A stretch of 64,000 nt of DNA from the NCBI GenBank assembly GCA_003024785.1, contig PUQB01000292.1:62001-126000 (forward strand). The letters are read 5' to 3'. Shown here one piece after another: positions 1-64,000 of the stretch (position 1 is its first letter; each line of letters begins with the position of its first letter). The DNA is from Selaginella tamariscina (taxonomy: Eukaryota > Streptophyta > Lycopodiopsida > Selaginellales > Selaginellaceae). A model generated the notes under the pieces. It made no database searches. It worked only from the letters and a program-made list of their open reading frames with translations, and was not told the origin of the DNA. Position numbers and translations under genes: made by a program.

Positions 1-135
1 ATAGTTGTTGGAAGTGTGTGTATATGTTGCAAATCCCTTACGGCAGATTCATATAACAAAATGTAATGGACTAGCCACTGGCCTTTTTAAAAGTTTTCTA
101 TTAAAGAATACATATTTTTGTTACTTACACCTTCA
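1..135. other. 3' flank of an ankyrin gene lying upstream of the window
   Basis: These bases align with 10078-10255, the short stretch just after the stop of the ankyrin gene of unit 1 (shared words include atagttgttgga, tatatgttgca, cttcatataacaaaatgtaat and cttttctattaaagaatac). The transporter gene begins immediately after in both places. I infer that a further copy of the ankyrin gene lies just outside the window and that the array has at least three units. The copies differ by small deletions. Confidence 0.6.
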
Positions 136-141
136 CCTTCA

Positions 142-2392
142 TCATGCGTTTGTGTCACCGTGGATGTGCTTGAGTTCTTGTAGCTTCTCCTCCTGTAGAG
201 GATCCCATCCAAAGTACTTGCAGACCTCCTCCAGACTCTTCCCCTTGGTCTCCGGCACAACGAAGTAGATAAACACCACCGACGCCACTGCAATGGAGGT
301 GTACACAAAGAACGCCCCGGAGGTAGTCAAGGCAGTAGCCAAGCTGAGATAAGTGAGCGCAACCGTCCCACTTACACCACGGTTCACCGCGATGGACAGT
401 GACATAGCACACCCACGGAGCGTAAGTGGGAAGATCTCCGACGTCAGGACGTATACGGTCGGTCCGAATCCGATAGAGAAGCTCGCCATGAACCCACATA
501 TAGCAACCAGGGCAATGGCAACAACCGCCGGGGAGGAGTTTCAGTTGCCGACGTGTCCCGTGGGCGCTGACGTGAAGCAGACGGAACATGACGGCGACCG
601 TCGCAAGCGCTGTCGCCATCCCTGTGGAGCTGATCAGCAGCAGCGGCCTCCGTCCGAACGTATCCAGCCAGATGGTCGCAACAAGTATGAACAGCGTCTT
701 GGTGAGACCGACCGCGATGGTCATACCCAGGACTGCAGTCCTTCCCTTGATCCCTGCCTGGTGAAACACAGTCGGACTGTAGTACACCAGCGCGTCGACC
801 CCAGACGCCTGCTGAAGAAATGTATACCCAGCGATACGAGGAGCATCCTCCGAACCGGAGCGGATGGTAACAGTAACTGTCTCCACACCCTCCCCTTGTT
901 CCTCTTGCCCTTCCTTACTATCCTCAACTCCTCGTCGTCCTTGTTTCCCTCCGGTCCTGCCAGTACTGCACCGTCCTTTCTTACAAGCTCCACTTCCTCG
1001 CCCAGTGACTCCACTATAGCCATGAGACGGGCGTTTACTTCATCCATATCCCCTAATATAAAAAAAAAGATTTATTATTTATCAAAATGACCCTCTACTT
1101 TTATATAATTATCAAAGTGGCCTTGAGTCACTAATCAGAACATAAACACACACACTATTGTTTAAAGTTAAATATATATAACACAAATGATAAATAAATT
1201 GTTTAATGCGAAAATATATAAACATTGCATGTGTGTGTGGGGTATTATTAAGCTGCAAGGCCAATTTGAGAATTATATAAAACTAGAGGATCAGTTTGAT
1301 AATTATATGAATTAGAGGGTCAGTTCAATATTATACCTGCACATGTTTTGTAAGGATTCTGGTACCCGTCCTGCATAATGAGCCACCGCGGTGACTCCGG
1401 CATGATAAAGACTGCTCCGAAGAGGAAGATGATGGGATGCCACCAAACCCAGCATTACCCTCCACCCGATGGTCTTCGGAAGTGGGGAGAGTGCAAAGTT
1501 TGCCACGTAACCGATAAGTATTCCTGTGTTAATAAACACCTCCGAAAACGACACCAAGGAACCCCTACTCCCGGGCGGTGACAGCTCCGCTGTTTAATAA
1601 TATAATTTTGTTAATTAATTAATACAATACAATATTTAATCAGCAATCTGTACTATATTACGTTTTAAAATATATTTCTGACGTGGATTAACTTTGAAAT
1701 TTGACTTAATATCTCATTACTCTAAGAATATTAAAAAGAGAAATATATTAATCTAATACTTATAGTAAATTAATTTAGATAAGTTTAAAAACATTCGATT
1801 TTATTAGAGAGATTCATAGCTATGAATAATTTAAATATTCATCATTAAATTGATATCTTGTAAATAAATGACTTTACAAATATTGCTGATACTTATATAT
1901 TTAAAATGAAAAATTAATTTAAATAATTAAAATATTAACTTACCTGTATAAACTGGAGCAATAATCATAGCAAACCCAACTCCAATACCCGAAAAACACA
2001 CGTCCAGTCATGAGTACTGGGAACGATGGAGCCAAAGCCATTAACAAAGCTCCAATGAGGAATATTCTGATGCTACTGCCATGTTTTTTTCTTTCGGCCG
2101 AGTCTATCTGCGAACTTCCCTGCCATAAGAGCCCCCTGCAATACAATACACACAGATAAATATATATATGTACGCATGTGTGTGTGTAGAGAGAGAGAAG
2201 AGAATTGTATCATATGAAAATAGATTGATATATGATATTAACATAGAAGTAATACATTTATACGTAGATTATATATGTGGTTTAGTATACTTACAACTAA
2301 AGAGACAAGGTTTAAGGAGCTAACTAGAACTTCCTGTTCTACATTCTTCATATGAAAATCATCCTTTATAAACAGCACTATCTGTAATAAAA
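142..2392 (-). pseudogene. Polyol/monosaccharide transporter-like MFS gene, copy 1 (frameshifted)
   Basis: This would be a 12-helix proton-coupled sugar or polyol symporter of the plant PLT/PMT branch of the MFS. Exons read on the minus strand, with GT-AG borders: about 2385-2297 (FIKDDF region of the first helices), 2135-1944 (ADRLGRKK-like loop 2-3 motif, then RIFLIGALLMALAP), 1589-1338 (SRGF, then GILIGYVANFALS) and 1054-142. The last exon holds QQASGVDALVYYSP, LDTFGRRPLLL, SEIFPLTLR and the family end motif VPETKGKSLEEV. Compared with copy 2, single bases are missing near 823, 541 and 557, and 6 bases near 2380. The reading frame is therefore broken in several places. It could be a decayed gene or a gene with uncorrected long-read errors. 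The family call is firm; substrate is unknown. Confidence 0.85.
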
Positions 2393-3906
2393 ATATAAAA
2401 TATAAAACAAATAAGAAAAATAAGTGTATTAAACACAAATACATATTTCATAATCAGAGTTTAATTTAACAACATAGTTAAATTTTTAAATAAAGAACCA
2501 ATTCCCAAGGTATAATGAGTACTGAGCACATTATGTCCTTAAGGTTTTCCGTATTTTCACATAAATACTGCAAACTGAGGAATATTTTTCATAAACAGAA
2601 ACAAAATGAATTATATGAACTTTAATCTAAACGCTTATATATGTAAATAGAGAATAACAATGATAATCCACGTGGACAAAAAAAATCAGCAGAAAACATT
2701 AGACAAATCTTCCTCATCACTTAGCGGTTGAAAACTACCAATCATAATGTTAGATTATGTCACATATTAACATACCCGTTTAGCCATACGGTATAACCTA
2801 TATTTATTATACTAATAAACAAGTGGCTTGTTCAATAGTATGTTTCGAAGCGGGTGTATATATATATGCATACGTTCACTTACACTTATGTTTATACACA
2901 CTGGTTTCAGTTTCGTGTGTATACACACACATAATAAAAAATGCATAAATACCCTTCAGTGCCTTCTAGAGATGCTTCCACTGACAAATCTAACCACTGA
3001 GGAACCTCAATGTGCAATAACATATTAGTTTAAATGTTTCTTCAGTATTATTTAATGCTTAAATATGTAATAAAGTTAAATCTAAATTATAATTAAAATA
3101 AGAATAAATTCATACTAGATTTATACCAGATAGTCCCAGTAATCCATTGCCGGTGGTTCTTCAGCTGCCGCCATTGACAACTGAAAGCTTTCATAGCTAC
3201 GATGAGCTCTTCTGAGCCATTGCCTGCTCCAGTTTCATTCCACAAACAGAATATATGTATGAATCCGGTGATCAAATCAAACAATTTCCAAGACCTAAGC
3301 CTTCTGCTGCCATTAGACTCGGTCTAGAAACCGTGATTAATCATGACCTAGAACATGCATTCAGTAATTAGAACTCTTTCGATTTAATGCATATGTATGA
3401 CATACATGTGTGTGTGTATGCGCATTTTCACGCATAGTACATGGTTCATACATGCATGCAAAGGTAGATATACGTATGAATATTAGAATATACTGGGAGA
3501 ATATCCCATCAAATTTTTAAGAGCACATAAACACATGTGACACATACATAGACACAAGATACATAAATAAACACATGAAACATATTTATGCTACAAAATC
3601 AAATACAATGATTCCATAACTTATCACATAAACATATATATATGAACATATCCATCATCTAGAATATAAAATGAATGTTTTAAAGATTCTTTGACGCATC
3701 TGTGTGTATGCCGATTCGATGTATATATCATGAGAGCCACTACCAGGTTTAGAAGTGATGTACGTATAGAATATGTTTTGACAACTTATATACATGTAAG
3801 AATAAAGCTCATATATATCAACAGATACACACGTTATGTATGTTTAATGAAGTATTATATGCCGAGTGATTAATTATTCTATACACACTTGAGACAGCGA
3901 TTTTAC
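2393..3906 (-). other. Long 5' intron of transporter copy 1, with a possible first coding exon
   Basis: AT-rich sequence with TATA and TGTG microsatellite tracts. One short open stretch on the minus strand at 3172-3118 starts with ATG, has an acidic, proline-containing N-terminus (MAAAEEPPAMDYWDYLV) and ends at a GT dinucleotide, as expected of a short first coding exon. Nothing links it to the family beyond position. The corresponding 600 bp are missing from copy 2. No other gene is seen. Confidence 0.35.
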
Positions 3907-4200
3907 CTGAAATCGAGTATGAAGCAAGCGCTTAAAGATTTTGCTATCCTTCTTGAAGTGCCTTCATCCGTCTAACTTGCGACTTCTCAATCTCTCCTGT
4001 TCTTTATCAGGATCGCTTGAAGAACAGGGAGCGCCGATTGACCAGACCTAGATTCACGATTTCCGACATAGAAATGTACAGATTTGAGCTTAGAATCACG
4101 CATTCTGCTTCCTAGATTCGTGCTTTCTTCACATTTATCTCAAGAACCCTAAAGCCTTCTAGACCGTCCGATATCGGCTTGCTGGATCGACGGGATAGAT
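3907..4200 (-). promoter_or_regulatory. 5' leader exon and proximal promoter of transporter copy 1
   Basis: On the minus strand this block ends with CAG|GTAAAA, a good splice donor, at 3907. It is well conserved with 13509-13800 of copy 2 although the introns between have drifted, so it is probably a transcribed non-coding exon plus promoter. It contains an imperfect stem-loop, TCCTGTTCTT at 3995 paired with AAGAACAGGGA at 4020, kept in both copies. Confidence 0.45.
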
Positions 4201-4274
4201 TTAATTACCCCTTAGTTAAATTTGTGGGTCGTTGTGAGGTATATTCAGCTAAAAAACTGTTGTCTACCAAGCAT

Positions 4275-4475
4275 TTTGATGTTGGACATTAAACTAATTA
4301 TTTAAATTATTATTAATGTTAATTATATAAATAATAAAGTGACATTAATATTAATAAGCTATTAGGGTTGAGGGTTCTGGGGAATCTAACATTGAACTAA
4401 TTATTTAAATTTATGGTAAAATTTATCGTTTATCATATTAATGTTAATTATAATAAAGTACATTAATATTAATAA
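4275..4475 (+). repeat. Two tandem copies of an AT-rich ~110-bp repeat
   Basis: The block with 'actaattatttaaatt', 'attaatgttaattat' and 'acattaatattaataag' at 4285-4360 is repeated at 4393-4473. Only one copy is present in the matching place of unit 2 (31016-31115). It lies just upstream of the coiled-coil gene. Confidence 0.55.
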
Positions 4476-4478
4476 GTA

Positions 4479-5200
4479 AATGGGGTCAATCGCATTTGGG
4501 CTTCTCCTCTTCCCATCAGGAAGTACATGCGCGCACATACACACGCACGCGCACACAACACACACTATCTTTGTATCTAATTAGAAATGAATTAGTGATG
4601 GTTTTCTTAGAAATGCAAATCCGACAGAGGAATGGGTACAAAACTCCTCTGGTTTCACTTAACATAAGATACATTTGCAAAGCTACTGATAAACAGAGAG
4701 GTATGTGACACATATCATATACGTATATATATGCCGTATACACATATACATACGTATCAATAAAATTAATTGTTATTTATGTGTTTAATTTTTTTCAGAT
4801 ACTACTGTATCATACGATGCAACTGAAGTCTTAATGGACCTACTTAAATCTACAGACAAATATCAAAGAGCACATGAACTAGTAGACAGCTTGAGTAAGG
4901 AGTTTTTTTCACATCACTCAAGCAACTTATCGAAAGTCGTATATGTATAACACCACACACACACACACAATATATATATATATTAACAGGCAAGGAAGTT
5001 GAAGTTGTTATGAAAGCAGCTATGGCTGCAAAAGACCGCACGTTACGCCCAGAAGTCCTTTTTAACAAGAGAACACAATAAGGGAAGTGGACGGGCTTAA
5101 AGATAGCACACCGGACAAAGGCAAGCTCGTTATTCAGCTCAGGATTATTAACAAGCAAACGAGAGAGGTAGCAAAGCTCTTAAAGCAGGCATTAGTTTAA
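4479..5200 (+). pseudogene. Small coiled-coil-like gene of unknown function, copy 1
   Basis: I do not recognise the family. By comparison with copy 2 the exons are about 4479-4520, 4610-4701, 4799-4894 and 4989 to 5200. Exon 3 reads SYDATEVLMDLLKS and continues KYQRAHELVDSLS; the next has EVVMKAAMAAKDRTLRPEVL; the last ends KQTREVAKLLKQALV and a stop. Charged heptad-like segments suggest a coiled coil. This copy has lost four bases at its start, has GGAAGT where copy 2 has the GTAAGT donor, has an in-frame TAA in exon 2, and lacks the exon that copy 2 has at 31662-31770. It lies head-to-head with the transporter leader and 730 bp upstream of the ankyrin gene. Confidence 0.5.
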
Positions 5201-5931
5201 TTTTTTTTAATGTTTAATCAATAATTTATCAAAATCTATCTACATTTTAATTCTTTAGAATTAAAATGTTGGTTATACATTTATTAATACTAAAGTTACA
5301 CAATTTCATGCTCAATATTATATGGAATTTATATAAATAATATTAAATTTAATCAAGTTTCTTTTCAAAATATTAATAACTTCTCATATTATAATATTCC
5401 AAACCGAGATTGAGAAAAAAAAAGATCATCTCACAAACAATCACACACACACACAAATACTTACACGCACGCACCCACACAAATCGTAAAGCTTAAAATA
5501 AAGATAAAAGAAACTTAGTGTTGAAAAAAAAAGGGAAAAAAAAAAGAGAAAAGCTTATTCTTTATATAAAAAGATTCAAAGGTAAGAAAACTTGTCCTTT
5601 GAGAAAAGAAAAAGAATTTATTTAAATTTAATCAAACTAATATTCCAAACTAAAAATTCATCTCTCAAACACCCACACACACACAAGCTTATCCTTTATA
5701 TAAAGCGAAAAGCAAAGATTCAAAACTTAGCCTTTAAGGAAAAAAAAGAGAAGCAAACAGTTGCTCAGTGGCTTCGAAGTTTCAATTCGGACATTCAACA
5801 GGAGAGTTGCAATAGCTCAGTGGAGTGTTATAAATACAGTAATTAAATGTATTGAAAACTCTATAATCAGTGATTGCAACAATTTGTGTCAAGGTTGAGT
5901 GTTTTGGGTACATTCTCAACATTAGTTTACC
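5201..5931 (+). other. Intergenic region between coiled-coil gene and ankyrin gene, unit 1
   Basis: A-rich sequence with CACACA tracts and poly-A runs; a segment around 5400-5510 is partly repeated at 5640-5760. The last ~60 bp before the ankyrin ATG are conserved with unit 2 (gtgtcaaggttgagtgtttt), so they are probably leader or core promoter. No gene is seen. Confidence 0.4.
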
Positions 5932-8900
5932 ATGGCGCTCCACAATTCAGAAGGTATAGAATATGCATAATTCATATATAACATTTATATTTACATGTTT
6001 ATATACATTGTTTTCCACTTCAAAGTTCTAAGTGACATTTCCACTGTTCAGATTGGGTTGTCGTGCAATTTGATGAGGATGACTGCTCTAACTCCAACGG
6101 TGGGGTGTTGGACCTTTCAGAAGGTAATATATCTAGCATTAATTATTCATATATAATATTTATATTTACATGTTTTATATACATAAACTTGTGAGTTAAA
6201 TTAATAAAGAGAGACTCTATGCTTCCATTTCTAATTGACATTTCCACTGTTCAGATCCGATTGTCCTGGATGACCCTCTAGCTCCAAGGACCTTACTAAG
6301 GACGAGTTTGCATTGCACCGTGCAAGCAGGGATGGCAATTTAAGGTTGGTGAAGGACTTGCTTGGAAGTGATGAGGTCAAAACAAAAATACTCAAAAAGG
6401 ACAGCGTATGGGGTGACACGGTTCTTCATGTTGCCAGCACTGCCGATGTTCTCAGGTTTCTTTGAATGAGCTAGGTGATACTGCAGAAGAGGGAATTTGC
6501 CAACCGGGTGGACGTGGTTTCACAGTGCTCCATAAGGCTGTTTTGGGGAAAGATGTGGACATGCTTATGGTGTTGGTTGACTTCCTGGAGGATCGACTAG
6601 TGGATGTGATTTTCAGAGAGGATCATGACAACATGACAGTTCTACATCATGCTGCCAAGATTGGTAATTTGAAGGCTGTCGAGATCTTCCTCTCTAAATT
6701 GGGAGATGAAGCCAAACATGAAATTCTTCGAAAAGATACGTTCCTGGTAGAACAGTTCTTCATTGGGCTGCTGAAGGTGGGGACACACAAGTTTTCAAGG
6801 AGATAATGTCTAGGCTGAGCGATGACTATGAAATTCATCGTGAGAAAGACAGGTTTGGTGACACAATCCTTCATACAGCTGCTGAGAACGGTAGTGTTAG
6901 CATTGTGGAGTTTCTCTTAGAGAGACTAGGAGAGCAAGGTTCTAAAGATGCGATCCAGCAGAAAAACAGATTCATCGAAAATGTTCTTCATGTAGCTGCT
7001 TTTTCTGGTCAGCTTGACATTGTGAAGGTTGTGGTGACTAAGCTAGGTCGTCAAGCACGCAATACCATCAATGAGAAAGATGAGTGGGGAAAGACAGTTC
7101 TTCATCGAGCTGCTTACAAGGGGAACATTGACGTGGTAAATTTAATCTTATGGAAGTTAGGTGGATATGCCCAAGATGCAATACTTGAAGAAGACTCGGA
7201 TGGTAACACAGTCCTTCGTACAGCAATTGGAAGTGGCAATGTCGATATATTAAAGACACTCATGGTAAGCTTGGTGACAGAGCAAAGGAAGGGATTCGTA
7301 AAAAACATAAACGAAACGAGACCCTTCTTCATGCAGTTGCACGTGGTGGCAATAGCGACATTTTTAAAATGTTGATGCTGGAGTTGGGTGCTCAAGCCGA
7401 GGATGCAATTCGACAGGCAGATGATAATGGTAACAACCCTCTTCACTTTGCTGTTATGTACGATAAGATCAACATGTTCAAGGAGATTGTTGAGCAAGGT
7501 GGTCGCGACCTTTTACGGCAACGCAATCGCAATAATGCAACACCCATACACCTAGCTGCTTCTTCTTTGTGGATGGACGAGGACACGTTCAAAAGTTTAT
7601 TCCAACAAGTGAATATTAAGGTGCAAGAATTGAAAGGTATGCGTACTAAACCACACCGTTTTGAAATGATGCTCAATATATTACTTTACAGATATTCTCG
7701 ACAAGGGTCGCGCTCTGCACATTGCTTGTGAATTAAGCAACAAGTATTTAGTTAGTAGATTTTGCTCGATCAAAATACTGAAGGAGCTGTGAAAATTAAA
7801 GATATTATGGCACGTGACGAGTTGTTCCTAGGTAACACTGCTCTTCACGCAGCTGCAATTGGAGGAGATCTTGACATTTTTAAACAACTGTTGGATGTGG
7901 CTGGTTCATCATGCAACGACGTCAAACAGTTAAAAATTGGTACGGGCAAACACCTTTGCATTTTGCTGCAGCAGGAAATTACGAGCTGGTCAATATTTAA
8001 TTGAGGAGAAAGGTGCTAATCCAGCTCAAGAGGATAATGCAGGTGTGACACCATTGCATTTTGCTGCCAGAAGCGCATCTGAAGAAGTTTTACAGCTCAT
8101 AAGTGATTCACTTGGGACGGACTACAATATCAATAGGTTAACGTCGGCTGGTCTTAGTCCTTTACATTATGCAGCATGGAATGCGAACAAGGGCTATTGA
8201 CTGGTTACTGGGAGCAGAAAAGGACAACAGGACCGAATTGATTTGGAAGTAAGTGGAAAATCTGACGCCTTGGTTATGGTCAGTTCTAGGTTCTTCTGGT
8301 TCTTTTCGCTATATCAGGAAGAGTATTGAGAACTTTGCTGATTGCCCATATTAGCAAAGAAAAGAATCCGTTTACAGATGACATCCAGAGGTTTCTTGAA
8401 GATCATTTGAATCTTGATGGCCAACTTTTGGATGTTGCAGCTGGCGAGACGTTGAAAGGATGCTCTGATGGAAAGCTGAGTTTGAGTCGGAGTTTGATTT
8501 CATGTGTGGCTGCCTATGGTAATGCTACTACAGCTTCAAAACTTGCAGATGAGCTACAAAAGGTAAACGACAGACAGGAGTTGTTGCGTCAATCTCGACC
8601 ATTGGAATTTTTTGCTATGCGTGCCAATGCTGACGAAAGTAGGGTGAGTGTGGCAGAGAAATTTCTGGCAGTAATGGAAGAAAATGAGAGCTTCATAAGC
8701 AACTAAGGTCCAGTTTCAACAGTGTTGCAGAGTGGGGGAAAAAAAGGCTTAGAGTTTGCAAAACTCTTGGTGAAACACATGCGAATGTCTCAGGTACACG
8801 ACTTATTGCAGGCTAAATTATCTTTCAGAATGATGACTGACAACCCTGAATTAAAGACGACAATGGAAAATAATCTAGAAAACCTAAGGTCGGTGGATAA

Positions 8901-10043
8901 ACTCAAGGTTAAGGATTTATCTGGTTTGGTGCATGATGTGCCTCTGGCTTACTGGATGGCACGTCTCCACCGAACTGAACAAAAGGCAGAAGTACTCCAT
9001 ACATCAACATCCAAAAGCGTAGGTCATTCAATTGAGTCGACAGTCAACATCAAACATTCATTAAGGAGCTTACCAGCAACCAGAGTAAAGACATGGTGCT
9101 AAATGGCTATCCTAACAACGTGGGCAACCGCACTGGCCGGACAGCTTTACATTGGCGGTCGTCTTTGGTGACGACGAAATTGTCAAGGAGCTTTGTAGAG
9201 ACCGATGGTGCAAAAGGGACATGGTCGACAAGTTTGGAAAGGCACCATACTCGTATGCAACATTGCGTGACTCAATTAAAGACGATGATACGTTGGACTA
9301 CCTCAAGTTTGATAAGTACTACGAGAGCCTGCAGAGGACCGGGATATGTACATTGATGCACTCAATGCAATCTTGGTTGGAGCAGCATTGATTGCAACCG
9401 TCACGTTTTCTGGTGTGTTACAGCCCCCGCTTCAGTATCCCATCAGCGACCCCAACCCAAACTCAGCTATTAAGTATGTGGCCATCAACAGAGGGGACGT
9501 GCAGACATTTTGGGTGTTCAATAGCTTGTCCTTCTTCTTCAGCATGGCCAGTGCTCTGGCTGGGGTCACCGGAGTGTTACCCAATGTTGTGGTTTTCGAT
9601 CTGGCACTGATTGAGCGTATTAGAAAGTTGTTAGTGAGAGCTGCTGCCTTCCTTGTTATCTCCATAACCTTTTCATGCTCTACAAATTTGCCGAGGCTGT
9701 TGGCGAGGCTGTTAACGCTCTTACACCTGACAGTGTACCTGACAGTGTTATCGCTCTTACACCTGACAGTTTATGGAGACGTCGTGTGGATCCATTCATT
9801 CGTCACCTTTGGTCTACAGCAAGGAATATGTGGAATAGTAAACGAGAGGACATGATAGAACCAGTACACTCTGCAGTGGATCAATCTATCATCAAAACCT
9901 GCCGCAGCGCGCTCAATCCGCTCTCACATTTAGATTCCGGTGGCTATGGTGGCGATATTCCTTATGTTTGGGACGATGGCCTGTGGGATGAACCGTTTGC
10001 TAAGAAGGAGAACCGCATCGATATTTCAAGTGAGGGTAGATAA
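5932..10043 (+). pseudogene. Ankyrin-repeat / PGG-domain membrane protein gene, copy 1 (frameshifted)
   Basis: The family (ACD6/ITN1-like) has N-terminal ankyrin repeats and a C-terminal PGG transmembrane domain, and acts at membranes in plant defence or stress signalling. The ATG at 5932 (MALHNSEG) is followed by short exons ending with GT at 5951 and 6124. Ankyrin repeats run from about 6290 to 9250, with repeated words such as TVLHVAS, TVLHKAV, TVLHHAA, TILHTAA and PLHFAA. An intron is visible at 7638-7692. The PGG-type segment at 9346-9670 contains LVGAALIATVTFSGVLQPP and two further hydrophobic stretches, followed by a hydrophilic tail to the stop at 10043 with a duplicated LTPDS motif. 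Single-base losses relative to copy 2 are seen near 6466 and 7266, and other frame changes near 6745, 7960, 8190, 9110 and 9672. It is a pseudogene or poorly polished sequence. It is convergent with transporter copy 2. Confidence 0.85.
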
Positions 10044-10267
10044 GATGTCCCAAGGCATAATAAAGTTTAATAAAGATATAGTTGTTGGATATAATTGCTA
10101 TAATGTGTATATGTTGCACACTTGTAAGTTAACCATGACAATCCCTTACCGCAGCTTCATATAACAAAATGTAATTACTAGCCAGGGATTGTGTGTGTAA
10201 ATACTGGCCTTTTCAAAACTTTTCTATTAAAGAATACATAGTTTTGTTACTTACACCTTCACCTTCA
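10044..10267. other. Convergent intergenic spacer between ankyrin copy 1 and transporter copy 2
   Basis: It holds the 3' flank of the ankyrin gene, with two AATAAAG-like signals at about 10058 and 10068, and then the 3' flank of the transporter. The same junction occurs at the window start, so this is the repeat-unit boundary of the tandem array. Confidence 0.5.
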
Positions 10268-12527
10268 TCATGCGTTTGTGTCACCGTGGATGTGCTTGAG
10301 TTCTTGTACCTTCTCCTCCTGTAGAGGATCCCATCCAAAGTACTTGCAGACCTCCTCCAGACTCTTCCCCTTGGTCTCCGGCACAACAAAGTAGATAAAC
10401 ACCACCGACGCCACTGCAATGGAGGTGTACACAAAGAACGCCCCGGAGGTAGTCAAGGCAGTGGCCAAGCTGAGATAAGTGAGCGCAACCGTCCCACTTA
10501 CACCATGGTTCACCGCGATGGACAGTGACATAGCACACGCACGGAGCGTAAGTGGGAAGATCTCCGACGTCAGGACGTATAGGGTCGGTCCGAATCCGAT
10601 AGAGAAGCTTGCCATGAACCCACATATAGCAACCATAGCAATGGCAACAACCGCCGGGGAGGAGTGTTCAGTTGCCGACGTGTCCCCGTGTGCGCTGACG
10701 TGAAGCAGACGGAACATGACGGCGACCGTCGCAAGCGCTGTCGCCATCCCTGTGGAGCTGATAAGCAGCAGCGGCCTCCGTCCGAACGTATCCAGCCAGA
10801 TGGTCGCAACAAGTATGAACAGCGTCTTGGTGAGACCGACCGCAATGGTCATACCCAGAACTGCTGTTCTTCCTTGATCCCCGCCTGGTGAAACACAGTC
10901 GGACTGTAGTACACCAGCGCGTCGACCCCGGACGCCTGCTGGAACAAATGTATACCAAGCGATACGAGGAGCATCCTCCGAACCGGAGCGGATGGTAACA
11001 GTAACTGTCTCCACACCCTCCCCTTGTTCCTCTTGCCCTTCCTTACTATCCTCAACTCCTCGTCGTCCTTGTTTCCTCTCGGTCCTGCCAGTACTGCACC
11101 GTCCTTCCTTACAAACTCCACTTCCTCGCCCAGTGACTCCACTATAGCCATGAGACGGGTGTTTACTTCCTCCATATCCCCTACATATAGAAAAAAAGAT
11201 TTATTTAAAAAGATTATAGTAATTACAAATAGAGAAAATTATCAAAATGACCTCTACTTTTATATAATGTCAAATTTACTACTACCACAGCTAAATATAT
11301 AATAAATAGATTGTTTAATGCGAAAATATATAACATTGCACGATGTGCGTATTAACTGATATAACTCAAGGCCAATTTGAGAATTATATAAAACTAGAGG
11401 ATTAGTTTGATAATTATAAGTTAGAGGGTCGGTTTAATAATTTTTCCTTTATACCTGCACATGTTTTGTAAGGACCTTCTTTACCTCTGGTACCCGGTCC
11501 TGCATAATGAGCCACCGCGGTGACTCCGGCATAATAAAGACTGCTCGAAAAGGAAGATGGATGGGATTGCCATCGAATCCCAGTATTACCGTCCACCCGA
11601 TGGGGGAAGAGTGCAAAGTTTGCCACGTAACCAATAAGTATTAATACCTCCGAAAATGACACCAAGGAACCCCTACTTCCGGCGGTGACAGCTCCGCTGT
11701 TTAATAATATAATTTGTTAATTAATTAATATAATACAATATTCTAATCAGTAAGTTTAGTCCCCTATCTCAATCTGTACTATATTACGTTTAAAATATAT
11801 TTCTGACCTGGATTAACTTAAATTTGATTTAATATTTCATTACTCTAAGAATATTGGAAAAGAGAATGATATTAATTTAATACTTATAGTAAATTAAATT
11901 AGATAAGTTTAAAAACATTCGATTTTATTAGAGAGATTCATAACTAATGAATAATTTAAATATTCATTAAATATTGATATCTTGTAAATAAATGACTTTA
12001 CAAATATTGCTGATACTTATATATTTAAAACGAAAAATTAATTTAAATAATTAAAATATTAACTTACCTGTATAAACTGGAGCAATAATCATAGCAAACC
12101 CAACTTCAGTACCCGAAAACACACGTCCAGTCATGAGTATTGGCAGTCATGAGTATTGGGAACGATGGAGCCAAAGCCATTAACAAAGCTCCAATGAGGA
12201 ATATTCTTGATGTTATTGTCATTGTTTTCTTTCGGCCGAGTCTATCTGCGAACTTTCCTGCCATAAGAGCCCTGCAATACAATACACACAAATAAATAAT
12301 TTATATATGTACGCATGTGTGTGTAGAGAGAGAGAGAGAATGTATCATATGAAAATAGATTGATATATGATATTAACATAGAAGTAATACATTAATATGT
12401 AGATTATATATGTGGGTTTAGTATACTTACAACTAAACAGACAAGGTTTAAGGAGCCAACTAGAACTTCCTGTTCTACATTCTTCATATGGAAATCATCC
12501 TTTATAAACAGCAGTGCACCACTATCT
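10268..12527 (-). pseudogene. Polyol/monosaccharide transporter-like MFS gene, copy 2
   Basis: Same family and exon layout as copy 1: about 12527-12432 (SGALLFIKDDFHMKN, closer to the family than copy 1), 12271-12068 (ALMAGKFADRLGRKKTMTIT), 11698-11455 (ANFALFP, then PESPRWLIM in another frame) and 11176-10268 (QQASGVDALVYYSP, LDTFGRRPLLL, FSIGFGPTLYVLTSEIFPL, VPETKGKSLEEV). The last exon has only one frame break, a missing base near 10875, so this is the better preserved copy. Exon 3 has a deletion around 11560-11600, and a 13-bp stretch in exon 2 near 12135 is duplicated. A ~600-bp deletion upstream removed the candidate first coding exon, so it is unlikely to make a full transporter. Confidence 0.85.
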
Positions 12528-13337
12528 GTAATAAAAATATAAAATATAAAACAAATAAGAAAAATAAGTGTATTAAACACAATACATATTTCATAATCAG
12601 AGTCAAATAAAGAACCAATTCCCAAGGTATAACGAGTACTGAGCACATTATGTCCTTAAGGTTTTCCGTATTACTGCAAACTGAAGAATATTTTTCATAA
12701 ACAGAAACAAAATGAATTATATGAACTTTAATCTCTCTAACACATTCACACACACAGGAAGATTTGGCGCTCGTCAACGCTAATTTAAAAATTATGTATA
12801 TGGAGAATAACAATTGATAATCACGTGGACAAAAAAATCAGCAGAAAAACATTAGACAATCTTCCATTAGACTCGGTCTAGAAACCGTCCTAGAACATGC
12901 ATTTATTAATTAGAACTCAGGTTATGAGATATTCTCTTAGTATATTCTGATATTCACCGCGTATATATACATGCATGTATGAACCATGTACTATGCATGA
13001 AAATGCGCATACACACGCATGTATAAATGCGTGTCATACATATGCACTAAATCGCCAAATACACTAATATATGTTCAAATTTTTAAGAGAACATAAACAC
13101 AACAGACAACATATAGACATAAGATACACAAATAAACACATTTGAAACATATTTATGCTACAAAATCAAATACAACGATTCCATAACTTATCACATAAAC
13201 ATATCCATCATACATCTATATGAACATATCCATCATCTAGAATATAAAATGAATGTATTAAAGATTCTTTGACGTATCTGTGTGTATGTATACATATATG
13301 TAAGAATAAAGCTCCATTTATCTGTCTGTATGTAGTG
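12528..13337 (-). other. 5' intron region of transporter copy 2
   Basis: AT-rich sequence collinear with 2393-3900 of copy 1 but lacking about 600 bp at 12861, where copy 1 runs from 2707 to 3313. The deletion fuses 'gacaatctt' directly to 'ccattagactcggtctag'. No gene is seen. Confidence 0.5.
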
Positions 13338-13358
13338 TCTCTCTCTCTCTCTCTCTCA

Positions 13359-13403
<45 letters not shown>

Positions 13404-13421
13404 GACACACACACACACACT
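13338..13421. repeat. Compound microsatellite (TC)n-(TA)n-(AC)n
   Basis: A run of TC dinucleotides, then TA, then AC, within the intron of transporter copy 2. Copy 1 lacks it at the same place (about 3780), so it expanded after the duplication. Confidence 0.9.
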
Positions 13422-13508
13422 GAACATCCACGCGTTATGTATGTTTTAATGAAGTATTATATTCCGAGTGATTGATTTATTCTATACGCACTTGAGACAG
13501 CGATTTAC

Positions 13509-13800
13509 CTGAAATCGAGTATGAAGCAAGCGCCTAACAGATTTGATATCCTTCTTGGAGTGCCTTCATCCGTCTAACTTTAAAAGCGCGACTTGCGAAT
13601 CTCTCCTGTTCTTTATCAGGATCACTTGAAGAACAGGGAGCGCCGATTGACCGGACCTAGATTCACGACTTCCGAGAATGTACAGATTTGATGCTTAGAA
13701 TCACGCATTCTGCTTCCTAGATTCGTACTTTATTCAGCTTCAAAAGTCTCAGGAACCTAAAGTCTTCTAGACCGTCCGATATCGGCCGGCTGGATCGACG
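13509..13800 (-). promoter_or_regulatory. 5' leader exon and promoter of transporter copy 2
   Basis: Conserved counterpart of 3907-4200, with the same CAG|GTAAAT-type donor at its end and the same stem-loop (arms at 13604 and 13629). The Harbinger element inserted only about 12 bp beyond it and so separates it from sequences that flank copy 1. Confidence 0.45.
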
Positions 13801-14329
13801 GATAGGTTTAAGGGTCGTTTCGCACCACACTTAACTTAACTTAAGTGGGCTTAATCAAGGGTAAAGGTTTGACTGCTAAAAGGCATTATCAACCACTTAC
13901 TTAAAGATTTTTAAAGGGTTTAACCACTAAGTTGTAATACTCCATTAACTTAACTTATTTTAATGTAACAGTGCAAAATTAGAAGGGTGGGTCCTTAGCC
14001 ATGAGCTGAACCTAAACTAAAAATTATATTTCCATGCGTAATGTGTATTTTATATGTAAATAATATATTTTTATATTTTTATTTAAATATATATAATTAA
14101 AATTAAAAAAATAATACAAATGAATCTTTTTAAAGTATTTTTATTATTTTCAATATATTCTTAATATATTCTCGGTTTCTCATGCACCATCGGGAGAGAA
14201 TAAATCCTCGAAATGGCCAGAAGAGCAAGCAAAACAAGTAGTCTTCTATCCTCTATCCTTCTTTTCTTGCATTCATTTGCATTCAAGAGGCACAAAGCCA
14301 CATAGCCGCATAGCAACTACTGGTCTGGC

Positions 14330-14640
14330 TTGAGCTCAACCAATGCTAGCTGAGCTCATGGGCTGATCGAAAGCCTAACAACAACTACTGTTGGCTTTCT
14401 ATCAACCCTAGTTGGGCTAGCTTGAGCTCGGCCAATGTTGGCCAAGCTCATGGGGTGGCCCAAAGCTTGGCAGCAATTGTTGCCGGGCTTTCTGCCACTC
14501 CTAGCTAGGTTGGCTTGAGCTTGGCCAACATTGGCCAAGCTCATGGGGTGGCCCAAAGCTCGGCTAGCATTGGCAAAGATTAGGGGGTAGCCCAAAGCTT
14601 GACAGTAGGTGTTGTTGGACTTGTGCAGCCCCTAGCCAAG
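14330..14640 (+). repeat. Diverged tandem repeat inside the Harbinger element
   Basis: About three copies of a ~60-110 bp motif built from 'gcttgagctcggccaatgt', 'tggccaagctcatggggtgg' and 'cccaaagcttggcagcaa'. It lies in the 3' subterminal part of the transposon and could bind transposase; that is inference. Confidence 0.6.
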
Positions 14641-15074
14641 CTAGCTTAAACTCAAATTAAGAGGCGGTTGAAAGCCCATTTGTAACTCAGGCTAGGTTAG
14701 CTAGGTATGTCCGATCAAGGAAATAACATCAATCTTCAAGGGTGGTGGGTGAAACAATTTACATTGATGAAAATGAGGGCGAGGGCCAAGGACAAGGCAA
14801 GAAGCACAACCTCGGTCTCAGAATTGAACAATGGACGAGACAAAGATGCTTGTGAAGTTGAAACGACAAGAGTTCATGGTTAGGTTTCTTTTTTCATATT
14901 TACATTTATCTTTAACACATGATATTTATTGTGGTAAAATAAAAAAATAAAAATTAATTAATTAATTAATTAACAATTTCCAAATTAATGCTTAATAAAT
15001 GGTGTCTTAAAAATAAGATGAGCTTCAAGAACTGATCTAATGGTGTGAGCATGTGTAGTTACCTCACTAAGTTC

Positions 15075-16320
15075 TTGAGGATTTCGTGAAAGATCATCAG
15101 ACTCCACCCAATCTTCTCTTTCTTACCATCGCCAAATTCTTCGCTTCCTTGCTCGTAAAGTTGCCTCATAATTGGCCTCGCCCTCATTAATGAGGATATT
15201 ATGGAGAATAACACAAGCGTTCACAATATTTGGACTCTCAATTTGTAATCAAGGGAACAAAAATTTTGCTTTAAAAGGCCAAATGCTTGCTTAACCATCA
15301 ATTGTGCTTTAGTAAACTCCTTGTTGAAGGTCTCCTGACCAAGATTAAGATAGACACTTATAAAAAACTTAAGTTAAATATGTTATAAATATATCAACTT
15401 TACATGCCTATGTATGGGACCATTAAGAATGGTTGTAATTGGTATCTTTTATCACCCACAATATAAGGCTTCACGAAATCAACATGAGTAGCCTCCAAAG
15501 GTCCATGAAGATAAACCCCATCGATGATCTTTTGATGAAGTGAGTAATTCTTTGAAACTTGCATATTAATGCACGTTACCTGCAAATACCAAACATTACA
15601 CAAACATAATCAAAATGAATGTAACTTGCTCACCTGGCCGTCCAATGTTCACATTTATTAACCTCTTATGTGCATTAACAACCCCTTGCACAATAATGCT
15701 ATTATGTTGCTTTCTTGTCAAAGTAGTTCGTCCGGTCATTTGTGGAAAGCTGAAGTATCTCCACATGTGTGCAATATATGGCCCCAACATTTGGTAGATG
15801 AGTGCGTGTCACATCTTGAAACTCATGTGCCATCTCACGAACCTCATTTTCCGTCGATGGAAATGTCACTTTATACCAAAAATGCTAACAAATAGTTGCT
15901 ATAAAACAACCATAATAGTTGAAGTTCCAATGGCAAACCTCTCACCAATGTCCATGTAGTCATTATTCCTCACCATCTTTTAAAGTGTAGCTCCAACTTT
16001 GATATCCACTCGTATAGCTTCTCTGTAGTGGTATCCCGCCTTGAGATGTCATCCTTTAATATATTACAAATCATAACAAAGGTTTCCGTGACATTCGAAG
16101 AAGTTTTATTCACCTCTTATCATCATAGTGTGACATCATAAATGTATTCCACCATACATCACTCCGCAGTCGAACCCACTGTAAAGGAGAAGACATATCA
16201 ATTATATCTTGTGTTAACCTCCGCATGTACTGAACTACTGCATCATCATCATCTAAATTGTCATGTTCTTAATTTTCAGCATCCGAATTAGAATCTGAGT
16301 CGTTTATAATGAATCAAAAA
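15075..16320 (-). pseudogene. PIF/Harbinger transposase (DDE_Tnp_4-like), decayed
   Basis: On the minus strand the pieces occur in family order. At 16200-16000 there is a WWNTFMMSHYDD stretch and an RMS-like region with ETFVMICNILKDD. At 15790-15600 there is GVVNAHKRLINVNIGRPGE, matching the family's core strand and GRPG/GWPGS turn before the second catalytic Asp. At 15590-15420 there is KIIDGVYLHGPLE and VKPYIVGDKRYQLQPFLMVPY, corresponding to the 'GDxGYxLxPWLMTPY' block. At 15330-15170 there is QAFGLLKAKFLFP, the last helix with the catalytic Glu region. Stops and frame changes between pieces make it inactive. Confidence 0.75.
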
Positions 16321-16600
16321 AATCCCTAACCATGGTCGAGGCTAATCATATTAAACAATCCTAAAAAAATAATATAATCGATATTTAAAATAACAAGTTA
16401 AAATGCATTAACATAATCCAAATAAAAGCTTGCAAATGATAAATATATGCAACCTACATGCACCTATGCTAATCTAGTCTTTGTTGCCTTGTCCACAAAT
16501 GTGATTAGCAATTCATGTCATATCCAATGCGAACTTCTCATTCTTTCCCCTCCTTAACTCTATTGTCCTCTCAAATTGGGCTCCTCATTTCAACCTGAGC

Positions 16601-17061
16601 TCAAAGTACATTTGTACCTTCATTAACCACTTCAACCAAACTAGACTTTCCCTTCTTTGCTTGCTTTCTCGTCGTAGTGACACCATCTCCATCATCATCT
16701 GAGTTATCAGCAGTCAAAGGTGCACTTGTTGAAGTTGTTTGTGAAGCTAGAGTCATCGGTGGATCATTCTCAGAGTCGTTTAGGTGCTGGGGCGTCATGC
16801 AACTTCGGTCACTTTGAAATGAATCCAAGAGACCAAACAGGTCCAAGTCCATGTTTGGCAATCCAAGGCGTCATTTCTTTAGATTCGACAAGCTCGAATA
16901 TGTAGCAGCTCCCAACTTCCTATTGTGGTCGTGAATAGCTTTATAATTGTTGATTAAATTCTCCCACTTCTTACAACATTGTTCTCCGTGCTTGCATTTC
17001 TTTTGCAATCTGTCTCCAACGTACATTTGCCATTACACTCACAAGTTGCCTAGTTGACATC
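16601..17061 (-). pseudogene. SANT/MADF-like DNA-binding partner of the Harbinger transposase
   Basis: Harbinger elements usually carry a second gene for a Myb/SANT-like protein needed for transposition. Here the minus strand gives QCCKKWENLINNYKAIHDHN followed by KLGAATYSSLSNLKK, which fits the last helices of that domain, then an acidic, Ser/Thr-rich tail (NSDDDGDGV) ending at about 16601. An in-frame TGA near 16875 and a frame change near 16985 show decay. Confidence 0.6.
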
Positions 17062-18054
17062 TATATGTACTAAAAATAGAATATATCTGCATTTTTTTTA
17101 TTAAATAAATAAAATATAAAATGCAAATACATGTATACACACACGTTAACACACATGCATATGTATATATAATATTTTTCATGTTTAAACATATCCAAAA
17201 TATAAAATTTTAATTATCTATATAATGTACCCATATACAATATTATATAAGTGTATATAATTCATCTCGCCATATTTTATATTTTTATAATAATTAAAAT
17301 CACTTTAAATGTTAATAAAAATTAATGTCAGAGTTTTTACTTAATGCACAAAGGTGGCTTGCCAGGTGCCAACCTTGGAATCCCCTCTCTAGAAACCCCA
17401 TGGAATCTGGTAAAGTAACCCATATTATGAACCTAACCTTTAGGAACTTAAGCCCCTAGTTGACCAAGTCGAGGCTGACCTTGTGAATCAGGGTATCATT
17501 CCTAACTTAGCGTGGTTGAGGCGGCCGAAGCAAGGCCTCAACCATTAGTTCTGCAGAATGTGAACTCGAGCAATGTTTTTGAGCTTGCAAGCAGGTTTTC
17601 GGACCAAAGAATTTCACTAACTCCTTGGAAGTGACGTACCCCTGTCACAAAGGCGAGATCTTTCCAACGATAAGGACCCAAAGGTGGGACGTACCCCTGC
17701 CATGTGGAAGTTTGGGCGACACAATAGAGGGTTGCGCCTTGACGACACAAGCTTAACTTGCATCAATAGGAGATTAACGAGCTCTCTTTTGAACCCGAAA
17801 AGCCTCACTACATACACTCTACTTTAATTATGTGATGAAGCCCCCCCCCTTTGTTTTCTTAAATGAGTAAGTGGGCTGGCACGGAAATGCCAACCCTTAA
17901 TGAAATTGAGATGTCCTAACCTAACCCAGGGGCAACCTTAGGGTGTCCCTAACAAGCTATATTTTTAATGGAAAACCTATCTGTAACATGAAACAACGGG
18001 AAGTTTTCTAAAAGGTAAGTACTACCTTCGCCTAGAGTTTCTCGAAGTACCTAG

Positions 18055-18610
18055 TGTCAAGCCACGATCCAGGAACCAGGAAAAGAGCAGGATTCCAATA
18101 ATAAGGAGGCTTGACTCAGGAACAGGACAGAGAGCAGGACATGAACTAGGAACTCATGAACAAGACTGGAACCGGATAGGATCTGGAGAGATAGGAACAT
18201 GATAGGATCCGGGAGCCAGACAGGAAGGTGCAGGACAGGATCTAGGAACAAGACAGGAACATGATAGGATCCGAAAGCAGAATAGGATCCGAGAGCAGAC
18301 AAGAGCAAGAGGCAAGGAGCAAGACACGAACAAGAATGATCGTAGAATGACTGGTGTTGATAGTAACTGATTGTACAACAATTAGGTCAGAGCTTTTATG
18401 CTCACAACTCCAAGCTAATCTGGTCATGAGCCTAATCTAGTCACTAGCCAAAAATGGTCATCCTTATCCTATAGGAATATCCTGTGGGAAATATCCTACG
18501 GAATATCCTGTGGCATCTCCTGTGGGAATATCCTGCGGCCGAATCCTGTATCCCATATCCTGTAGCTTAAACATGTATGTCATATCTGTATCATGTATCG
18601 GGTCGTGACA
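18055..18610 (-). repeat. 3' LTR of outer family-A element
   Basis: Begins tgtcaagccacgatcc and ends gggtcgtgaca. On the coding strand it is preceded by a purine-rich tract AGGAGGAGGTGC, a likely polypurine tract. Its left half is rich in CAGGA and its right half in TCCTGT. Confidence 0.85.
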
Positions 18611-21588
18611 GCACCTCCTCCTAAGGACGAGTTTACGAGTCTTGGGACTGGTTTAGCAGGATAACGTCGATGGAAGCAACAACTTTGGAAGAAGCATGGA
18701 GTAAGTTGGATGCAGGTTCCCAAGTGCGATCGGTAGGCAAATAACCTTTCCAATCCACCAAGTATTGAAGTTGGCGCGATGAAGACGAGAATCAAGGATG
18801 GCTGCAACTTCGTACTTAGGTTCACCGTCAATGACCATAGGAGGGGGAGGAGAAGAAGCACGACCAGGAAGAGAAGAAGGATGATACGGCTCCAACAAAG
18901 AGTGTGAAACACAGGATGAAGTTTCACCGTAGATGGTAACTCGAGTCGGAAAGCTACAGGATTGACCTTCGCCACAATCCTATAAGGGCCCAATCGTTGA
19001 AAATCCAACTTAGAAGAAGGCCTGTTGGTGCGAATGTTGACGAAGAAGCCACACGAGATCACCAATCTTGTATGCAGGTGCCGGTGACGGTGAGCATCAG
19101 CATGATGCTTGTACCGTTCCTGTGCCTGCTGAAGATGAACCTGAGATCATCTATACCTGCGAAGATGCTGAGACGATCCTGTACTGCAGGAGCGGAAGAA
19201 GGAGAAGCGGGAGGAGCAAGTCAAAACGTGGATGGTGGCCTGTAAGAGCAAAGAAAGGTGTCTGTCCTGTAGATGCGTGAACGGAGTTGTTGTAGGCAAA
19301 CTCCGCCATTGGAAGAAGGTCCAACCAGTGTCCTGCTGGTAACTGATGAAGCAACGAAGATACTGTTCCAAGGTCTGAATTGTGCGTTCGACTGCCCATC
19401 AGTTTGCGGGTGATATCCTGAAGAAAGATCCGCTTTAACCTATAGACTCCGGAGAAGCTCTCGCCAAAACTTGGACATGAATTGTGGACCTCGATCAGAA
19501 ACAATGCTCTCAGGAAGACCATGGTGTCGGAACACTTCGCGGATCACCAACTCAGCAGTTGTCTGGCCTATGCAGTCTTGTTACATGGTAGGAAATGAGC
19601 CTGTTTGGTGAAACGGTCAACCACCACAAGAACTGCATCAAATCCGCGAGAAGGAGGAAGATCTGTGAGAAATCCATAGAAATGATCTCCAAGGAGCAGA
19701 AGGAACAGGAAGAGGACGAAGAAGACCAGAGGGTGCATGACGAGCATCTTCGACCTGTTGCAGGTGTCACAACTCCGTACAAACCTTTCCACAAAACCTC
19801 GCAACCAGGCCACCAATAGTTGCGAGTCACCAACTCAACTGTCTTGGCCACACCAAAATGTCCTGTAGCTGGGGTATCATGACAATCCTGTACCACACGA
19901 GTCCTGCAAACACCAACAGGAACGTACAGGAAACCTTCCTGGTACAGGAGTCCGTCCTGTATGGCAAACAGCTTGTAGTCTGAATAGGAACTGGAGGAAG
20001 AGGAGCTTGCAATGTCAGGACTAATGTGTGAGAACACATTCCTTGCCAAGTCGTCTGTAGCCAATTGCGAACGGATGTCCTGTAGAAGTGTTGAATCTTG
20101 CTAGAGCCTGATGAACTTGTAGTGCTGCAAGCCGAAGTCGATCAGGACCCAACAACACTTGCTTTTGACAGTCATATGTAGGATCGCTCGGGGTCGGTGC
20201 AAGGTAAGAACGCCTAGACAATGCATCCGCCTTGCCATTCAGAAAACCAGGCTTGTAGATGATGACGAAATCAAAACGTGATAGGAACTCCGCCCACCTA
20301 GCCTGTCGTCGACTAGAACTCGAGCCGTTTGAAAATACTCCAGGTTCTTGTGATCCGTAAGAACTTGTACAGGATGCGCAGCACCTTCCAGGAAATGCCG
20401 CCACTCCTCGAACGAATCCACAATGGCCTTGAGTTCCTTGTCATGAATCTCGTAATTGATCTCCGCCGAAAGGAACTTACGAGAGTGAAAAGTACAGATG
20501 AAGCAACTTGTCTTCTCCAACTTGTGATAGGATAGATCCGACTGCAAAATCGAGGCATCTGCTTCAACGAAGAAAGGAACGAAAGGATCAGGATGTGCTA
20601 AAATCGGAGCTGTCGTGAAGGCGTCCTTGAGTGTTGTGAATGCATGTTCCGCCTTGTCGGACCAAGAGAAACTCCTGTGCGCTTGGTGAGTTCCGTGAGT
20701 GGAAGGACACGCTTGGAGAAGTCCTGTATGAAACGCCTGTAGAAGTTTGCAAAGCCAAGGAAACATTGTACGTCTCGTACTGACTTGGGCCTCTCCCACT
20801 CCACGATGGTCTTCACCTTGTGCATGTCCATGGAAACGCTAGCCGGGAGACGATGTAGCCCAAAAACTCCACAGTATCCCTGTCGAAGAAACACTTCTCC
20901 AACTTCGCGTACAGGCCATGCTCGCGAAGCCTTTGTAGGACTAGTCGTACATGCTTGTCATGAGCCGCCTGGTCCTTGGAGAAAATCAAAATGTCGTCGA
21001 GGTAGATCACCACAAACTAGTCCAAGAAGTCACGAAAGATGTCGTTCACCATGTGTGGAACACGGCTGGGGCATTGGTAAGGCCGAAGGGCATCACCGTG
21101 TACTCGAAGTGTCCATACCTTGTACGAAAGGCAGTCTTCCACTCATCGCCTGGACGATCCGTACAAGGTTGTAGGCCCCTCGTAAGTCGATCTTCGTGAA
21201 CACCTTTGCTCCTCGCAGCCATCGAGAAGTTTCGGGATCAATGGCAACGGGTACCGATTCCGAGTGGTGACTTGATTCAAACCCCTGTAGTCCATAACCA
21301 AACGTAAACTCTCATCCTTCTTCTTGACAAAGAAGATAGGTGCTCCTGTAGGGGACTTTGAGTGACGATGAAGCCGGATGCCAAGTTGTCCTCGATGTAC
21401 TGACGAAGAACCTCCAACTCTGTGGGTGATAATGCATAAACGGTCCGAATGGTGGAGTCTTTCTTTCCGCAAGATCAATAGGACAGTCGTAGGACCTGTG
21501 AATAAGCAGCCTTGTGCTTGTCAAAAACGTCCTGAAAGGAGTGATACTTGGATGGTAGGAAGAAGGGGAGAAGGAAAGGAGCAGGAGA
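18611..21588 (-). pseudogene. Outer family-A pol: RT, RNase H, integrase, chromodomain (decayed)
   Basis: Minus-strand pieces in order: RT at 21480-20800 ([31 protein letters not shown]), RNase H at 20600-20290 ([14 protein letters not shown]), integrase zinc finger and core at 20060-19150 (GHFGVAKTVELVTRNYWWPG), and a C-terminal chromodomain remnant at 18900-18650 ([11 protein letters not shown]). Many frameshifts relative to the inner copy. It represents a retrotransposon polyprotein that is no longer functional. Confidence 0.8.
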
Positions 21589-22075
21589 TGTCAAGCCGAT
21601 CCAGGAACCAAGAAGCGAGTAGGATTCCAGAACAGAAGGCTTACTCAGGAACAGGACGAGAGCAGGACAGGAACTAGGAACAGAAACGAGGATCCAGGAG
21701 CAGGACAGGACAGGATAGGATCCGGAGCAAGACAGGACAGGAGGCAAAGAGTAAGACAAGAACAAGACAAGAAAAGGAACAAGAATAATCGTAGAATGAC
21801 TGGTGTTGATAGTAACTGATTGTACAACAATTAGGTCGGAGCTTTTATGCTCACAACTCCAAGCTAATCTAGTCATGAGTCTAATCTAGTCATGAGCTAA
21901 GAATAGTGTCCCTTATCCTCTAGGCATATCCTGTAGCATATCCTATAGGAATATCCTATAGGTATATCCTGTAGGAATATCCTGCAGGCATATCCTGTAA
22001 CCCGTATCCTGTATCCGAAATCCTGCATCCTGTATCCTGTATCCGGAATCCTGTATCCTGTATCGGGTTGTGACA
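21589..22075 (-). repeat. 3' LTR of inner family-A element
   Basis: Starts tgtcaagccgatcc and ends gggttgtgaca. The right half is a string of degenerate 10-12 bp units based on ATATCCTGTAGG. Confidence 0.85.
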
Positions 22076-22086
22076 GCACCTCCTCC

Positions 22087-23300
22087 CTAAGGACGAGTTC
22101 CACGAGTCTTAGGACCTGGTTTAGCAGGATAATGCCGATGGAAGGCAGCAACTTTGGAAGAAGCATGGAGTAAGTTGGATGCAGGTTCCCAAGTGCGATC
22201 GGTAGGCAAATAACCTTTCCAATCCACCAAGTATTGAAGTTGGCGGCGATGAAGACGAGAATCAAGGATGGCTGCAACTTCGTACTCAGGTTCACCAGCA
22301 ATGACCACAGGAGGGGGAGGAGAAGAAGCACGACCAGGAAGAGAAGAAGGATGATACGGCTCCAACAAGGAGGTGTGAAACACAGGATGAAGTTTCACCG
22401 TGGATGGTAACTCGAGTCGGAAAGCTACAGGATTTACCTCCGCCACGATCCTGTAAGGGCCCAATCGTTGAAAATCCAACTTAGAAGAAGGCCTGTTGGT
22501 GCGAATGTGTCGACGAAGAAGCCACACGAGATCACCAATCTTGTATGCAGGTGCCGGTGACGGTGAGCATCAGCATGATGCTTGTACCGTTCCTGTGCCT
22601 GCTGAAGATGAACCTGGAGATCATCCTGTACCTGCGAAGATGCTGAAGACGATCCTGTACTGCAGGAGCGGAAGAAGGAGAAGCGGGAGGAGCAAAGTCA
22701 AAACGTGGATGGTGGCCTGTAAGAGCAAAGAAAGGTGTCTGTCCTGTAGATGCGTGAATGGAGTTGTTGTAGGCAAACTCCGCCATTGGAAGAAGGTCCA
22801 ACCAGTTGTCCTGTGGTAACTGATGAAGCAACGAAGATATGTCCAAGGTCTGAATTGTGCGTTCGACTGCCCATCGTTTGTGGGTGATATCCTGAAGAAA
22901 GATCCGCTTTAACCTGTAGACTCCGAAGAAGCTCTCGCCAAAACTTGGACATGAATTGTGGACCTCGATCGGAAACAATGCTCTCAGGAAGACCATGATG
23001 TCGGAACACCTCACGGATCACCAACTCGGCAGTTGTCTGACCTGTAGCTGTCTTGTTGCAGGGTAGGAAATGAGCCTGCTTGGTGAAACGGTCAACCACC
23101 ACAAGAACTGCATCGAATCCACGAGAAGGAGGAAGATCTGTGAGGAAATCCATAGAAATGGATCTCCAAGGAGCAGAAGGAACAGGAAGAGGACGAAGAA
23201 GACCAGAGGGTGCATGATGAGGCATCTTCGACCTGTTGCAGTGTCACAACTCCGTACAAACCTTTCCACAAAACCTCGCAACCCAGGCCACCAATAGTTG
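22087..23300 (-). pseudogene. Inner family-A integrase and chromodomain
   Basis: Integrase inserts the cDNA; the chromodomain guides it to chromatin. On the minus strand the core shows SISMDFLTDLPPSRGFDAVL, VVDRFTKQAHFLPC and [15 protein letters not shown], with Asp residues at catalytic positions. The end at 22330-22150 has [19 protein letters not shown] followed by [20 protein letters not shown], a canonical chromodomain with its aromatic residues. Frame changes occur near 22840 and 23220, so the polyprotein is not continuous. Confidence 0.85.
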
Positions 23301-25000
23301 CGAGTCACCAACTCAACTGTCTTGGCCACACCAAAATGTCCTGTAGCCGGGGTATCATGACAATCCTGTACCACACGAGTCCTGCAAACACCAACAGGAA
23401 CGTACAGGAGACCTTCCCGGTACAGGAGTCCATCCTGTATGGTGAACAGGTTGTAGTCTGGACGGGAACTGGAGGAAGAGGAACTTGCAACGTCAGGATG
23501 AATGTGTGAGAACACATTCTTTGCCAAGTCGTCTGTAGCCAACTGCGAACGGACGTCCTGTAGGAGTGTTGAATTTGCTGGAGCCTGATGAACCTGCAGT
23601 GCCGCAAGCCGGAATCGATCAGGACCCAACAACACTTGCCTTTGACAGTCAAATGCAGGATCGCCCGGGCTTGGTGCAAGGTAAGAGCGCCTAGACAATG
23701 CGTCCGCCTTGCCATTCCGAAAACCGGGCCTGTAGACGATGACGAAGTCAAAACGTGATAGGAACTCCGCCCACCTAGCCTGTCGCCGACTGAGAACTCG
23801 AGCCGTTTGAAAGTACTCCAGGTTCTTGTGATCCGTAAGAACTTGTACAGGATGTGCAGCACCTTCCAGGAAATGCCGCCACTCCTCAAACGAATCCACA
23901 ATGGCCTTGAGTTCCTTGTCATGAATCTCGTAATTGATCTCCGCCGACAGGAACTTACGAGAGTGAAAAGCTACAGGATGAAGCAACTTGTCCTCTCCAA
24001 CTTGTGATAGGACGGATCCTACTGCAAAATCCGAGGCATCTGCTTCAACGAAGAAAGGACGAGAAGGATCAGGATGTGCTAAAATCGGAGCTGTCGTGAA
24101 GGTGTCCTTGAGTGTTGTGAATGCATGTTCCGCCTTGTCGGACCAAGAGAAAACCTCTGTGCGCTTGGTGAGTTCCGTGAGTGGAAGTACACGCTTGGAG
24201 AAGTCCTGTATGAACGCCTGTAGAAGTTTGCAAAGCCAAGGAAACATTGTACATCTCGTACAGACTTGGGCCTCTCCCACTCCACGATGGTCTTCACCTT
24301 GTGCATGTCCATGGAAACGCCAGCAGGAGAGACGATGTAGCCCAAGAACTCCACAGAATCCCTATCGAAAAAACACTTCTCCAACTTCGCATACAGGCCA
24401 TGCTCACGAAGCCGCTGTAGAACCAACCGTACATGCTTGTCATGTGCCGCCTGGTCCTTGGAGAAAATCAAAATGTCGTCGAGGTAGATCACCACAAACT
24501 GGTCCAAGAAGTCACGAAAGATGTCGTTCACCATGTGTTGGAACACGGCTGGGGCATTGGTAAGGCCGAAAGGCATCACGTGTACTCGAAGTGTCCATAC
24601 CTTGTACGAAAGGCAGTCTTCCACTCATCGGGACGAATCCGTACAAGGTTGTAGGCCCCTCGTAAGTCGATCTTCGTGAACACCTTTGCTCCTCGCAGCC
24701 GATCGAGAAGTTCCGGGATCAATGGCAACGGGTACCGATTCCGAATGGTACTTGATTCAAACCCCTGTAGTCCACAACCAAACGTAAGCTCCCATCCTTC
24801 TTCTTGACAAAGAAGATAGGCGCTCCTGCAGGGGACTTTGAGTGACGAATGAAGCCGGATGCCAAGTTGTCCTCGATGTACTGGCGAAGAACCTCCAACT
24901 CTGTGGGTGACAATGCGTAAATCGGTCCGAACGGTGGAGTCTTTCCTTCTGCAAGATCAATAGGACAGTCGTAGGACCTGTGAACAGGAAGAACTGCAGC
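23300..25000 (-). pseudogene. Inner family-A reverse transcriptase and RNase H
   Basis: Minus strand. RT begins near 24913 ([20 protein letters not shown], then [13 protein letters not shown]), continues with [20 protein letters not shown] and the catalytic YLDDILIF near 24490, then [19 protein letters not shown]. RNase H shows FFVEADASDFAVGSVLSQ (catalytic Asp), [19 protein letters not shown] and [11 protein letters not shown] near 24060-23800. The 420-residue reading frame at 24280-23018 is the longest intact piece in the element and runs on into the integrase zinc finger. A frame break near 24250 separates it from RT. Confidence 0.88.
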
Positions 25001-25022
25001 CTTGTGCTTGTCAAAAACGTCC

Positions 25023-26044
25023 TTAAAGGGTGATACTTGGATGGTAGGGAAGGAGGAGAAGGAGAAGAGGAGAAGGAGATTGAAAAACAGGAGAGTCAGA
25101 CACAGGAAAGGTAGAAGAGGACGTAGGAGTTACTTGAAAGGCAAAAAGGTGGAAAGGAGCAGGATCAGTGGTAAGTTCATGCATGGTAGTGGTAAGAACT
25201 CGGAGAGGAGAAGGAGGGAGCTGTGACTGAAAAAGAGGAAGGATCTTGGGGGGTGGAACAGAAACAGAAGAAAGGCAGGATTGGGAGAAACAGATGTGGA
25301 TGTTGACAGTGTACAGGATTGGAAGAATCCTGTACAGAAGTCCGTGGATGCACAGGAGTGAGGAAGAGCCTGTGAGTGTGACCAACAGGAGGTGGATCCT
25401 GTTGAGGAGGAACCTTCGACACTGATACAGGATTGGAAGAACCCTGTACAGGAATCCGCAAACTTACAGGAGTGGAGAGAACCTGCGGATGTGCTGAGGA
25501 ACTGACATGAGGTGAATCCTGTCGAGAGGAGTCTTCAACACTGGTACAGGAACAGGCACGGTCAATCCTGTAGCTTGTACTGCCTCAGACACCAAGGATG
25601 TATCCTGCACGCAGGAAGGTACAGGATTGATCCTGGCTGCTGGAGAGGAAAACGTGAGCGTCCTAGACCTCCAGTCGATCTGCGGATTTGCAACAACGAA
25701 CCATGGCATGCCAAAAATGATGGGAGTCGACCGAGTCTTGATCAAGTTGAAGGAAATCGAACAGTTGAATGCACCATGATGCAAGAGAGAGGTGTGGTAG
25801 CGTGGGTAACTGCGCCAGAAGCAATCAAACGACCATCGGCCACCTCTACAGGAACTGCACGCTTCAACTTCACCACCGGAATGCCATGCTGAGCTGCAAA
25901 AGTGTCATCCATGAAACATGCATTTGCACCAGTGTCTAACAGGGCAAACTCCTTGAGCTCTCGATTATTGAGGCGAATGTGTACAGGAAACTTGAGTGAT
26001 GGAATGGTATGAGCAGCACCAATGGAGCCTGCACCTACGTCCAA
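25023..26044 (-). pseudogene. Inner family-A protease and linker
   Basis: A retropepsin-like aspartic protease is seen at 26044-25740 on the minus strand: LKEFALLDTGANACFMDD, containing the catalytic DTG. It is followed by IIFGMPWFVVANPQIDWRS at about 25740-25680. The stretch 25023-25500 is a low-complexity proline/serine-rich linker to RT. Confidence 0.75.
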
Positions 26045-26104
26045 CTTCGCGGCTCCTAGACGAAGTGGACATTGAAGTTTTCCGACTGAACTTCAGCTTC
26101 GGCT

Positions 26105-27028
26105 TCACGCGTCTTGAACTTCTGGCTTTATTAGGACATTCCGCCACCTTGTGTCCTGCTGCACCACAATACAAGCATAGGTTCTCACCCGACGACGTTG
26201 CTTCTCAGCAGTTGAAAGTGGGCCACGCTTGGATTTGTTAACCTCCATAGGAACTGCTCCAGAAGGTGTCGTAGGAACATGTGCTACGGCTACAGGATTC
26301 GTTGGCAGGAACTGCTGACGGAATTTTTCCTGACGGCGCTCGAACAAACGGTTGTCGCAGCGAACGGCCTGTTGCATGATCTCCGCTAACGTTTGAGCAT
26401 CCGGTAATGTAAGGAGAAGGTCCTTCACATCATCCCTCAGCCCAAAACGAAAGTGTTCGATCAATGCAGTCTCGTCCCATGGAATGTTTGTGCACAATTG
26501 CTGGAATTCGGATGCATAAACGAAGCTGGTCTGGATCCTTGTGTGAGCCTCCGTAACTTGTGCATGCAGAACGGTACTTATCAGGATCTCCAAAACAGGC
26601 TTCAAAGGCAGCCACGAAACCTTCAAAGTCTCCATCAATGGGTCGTCACGCTCCAGCAAGGGAGCAACCCAAGCTCGTGGAGATCCACTTAGTAAGGATG
26701 CCAAAAGGCCAACCTTTTGTGCATCCGTCGAGTAGCGGCGTGGTTGCATGCGGATCAAGAGCCGGATCTGATTCAGGAAACCTTGGAAATCGGCACGGTT
26801 GCCACTGAACTTCTCTGGCATGCTGATCTTCGGCTCCGGAGAAAAGTTCGATGAAGAAGGAACCACCGATGCCTGAGAGAGAGCCTGCGCAGCAGCCTTG
26901 GAGGATGCATCAGCAGCTGCATGTGCCGCATGGGTGGAGCCTTGCAGATCGGTGACCACTTGGCGCAAAGTGGCCAGCTCATGAAGCAACATTTGGTGCT
27001 CGCGTTGAAAGTGCTCAAAATCAGCCAT
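26105..27028 (-). CDS. Inner family-A gag polyprotein
   Basis: The minus-strand frame starts MADFEHFQREHQMLLHELAT at 27028, about 100 bp inside the 5' LTR, and is open for 307 codons. It has an N-terminal coiled coil with an Ala-rich stretch, the retrotransposon gag capsid region (MPEKFSGNRADFQGFLNQI, then FRFGLRDDVKDLLLTLP) and, in the next frame near 26165, the zinc knuckle CGAAGHKVAEC preceded by another Cys (CX2CX4HX4C). The frame change just before the knuckle may be a decay mutation. Gag forms the virus-like particle that packages element RNA. Confidence 0.8.
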   Translation of the reverse strand: MADFEHFQREHQMLLHELATLRQVVTDLQGSTHAAHAAADASSKAAAQALSQASVVPSSSNFSPEPKISMPEKFSGNRADFQGFLNQIRLLIRMQPRRYSTDAQKVGLLASLLSGSPRAWVAPLLERDDPLMETLKVSWLPLKPVLEILISTVLHAQVTEAHTRIQTSFVYASEFQQLCTNIPWDETALIEHFRFGLRDDVKDLLLTLPDAQTLAEIMQQAVRCDNRLFERRQEKFRQQFLPTNPVAVAHVPTTPSGAVPMEVNKSKRGPLSTAEKQRRRVRTYACIVVQQDTRWRNVLIKPEVQDA

Positions 27029-27126
27029 GATCTTATGAAAGAAAGAAAGGAGAAAAACGAAGGAAAAGAATCAAGGAAAAAAAAGTAGCTGGAAACGAAG
27101 AGCTATGAAAGCAGTTACTATCAAAC

Positions 27127-27655
27127 TGTCAAGCCACGATCCAGGAACCAGGAAGAAGTAGGATTCCGAGAACAGGAAGGCTTGACTCAGGAACAGGACC
27201 GAGAGCAGGACAGGAACTAGGAACAGAAGGAACAGGACGGATCCAGGAGCAGGACAGGATAGGATAGGATCCGGGAGCAAGACAGGAGCAGGAGGCAAAG
27301 AGTAAGACAAGAACAAGACAAGAAGGAACAAGAATAATCGTAGAATGACTGGTGTTGATAGTAACTGATTGTACAACAATTAGGTCGGAGCTTTTATGCT
27401 CACAACTCCAAGCTAATCTAGTCATGAGTCTAATCTAGTCATGAGCTAAGAATAGTGTCCCTTATCCTCTAGGCATATCCTGTAGCATATCCTATAGGCA
27501 TATCCTATAGGAATATCCTATAGGTATATCCTGTAGGAATATCCTGCAGGCATATCCTGTAACCCGTATCCTGTATCCGAAATCCTGCATCTGTATCCTG
27601 TATCGGAATCCGTATCCTGTATTCGGAATCCTGTATCCTGTATCGGGTTGTGACA
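27127..27655 (-). repeat. 5' LTR of inner family-A element
   Basis: Starts tgtcaagccacgatcc and ends gggttgtgaca. On the coding strand it is followed by GTTTGATAGTAACTGCTTTC, the presumed primer binding site region; it does not look like the common initiator-Met site. Confidence 0.85.
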
Positions 27656-29640
27656 GAGAAGGAGATTGAAAAACAAGAGAGTCAGACACAGGAAAGGTAG
27701 AAGAGGACGTAGAATACTTGAAAGGCAAAAAGGTGAAAAGGAGCAAGATCAATGGCAAGTTCATACATGGTAGTGGTATGAACTCGGAGAGGAGAAGGAG
27801 GGAGCTATGACTAAAAAAGAGGAAGGATCTTGGGGGTGGAACAGAAACAGAGTAACAAAAGGAGGCAGGATTGGGAGAAACCTGTGTGGATGTTGACGAG
27901 TGTACAGGATTGGAAGAATCCTGTACAGAGAATCCGTGGTTGCACAGGAGTGAGGGAAGCCTGCGAGTGTGCTGATGAACCAACAGGAGGTGGATCCTGT
28001 TGAGAAGGAACCTTCGACACTGATACAGGATTGGAAGAACCTGTATAGGACATCGCAAACTTATAGGAGTGGAGAGAGCCTGCGGATGTGCTGAGGAAAT
28101 GACATGAGTGAATCCTGTCGAGGAGGAGTCTTCAATACTTATACAGAAACAGGCACGGTCAATCCTGTAGCTTGTACTACCTCAGATACTAAGGATGTAT
28201 CCTGCACGCAGGATGGTACAGGATTGATCCTAGTTATCGAAGAGAAAAACGTGAGCGTCCTAGCCCTCCAGTCGATCTGCGAATTTGCAACAACGAACCA
28301 TGGCATGCCCAAAATAATGAGAGTTGACCGAGTCTTGATCAAGTTGAAGGAAATTGAACAGTTGAATGTGCCATGACTGGCAAAAGAGAGGTTTAATAAC
28401 ATGGGTAACTACGCCAGAAGCAATCAGACGCCCATCGGCCATCTCTACAAGAACTGCACCTTCAACTTCACCACCGAAATGCCATGTTGAGTTGCAAAAG
28501 TGTCATCCATGAAACATGCATTTGCACCAGTGTCTAACAGGGCAAACTCCTTGAGCGTCTCGATTATTAAGATGAATGTGTACATGAAACTTGAGTGATG
28601 AATGGTATGAGCAGCACCAATGGGAGCCTGCACCTACGTCCAACTTCGCGGCTCCTAGACGAAGTGGACATTGAAGTTTTCCGACTGAACTTCAGCTTCA
28701 ACTTCCCGCGTCTTGAACTTCCTGGCTTTAATAGAACATTCTGCCACCTTGTGTCCTGCTTCACCACAATACAAGCATAGGTTCTCACTGTGACGACGTT
28801 GCTTCTCAGCAGCGAAAAAGAGGGCCACGCTTGGATTTCTCAACCTCCATAGGAACTACTCCAAAAGGTGGTGCAGGAACATGTACCATAGCTGCAGGAT
28901 TGGTTTGCAGGAATTGCTGACGGGATCTTTCCTGACGACGCTCGAACAAACGGTTGTCGCAACGAACAGCTTATTACATGATCTCCGCTAATGTTTGGGC
29001 ATCCGGTAACGTAAGAAGAAGGTCCTTCACATCATCCCTCAACCCAAAACGGAAGTGTTCGATCAATGCAGTCTCGTCCTATGGAATGTTCGTGCAAAGT
29101 TGCTGAAATTCGGATGCATAGACGGAAGCTGGTTGGGATCCTTAGTGAGCTTTCGTAACTTCGTGCATGCGGAACGGTTTATCAGATCTCCAAAGCAGGC
29201 TTCAAAGGCAGCCACGAAACCTTCAAAGTCTTCTATCAATGGGTCGTTACGCTCCAGCAAGGGGGCAACCCAAGCCTGTGGAATCCACTTAGTAAGGATG
29301 CCAAAAGGCCAACCTTTTGTGCATCAGTCGAATAGTGGTGTGGTTGCATGCGGATCAAGCCGGATCTGATTCAGGAACCTTGGAAATCGGCATGATTGCC
29401 ACTGAACTTTTCTGGCATGCTGATCTTCGGTTCCGAAGAAAAGTTTGATGAAGAGGAAACCACCCGATGCCTGAGAGAGAGCCTGCGCAGCAGCCTTGGA
29501 GGATGCATCAGCAGCTGCATGTGCCGTTGGTGGAACCTTGCAGATCGGTGACCACTTGGCGCAAAGTGGCCAGCTCATGAAGCAACATTTTGGTGCTCGC
29601 GTTGAAAGTGCTCAAAATCACCATGATCTATGAAAAGAAA
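27656..29640 (-). pseudogene. Outer family-A gag and protease (decayed)
   Basis: Collinear with 25073-27030 of the inner copy but with many frame breaks. Protease piece KEFALLDTGANACFMDD near 28570-28500, zinc knuckle CLYCGEAGHKVAEC near 28780, gag pieces at 29578-29060. It belongs to the outer element and is joined to 18611-21588 once the inner copy is subtracted. Confidence 0.8.
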
Positions 29641-29719
29641 AAGGAAGAAACGAAGGAAAAAATTCAAGGAAAAAAAAGTAGCTGGGAAATAGAGAGCTAT
29701 GAATCAATTACTATTAAAC

Positions 29720-30290
29720 TATCAAGCCACGATCCAGGAACCAGGAAAAGAGCAAAGATTCCAAGACCAAGGAGGCTTGACTCAGGAACAGGACAGGAGC
29801 AGGACAGAACTAGGAACTCATGAACAAGACTGGAACCGAATAGGATCTGGGAGAGACAGGAACAGGATAGGATCCGAGAGCCAGACAGGAAGGCGCAGGA
29901 CAGGATCCATGAACAAGACAGGAACATGATAGGATCCGGAAGCAAAATAGGATCTGAGAGCAAGACAAAGCAGAAGGCAAGGAGCAAGCACGAACAGACG
30001 AGAACAAGAATGATCGTAGAATGACTGGTGTTGATAGTAACTGATTGTACAATATTAGGTCAGAGCTTTTATGCTCACAAACTCCAGCTAATCTGGTCAT
30101 GAGCCTAATCTAGTCACTAGCCAAAAATGGTCATCCTTATCCTATAGGAATTCCTGTAGGCATATCCTGTGGGAATATCATGCGGGAATATCCTGTGGCA
30201 TATCCTGTGGGAATATCCTGCGGGCTGATCCTGTATCCATATCCTGTAGGCTGAAACCTGTATGTCATATCCTGTATCCTGTATCGGACA
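29720..30290 (-). repeat. 5' LTR of outer family-A element
   Basis: Begins tatcaagccacgatcc, with the first TG mutated to TA, and ends tatcggaca after a small terminal deletion. It pairs with 18055-18610. Confidence 0.8.
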
Positions 30291-30430
30291 GCCGGCCAAA
30301 CTACCCCTAAACACTTAAAATGCACTAACAGGATTGTTTCTCACTACAACTGAGGTTCGTCATACATCTTAATAGGTAACAATAGTCAAACCCCAAAGTA
30401 AAGGGTTAAGTCATAGTAAAATCTATGACA

Positions 30431-30923
30431 TTTAAGGATGTATAATAAATACTATAAATATATTTTAAAGTGGTTAAAAATATTTATTACGAATTGAAAA
30501 TATTTTTATTACAAATTGAAAATTAATTAAAAATATTTATTTATAACTTGATTATAATAATGTTAATTAAATGTAGATATGTTAAGTTCATTAAAATAAA
30601 AGTTAATAATTTTAATTTAAATGTAAATATAAAATTGTATTATATAAGGGCAATATTCGAATTCATTGCCCTTAATATTTTGATTGTAAGTATTTTTGCA
30701 AATCTATTGCACTTAATGCAATCCCTTATTTAAGTTAAAAGTTAAGGATTGATGTGTGGAATTAATTGCTTTTAACACAATTCCTTAATTTAAGTTAAGG
30801 TTAGTACGAATCCAAAACCTTTAACTTTTCTTTTTAAGAAATAGTTGGTGCGAATCAAATACACACTTAACCCTTACTTAACTATACATGCTAAGTTAAG
30901 TTAAATGTGGTGCAAAACAACCC
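30431..30923 (-). other. Right arm of the Harbinger element
   Basis: AT-rich non-coding sequence ending with the terminal inverted repeat. Several short inverted copies of TTAACTT/AAGTTAA words occur near the end, as they do in 13830-13960. No gene is seen. Confidence 0.6.
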
Positions 30924-31137
30924 TAATTACTCCTTAATTAAATTTGTGGGTCGTTACGAAGTATATTCAGGAATCCAACGCGTCTATAACACCAAGTATT
31001 ATGATATTGGACATTGAACTAATTATTTAAATTATCATAGAATTTATCGTTTAGCATATTAAGATTAAACATCATAATTTAACATACGATAATAAAGTGA
31101 CAATAAGCTATTAGGGTTGAGGGTTTATTTCATTAAA

Positions 31138-31888
31138 ATGGCTATGGTCAATTGCATTTGGGCTTCTCCTCTTCCAATCAGTAAGTTATGCACGCACATA
31201 CACACGTGCAGGCGCACCCATACACACACATATCTTTGTATCTAATTAGAATGAATTAGTGATGGGTTTTTCTTAGAAATGCAAATCCGACACAGGAATG
31301 GGTCCAAAACTTCTCTGGTTTCACTTAATACAAGATGCATTTGCAAAGCTACTGATAAACAGAGAGGTATGTGCCACATATACATATACGTATATATATG
31401 CACGTATACACATATATATACGTATCAATAAAAATAATTGTTATTTATGTGTTTTATAATATATGTATATTATATATATATATATATATTACAGGCAAGG
31501 AAGGAGATGATGTTGAAATTGCAACAAGTTGAAGTTGTTATGAAAGCAGCTATGGCTGCAAAAGACCGCACTTTACGCCCAGAAGTCCTTTTTAACAAGG
31601 TTCGTTATATTATTAATTATTTATTATATTAATATAAATAAATAAATAAATAAATAAATAAATAGTTATTGAGGAAAATAACTTGGCTGAGAGGCAACAA
31701 ACACTGCAAGAGAATTACCAATATCTTCACCAAGATAGTTTATTTTTTGAGCTTTTGGAGACACAACAAGGGAAGTGAACGGGCTTAAAGACAGCACACC
31801 GGACAAAGGCAAGCTTGTTATTCAGCTCAGGATTATTAACAAGCAAACGAGAGAGGTAGCAAAGCTCTTAAAGCAGGCATTAGTTTAA
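31138..31888 (+). pseudogene. Small coiled-coil-like gene of unknown function, copy 2
   Basis: Exons: 31138 to ~31180 (MAMVNCIWASPLPI then a GTAAGT donor), 31281-31363 (KCKSDTGMGPKLLWFHLIQD), 31496-31600 (ARKEMMLKLQQVEVVMKAAM, ending RPEVLFNK at a GT), and 31662-31888 (IEENNLAERQQTLQENYQ, ending KQTREVAKLLKQALV). Copy 1's third exon (4799-4894) is missing here, replaced by a TA-rich tract. The last exon is open only if the frame changes once near 31770. I do not know the function; Gln/Glu/Leu-rich helices suggest a coiled coil. Confidence 0.5.
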
Positions 31889-32487
31889 TTTAAATCAACA
31901 CTTAATCAAATCTATCTACATAATATTCAACAAGTTATTAAGTGAGTCTTGTTGAGAATTTAAAATGTTGATTATAAATTTACTAATACTAAAGTTACAC
32001 AATTTCATGTTCAGTGTTACACGGAATTTATATAAATAATATTAAATTTAATCAAGCTTCTTTTCAAACTATTAATAACTTTTCATATTATATTAAATTA
32101 ATATTCCAAACCGAGATTAGGAAAAAAAATTCATCTCACAAACACACACACACACACACACACACAATAAATACTTACACACACACACACAAATCATAAA
32201 GCTTAAATTAAAGATAAAACAAACTTAGTGTTGAAAAAAAAAAAGAGAAAAGCTTAAGTAAACAATAGCTTTGAAATTTCAGTGGTTTTGAAGTTTCTAT
32301 TAGAACATTCAACAGTATCTTTGAAATTAAAGTTCGGATATAGTGGAGTGTTATAAATACTAATTCGTTCTGTTAATGATGTATATTCGTTTGTGAGGCT
32401 GCATTTGGGGATTGCGTGGTGTGATGTTTAATTTTAAAGAAATTTACAAGTAATTTTTAATATTTTATTGAGGTTTCTTTAATTATG
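31889..32487 (+). other. Intergenic region upstream of ankyrin copy 2
   Basis: AT- and CA-rich, collinear with 5201-5860 in its first part (same poly-A and CACACA tracts). From about 32360 onward it differs from unit 1 and leads into a minisatellite. No gene is seen. Confidence 0.4.
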
Positions 32488-32850
32488 CCTAATCAACAGT
32501 TTAATAGGCATTTTAAATTCCTCGTAAACAGTATTAAAATAAGAGGGGCCGCCTAATCAACAGTTTTTTAAATTCCTCGTGAACAGTATTAAAATAAGAG
32601 GGGCCGCCTAATGAATAGTTTATGTCATAATAAATAAATAAGCATTTTAAATTCCTCGTAAACAGTATTGAAATAAGAGCGGCCGCCTAATGAATAGTTT
32701 ATGTCATAATAATAAATAAGCATTTTAAATTCCTCGTAAACAGTATTTAAATAAGAGGGGCCGCCTAATGAACAGTTTATGTCATAATAAATAGGCATTT
32801 TAAATCCCTCGTACACAGTATTGAAAAAGAGGGGCCGCCTGATCAATAGT
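32488..32850. repeat. Minisatellite of ~75-bp units, unit 2 only
   Basis: About five units built from cattttaaattcctcgta, then aacagtattgaaataag, then aggggccgcctaatgaa. Spacing varies with an insertable 'tttatgtcataataaataa'. It sits 60-420 bp before the ankyrin ATG and is absent from unit 1. Confidence 0.85.
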
Positions 32851-32914
32851 TTCTCATTGCAACAATTTGTGTCAAGGTTGAGTGTTTTGGGTACATTCTC
32901 AAGATTAGTTTACC

Positions 32915-34511
32915 ATGGCGCTCTAGAATATGCATCATTTAATTATTCATATATAACATTTATATTTACATGTTTTATATACATAAACTTGTGAGTTAAA
33001 ATTAATAAAGAGAGACTCTATAATTAGAACTTCAAGTTCTAATTGACATATCCACTGTTCAAATCCGATTTTCCTGGATGACTCCTCTAGCTCCAAGGAC
33101 CTTACTAAGGACGAGTTTGCATTGCACCGTGCAAGCAGGGATGGCAATTTAATGTTGGTGAAGGACTTGCTTGGAAGTGATGAGGTCAAAACGAAAATAC
33201 TCAAAAAGGACAGCGATGGCGACACGGTTCTTCATGTTGCCAGCACTGTCGATGTTCTCAGGTTTCTTTTGAATGAGCTAGGTGATACTGCAGAAGAGGG
33301 AATTTGCCAACCGGGTTTAGGTGGTTTCACAGTGCTCCATAAGGCTGTTTTGGGGAAAGATGTGGACATGCTTATGGTGTTGGTTGACTTCCTGGAGGAT
33401 CGACTAGTGGATGTGTTTTTCAGAGAGGACGATGACATGACAGTTCTACATCTTGCTGCCCGGATTGGTAATTTGAAGGCTGTCGAGATCTTCCTTTCTA
33501 AATTGGGCGATGAAGCCAAAGATGAAATTCTTCAAACGGATGAGTCAGGTAAAACAGTTCTTCATTGGGCTGCCGAAGGTGGGGACATACAAGTTTTCAA
33601 GGAGATAATGTCTAGGCTGAGCGATGACTATGAAATTCATTGTGAAAAAGACACTCTTGGTAACACAATCCTTCATACAGCTGCTGAGAAGGGTAGTGTT
33701 AGCATTGTGGAGTTTCTCTTAGAGAGACTAGGAAACAAGGTTCTAAAAATGCGATCCAGCAGAAAAACAGATTCATCGGAAATGTTCTTCATGTAGCTAC
33801 CTTAGGGGGGAAGAAGGATGTTCTCGTAGTATTGCTTGACAAGCTTGGCAACGAAGCAAAGCGTGTGATACGTGAAAAGGGTGGTGATACAGGTGACACA
33901 GTGCTTCATGCAGCTGCTACATCTGGTCAGCTTGACATTGTGAAGGTTGTGGTGACTAAGCTAGGTCGTCAAGCACGCAATACCATCAATGAGAAAATGA
34001 GTTGGGAGCGACAGTTCTTCATATAGCTGCTTACAATGGGAACATTGACATGGTAAATTTAATCTTCTCGAAGTTAGGTGGACATGCCCAAGATGCAATA
34101 CTTGAAGAAGACTCGTATGGTAACACAGTCCTTCGTGCAGCAATTGGAAGTGGCAATGCCGATATATTAAAGACACTCATGGATAAGCTTGGTGACAGAG
34201 CAAAAGGAAGGGATTCCTAAAAACATAAACAAAACCAGAACCTTCTTCATGCAGCTGTACGTGGTGACAATAGCGACATTTTTAAAATGTTGATGCTGGA
34301 GTTGGGTGCTCAAGCCGAGGATGCAATTCGACAGGCAGATGATGATGGTAACAACCCTCTTCACTTTGTTGTTGAGTACCATAAGAGCAACATGTTCAAG
34401 GAGATTGTTGAGCAAGGTGGTCGTGACCTTTTACGGCAACGCAATTGCAAGAATGCAACGCCCATACATCTAGCTGCTTCTTCTCGGTGGATGGACGAGT
34501 ACATGTTCAAA
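32915..34511 (+). pseudogene. Ankyrin-repeat protein gene, copy 2, 5' half only
   Basis: Homologous to 5932-7590. The start codon context is kept but the fourth codon is TAG (MAL-stop). Ankyrin repeats are open over 33122-33796 (224 codons; words TVLHVAS, TVLHKAV, TVLHLAA, TVLHWAA, TILHTAA), better preserved than copy 1. Frame changes follow near 33740, 34005 and 34220. Homology stops at 34511 (ttcaaa), where the giant element begins. The PGG half is not in the window, so the insertion, or the retrotransposon beyond it, severed the gene. Confidence 0.85.
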
Positions 34512-34576
34512 GAGTCCCGACAAAAGAGGGCTTCCGGGCTTCTGGGCTTCCGGGCTTGGACCCGGAATATTCTAAA

Positions 34577-34602
34577 TGCAAGTTGTAACTAAAATGGGCA
34601 TG
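34577..34602 (+). repeat. Left inverted repeat of the giant element
   Basis: 26 bp matching the right repeat at all but about two positions. Outside it, 34511-34576 holds a small GGGCTTCCGGGCTTCT-type direct repeat that may be the real outermost end; its partner on the right would have been lost to the LTR. Confidence 0.6.
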
Positions 34603-35081
34603 GCTATAGTCCCATTTCCTAATAATTAGCAATTTTAGCTATTTAATTAGCATTTTCTAATATTAAAGGAATATTCTTTAGAATATATGTTTGAAAAGAG
34701 AATATTCTTTAGAATATTCTATTTTGTATTCTACCCTTTAATAAATTATAGCATTCATTGAACAAAAATTAATAACATTATAAAAGTAGAATGTATTAAA
34801 TTATATAATATATTGCCTAATATAACAATTAAGGAAGAGCATAAGAGGTACATTATATAAATATTGATGTTGTTATTAAAAATATTAATATTTAAATATA
34901 ACATTATTAATTAAAAATTTGTAGTAGTAATAATATATATAAAATCCTATAATAATATAGTCAATCTTCCATATCATTTTTTAAATTTATATAGTTAAGT
35001 ATACAATTTGGTACTATTATTAAAGAGTTTATAATAATTATGAATATTAAATATATGATATTTTATAATTTTGTAATTGCT
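34603..35081. other. Left subterminal region of the giant element
   Basis: AT-rich; contains repeated GAATATTC palindromes, for example attctttagaatat twice near 34670 and 34705. No gene is seen. Confidence 0.4.
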
Positions 35082-38000
35082 TTAAGCTTCAGAAAACATA
35101 CATTCCCTTGCAGTTTTGTTAATCGTGACTTTATCAACGCTTCTTGACATCCACCCATATCGAATGGATTTAACATTTATAAAACATGCTGGGTCTTTTT
35201 GATTGGGAGACCATGTTTTCTCTAGGCATCCATTATATCTTTCGCTCTCCTTCTCGTGTCGCCTTTTTTGTGGTTTGAACCATGCAACCTTAACAATACT
35301 ATTTTTTGTGATTACTTCAGGTGTGTCGATAATTTGACCCATCCAAATAGGCTGATTATATGACGCATCTGGAGTAATGAGAACCATCATTAGTTTTTGA
35401 AGATCCTTGCAGCAATCAAAGTATGCTTTAGGTTTTTGGTTCCTTTGTCCAACAAAGTGTGGGGTTTGCACTTCCACATCACTACTGGCTTCTATGTCGT
35501 CTGTGCTCAGTGATGTCATTTCAATCTCCTCTCGCCACCTTGTTTTAGGCCAGAAAGGGTGTTGCAATTCTGTACTTGTGACAGTAGGCCCTTCCAACTC
35601 TCGAACAACAGTCTCCCAATAGTTGACCACATGCTTATATAGTTCTGAGTAACCAGTTGCCTTATCAGAATTCTTTGGCATCGATTTTTGAACCCATGCC
35701 ACATATTTTTTGATGCCATCAATAATAACCTCTTGTTCCTTGAGCTGGGCACTCAATGGAATAGGGTCTGGTTGTCCTTCTGGGAGAAGTGGCTTTCCAT
35801 CCTCTCCACTTTTGAAGAGCATTAAGCCCTCTTTCGGTAACCACTCCTGCTCTGATGGCCGTAACTTGTACTGCATAATAGGTATACCATCTCGTATGGA
35901 GAAAAAGAATTGTAGCGGCACAAGGTGACCAACTAAAGAATCACTCCCTTCTTTTATATACTCCTTGAGAAATTTTTTGAAGTCTGGCACCTCAGTCACA
36001 AGCAAAGCACAACTTTTTTTGGAGATGCAATTTTCAAAAAGATTCATCATATGCGGTAAGGTAAGTGCACTTGTCCTTTTTGTAGAGTTGGAGACCTTGC
36101 TGAAGAACGCATCAATATCTTCATGAGTGTGACCAACCATAAGGAAACTGAGCGTGATTGTTTCAAACACACCTTTGGCAACAAGCATTGACAAGTATGC
36201 TAGCACATATCTAGAAAATAAAAGTAAGTATGAGCTTGAGAAACCCTTAAGTAAAATGATTTACCTATTTTTGTTCTCGCCTGCACAATTATCCATCTGT
36301 AAAAGCAAATGACGAGGAAGCTTATTTGATGTTGAGGACACATGTACACTATTTGAGCTAGATCCCTCCACTGAACCTGAACTCTCAACAGGGCCATCTG
36401 TTTTTTGTGCAGGTTGCTGACAATGCCTCTCATATTCCCAAGTAGCCTCAAGTGCAGACGTGTTCATGAGAGCATTATGTAAAGGTTGAAGGTGTTGTTT
36501 CTTCACTTTGAGATCACTGATAGGACTTGTCTGTGAGTGGGCTTCAAGGTTTCTGAAACACATGGCTAACGACCCAATAGTGAAATTGGAGTCGCTAGAC
36601 CAATGTGGAAGTGAAAAGTGTCCATATGACTCACAACCGTGTCCATGTGTTAGCACACCTGTTAAAGAAATCGGAAGTTTCATGACATTTCCAAGGCACT
36701 TTGGTGTTGCAAAGAGCTTTGGAATGCTGGTCTTTGAATGATCCATCTTGTCATGGATCAAGCACAGGTACTCTGATGGGCGTGACACAGAAAGCATGCG
36801 GTGTGCATAGTACTGAGACCGGCAAGTTTGTTGTGCAATCATGTGGGCCTCCATCTTCCTTTGAATGGTAGTGATCTCCACCAAGGTTTTTGCACAAGCC
36901 TCTGCAGCCTTCAATGATGTACAAGTGTCACACTTAGAAAAGCTAGAGTGTTTTGCAATCTCCACATCCTTAAAATGAGTATTCCATATGTTGTTGAAGG
37001 TACCAGTGCAGATTGCTTGGAGCCCCATCAAACTGAGGCACTTGTTCACATGTTCACACAGTTTCAATTGAGTGTAGATTGAAGGTAAAACCTTGAGATT
37101 TTCCCTGACCCCTGCATTTGTGGTTCGGCATTTGTGAGGCATCCTGTCTGCATTTGCTTCCACAAAAGCCTTGAGTATCTCTATGGCTGCCATGATGTGA
37201 GAGCGGGTTTTGACCAAGCCAGTGTTCCCATGAACTGAGGTTCGCGCTCCATCTAGCCACTCATCCCTCCGACGGTAGAACGTGGTCTTTGGGATCCCGT
37301 ATATACTGTACCAAGCTTTGAAGCAGATGGCCACCTTATTAAATACCATGGATGTACTCTGATAACCTGTGTCCGAGGCCATTCCATCAATACACCCAGT
37401 TAGTGCAGCATATACAAACTCATGCCTTTGCTTTTGGGTGAGCATACGAAAGACATGTCTACATTGGGTAATTTCATTCCGGTCTGCCATCTGACAACAC
37501 TTCTTCTTGCAACAGTCAATCGTGGAAATGCTCGTAACACTTTCGGAAGATGTAGGATCCATCTTTACCCTCTTGCTGAAACTTGCAGGGGAAGATCTAC
37601 AACCCATGAATCGCCTTTTTCTTACAATAGGACCAATGCAAGGAACCTCTTCAAATATGAGTTGTTCTTCCGGGTTGTTATTATTGAAATCCAACCCAGA
37701 ATATGTTGAACCATCTTGCCGTCTTAATTCAGATGTTCGCCACCTCACGAGGGATCCAGGATACAATGTGCCATTAGGTGAAACCTCTGTCACAACTACA
37801 CCCACGAAGTCGGACCCTAGTTTCTCTTCTGACACTGCTTCCATTGGATTTATAGCTGTGATGATGCCTCTTCCGACTTCAATCTCACGAAGAAAGAGAA
37901 TCACCTCATCCATCACAGCAGGCAAGCCATCATCTGGTAAACTCGTGCTACTATTTGTTTGTGACTCTGCATATTTGTGTCAGCCTTGACTTCATCCAAA

Positions 38001-38198
38001 TTCCACAATACAGGAGAACCCTCCTCAAATTCCATTCCCAGAACCTCAACATGCTTGAAATGGTGTTCACCCATACGTACACACAAGATCCTTGGGAATA
38101 TTGTGACATGATGCATTATTATCTCGAACTTCCACAGTTCCAGTGCCAACTATCTCGTTGTTCCGAAGAAGACATACTTTATCTCCAGTATTAAACAT
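35082..38198 (-). CDS. Transposase-like protein of the giant element (RNase H/DDE-like)
   Basis: Two coding exons, 37925 or further upstream to 36265 and 36210 to 35082, joined by a 54-bp GT-AG intron that leaves the frame intact, give at least 930 residues. An N-terminal part has a conserved Cys-rich segment (DCCKKKCCQMADRNEITQC) and an HTH-like stretch (YGIPKTTFYRRRDEWL). The core has LCLIHDKMDHSKT, then LQMDNCAGENKNR just before the intron, then VGHTHEDIDAFFSKV. The Asp/Asn/Glu/His spacing resembles the RNase H-fold DUF7869-type domain of plant and animal transposon proteins, so a DDE transposase is my inference. The frame extends upstream to an ATG at 38198, but two compensating indels (near 38075 and 37960) interrupt it. 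A segment there (HVEVLGMEFEEGSPVLWNL) resembles small domains found in other transposon proteins. It is one of the two best-preserved genes in the window. Confidence 0.7.
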
Positions 38199-38348
38199 AT
38201 TGTCCTGCACATAAATAATTGTATTATTTATGATATCTGTTTATGCAATATTTTAAGAAATCTGAATTACGGTTACTTAATAATATGCATATGCAATAAT
38301 ACATAATTATGTTTAGAGATAATATCTCATGTTTGATTAATACAACTG

Positions 38349-39090
38349 ATGGGCGGGATTAATCCCGCCCACGAATCCCTCCGACGAGGAACGGTCGGCG
38401 GGATTAATCCCGCCGCCGACTCAACCCCTTCGGAGAGAGTCGGCGGGATTAATCCCGCCTTGGACTCCCTCCGACAAGGAAGAGCCGGCGGGATTAATCC
38501 CGCCGCCTCTTCCTCCTCGGGGGGAGTCCGGCGGGATTAATCCCGCCGACTCTCTCCGACGAGGAAGGGAGTCCGGCGGGATTAATCCCGCCGACTCATC
38601 CTCGCCGGAGAGAGTCGGCGGGATTAATCCCGCCGGACTCCCCCTCGACGGAGGAAGAGGCGGCGGGATTAATCCCGCCGGCTCTTCCTTGTCGGAGGGA
38701 GTCCAAGGCGGGATTAATCCCGCCCACAATTCTTACGACGGGGAATGGGTGGCGGGATTAAACCCGCACATAACTCTCTCCAAAACTATGATTTCAAAGA
38801 GATCTCGGGATAAATCCTGTCCCCAAATCTTTAAAACAGGGAAGTGGTGGCGAGATTAATCCCGCCACCCCTTCCCTGCCTCCTAAAATGGTTGGCGGGA
38901 TTAATCCCGCCGACAACTCTTTCTAATAAATTCTGGTAACTCTTCATCAGTTGAGAAGGTTATCGACGGGATTAATCCCGCCACTCTTTTTCAGTGGCGG
39001 AGAAGCATTGCCCGGGAGATGGTGGCGGGATTAATCCCGCCACTTCTTCAAAGAGGCGAAAAAGAAATGGCCGGATTAATCCCGCCGCCC
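38349..39090. repeat. Palindrome array 1 (GGCGGGATTAATCCCGCC, 45-bp pitch)
   Basis: About 16 copies of an 18-bp perfect palindrome or close variants. The first ten start at 38352, 38397, 38442, 38487, 38530, 38575, 38617, 38662, 38707 and 38751, so spacing is 42-45 bp and mostly exactly 45. Later copies (about 38847, 38893, 38966, 39023, 39070) are less regular and slightly mutated. Spacers are GC-rich, share 'ctccctccgacgaggaa' words in both orientations, and often extend the palindrome (GAGTC...GACTC). It starts about 150 bp upstream of the transposase gene. Confidence 0.95.
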
Positions 39091-39779
39091 CGGTTAACCT
39101 AGAATATTAAGTTAAAAGGATATTTAAACGGATAAATCCCTAACGGAATATATTATAATCCTAATGCATTCTAAACCCCTAAATTGTAATTTTAAGAGAG
39201 AATGTAAGAGAGTGAATCTTAATAAGTATTTTTAAATTTGTTTATAATACTTACTTGTAAACAGCACTGAAGGCGCCGTGCTTTCCTATAAAGAATAGCA
39301 CCCAATTTAATCTCGCTCCTGAGATGATCACTATGAAGAAAAAAGAAGATCTAAAGAGTGAAAAATACAGAAATGAAGAAACCCTTGCCGGAGAAAGAAC
39401 CAGATCTGAATTTGAGTGGGAAATTAAATGCATTTTCAAATTTACATGTCAGACCGACAATACATATGTCAGAAATTCAAATTTTTTAAAAAGAACAGAA
39501 AATAAAATTTAAGATGAGTTGACACAAATATCCGACACTCTGACATATATACTCTCCAGTTCCAATGAGTATTTTAAAATTGCATTTAATGTTATTCAAG
39601 TGATTCAAGCTGTTTAATATTACGAAATTTTAGACTATATTCTACATTCTTAGTATTCAAGTATATTATATTATATATATATATATAAATATATACTTAT
39701 ACAATAAATAAATTGATATATTATTATGTATCATTTAAAATATATTCATAGTCTGTTTATTATTATTATTTTCTTAATT
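39091..39779. other. AT-rich spacer in the giant element
   Basis: No gene with support. A 62-codon frame on each strand near 39250-39510 has no family features. Confidence 0.4.
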
Positions 39780-40345
39780 ACTCGAGTATTTAGTTTTCAT
39801 TTCCTAGTATCAATGGGATATTCTTTAATATTTTATTAATATTTGAAGAATATTCTAATTATTAAACCTGATTATCATAATTAAATTAGTCTTGTTCTTA
39901 ATTATTGCAGTAATTATTCTACATTTGTATATATTAATGGGATTTTCTCAATTAATTTGTTATTATTTCAAGAATATTCATGTGTTAAACCTTATTATCA
40001 ATATTAAATTAATACACACTATGAACATATTTTAAATTATACATAATAATACATCATTTTATCTAATATATAGTCATATATAGTTTTAATAATATATATA
40101 TTAATATCATTTCCTTAATTACTTGAGTAATTAATCTTCTTTATATTAATGGGATATTCTTTATTATTTTCTTATTATTCCAAGAATATTCCAATATTAA
40201 ACATGATTATGATAATTAATTTAGTTAATTATTTGAGTACTTAATTTACATTTGTATATATTAATGGGATTTTCTCAATTAATTTCTTATTATTTCAAGA
40301 ATATTTCAATGTTAAACCTTTTTATCAATATTAAATTAATATATA
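39780..40345 (+). repeat. Diverged AT-rich repeats around 'attaatgggatattct'
   Basis: At about 39810, 39935, 40147 and 40262 the same order of words recurs: attaatgggat(a/t)ttct, ttattatttcaagaatatt, then gttaaacctt. Spacing is 115-210 bp. Confidence 0.6.
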
Positions 40346-40685
40346 TTATTAAAACTATATATGGCTATATATTAGATAAAATCATATATTATTATGTATA
40401 ATTTAAAATATGTTCCTAGTGTGTTTATTAATTTTATTTTCTTAATTATTCGATGTTTGTTTTGCACACATATATAAACACAATCATAAATTTACACACG
40501 CATTACAAGAACTTACAAAAACACATATGCACACACATGCACAACCCTAAACCAAACTGAAGAAATATGTTGCTTCTTTATTGAAAACATCATGTTCAAC
40601 GCATGTATGATATATGTACTCAATCTGTGTATATGTAACACATTGAATTTACATGTGTAATATTTATATTAAGCTTGTTGGGAGC

Positions 40686-40721
40686 AAACCCTAAACCTAA
40701 ACCCTAAACCCTAAACCCTAA
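40686..40721 (+). repeat. Interstitial telomere-like repeat 1
   Basis: About five CCCTAAA units, one lacking a C. Plant-type telomere sequence inside the transposon, flanked by TG/TA-rich DNA. Confidence 0.85.
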
Positions 40722-41149
40722 TATGTAACACAATGAATTTACTCATGTAATATGTATGTATGTCTGTGTGTATACACGTGTGCATGTATATATGTGTACT
40801 CTGTATGTATATATGTGTACTTTCTGTCTTCTCTCATACATACACACCATGCATGATCCATGTTAATATGTACTGTCTCTCTTCTCTCAAACATACACAC
40901 CATGCATGATCTATAATATGTACTCGGTCTCTCTAATATTATGTACTAATATGTATGTATGTCTGTGTGTATAATACACACCATGCATGATCCATATTAA
41001 TATGTACTGTCTCTCTTCTCTCATATACTATGTATGTATATCTGTGTATAATATGTGTAAGTATATATGTGTACTAATATATGCAATGTGTACAAAAATA
41101 ATTTTTCAACACTCTCTCTTCTCTCATACATACACACCATGCATGATCC

Positions 41150-41188
41150 ATCCTAAATCCAAAACCCTAAACCCTAAACCCTAAACCC
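41150..41188 (+). repeat. Interstitial telomere-like repeat 2
   Basis: About four CCCTAAA units after 'cctaaatccaaaa'. Same orientation as the first, 460 bp away. The sequence between holds four copies of a 'cacaccatgcatgatc' unit with 'tctctcttctct' (about 40840, 40900, 40980 and 41130). Confidence 0.85.
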
Positions 41189-41554
41189 ATGTAATATGTG
41201 TGTATGTCTGTGTGTATACACGTGTGTATGTATATATTATGTGTATTAATATATGCAATGTGTACACATGAAACTTTAACACTCTCATGGACACACACAT
41301 GTTAAATCCCTGCATGATTTATATTTTTGAGGTGTATGTGATACCCACACCACACGCACGCGCTAATAATATAATGAAAGAATATTCGTTTAGGGCGAAT
41401 CTATATTTTATTCTTTTTAGGGTTTAAGTATATTCTCAGAAGGAATATTCTATTAGGGTTGATATATATATTTAATTCCTTTAGGGTTTAGGTATATTCT
41501 TAGGGTTTCAAGAGGCGGCGGCTGTGAAATCGGCGGCGGCGGCTGTGCACACAG

Positions 41555-41811
41555 GTGAGATCTGTGTGTGTGTGTGTGTGTATGTATGTATATATGTATA
41601 GGAGTGTGCGTATAATTTTTTTATTAGTTTTATCTCTCGCACACACACGCACACTCCTGTGTATGTATATGTGTCTGTATGATTTATTTGTTTCGCTCAC
41701 ACACGCATACACACGATATACATATACACATATATATATATACCTATATACATATATACATACATATATTATGTGTACCAGTATCTGTAAATTTTTTTTT
41801 ATTGATCTTGC

Positions 41812-41886
<75 letters not shown>

Positions 41887-41951
41887 GTGTACCAGTATCT
41901 GTAAATTTTTTTTTATTGATCTATCTCTCCCACACACACGCGCACTGCTTT

Positions 41952-42034
<83 letters not shown>

Positions 42035-42707
42035 CAATGCATATTAACAAATAGTATACAACACTAGTTTATATATATGCTTATATATTCATAATATACA
42101 CACATATATATGTGTGTGTTTTCTGTATAATTTTATTTATTTATTAGTTTTATCTCTCGCACACACACGCACACTCCTGTGTATGTATATGTGTGTGTGT
42201 GTGTGTTTGTTTATCTGTATGATTTTATTTGTTTCGCTCACACACGCATACACACAATATACATATACACATATATATATACCTATATACATATATACAT
42301 ACATACAACACTAGTTTATATATATGCTTATATATTCACAGACTCTCTCTCTTTCTCTATAGATTATATATCTATATACACACATATATATGTGTGTGTT
42401 TATCTGTATAATTTTATTTATTTATTAGTTTTATCTTTCGCACACACACGCACACTCCTGTGTATATATATATGTGTGTGTGTGTGTTTGTTTATCTGTA
42501 TGATTTTATTTGTTTCGCTCACACGCATACACACGATATACATATACACACATATATATACCTATGTACACACATATATTAGGTGTACCAGTACTGTATA
42601 AGTTTATTTATTTATCTATCTCTTGCACACACACGTACACTCCTATACATACATACATACATACATATATATACACACACACATATATATGTGTGTGTTT
42701 TTATCTC
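41555..42707. repeat. Microsatellite cluster (CA, TA, TG) with ~330-bp larger repeats
   Basis: Long CA runs (41813-41848, 41953-41972), TA runs (41850-41882, 41973-42031) and TG runs. A larger unit recurs: 'tttattagttttatctctcg', then 'cacacacacgcacactcctg', then 'tttgtttcgctcacac' at about 41620-41720, 42145-42250 and 42420-42530. Predicted frames here are only Tyr-Ile or Thr-His runs. Confidence 0.9.
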
Positions 42708-42719
42708 GCTAAGCCCCTC

Positions 42720-44095
42720 GAGCGGCGGGATTAATCCCGCCGCTATATAGTTGGGCCATGGCGGCGGGATTAATCCCGCCGCCGAGGCCCTTCAGGCATG
42801 GGTGAGCGGCGGGATTAATCCCGCCGCCGAGGCCCTTCACGCAGGCTATGGGCGGCGGGATTAATCCCGCCGCTCTACGACAAACCGAAGAGCGGCGGGA
42901 TTAATCCCGCCGCCCATAGCCTGCGTGAGGGGCCTCGGCGGCGGGATTAATCCCGCCGCTCATCCATGCCCTGCGCGGAATGCGGCGGGATTTATCTCGC
43001 CGGCAATGGCCTGTGTGAAGGTTCTAATGGGCGGGATTAATCCCGCCGGATTCCGCGCGGGCATTTACAGGGAATGGGCGGCAGGATTAATCCCGCCGCT
43101 CTTCGGTTTGTCGTAGAGCGGCGGATTAATCCCGCCGCCCAGGGAATTCACGCAGGACATGAACGGCGGGATTAATCCGGCCCCACGCTCATGCCCTTCG
43201 CGGAGGGCGGCGGGATTAATCCCGCCGTTCATGTCCTGCGTGAATTCCCTGGGCGGCGGGATTAATCCCGCCCCCACCCATCCCTGTTCAAAAATGCCGC
43301 AAGCCAATATATATGTGTGAGCGCATGATTTACGAGAGGGCGGCGGATTAGCCTCCGAACCTTCATTACCCGGTGGCGAGATTAATCTCCGAACCTTCAT
43401 TACCCCATTGGTATGTTGAATCAATCCCGACTAACTCTGTCTGAGACGGAGAAGGTTTAAAAATACCAATGGAGGGAACCGAGAAGGGTGGTGGGATTAA
43501 TTTCACCATCCCTTACATGGGGGGATTAATCCGCCGCGTACGCATGCCCTGCGCGGAATCGGGCGGGATTTATCCCGCCGCCATTGGCCTGCCTGAAGGG
43601 CCTAGGCGGCGGGATTAATCCCGCACGCAGATTTCGCTCGCCGCAAGGGCATTGGCGTTCGGCGGGATTAATCCCGCCCATAGGGATCGAGTGAAGGCCC
43701 TGGGCGGCGGGATTAATCCCGCCGAGTCTTCAATGCCTGTTGGAGAAATGAATCTCGCCACCCTTCCCTTTTTCCTCCATTGGTGAGTTGGACCAATCCC
43801 AAACGTTTCTGTCTAAGACGTAGAAGGTTTACAACATACCAATGGAGGGGACTGGGAAGGGTGGCGAGATTCATTTAACCATCCCTTACATGGTGGGCGA
43901 GATTAATCCCGCCTCCTTTCTGGAGTCACTGAAGGGGTGTGAGAAATAAATCCTGCCCAGTTCTCTCTGAGACCGAGAAGGGTGGCAAGATTAATTCCGC
44001 ACTCCCGTTCAAGGCCTCCAGAAAGGTGGCGAGATTAATCCCGCCCACTCTTTCAGGAGGCATTGAAGGGGTGGCGAGATTAATCCCGCCGCACC
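42720..44095. repeat. Palindrome array 2, with higher-order inverted repeats
   Basis: Roughly 25-30 copies or variants of GGCGGGATTAATCCCGCC. The first six start at 42724, 42763, 42808, 42854, 42894 and 42940 (spacing 39-46 bp). The block 42806-42877 is repeated almost perfectly in inverse at 42890-42961, and 43115-43180 in inverse at 43207-43275. From about 43360 copies degrade (GGCGAGATTAATC..., GGCGGGATTTATC...) and spacers include 'ccattggt' inverted pairs. Ends about 110 bp before the hairpin that precedes the ParB-like gene. Confidence 0.92.
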
Positions 44096-44204
44096 TTCCA
44101 TGTGAATATATATGTGTATTAGTATATATAAGTTGCATATCTCATTTTATTTACTTTTATCATCTCTTCATATTATTTCGAGTAAAAGCTAGGAATCTAT
44201 GTAA

Positions 44205-44291
44205 AACTGTCCAGAGCTCACATTTGTGGTGGTTCTAAAACGAAATGTTATCTTTCTTTTGCACTAACACAAATGTGAGCTTCGGACAGTT
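44205..44291. repeat. Hairpin-forming inverted repeat upstream of the ParB-like gene
   Basis: Arms 44205-44228 and 44268-44291 are 24 bp with two mismatches (AACTGTCC..GCTCACATTTGTG), separated by 39 bp. It lies about 140 bp before the ATG and may be part of the leader or promoter. Confidence 0.8.
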
Positions 44292-44433
44292 AATTACGTC
44301 TACTTCTCTCTGTGTATTATTTTTGTATATTCGGGTTTATACAAGTGTGTGTGCGTTTTTATATAATTTATATTTATAGTGTATTATTTTGCAGAAGGAA
44401 GATTTGATCAAACAAGGAGATCGAGTCATTAGT

Positions 44434-47400
44434 ATGGAGTCGTCGTCAAATTCTGGGTAAGAATTAAAATAAAATCTGTTATACTCGGATACTTGAACTA
44501 ATCATTTTTGTATTCAGATGTGGAATTGAGGTGACATTAAAGTCAAGAGCAGGAGAAGAGATGGGCAGGGGGATTCTGGAATCAACTTGGCCATATTTTA
44601 AGATAAATGGGAAGCGCATTGGAGCAACCATGGCTGCTGTCAAATTAACCTCTGTCACATCTCATGGACAAGTAAAACAATGGAAAGTTGATTCGCTAGT
44701 CAAGCACCCGAAAGCAGGCTGCGAACCCAGATTGGACGATGCTCGACAGATATGCCTTGTTCCATCCAATGTCACGTTCTCGGATCCAGAGGTCGTCAGT
44801 TACAACATTAATCTCGGGTGGTTTTGTCGACTTGTGGATAATGACGTTCACGTGTTCACTAATGATGTTGACCTTGGAGTTCTTCTTCAACTCAACGAAA
44901 GCCCATCTATGGAGGGGATCCATCTGGATGTCTACTTCGAAGATCTTCAGACTCATCGAGTAGGTGTATTGTCAGGAGATATTGTTTCACAATACAGAAA
45001 ATCAGCAAGTGGAGCAATCTTCCCTCTTGACATTGAAGAAGAACACAGCGACATCATAAGGGAGATTGAGAAGGTGGCTCGGTCTCAGGTTCTCTACAGA
45101 TCACGTTCAATTTGCTTAGGAAGCTTCGGGAGCTGGAGCAGTGTGCCGAGAACACTAGAACAGCTGCAGTCGGGGATCACACATGTTGATTCGGATCGCA
45201 AAAGAAAATCATCAATCGTTTTGTCAGCTGCACCTGTGGCATCTCATGCTGCAATAAGTCACAAGGAAATGATGTTGGATGATAAGATTTATCCTTGTAG
45301 GGTTAAATATTGCAGCGTCAACCCAAACTTCAATTACAGGCCACTCAACCAGGAACGTGTAGCTGAGCTCATGGAGAAGATGAAGGACGACAATTCTTAT
45401 ACCGTTCCACATAATGCTGTTTTGTGTCCATACTATGAAAGAAGGAAGGGTGCTGACAAAGTCTGGATCACAACACCAGAACAACTCATGAAGATTCAGA
45501 CGGAGAATAAAAGATCTATCAAGTACTACATCATTAGTGGCCAGCACACAATAACGGCAGCCCAACGACTTCTCGAAGAACACAACAAAGGAACGATGGC
45601 AACAAAACTTTCCGAGCATACCCGTGAGAAGCTGACAAAAAGATCGGCGTTTTTAGCTAAGCCGAATCTCACAATCGAGCAGTACCATAAGTTATCGGCG
45701 GAATGGGACGCTGCCGACACCAACCACTACAACAGCAAAATATGGGAGAAGTTTAAACACACGCGAGCCGTGTGGGAATCTCTTCAGCGACCACAAAGAG
45801 CTACCGCAGGGAATACACAATCTGCGGAATACCGGGTAAGCAAATTGTTTGGGCGGGATTTATCTCGCCGGTATATTAATCTGTCTTTTTCCTCAGAGAG
45901 TTGAAGAAATTGCAGCAGTTGATTTTGCCCAGGTGGGCGGGAAGGAAACATCATTTCTGATGATGTTGATTTCTTGCCCCGAAGATAGGATCTTTGCCAA
46001 ATGGTTGGGGATTATGGAATCCTTTTCAAAAGGAACACTGAAGAAGAAGCAGACAAGTGAAGGGGAGCCCTCAGAAAAGTCTGCAAAGAAACCCAGTAAG
46101 ACGCCGAAGGCTAAGTCTGTTCAATCTACAAAGGATGTAGACAACGATTTCAAGCTCACATGGTTGAAGCCTTTAAATGGAACAACGATGGAGGAGATGG
46201 AAGTCTTGGCTGATTTGGTGATCGATGGCAAACTACAAATCAATAACAGCAGCCCAACCTCTCCTTTTCATCTCAAGGCAATGGAGTTGAAGACGGTCAG
46301 GCATTTCAAGGAGTGGTTGGGAATACACTGCCACAAACTGGGTTGGACCTCGACTTCAACATATGAAGAGGTTAGCAAATATTTGCATGTGACGAACGAT
46401 GATATGCTTGTCGAATGGGTGAACCAATCGGAAGATCTAGGCAAGAATCTATTGCACGCCAACGCCAAAAAGGAGAACATTGGGATGACGCCTTCTCTTA
46501 TGGCAGTCCTTCAGCAGCGGAGAACCGAATTGAACCTTATAAAGGAGGATGCTACGAATCACGACAAGCCCTACAGATGTTTGTTGTTAGATTCGGAGAC
46601 TTTATGGGGTAACATCACTGCTTGTAGGAAACCGTTTCAATTGTTCGTGATGGATCGGCGGGTGTCAAAAAATCTTTCGACAGATAGGGCACTAGAGGAT
46701 CTGGTGGAGAAACTTAGCCGTGCAAGCATATACATAGAAGGTATTTATTATTGAATTCATGCTTGCGCTCTTCACTGATACCTACTTTTTCAGGTATTTA
46801 TTTCTTGATTCTTGCTCATGTCACCGATACTTTTGCCTTCGCCTTCGCCAAGAAGAATAGACATCGTTGGACAGGATTTTATATGAACGATGCTAATCCC
46901 AAGTGCATTGATACTGTTGTTCACTTGGTTGTTAGGAATGCGCCAAACAATTTCAAGCTTCCAAATGACTGGCCAGGCATCTGTTTGCACTCCAACGGCC
47001 CTGAACCTCCATCCGATACACCGATAGGTATGAGTGACGTATTCGGCAATGTACGTTATCCAAACATTACAAGTCAAGCGGCACGGAGCATCGTCAACTT
47101 GATCAGGGGTCCTCACAGTGATGCGTGGGTTTTTGACTACTGCACTAGGGGGTCCGTCTTGAAGGAGTGTTACCTTCGGCATACATGTGTGTTTGCCGTT
47201 GAGAAGGATAAGACCATGGTTGAGGACCTGAACAAGTGGATAGATTGGGTCTCAACTGAGTACCCCAACGATTCCATAAAGGCGTATTTGAGAAAGTTCC
47301 CTCCAGATAAGTGCGATAGCTCTGAAGGTGAATCTGGTTCAATCTCGGAGTCTGAGAACGAACATCAATCAGATATTAGACCGGAAGTTATCTCGAGGAG

Positions 47401-47539
47401 TACAGAACATTCGCACACTCCAGGACCCATGGAAACATCAATAGAAGATGCAGAAGATCTTGAACCATCTCACAAGCGGCTTAGACCTTCTTCGCCTCAT
47501 TCAGAAGGTAATAGCGAAGAAGAATTGATAATGAATTGA
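44434..47539 (+). CDS. ParB/sulfiredoxin-like domain protein of the giant element
   Basis: Four coding exons: 44434-44456 (MESSSNS), 44518-45835, 45897-46740 and 46794-47539. Introns are 53-61 bp, all GT-AG, and every joint keeps frame, giving about 976 residues. An untranslated exon probably precedes it (acceptor at 44394). The central part resembles a ParB N-terminal domain: VNPNFNYRPLNQERVAELME, a Pro-containing strand, then YYIISGQHTITAAQRLLEEH, which matches the family's substrate-binding 'Y.I.G.HR..A' pattern with His-Thr in place of Arg. After this come a Lys-rich linker (KKPSKTPKAKS) and a helical region. The tail is acidic and Ser-rich, with the NLS-like SHKRLRP near the end. Known ParB-fold proteins bind nucleotides and DNA palindromes or act as nucleases; the role here is inferred. 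The gene is intact, unlike most in the window. Intron 2 carries a copy of the array palindrome. Confidence 0.7.
45851..45869. repeat. Palindrome copy inside intron 2 of the ParB-like gene
   Basis: GGCGGGATTTATCTCGCC, a variant with two changes, occupies almost one third of a 61-bp intron. Located 1.75 kb from the nearest array. Confidence 0.8.
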
Positions 47540-47629
47540 TAAGTGATGAATAGTTGTAAATGAGTGTAACATAAGGCATTTTTGTATATTTCTTTTATAT
47601 TTGTACAGAAAATAAATTCTCAAGGATTA

Positions 47630-48982
47630 ATGAAGCTTTTAGTTCAAACATGGGTCACACATTAACAAGGTAAATAATATACCTTGATAATTTTAAGGTC
47701 AGCTAATTATCATTTTGCAGATGTAATGAAATAATTGAGAACATGGATTTTCAGCATTGCCATGAGGTAAGAGAGGGGTTTGGCGACAATTTTTGTGCCA
47801 CATGTCAGAATGACAGAGTTCATGCAGGAAATGGATAATAATGCAGCTCAAAACATCGTTACCATGGGGGCCACTTCAGTTTTTGCATCATCATTTTTTT
47901 GGCTTCAATTCCGAAATCAATTTCTTCAGCGCATGCAATATCTGAATCTTGTAAGGATGATGTACAATTAAATGATGAAGGGATAGGCAACGAAATAGTG
48001 GCAACGGATAAATGTGAAAGGGAGCAAACAAGTGATTTGCAAAGTATTCAAGAGGCAACGCTATCTCATGTTACTCATGGCCATATTGTGTTGTTGGATG
48101 TCAATGGTGTTCTGCTTCATCGACAAAGGCCCGAGGATAGAAAAACAGAAATCAAACAAGGAGATTTCATTCCTTGTCATGGTAAATTTCGAATATGATA
48201 TTATTTTTCGTCCAGGGTTGGATCGTCTCTTTCAAAAGCTTAAGGAGATGGGTGCGCTTGTGGGGATTTGGTCATGCATGCAGATTCATAACTTAACACC
48301 GCTGTTGAGTTTACTTAAGAAACATTGTAGTGTTGCAGAAGAGGTGATTCGTAAAGATTGGATTTTTGACCAGCGAATGTGTTATAAACCTCTCGAATTT
48401 CACAATATAGAAAGGAAAGCAAGCCATACTTCTTCAAGAATGAAAGAATAATTGGGACTCATGGGGAGATCAGTCGCTTAAGGATAACGAAGAATGCACA
48501 TATCTTAGTAGTAGACGACTCTCCTCAGAAGGCTATGCTCAACCAAAACATTGCTTGTATTCATCCAATCACTTTCGATCCATATTCTGATATCGATATC
48601 ATGGATGAGCTAGTGAACTACTTGGATACGTGCCTCAGAAAGAAGAATCTCGAAAATTTTTGTGAGCAGTATCCACCGTATCATACATTTCCTGAAGCTT
48701 TTCTTTCTCGTGATATTGAATTTTATAAAATGAAGGATAGCAACCGGGCGCTTTATAATATTATTCTTAAGGAACGTCAGTTTTTAGATGAGCCTTTATG
48801 CAGACCTCTCTTATACATCTTATGTATTAACAAGGATGGCAACTCCCAATTGCATTCGTGAGAGTGTTAAGTGGTGGCAACAACATCAAGATATTGACCA
48901 AAATGATTTGATTAATCCGGAGAGTGATGATTTAGACAAAATGAAAAGATTTCTTTGTATGATAGAAAGAAAGTATTTATAA
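47630..48982 (+). pseudogene. HAD-superfamily (FCP1/SCP-like) phosphatase gene of the giant element
   Basis: Short exons with GT-AG borders are seen at the start (acceptor at 47720, possible donor at 47766). The recognisable part begins at about 48085: HIVLLDVNGVLLHRQRP is HAD motif I (the DxN form of the plant family, with the first Asp as nucleophile). Then FRPGLDRLFQKLKEMGALVG and IWSCM (motif II region), KDWIFDQRMCYKPLEFHNI, and ILVVDDSPQKA (motif IV, the metal-binding Asp pair). The tail reaches the stop at 48862. The frame shifts near 48180 and 48420. Members dephosphorylate proteins such as the RNA polymerase II CTD. The two breaks suggest decay or sequence error. It lies 90 bp after the ParB-like gene and 280-400 bp before the right inverted repeat. 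Confidence 0.65.
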
Positions 48983-49242
48983 AAAATTAACATGTTGATA
49001 AGAAAATGATTTCATTTGTAATTATGTTTGATAGTATTTCTTCATTATTGTAAACTATTTTTAGAATAATATGAATATTCTAAGATATTTAGGAATATTC
49101 CTTACTAAGTAAGGTTATTGAAGGATTAATTAATTAATTAATTAATATTTAAGGCTTAATTACATATTAATTAAATGATTAATTAATAATTAAAACTTAA
49201 GTATTAATTAGTAATTTATTTTATATTCCCATTTTCACGTAT

Positions 49243-49268
49243 CATGCCCACTTTAGTTACAACGTGCA
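49243..49268 (-). repeat. Right inverted repeat of the giant element
   Basis: Reverse complement partner of 34577-34602. A chromovirus LTR starts at about 49265, so the outermost bases may be missing. Confidence 0.55.
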
Positions 49269-50129
49269 TTCAAGGGTTGAACAACCTAAACATGTTAGCA
49301 GGAGCCCTTTCGTGAGGCACTCGCAAGGTCATGTGCTTAGGGTTATCCCAAACCTAGCCTTAGGGAGTTTGCTTAGCAAAACACTCGTGTCTACCTACGG
49401 CGCACACTCGCGTCCTCACTAAGTACTAGCCCTAGGTCTAGGGTATAACTTGGCCACTCAAACCCTTAGGGGTTCAGGGTACCCCTTGTCGCCCTAAAGG
49501 GGTTGTACTCCAGATGAGGGTGATTCCTCAAGAGGTAAGTGACGATGCTTTAGCTCTGTCCAGGGGTATGTGTGGAACACACGTCTCCTTGATGGGGGTT
49601 AGGGCATGAGCCTGTCTAGGTCTTCTAGGGCAAGACCCTAAGTCAACTAGGGTTATCCCTCAAGGGTTTTGGGGGCAGACACTCTAGGGAGACTTAGGCT
49701 AAACCCTAAGTCAACTAGGGTTATCCCTCAAGGGTTTTGGGGTAGACACTCTAGGGAGACTTAGGCTAAACCCTAAGTCTCCTGTCCACTTGGGCATTAG
49801 AGTCTAACCTAGGGGTCGTTGGGGTTGTTCTGGGAAACTTAGCGTTGCTCAACAGGGTGATGACGCCAAATGGCCACCTGGCAGCCACGTGTTGCCACGT
49901 GTTGGCCCTTTGGGTTAAAACTCTGACAGGAGAGTTTCTAGAAGGTAAGTTTTAGCTTTGCCTAGAGTTTCTTGCAAATACCTAATGACACCCAGTTGGA
50001 CTATCACTAGATACCCAAGTGTACTAAACGGGCCTGTTTCCTACTACATCTAGGGTTCGTCACACAACTCGATAAGTAACAACAGTCAAACCCCAAAGTA
50101 AAGGTCGAGTCATAGTAAAAACTATGACA
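49265..50129 (-). repeat. 3' LTR of family-B element
   Basis: About 865 bp; the coding-strand start is TGTCATAGTTTTTACTATGA, a small palindrome. The distal end is placed at TG 49265 by analogy in length with the solo LTR at 17336 and is uncertain. An internal ~77-bp tandem duplication (49630-49785) contains 'ccctaagtcaactagggtta' and 'gacactctagggagacttag'. Confidence 0.65.
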
Positions 50130-50499
50130 CACTCCCCACCTTTTGAGAATGTCAACGTCCTCGTTGACGTCTAACTCCAAGACTAGACTAGGTTAAAAAA
50201 AATTAACTGAAACTAACACTAATCACTCTATGCAGAGTCAACAAAAAGTTCACAAGTTTTTATTAGCCCCCTTGCATTACGCGAAGCCAAATACTTCAGA
50301 ACCATCGTTCACTGAGCAAGAACTCAGCTGCCGGAGGCACCACTTGCGACAAGAAGTCATTTGGAGACCTTTTGCACGTCTACAAAGTCTGTCACCTGAC
50401 ACAGACAAGAAGTTAGTTAATTTCTTTTTAGTTAACTAGAATTTATATTGGAGGCCTCTAGTTAATGTTGTTTGTCAGCCCCTAGGTTAAGAAGAAATA

Positions 50500-53400
50500 A
50501 CTTTATTTCTTAATCAATTTGAGACCTCGTCTCAAACTCATTCACCAACTCCATCGCGTTCTGCAGATTCTCCAATGGTTCCCATGTTGACTCGCATGCC
50601 GGGTATCCTTTCCACTTAACAAGATATTCACGTTTACGTTTTCGCCGTCCATGAATGTTTCACCCCTTTAATATTGCCTCAACTTCAAATTCTTTCTCTT
50701 CACCAACTAACTCTAGAGGCGGACGTAAATTATGATATCTATGTGGATGTTTCTCATCCTTGTGGAATGGCTCGAGCAAGTTGACATGAAACACATTGTG
50801 TATTATGTAGTGCGATAGAAATTTCTTCGAAAGAGTCATTGGAACCTTCAAGTTTCTAGTATCAACAATACCATGTCCCCAACCTGATACTCTACATCCC
50901 GCTGATGCTTATCGTACTGCTAACGATATCTTTCCTGTGCTGCAGCCATCGCTTGACGAACAACTTCCCATGTCCGATACAATTGTCCCGTGAACTCTGC
51001 TACAGATGGAACTCGATTGCTATCTTCTTTCGGTAACACCATACTCTGAGGAATACCACCCTTATTCCAGTCAACACTTCCATCGAGCTACATCCGATCG
51101 CTGTGTGTGTGTCGAGTTATTGTAACATATCTCAGCCATATCCAAGTGTTCATCCCAATCAAGTTGATCACCTTGAACATAGCATCTGAGATAGTCCTCG
51201 ACTTGTCGATTCACTCTCTCTGTTTGACCATTAGTTTGCGGATGGTAAGCCGTACTAACTTGAGCATCGTACCAAACTGCTTAAACAACGTTCCCCAAAA
51301 CTTGCCCGTAAATCAAGGATCCCGATTTAAGATCATCATTTCCGGTAGCCGCGCACTCTTATGACTTCGTGGAAGACAACTTCGCTGCTTGAATTGCATT
51401 CACTGTCTCCACAGTTGGAATAAAATGAGCAACCTTTAAAAACCGATCAACTACCACCATGAGCACATTAAAACCACAAGATTTTGGCAATCCCATGATA
51501 AAGTCCAAAGTAAACACTTTGAAATGGCCGCTTTGGAATCGGTATACACTGCAACTTCCCAGCTCATTTTTTGCGACCGGCTCTTCACTTGTTGGCATGT
51601 GGGGCATGTTTTGACATACTTGGCAACATCGTTTATCATACTCGGCCAATAGAAACCCTGTTTCAACAAAGCCAACGTTTTATGCCTTCCACCATGTCCT
51701 GCTAAAGGAACGTCGTGATGCTCTTTTAACAGCCTCTCCCTCCATGTCCTTCTGGAACATAGAGTCTCTTTTTCTTATAATAAAGAACTCTATCTCGTCT
51801 ACCGCAAATACGCCTGTTTGAGTGCATCCATTTGATTTTCTATTCCTGCTGGAATATTACCATCTCTTCGTAACTAATGAACTTGTTTCCTCTTTGCCAC
51901 CAGGCTCAAAGCCTCCTTAGCAAACTTGTCTTGAGGATACGCCGTCACAAATTCATCCACCAAAGTTGACTCGGGTGCTGACATAATCTGAAGATGGCTC
52001 TGTCTACTAAGTGCATCAGCTACCACAGTCCTTTCCCACTTTATGTTTGATTTCAGGCTGAAATCGTGCCAACTTCTGCTGCCATCTAGCATACTTCGGC
52101 GATAGCTTCGGCTGCGTTTCAAAATACCTTAGAGTTACACTATCTGTCCAAACCACAGTACCATGACTTGGAAGATAATGACGCCAATACTCCAAGGAAG
52201 CAACAATAGCATACATCTCCTTTTCATGAGTAGGCCATCGAGTTTGTGCGGCATCTAACTTCTTCGAGAAAAAGGATACTGGATGTCCTTTCTGTTACAT
52301 ACATCACCAATTACAAAGTCGGAAGCGTCACATTCTACTTTCAAAGGGATCTTCAAAGATGGGCAACAGCAAAACTGGCTTAGAAGAGATAGCCTCTTTG
52401 AGTTTGACGAACGCATGTTGGCACTCTGGAGTCCAATGCTATGGAATGTTTTCGTAAGATCTATCAATGGGGCCGCTATTTTTGAGTAACTCTTTATGAA
52501 TCTTCGGTAATACCCTGTCAGACCAAGAAAAGATCTAACTTTATGCACATCTTTTAAAGTCATCCACTCGGTAATAGCTTGAATTTTCTTTGGATTCATG
52601 ACAACCTCCCCACCTGAGATCAAGTGTCCCAGGAAATCTATCTTGGTTTAACCAAATGCGCACTTGCTTTCTTTAGCATACAACTGGTTCTCTCTCAACC
52701 TCTAAAACACTTTTTCTAAGTGTTTCACATGTTCCTCGATTGTCGAACTGAAAATCAGAATGTCCATCAATATACACCACTACGAACTCGTCTAGATAGT
52801 CTTTAAACACATCATCCATCATTGTGCAAAAAGTTGCTGGAGCATTGCACAACCCGAATGGCAAGACTAGAAACTTCAAATGATCCATAACGCGTTCGAA
52901 AAGCGTCTTCTCAATGTATTCTCTGCTACCCGAATCTGATGGTACCCCGATCTCAAGTCTATTCTTGAAAAATATTTTGCTTTCGATAGCCTATCAAATA
53001 AGTCGTCCACTCGTGGAAGAGGATACTTATTCTTGATAGTTATCGCATTCAGCGCTCGATAGTCCACACACATTCGCATTGTACCATCCTTTTTCATTAC
53101 GAACAAGATAGGTGCACCATACGGTGATCGACTAGTTCGAATGTGTCCTCAACCAATCAATTCTGTCAGCTATCTCTTCAGTTCTACTAATTCTTGAGGA
53201 TTCAACCGATATGGGGCTCTTGCTGGTGGAGACGAACCTAGCAAAATCTCTATCCTGTGGTCCACAACTCGACATGGAGGTAACTCGGGCAGCAGTCTTT
53301 TGGCAACACATCCTTAAACATGTTCAAGACTTCCAAAATAGGTTTCAGGAATAGATTCTTGACCATCTCCTATTTTGACTTCACCAGTATCCAAAACCAT

Positions 53401-53645
53401 TGCAAGAAACACACGTTCCCGATGTCTAACTGCCTTACGCAACTGAGTTAAGGTAAGGAACATAGGATTCTAATCCTTATCAATTAGCGTTTCCATTTTG
53501 AGCGTGGTCTTTCTAATGTCCTCTTTTTTGCTGCAAGAGTGATTCGATTATCTCCAGAACTTCTCATTTCGATTACATGTTTATGGAACCATTCCATACC
53601 CAAAACAAAGTCAAACCCCGTCATATTCAAGACAACTAAGTCTAG
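50500..53645 (-). pseudogene. Family-B pol polyprotein (protease end to chromodomain)
   Basis: Minus-strand order: protease tail at 53640-53570 (FDFVLGMEWFHKHVIEM); RT at 53106-52680 ([46 protein letters not shown]; the catalytic motif reads VVYIDGHSD, where YIDD is expected, so one active-site Asp is lost); RNase H at 52400-52010; integrase zinc finger at 51675-51560 (CPTCQQVKSRS) and core to about 51240; a chromodomain at 50700-50530 (EYLVKWKGYPACESTWEPLE). Several frameshifts and the altered RT motif mark it as inactive. Confidence 0.85.
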
Positions 53646-54266
53646 NNNNNNNNNNNNNNNNNNNNNNNNNNNNNNNNNNNNNNNNNNNNNNNNNNNNNNN
53701 NNNNNNNNNNNNNNNNNNNNNNNNNNNNNNNNNNNNNNNNNNNNNNNNNNNNNNNNNNNNNNNNNNNNNNNNNNNNNNNNNNNNNNNNNNNNNNNNNNNN
53801 NNNNNNNNNNNNNNNNNNNNNNNNNNNNNNNNNNNNNNNNNNNNNNNNNNNNNNNNNNNNNNNNNNNNNNNNNNNNNNNNNNNNNNNNNNNNNNNNNNNN
53901 NNNNNNNNNNNNNNNNNNNNNNNNNNNNNNNNNNNNNNNNNNNNNNNNNNNNNNNNNNNNNNNNNNNNNNNNNNNNNNNNNNNNNNNNNNNNNNNNNNNN
54001 NNNNNNNNNNNNNNNNNNNNNNNNNNNNNNNNNNNNNNNNNNNNNNNNNNNNNNNNNNNNNNNNNNNNNNNNNNNNNNNNNNNNNNNNNNNNNNNNNNNN
54101 NNNNNNNNNNNNNNNNNNNNNNNNNNNNNNNNNNNNNNNNNNNNNNNNNNNNNNNNNNNNNNNNNNNNNNNNNNNNNNNNNNNNNNNNNNNNNNNNNNNN
54201 NNNNNNNNNNNNNNNNNNNNNNNNNNNNNNNNNNNNNNNNNNNNNNNNNNNNNNNNNNNNNNNNNN
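53646..54266. other. Assembly gap (621 N)
   Basis: Unknown bases. Reading frames spanning it are artefacts. The retrotransposon strand changes across the gap (minus on the left, plus on the right). Confidence 1.
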
Positions 54267-54379
54267 GTCTCTTATGATGACCATTGCTGATCGGCCGATC
54301 CACTACCTCGGGGAAAACCCAAAGCGTTTCATAGGGTTTTGCCCTTTGACCACATGGAGCATTGCACAAGGAAGTGGAG
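54267..54379. other. Short sequence after the gap
   Basis: Not recognised; no reading frame with family features. Confidence 0.3.
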
Positions 54380-54990
54380 TATTTTAGTCACATTGTGATG
54401 CCAAGTGGAATTAAGATTGATTCACAAAGGTGGCAGTGGTGGAGCAATGACTAGTTCCTAATAATGTAGAAGAGTTACGAAGTTTCTTAGGCATGGCTGG
54501 TTATTACTATCGATTTGTCAAAAACTATACCAAGAAAACTTCTTTGTTAACTAGGTTGCTAAAGAAAGACGTTCCCTTTGCTTCAAAGCATAACAATTTT
54601 CAAGCTTTGAAACAAGCCTTATACGTGCACCAATTTTATGTATTGCAAATCTCTCTAAACCTTATGAGGTATCATGTGATGTGAGTGGAGTGATAATTGG
54701 AGCTGTACTTATGCAAGAGTTGCTTATGAAAGTCATACTTTGAGCAATGGTACTTGACATATGAGCAAGAGCTACTAGTTATTGTTAATGCATTACGAGT
54801 TTGAAAGCACTATCTTTATGGTGCAAGTTTCAAGGTGTTTATAAATCACAAGTCTTTGATGTATTTGTTCCCACAGAAAGAGTTAAACTCTCGGCAAGCT
54901 CTCTAGATGGTTAAGTTCATGGAGCATCGCACAAGGAAGACTAACATGGTGGCAGATGCTTTGTCATGCGTTAGGAGAGCCACAATGGTT
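54380..54990 (+). pseudogene. Ty3/gypsy RT-RNase H fragment (plus strand)
   Basis: [20 protein letters not shown] at 54465-54530 is the conserved block after the RT catalytic site; LYGASFKVFINHKSLMYLF at 54810-54870 is RNase H, and RTRKTNMVADALSC at 54930-54970 its end. Stops and frame changes are frequent. It lies opposite in strand to its neighbours and belongs to a separate, truncated element. Confidence 0.75.
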
Positions 54991-55639
54991 AAAGAATTCC
55001 AAATATGCTTATGTAATACATTAACAAGGACAGTGTCGACTCGGGGACTCATATGTTCGGGACTTGATGGCTTTAATAATAGCGCATCGTAATAGTTTCT
55101 ACTAATGATCACACACATGAAGAAAAGAAAATAAAATAAAAGAAAAACATGAGATGAAACTCATGACACAAAGATACACTAACTAATTTTTATATTTCAT
55201 CATAAGAGCAAACACAAACAATATAATTTCATCACACTTATTTACAAAGTAAGAAAAGAAAAAAGAAATTACAGACTTTCCTCTGTATCCATGTATCTAT
55301 ATGTCTCAAACCCTTGAGCCTTGGTTCCTATATACCCAAAATAAATAAATAATGCATGTAGTGTAGGGTAGGGTGTAAGAGAGGGTGTAAGATGGGGTTA
55401 CATAAGAATAATGGTAAGGGGTTATAGAAGAAGGTGGGTTTGACCCATAAATGGTGGGGGTTATGGAAGAAGGTTGACTTGACTCATAAATGGTGGGGGT
55501 TATGGAAGATCAAAGTAAGAACTAACTATATGCATTAACATAATAATATTGACTAGTTTGACTATGCAAGAAAAAACAAAGAAGGGAATAGTAAAGTGAA
55601 ATAAAGACGTTTAAATACGAAGTCCACTACATGCATACC
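54991..55639. other. Non-coding region with a short direct repeat
   Basis: A-rich; at 55405-55510 the words 'gggttatggaagaaggt' and 'gac(c/t)cataaatggtggg' are repeated about 2.5 times with a ~47-bp period. It may be the remnant LTR region of the element to the right; no TG...CA borders are clear. Confidence 0.4.
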
Positions 55640-58085
55640 AGGGGTTACCAAGGTGATGGTCCAAATTTTCCCGTGACATAAATCTCACCTAAACAACATG
55701 CATTGCCACGCGATGCGGGTTTTTGATAACTCATAGCTACTGCCGAACATAAAAGCGCTTCAACTATAACATTAACCGTGTGCCATGCTGTTCTCCATCC
55801 AAGTTTGTTAAAAGATATGACCCATTCTTATAAGCCTCCACAATGATGAAAGGTCCATCCCATCTTGGTAAGAACTTCTTTGAGAAGGTCTTATCCAATG
55901 ACTATTATATCGCATCACTAAATCACCACCTGGAGTGGTCGTTCTCGAATCTTCTTATCGAATTTGGCCTTCCACTTCTGCTGCATTGCTCCACAAGTTG
56001 CAAGGCTGTCTTCGTGATTCATCCATGCTCTCCAACTGAACCAACCTTGCTTGCAAGTCCTCACCATCTCCAAGCCCATGCTTCAATGCTAGACGCAAGC
56101 TTGGTATCTCCAAGCTCAATTGGGAGTATTTTCTATACCATAAACTAATTGAAATGGTGTGTACCTGGTAGCAACTTTGTGTGTTGTTGAAAGCCCAAAG
56201 TGCTCGGTAACCACTTGTCCCAATCCTTTTTATGATCCAAGCAAGCTTAGCTAATATATTGCACAACACTCCATTTGTTCGTTCCACCAGTCCATTAGCT
56301 TGAGGTAATAACTTGTTGATTGTCGTGTGTGATGGACAATTGAAAGAAGAAGCTCCACCACTTCATTGTAAAAATGAGAACCCTGATCTGTTACTATCTC
56401 TAATGGCACCCAAACCTGGTGACAATGTTCTGGATGATGAAATTTGTTGCGACCTCCTTGGTACAACTCGAACAGAGATTACCCATAGTTAGTACCCACA
56501 ATAATGTATCTCTTTTGTGAAGAGCCACTGGCAAGGGACCAACAAAGTCTATTCCCCACTTCTCGAATGGACCTTTGGTAAAATATTGTACAACACTCTT
56601 CTTCCAAAAGTCTGACAACCTGGCAAGTCCGACACCACTCTTAACATCCTTGAAGAGGGTGGCCAATAATATCCTGCATTGACTATCTTCTTGGAAGTAT
56701 AGTCGTGTGAAAGTGTCCACGCAAAATCCTTCATGGCATTGCTCATGATCTGTTTTCTCTCCTGACGACCCACCGCTCGTCGAAGCACACCATCTCGCCC
56801 TATCCTATAAAGTAACTCACCACCATATAGGTCGAGATTGCATGATTCTTCTTCTGGGTTGTTGTACACCTTCTGGAAACTTCCCATCCATCAAGAAATA
56901 TACTTCTTGATAATCCTCCATGTCGGTGAAAGAGCACAAACTCCAAGAAATAATGGAACTTTCAATGTCACCTTGGTCCAACATTTCTGCTAAACCCACT
57001 CTTGTGCTCTTCTCATGTTGAAACTCAAAATCATACTAGCCAAGGTCGTGATCCACCTAGAAAACTTCCCTGTGAGCCCAGCTTAGCAATGTACTTAAGT
57101 GTTGCATTGTTGATGAGGAAAACAAAGTGGCGCCCCCACAATAATGCTTGAACTTCCACTGCATATATGATTGCTGCTGCTTGCTTCTCCAACAATGGGT
57201 AGTTGAGCTCTGGCCCTTGTAATTGCCTTCCTGCATAATAAAAGGAAACAAGTATGCTTGTCCCCTTCATCAGGATCACAAGTGATTGAAACTTCTCCAA
57301 CGCTGAGATTGACATAAAATAACTCCTCCCATTTAGGTGCCACAAAATGGATGTGAACTTAGTGCGATTTAAGCTTTCAAATGATGCTTGGCATGAAGTC
57401 ATTAAAATGCAACTCCCTTACGAAGTAGCTGGTTCAATGGATATGCCATCTCTGCAAATCCCTCCACAAATCTACGATAGTACCCTGCCAACCCTACAAA
57501 CTTTCGTACCTCCTTGACACAAGTCGGAGTGGCAACATGAGTAGCTTGTCCACCTTGTCTTGACTGGCTCAATGCCATCCTTTGAGATCACATGTCCTAC
57601 TAAGGTCCCTTAGTACTACCAATTTGACATTTTTCCGGGTTCAAGCATCCTTTTGCATCATCCATCCTTGGAATGCTAGTTGTACCTTCTCCAAGTGGCT
57701 CATCCTATCGCTATAGATGCAAAAGTCATCGAGGTAAACCCTAATGAATGAACCAAGATATGGTTCAAACACCTTGTTCATCAATCGTTGAAACGTTGCT
57801 GGAGCATTTGTGAGTCCAAACGGCATCACCCTATACGCAAAGGTTCCCCATGGTGTGGTGAAGGTAGTCTTCAACTGGTCCTCTTCTAAATCCTGACTTG
57901 GAAATACCCAGAGTACCATCACAAAATGTGTACATCTCATGCCCTGTCACTTCATCTAGTATCTCATCCATGAAAGGAATGGGGTGATGATCTCGATGTG
58001 TGCCATCATTTAATCGTTTGAAGTTGACACAAACTCGCCACTTACCATTTTTTTTGGGGCTACCACCACAGAGAAACCCAATCAC
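55640..58085 (-). pseudogene. Family-C pol (RT, RNase H, integrase), decayed
   Basis: RT at 58085-57640: [40 protein letters not shown] and VYLDDFCIYSD with the catalytic YLDD. RNase H at 57402-57031: QLQGPELNYPLLEKQAAAII. Integrase zinc finger and core at 56887-56400 (KWGIDFVGPLPVALHKRD). The integrase end, 56290-55640, has an EAYKNGSYLL-like close typical of elements without a chromodomain. Frames change every 200-400 bp. Confidence 0.8.
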
Positions 58086-59474
58086 TAAGTCTTCACCTTA
58101 AAAATGAAATTCGAACGCTGTACTTCATGAGCTCTTTATAAACTATGCTCTGTTTCAAAGGACCCATCTATAAGCCTTCCCCTTCATACCTGGTTTAAGT
58201 GGGATCTCATGTTGCACAATATCTACTTAACGAAGCTCCTCATATGATGTCGTAAACAACTTGGGGAACTTCAATAGCATACTCATGTATTGCTCCTTCT
58301 CCTCAGGAGTCAAATGAACTAAGCATCTTCTTCCAAAAGAGCTCATCGCTTCACTTCCTTTGCCTCAAACTTGTTGCCACTACTTGCTTCCTGCCCCTTT
58401 TCAACAACCCCTACTACCCCTCTTGAGCCTCCTGCTCCTGGGTGAGTTGTTGATCATAGACCTCATGTCTATCGTGAGGCTCCACACACGTAGCAACCTT
58501 AGGAATTGCCTTGAGGGCATACAATTCCTTCTCCTCTTGCTCACTCTCAAATCTGAGGTTGTCACCTCGCTATTACTACTAGAGTCATATTCCCATTGGA
58601 AGATGACTCCTCATCTACAACCTTTGTTGTGTTCTCCTTGATGGCTATTGTCACTCGTTTGACTTATGACCAATATTCATCTCCCTCTTTTTCCAATAAT
58701 TCTTAGCATCAACCTTATAAAGCCAAGGTCGACCCAAGATCATAGGATAACATGTACATCCCGTCGTAGTTGCATGACATGCACATCTATAGAGGTAGTT
58801 ATTCCATACACTGTGATGGCAAGTCAATAATCATTCTTACTTACTTGACACATCGATCATCTGCCACCCTAATCCTTCAATTTGGTTGGTTGCACTGAGA
58901 CCAAGTTTCTCCATCAACTACTACTCATGACATTGATCTCGCACCACCATCTACTAAAACACGTTGCTACCACCACATCCACAATTGGTGCCACAACATT
59001 CGTATTGGATTCTCTTGTTATCTCTTGTACATTTGCATACCTCATCCTCACCATTAGGACGTACCTTCTTTGCATGAGTATTAATCCCTTGTCGAAGCTC
59101 TCTCCTCAAGCTTGGGCATTTTAACAATAATTGTAATTGTAATGTTGGCATGAGCATCTCCTAGATCCTCAACAATTGAATATTCCTTATGCCCCTTGCC
59201 AATCCCCATATCATGTATACCAACCTTATGTCGTGGCTTGGTGCCTTCTTTCTTTTCTTCTTACTTACATGTGTCTCCACTTGTTCAGGTTGCTCAGCTT
59301 GTTGCTCCCTTGGCTCTCTTAAGACCTAAGAGATGCAAGTCACCTTGCTCAATTGTTAACTCCACCAAATGAACACTAGGTTGGTCCCTCTGTTGTGGTG
59401 TAGAAGTTGGTTGAGGTTTCTGAGGATACTCATTTGCACCTGTTTACATGTAAAACATGTCACCTGTGGTCGTG
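58086..59474 (-). pseudogene. Family-C RT start, protease and linker region
   Basis: By position this holds the RT N-terminus and protease. Minus-strand translation near 58760-58690 gives fragments compatible with a protease-RT linker, but I could not fix a catalytic DTG/DSG. Ser/Pro-rich, low complexity. Confidence 0.4.
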
Positions 59475-60090
59475 GTTGTTGACATTCGGTGACATAGTGA
59501 CCTTGTTGTTTACAAATGTAACAAGTGACATTAGCTCAATACCTAGGTGGCCTTGAAGGTTTTGGTCCGTTGGCTTTGCTTAAAGCAAATGCAACTTAAG
59601 CTCGTTGAGATCCGAATCAATTTGACAATACTACTTCCAACTCAAATGATGTAACTAGAACAGTTGTAGGAATCACAACTTGAAGTGTTTGTAGAATTGG
59701 TGCCAACCTTGGTTGTGATGCTACCGTTGAGATTGAGGCTTCATCAAGATCCATGAAAAGTGCCTCCTTTTTCATAACAATCTTCATAGCTTCATGCAAG
59801 TTACTAAGCTCTTTATTCTTTACCTTCTGGCGTAATACCGGTTTCAATATAGTAAGAAACTTGTTGAACACCAATGCATCTATCTCAACAGCCTGCTTGG
59901 ACTCCTTGGATGCATCCTCCAGTCCTTCGGAGGCCTCCACTCCCAAAGCACTTTGTAGCTTACATTGGAGCTCCAACACACGCTCACTGAATGCCTTCAC
60001 ACTCTCTTCTTCACATTGCCTCAATTGATCCAATTGCTTCATGACCTCATCCAATGTCTCTGGCTTTTTAAACTCTCCTAGAAAAGCCTC
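59475..60090 (-). pseudogene. Family-C gag with zinc knuckle
   Basis: 59617-60090 encodes KPETLDEVMKQLDQLRQCEE and further helical capsid-like sequence (AFSERVLELQCKLQSALG; ILKPVLRQKVKNKELSNLHE). The zinc knuckle CYICKQQGHYVTEC (CX2CX4HX4C) is at 59529-59480 in another frame. The N-terminus is cut off by the family-D LTR. Confidence 0.75.
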
Positions 60091-60611
60091 TGTTAAAAAG
60101 GAAAATCGGAATCCCCACCTTTTCCTGTTTAACCGGTTTCCTTTCTCCTAACCTTTAAGAAAGGTTACACACTTTCTTTCCTCAACTCTCCACATTTACA
60201 TATATTAAAACTCCTTCTCTCAAAGCCACAATGACTGGTCTCCGAAGTCAAGGGCAAGAACGGATTTTGGTTATTGCCTTGTTAGATCCATTCATTGAGA
60301 GTACACATTCATACACACAAGATCTTATAATATGCACCTTTCATTACTAACATGAATACAAGAGAAAGTGTAGAGAACCTCTATCTCCTGCTGGAACTTC
60401 AAATGGAGACCCTTCCTTCGTTGCCCTAACTCCCCTTAACTACTCTTCCTCTCGCCACGTCATCCTTTACCTTTTCCTTTTCCTTATTCCTTTTCCTCTC
60501 GGTAAGGATTTTCCTTCTTCACAACCTTTCCTTCCATGCTTACTACAAACCTTCCTACCCTTATTTCTCTACAGTAGGATGTCCTATGCTCCTAATATTT
60601 TACCTTTAACA
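60091..60611 (-). repeat. 3' LTR of family-D element
   Basis: 521 bp, starts TGTTAAA and ends TTTAACA, a 7-bp terminal inverted repeat. On the coding strand it follows AAGGAGGGGGCAG, a clear polypurine tract, which fixes its orientation and assigns it to the element on its right. Confidence 0.8.
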
Positions 60612-62850
60612 CTGCCCCCTCCTTATTCGTTGCTGTGTCCTCACGGCAACACATCCTGCGCATCATCCTGATACTCCACCTCCTCCTGATCCTTATACTT
60701 CTGAAACTCCACCTTTTCCTTGTCAAGTTCCTGCTGCACCATTGCTACCTGAAGGCGAAACGCCTGCGTCTCCTTCCTAAGCTGCTCGTTCTCCTCCTGA
60801 AGACGTTGGAACTCATCCACCACCACCGATAATATAGTGGCAGTTTGCTGGGTTTCATCTCGTGCTCGCACTAACCTCTGGAACAGTGTCATCGGCTCCT
60901 GTGACATCACCGTGGGCTTAAGCTCCACCACCGGGCTTGGAGTCCTTGCTTAGCCGGTCGCTGAACGCCCTTACTCATCATTCCCTGAATGGCGGTCATT
61001 TGGGTGCCATGACACTCTCCACGGCCTGCACAATCAACCTCTGAATGTCTGCCCTATCCTTAACAGTGTATCCAACGTTGACCAAATGATTGAATAGCTT
61101 GCCGCCATCTGAGTTGCGTCCTGCGCCTCATTCCCTCCTCCAATGACCTGTTCCACCATCTCAGACTGAAGCTGTGCCAGAACCTGTGCAAACTGAATCT
61201 GCGTGTCTGTAGTCTGCACCTCTTTCCGCACAAATGCCTTCCTGCGCTTGAAGGAGATATCTGCCTGCACATTACCCTCCTATTGCTGCTGTCGCATATC
61301 CTCCTCATCCAAGCGGAAATCAGGAACTGCCATGCCCTGTGATCCCCCACGATACTACCCCTGCCATACATACCTCGTGTGATCTTGGTGATGACTGAAT
61401 GGTGGTGGGTTGAATTGATGTCTCGGAACTTTGATCCCGCACCATCTCTTCCACTTCCTTTGCAATTTCCACTACCCCATCATCGGTTACATCCGCCGTT
61501 GCCGGCGTAACCGTCAAAACTGGAGTAACAGATGACTCGAACCCCTTCTGTTTCCCTTCTTGCTCATCCGTCCGTTCATTCGTTACTACCTATCCTTTTG
61601 CATATCTTCACTTCAAAGGATCCACCGTCTCTAAGCACAATCATCATAGGCTCTCCTCCTGTAACGATTTCGGGGTGACCTTGATCTATTATTACCCGCT
61701 TCTGAGATTCCGACTTAATCTCCTGCCTCGCTTTCGTCCTCCGCTCCTTATCCACTTCATGCGACTCCTCTTCCTGCTGCACATCCTCAGGTTCTTCCTT
61801 TTCTCCTTGCTCCAATAATTCTTCATCTTCCTGCATCATACCCCCTGACTGTTCATCCTCTTCTTCCTCCAAATCTACTACCAATCTCTGCTCCGGTCTT
61901 CCTGCGCCCTCACCTTCTGCTTTCCAGTCTTGCCTCCCGACCTTGTATTCCTCTTCACCGGTGCCTGCTTCTCCACCTTAGGCTTCTTCTTCTTATCTTT
62001 TCTCCCTGTTTCTCTTCCTCTCCTTGCAGGTCCCTTCTAATTCCTTCCCTTTAGCTTCAGATCCTTTCCGCTTCCCCTGCTTCTTCTGAAACACTCTGTC
62101 TCCTTCCTCCTGTTTCATCCGAGCCACAATTTCCGGCCCTCGGCTCTCCATGCAGGCGCACATAATCTGCAATTGCCTGTACCCACAGTAAACGCCATCA
62201 TTAATGAAGGCTCTCCTTTCTTCTCCAATTCCTGCATGGCGCATAGGTGCTCTCTCAACCTCTTCATCAAATACCGAGCCACTCCCACCGGCCTCTTTGC
62301 CTTCAATCCATCATACAAGGACATCACTGGGTTTGACGCCGTGATGTGCGATGTTCGAAACTCAAAAGCATTGACAATGAATTCACTGCCAACTGCGTCT
62401 CCTCCACGAGATCGAAAAGCTTTAGACCTACCTTACTATATACTGCTTCCCTTCTTTCAAAAGTCTGTAAGGTGAGATCTATCTGCCTTAACTTCTCCCT
62501 CTGATCTCGGCAACAGGAAAACCTTTTCAAGAAGCTTTTCTATGAAGAGGAGTTTCCTCTCCTCAGAATACGCTACAAATCCTATCTCGGCTTATCCACC
62601 TTTTCCATCAGCATAACCAGTGTGAAACACTGCTCATCATGCGGCTCTCCATCCTTCAAAATCTGCACATACTCCCACAATCCGAGTTCCCTCAACACCT
62701 TCTCCATTTCTAAGGAGAAATCCCACTTTGTATGTACCAGTTGTACCTGACCCAATCTCTCTCCATCGGGAGGATTAATCAACTCACGACAATTTGAGTA
62801 GGCAAACATCCTTTCTTTGCCGACATCTCTCTCTCGCTGCACACTCTGTA
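60612..62850 (-). pseudogene. Family-D extra coding region downstream of integrase
   Basis: About 2.2 kb between the end of integrase and the 3' LTR has minus-strand coding character in several broken frames. From the N-terminal side: MQRERDVGKERMFAYSNCRE and LVHTKWDFSLEMEKVLRELG (62842-62582), then SLYDGLKAKRPVGVARYLMK and MMAFTVGTGNCRLCAPAWRA (62330-62120), then Lys/Glu-rich sequence, an acidic stretch (VVDLEEEEDEQS, 61884) and a coiled coil (FQRLQEENEQLRKETQAFRL, 60931-60641). I do not recognise the family. Some plant Ty3/gypsy lineages carry extra ORFs here (env-like in Athila, others in Tat). No clear signal peptide or membrane helix was seen. Confidence 0.5.
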
Positions 62851-62905
62851 AAACCCTAGATCTACAGCCTCGTTTGTGTGCACTGACAGACAGAGAATAT
62901 GCTCC

Positions 62906-64000
62906 TCAAATCAATAAAAATAACATTTCTGCAACGTTCTCCTGCGATATATACTTCCTTACCTTATTAGCATTCACCATTCCCTCGATTTCCTCTCCTT
63001 CCAACGTTTCTAACTGCATCACTCCTTCCTTTACAAACTTAACCCGAAAAGGGCCTATCCATTTTAAATCAAGCTTTTGACTCATTTCTCCCACCTTACC
63101 TCTATACCACAGGACCAAGTCCCCTTCCTTTATCTCCTTTCCTCTTCTCTTCCTATCGAGCCAAGCCTTTCTTCTCCTTTGGATAGCCTGTATAGTCCAT
63201 AAGGCGTACCTCCTTAACTCATCCAACTTCTCCAATTCTATTAAACGAGTTGCCATAGAGTCCTTCTCTCCTATATTATATTGTACCGCTATCCGCAAGG
63301 ATGGCACAATAAACTCCATTGGGGTTATGGCCTCTAAGCCATAAGCGAGCTTAAAAGGTGTCATACCAGTAGTCACTTTATAAGCTGTCCTATAGGCCCA
63401 GAGAACTTCTGGTAACCTTTCATCCCAATCCTTTCGATTATCCTGAACTACCTTCCTTAACACGTTCTTAAGGACTTTATTTGTCGACTCAGCCTGCCCA
63501 TTACCCTGTGGGTAATATGGTGTCGACTTCCTGTGTTTTATCACAAACTCCTTCATGAGCATTTCTATCGTTTCATTCACGAAATGCTTTTCCTCTATCA
63601 CTCACAATTTCCTTCGGAATGCCATAACGTACTATTATAATATTGTATATGACCTTTGCTGTATTATATGCATCGGCCCTTCTCATAGGCTCTGCCTCTA
63701 CCCATTTCGTCATATAATCTGTTAAAACCAATATATATTGATTCCTTTTTGAGCTTATAGGATTAATTGGTCCTATAAAATCCATTCCCCATTTCTGGAA
63801 AGGTTCTAGTGGGAGAACTGGATTATAAGGTTGTATTTGTTTCTTTGGAGGTAATTGTGCACGTTGGCATTTATCACATGCCTTACAATAGCTACCTACC
63901 TCCCTCCATAAAGTAGGCCACCATAATCCTGCCTGAAGGATTTTCCTTCCTGTTATTTCCTCTGCAAAATGGCCTCCTGCAAGGCCTGAATGAGCCTCTT
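62906..64000 (-). pseudogene. Family-D pol: integrase zinc finger, core and C-terminus
   Basis: Continues beyond the window. The zinc finger lies at 63990-63830 (HFAEEITGRKILQAGLWWP, CKACDKCQRAQ). The core follows: WGMDFIGPINP, LVLTDYMTKWVEAEPMRRAD and IVSDRGKAF, with catalytic Asp residues, then the Glu region STPYYPQGNGQAESTNKVLK. A frame change near 63595 splits the core. The C-terminus to 62906 has GDLVLWYRGKVGEMSQKLD and KWIGPFRVKFV but no chromodomain. The TDYMTKWVEAEP motif suggests the Tat/Athila side of Ty3/gypsy. Confidence 0.85.

Follow-up and report, generated by a model that had tools for sequence, protein, structure and literature searches.

The 14.7-kb stretch at positions 34576..49269 of the window (the whole stretch of DNA that was analysed, 64,000 nt of Selaginella tamariscina contig PUQB01000292.1, assembly GCA_003024785.1, forward strand 62,001-126,000) is one copy of a large DNA transposon family that is common in the genome. 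The family is very probably an autonomous one of the terminal inverted repeat (TIR) type: its copies are nearly identical, share the same ends and the same genes, and come with a constant 4-bp target duplication and two empty sites. The combination of genes and arrays that the element carries is unusual for a DNA transposon, and a literature search found no description of it.

Ends, copies and insertion sites

The boundaries of the element (14,694 bp) were taken from an alignment of 11 copies, consisting of the window copy and ten others that were picked by TIR pairing and spacing and not by gene content; the aligned copies range in length from 13,973 to 14,963 bp. The window copy carries a 27-bp TIR at each end, an "A" variant on the left (ATGCAAGTTGTAACTAAAATGGGCATG, 34576..34602, plus strand) and a "G" variant on the right (49243..49269, minus strand), and the two differ at 2 of 27 positions, in agreement with the inverted repeats that a first-pass annotation had noticed. 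This inverted repeat is far beyond chance, since its 21-bp core had 2,926 exact matches (1482+1444) in the 300.7-Mb genome, both variants together, while the reversed core used as a control had none. The annotation had placed the left end at 34511, as a clean cut through ankyrin homology, and here it was mistaken: the true end lies 65 bp further in. Homology to the ankyrin paralogue at 7259-7593 ends at about 34511 and 64 bp of other sequence follow before the element begins, so the ankyrin gene was not directly cut by it.

Gene set, gene order and ends were the same across the 11 copies, a few of which show small terminal losses, and a diverged copy, C1 (L054/L055), could be aligned over the same parts. 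The annotation had proposed that a single mobile unit should recur in several copies that agree in gene order, in their ends and in the length of the target duplication, and that genes never found together elsewhere would count against it; the genes do co-occur in the copies compared, the 11 copies agree, and the duplication is 4 bp. Pairwise identity was 97.7-99.5% among ten of the eleven copies (L021 is 92-93% identical to the other ten), which supports recent activity of the family, as had been suspected for this insertion. The first 100 TIR matches contained 28 adjacent convergent pairs, in 24 of which an "A" end faces a "G" end. None of these convergent pairs was shorter than 5 kb, which rules out the suggestion that the repeats are unrelated MITE ends met by chance.

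An exact 4-bp target duplication was found at 10 of 21 TIR pairs, compared with 4 of 420 mismatched pairs, and at the same 21 pairs duplications of 3, 5 and 6 bp were found 2, 2 and 0 times. The ten exact duplications were AAGA, TCTA, AACG, CTAT, ACAT, TAAT, AAGT, TTAT, TATC and ATTA. None of them is TTAA, and superfamilies of the TTAA type (Kolobok and piggyBac) were rejected. Of the eleven pairs that had no exact 4-mer, two (L027 and L031) show a matching 5-mer and one (L035) a matching 3-mer; L035 is also the only one that would read TTAA, if shifted by one base. The window copy has no matching duplication (flanks CTAA and TCAA).

Insertion was confirmed by empty sites for two nested insertions, L045 and L049, which were seen in other copies. 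The flank matches overlapped by exactly 4 bp in 18 of 21 comparisons for L045, the exceptions being overlaps of 2, 2 and 9 bp against L009, L031 and L033, respectively, and in 10 of 10 comparisons for L049. The overlap was not constant in the L027 comparisons, which involve simple-repeat DNA, and no excision was seen among the copies analysed. With TIRs shared by dispersed copies, a duplication of constant length and an empty site, the element is very probably a TIR-type DNA transposon, and the one TIR-bounded mobile unit that had been proposed stands.

The transposase-like gene and classification

Both arms of the element are filled with genes, a DUF7869 gene on the minus strand and a 976-aa gene and a phosphatase gene on the plus strand, much as first described. 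The minus-strand gene, which had been called transposase-like, consists of exon 1 (36265..38198), a 54-bp intron (36211..36264; GT-AG in 11 of 11 copies) and exon 2 (35082..36210). The sole significant family match of its product is DUF7869 (PF25273), a domain of unknown function, with E values of 1.4e-12 in exon 1 and 3e-25 in exon 2. The motifs HDKMD, MDNCAGENKN and, in exon 2, THEDID were read by eye, as was an acidic triad, and the two-exon protein is presumably the transposase. In the window copy exon 1 has a frameshift near its start, as assembled; L030:3498-5474 holds a 659-codon open frame for this exon (DUF7869 E 2.8e-12). There are moderate signs of purifying selection on exon 1 (pN/pS 0.30 among ten copies, 0.26 against L021 and 0.31-0.36 against C1). 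Exon 2 gives a mixed picture of selection, with values of 0.74 among ten copies, 0.78-0.83 against C1 (frame+1 control 0.58) and 0.36-0.38 against L021.

Sola transposons have 4-bp target duplications and DDD transposases, and the chance that the element belongs to this superfamily, with only the accessory genes and arrays being new, is in our estimate just short of even. No Sola element is known to us that combines a second protein of 976 aa with a phosphatase and palindrome arrays. The likeness lies in the TIRs and the 4-bp duplication, the features compared here. A Sola1 element of the moss Physcomitrella appears in a review table (PMC9033089). It is also possible, with rather less confidence, that the DUF7869 transposase founds a eukaryotic superfamily still without a name, for which the element described here would provide proven ends and a duplication. 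A domain of unknown function as the sole significant match fits this reading. So does a literature search in which no open-licence paper mentioned DUF7869, but the absence of a Pfam name from such papers carries little weight.

Two described groups offer partial parallels. In a report on Kolobok lineages (PMC9587614), accessory proteins accompany a DDD/E transposase, and the target duplications are TTAA; the present element is similar in having accessory proteins and a 4-bp duplication, but its ten exact duplications are varied, non-TTAA 4-mers. Another report (PMC12730594) describes fungal DNA transposons with TET/JBP dioxygenase genes, which likewise carry an extra gene suspected of acting on host silencing. 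These belong to other superfamilies (EnSpm, Harbinger-like, hAT, IS3EU and KDZ), however, and Pfam found no TET/JBP domain in our element.

Accessory genes and palindrome arrays

The 976-aa gene (44434..47539, plus strand; exons 44434-44456, 44518-45835, 45897-46740 and 46794-47539) has an unbroken frame in the window copy, and its three introns are GT-AG in 11 of 11 copies. It bears a clear mark of purifying selection, with pN/pS values of 0.38 among ten copies, 0.29 against L021 and 0.25-0.28 against C1 (frame+1 control 1.41). The first-pass annotation had judged the two main genes intact, which is true of this gene; small frameshifts interrupt the phosphatase gene and the early part of the transposase gene in the window copy, as assembled.

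The name "ParB-like" given to the 976-aa protein describes a resemblance seen by eye and has no independent statistical support. By eye only, exon 2 contains two collinear ParB-like boxes, and a stretch like a methyltransferase motif lies near residue 838. Pfam gave no ParB match at E up to 10, PHROGs and NCBIfam gave nothing significant for the exon frames, and a PDB sequence search with the ParB-like part gave no match. Scored by hmmsearch against a profile built from 66 phage ORFs (from at least 80 loci), the protein stayed within the range of its own shuffles, and its score against a ParB-domain HMM built from 29 pieces was matched by 109 of 1000 shuffles. A weak hint came from hhalign, in which the ParB part aligned best to the expected box (P 0.022), a score that 1 of 100 shuffles equalled. 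For the whole protein the best alignment lay on the methyltransferase motif (P 0.11); 9 of 100 shuffles did as well and the reversed sequence scored higher. The C-terminal piece alone was equalled by 96 of 100 shuffles. A tblastn search in phages returned a single 22% match (E 6), and a single-sequence AlphaFold model of the ParB-like part had a pLDDT of 40.

Two palindrome arrays with telomere-like DNA between them had been reported, and both are present. Array 1 (38352..39086), upstream of the transposase gene, has 14 sites of GGCGGGATTAATCCCGCC, mostly 42-45 bp apart, and array 2 (42724..44090), upstream of the 976-aa gene, has 23 sites of this 18-bp palindrome. A lone site (45852..45869) falls in the second intron of the 976-aa gene, and L021 and C1 also have one at about the same place. 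When sites were counted at 14 or more matches to the 18 positions of GGCGGGATTAATCCCGCC, the window copy had 38, L021 35 and C1 35. The palindromes appear better conserved than their spacers, diverging by 1.3-4.3% against 6.2-10.0%, a comparison that is biased because the sites were selected for likeness to the consensus.

The telomere-like tracts, both on the plus strand, lie at 40686..40721 (AAACCCT, 5.3 copies) and 41152..41188 (CCTAAAC, 5.3 copies), and tracts of three exact units were found in 10 of 11 copies. Many genome matches to the telomere motif are paired, about 450-560 bp apart, and among 43 merged matches in contigs C1-C80, 37 sit 5-10 kb inward of a TIR and 1 outward. Nearer the ends are subterminal GAATATTC sites, three on the left (34669..34719; offsets 93, 124 and 136) and two on the right (49073..49100; 169 and 189 bp from the end). 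An Rfam search of the window gave 0 matches.

The HAD phosphatase that had been assigned to the plus strand is borne out as a predicted NIF/FCP1-type enzyme (region 47842..48982, limits approximate), with motif I read by eye as DVNGV. The window gene is frameshifted, as assembled (PF03031 E 5.3e-6), and L026:6341-7468 has a 375-codon open frame (E 1.5e-12); the NIF domain scored 26.6 and 47.9 bits in these two copies, respectively, above the curated cut-off of 21.8.

The phosphatase and arrays might be passengers that have no function for the element, which we consider unlikely. Slippage could spread such arrays, and the mixed phosphatase pN/pS values, at 0.63 among ten copies and, on few changes, 0.38-0.98 against C1 (control 0.85), would suit passengers; the phosphatase region nevertheless occurs in all 11 aligned copies with a ratio of 0.36-0.38 against L021, and the palindromes are kept while their spacers diverge. 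The large size, multiple genes and non-coding arrays might suggest a DNA virus that has integrated, or an element derived from one, but this is highly improbable: the Pfam and PHROGs matches included no capsid, polymerase or packaging families, the TIRs and 4-bp duplication behave as those of a DNA transposon, and a provirus was rejected when no relative turned up in viral contigs for four proteins and a motif pattern used as queries, in searches that reach close relatives only.

A model of the element and its meaning

As a TIR-type DNA transposon, the element would be moved by its DUF7869 protein, a putative DDD/E-type transposase that would bind the TIRs, and perhaps also the subterminal GAATATTC sites, excise the element and insert it at a staggered cut of 4 bp. 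The centre would serve as a control region from which both gene units are transcribed outward. The palindrome arrays are probable binding sites of an element-encoded protein, for which the 976-aa protein is the best candidate; it would coat the centre of the element, regulating both promoters or preventing silencing. The telomere-like tracts may serve as sites for host factors, and the phosphatase, probably acquired as an accessory, would act on host transcription or silencing.

Bacteria have ParB/parS systems, and phages encode ParB-methyltransferase fusions. The element recalls these in its two collinear boxes and in the arrays adjoining the 976-aa gene, but differs in that the protein lacks independent sequence support and no ParA was found with the element. 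We regard as distinctly doubtful the stronger proposal that this is a eukaryotic transposon with its own ParB/parS-like system, in which the 976-aa protein, sitting on palindrome arrays at both promoters and coating the centre, would bring about coordinated expression, anti-silencing or pairing of the ends, and the phosphatase would be a second effector directed at the host.

DUF7869 is here tied to an element whose ends are exact, whose 4-bp duplication has been measured and whose empty sites occur naturally, which would make transposition the probable job of this domain family. It is unusual for a young family of 14.5-kb elements to have very many exact ends when the sampled ones include no short derivative. 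Element-encoded control or anti-silencing becomes a testable proposition, given that the palindrome arrays are conserved, that telomere-like tracts are present and that one of the extra genes is under clear selection.

Ends, copy number and target sites

We aligned the two reported ends of the element (34576-49269, 14,694 bp) to each other and found a 28-bp near-match in inverted orientation, with 92.9% identity. The first-pass annotation had proposed searching the genome with this inverted repeat, and the search of 300.7 Mb in 1,391 contigs (the window lies in contig C607) returned many hits: the 21-bp core of the terminal inverted repeat (TIR), GTTGTAACTAAARTGGGCATG, had 1,482 forward and 1,444 reverse exact matches, and the same core read backwards, as a control, had none genome-wide. 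Among the first 100 matches, 28 adjacent convergent TIR pairs could be formed, none of them under 5 kb; 24 of the 28 joined an 'A' to a 'G' variant of the repeat, 17 of these with a spacing of 13.7-15.4 kb. If this sample is typical, ∼34 of every 100 exact ends belong to full-length pairs, and extrapolation gives roughly 500 full-length copies genome-wide.

Ten of the 28 pairs, all A/G with a spacing of 13.9-14.9 kb and picked irrespective of the genes they contain, were taken whole; only the ends were taken for 10 more, and the remaining 8 were left out. Together with the window copy, the 11 whole elements ranged from 13,973 to 14,963 bp and had the shared ends predicted for a mobile unit, starting ATGCA and ending TGCAT with small variants (copy L029 is without the last bases on the right, L019 without one or two on the left). 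Ten of the 11 were 97.7-99.5% identical pairwise, and the eleventh, L021, was 92-93% identical to these ten. Subterminal GAATATTC sites, three on the left (34669-34719) and two on the right (49073-49100), have nearly equal offsets in the four copies compared and are possible transposase binding sites.

With the element boundary set by alignment, the flanking 4-mers were identical in 10 of 21 pairs, versus 4 of 420 mismatched pairs; 3-mers and 5-mers each matched in 2/21 and 6-mers in 0/21. The 5-mer matches were L027 and L031, and L035 matched as a 3-mer, or as TTAA if shifted one base. Two elements nested within other family copies, L045 and L049, provided empty sites. A flank overlap of exactly 4 bp was obtained in 18 of the 21 comparisons for L045 (the remaining three gave 2, 2 and 9 bp) and in all 10 for L049; for L027, in simple-repeat DNA, the overlap was not constant over five comparisons. 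The expected constant-length duplication was thus seen, at 4 bp, in these pairs and nested sites and not in the window copy, whose flanks give no match. Where the duplication is missing, the two ends may have been brought together by recombination or by the assembly. Superfamilies that duplicate TTAA, which PMC9587614 gives for Kolobok and piggyBac, are ruled out by the ten exact duplications.

On the left, a 64-bp stretch (34512-34575) containing a GGGCTTCC tandem repeat separates the element from the end of ankyrin homology, and a short way to the right lies a 67-bp tandem repeat (49635-49779; 2.1 copies, 97% matches). The ankyrin-type stretches at 7259-7593 and 34176-34511 are a local duplication within the window (92.6% identity). 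Retrotransposon parts lie on the minus strand at 23018-24280 and 26105-27028 (RT_RNaseH, Integrase_H2C2; DUF4939), and a 13-bp TATCCTGTAGGCA-like repeat forms four arrays (18465-18535, 21914-22064, 27463-27646, 30138-30276) spread through this region. Sugar-transporter fragments occupy the minus strand at 155-886 and 10268-11014, the latter closest among solved structures to 'Sugar transport protein 10'.

Genes and selection

The transposase-like minus gene consists of two exons, separated in 11/11 copies by a 54-55-bp GT-AG intron; its product matches DUF7869, for which no paper was found in the open-licence literature, and carries the acidic motifs HDKMD, MDNCAGENKN and THEDID, read by eye. 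The plus gene encodes 976 aa in four exons, whose introns are GT-AG in 11/11 copies. Only the window copy keeps this reading frame open; the ten others, as assembled, have it interrupted. The phosphatase, an open 375-codon frame in L025/L026, is frameshifted in the window. The earlier description of two intact main genes is half right. In several copies, 1- and 2-base indels were very frequent compared with substitutions (13:11 in L027 and 28:26 in L015; 12:33 in the window and 55:240 in L021), which looks partly like assembly error, though decay may also contribute.

We calculated pN/pS among ten copies, against L021, and between the diverged C1 copy (L054/L055) and three reference copies, with a frame+1 control computed for the window versus C1. 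The respective values were 0.38, 0.29 and 0.25-0.28 for the 976-aa gene (control 1.41); 0.30, 0.26 and 0.31-0.36 for transposase exon 1 (control 0.60); 0.74, 0.38 and 0.78-0.83 for exon 2 (control 0.58); and 0.63, 0.36 and 0.38-0.98 for the phosphatase (control 0.85). Given these controls, in the comparison with C1 the 976-aa gene is far separated from its control and exon 1 moderately so (0.31 versus 0.60); exon 2 is not separated, and the phosphatase hardly is (0.73 versus 0.85). The synonymous difference of L021/L022 (contig C69) to other copies is uneven, at ∼0.9% in transposase exon 2, 4% in exon 1 and ∼11% in both the 976-aa gene and the phosphatase gene, which suggests a mosaic produced by recombination between element lineages.

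The 976-aa protein and the putative control region

The name 'ParB-like' given to the 976-aa protein in the first-pass annotation found no independent support, as there was no ParB match in Pfam (E up to 10), PHROGs, NCBIfam or PDB. Two boxes seen by eye, NPNFNYRPLNQERVAELMEKM and IISGQHTITAAQRL, are collinear with phage ParB domains, and the sequence around residue 838 looks like methyltransferase motif I; profile tests of both resemblances were at or near chance. A model predicted from an alignment with phage ParB pieces (pLDDT 64), an input that makes the ParB comparison circular, had ParB/sulfiredoxin-type chains as its nine best VIA rows and no significant Foldseek match. An open-licence literature search combining ParB with transposon terms gave nothing relevant, its sole match being an unrelated Nostoc paper.

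Counting matches to GGCGGGATTAATCCCGCC at ≥14/18, we found 38 palindrome sites in the window and 35 each in L021 and C1. Of the window sites, the transposase gene has 14 upstream and the 976-aa gene 23, with 1 more in its intron 2; the perfect palindrome occurs nowhere else in the window. In 12-copy alignments, motif columns diverged by 1.3-1.4% versus 6.2-7.5% for spacers in array 1, and by 2.9-4.3% versus 8.0-10.0% in array 2, comparisons biased by choosing sites for likeness. Telomere-like tracts of at least 3 exact units were present in 10/11 copies, and 37 of 43 merged telomere-motif matches in contigs C1-C80 sit on the inward side of a listed TIR at a distance of 5-10 kb, with 1 outward.

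Place among DNA transposons

Sola is the likeliest candidate for the home superfamily of the element; a table in PMC9033089 lists it for Physcomitrella. Other DNA transposons are already known to carry accessory genes, with TET/JBP genes in fungi (PMC12730594) and nucleases and a helicase in Kolobok (PMC9587614). The family described here is a real DNA transposon, high-copy and recently active, with an unusual accessory kit.
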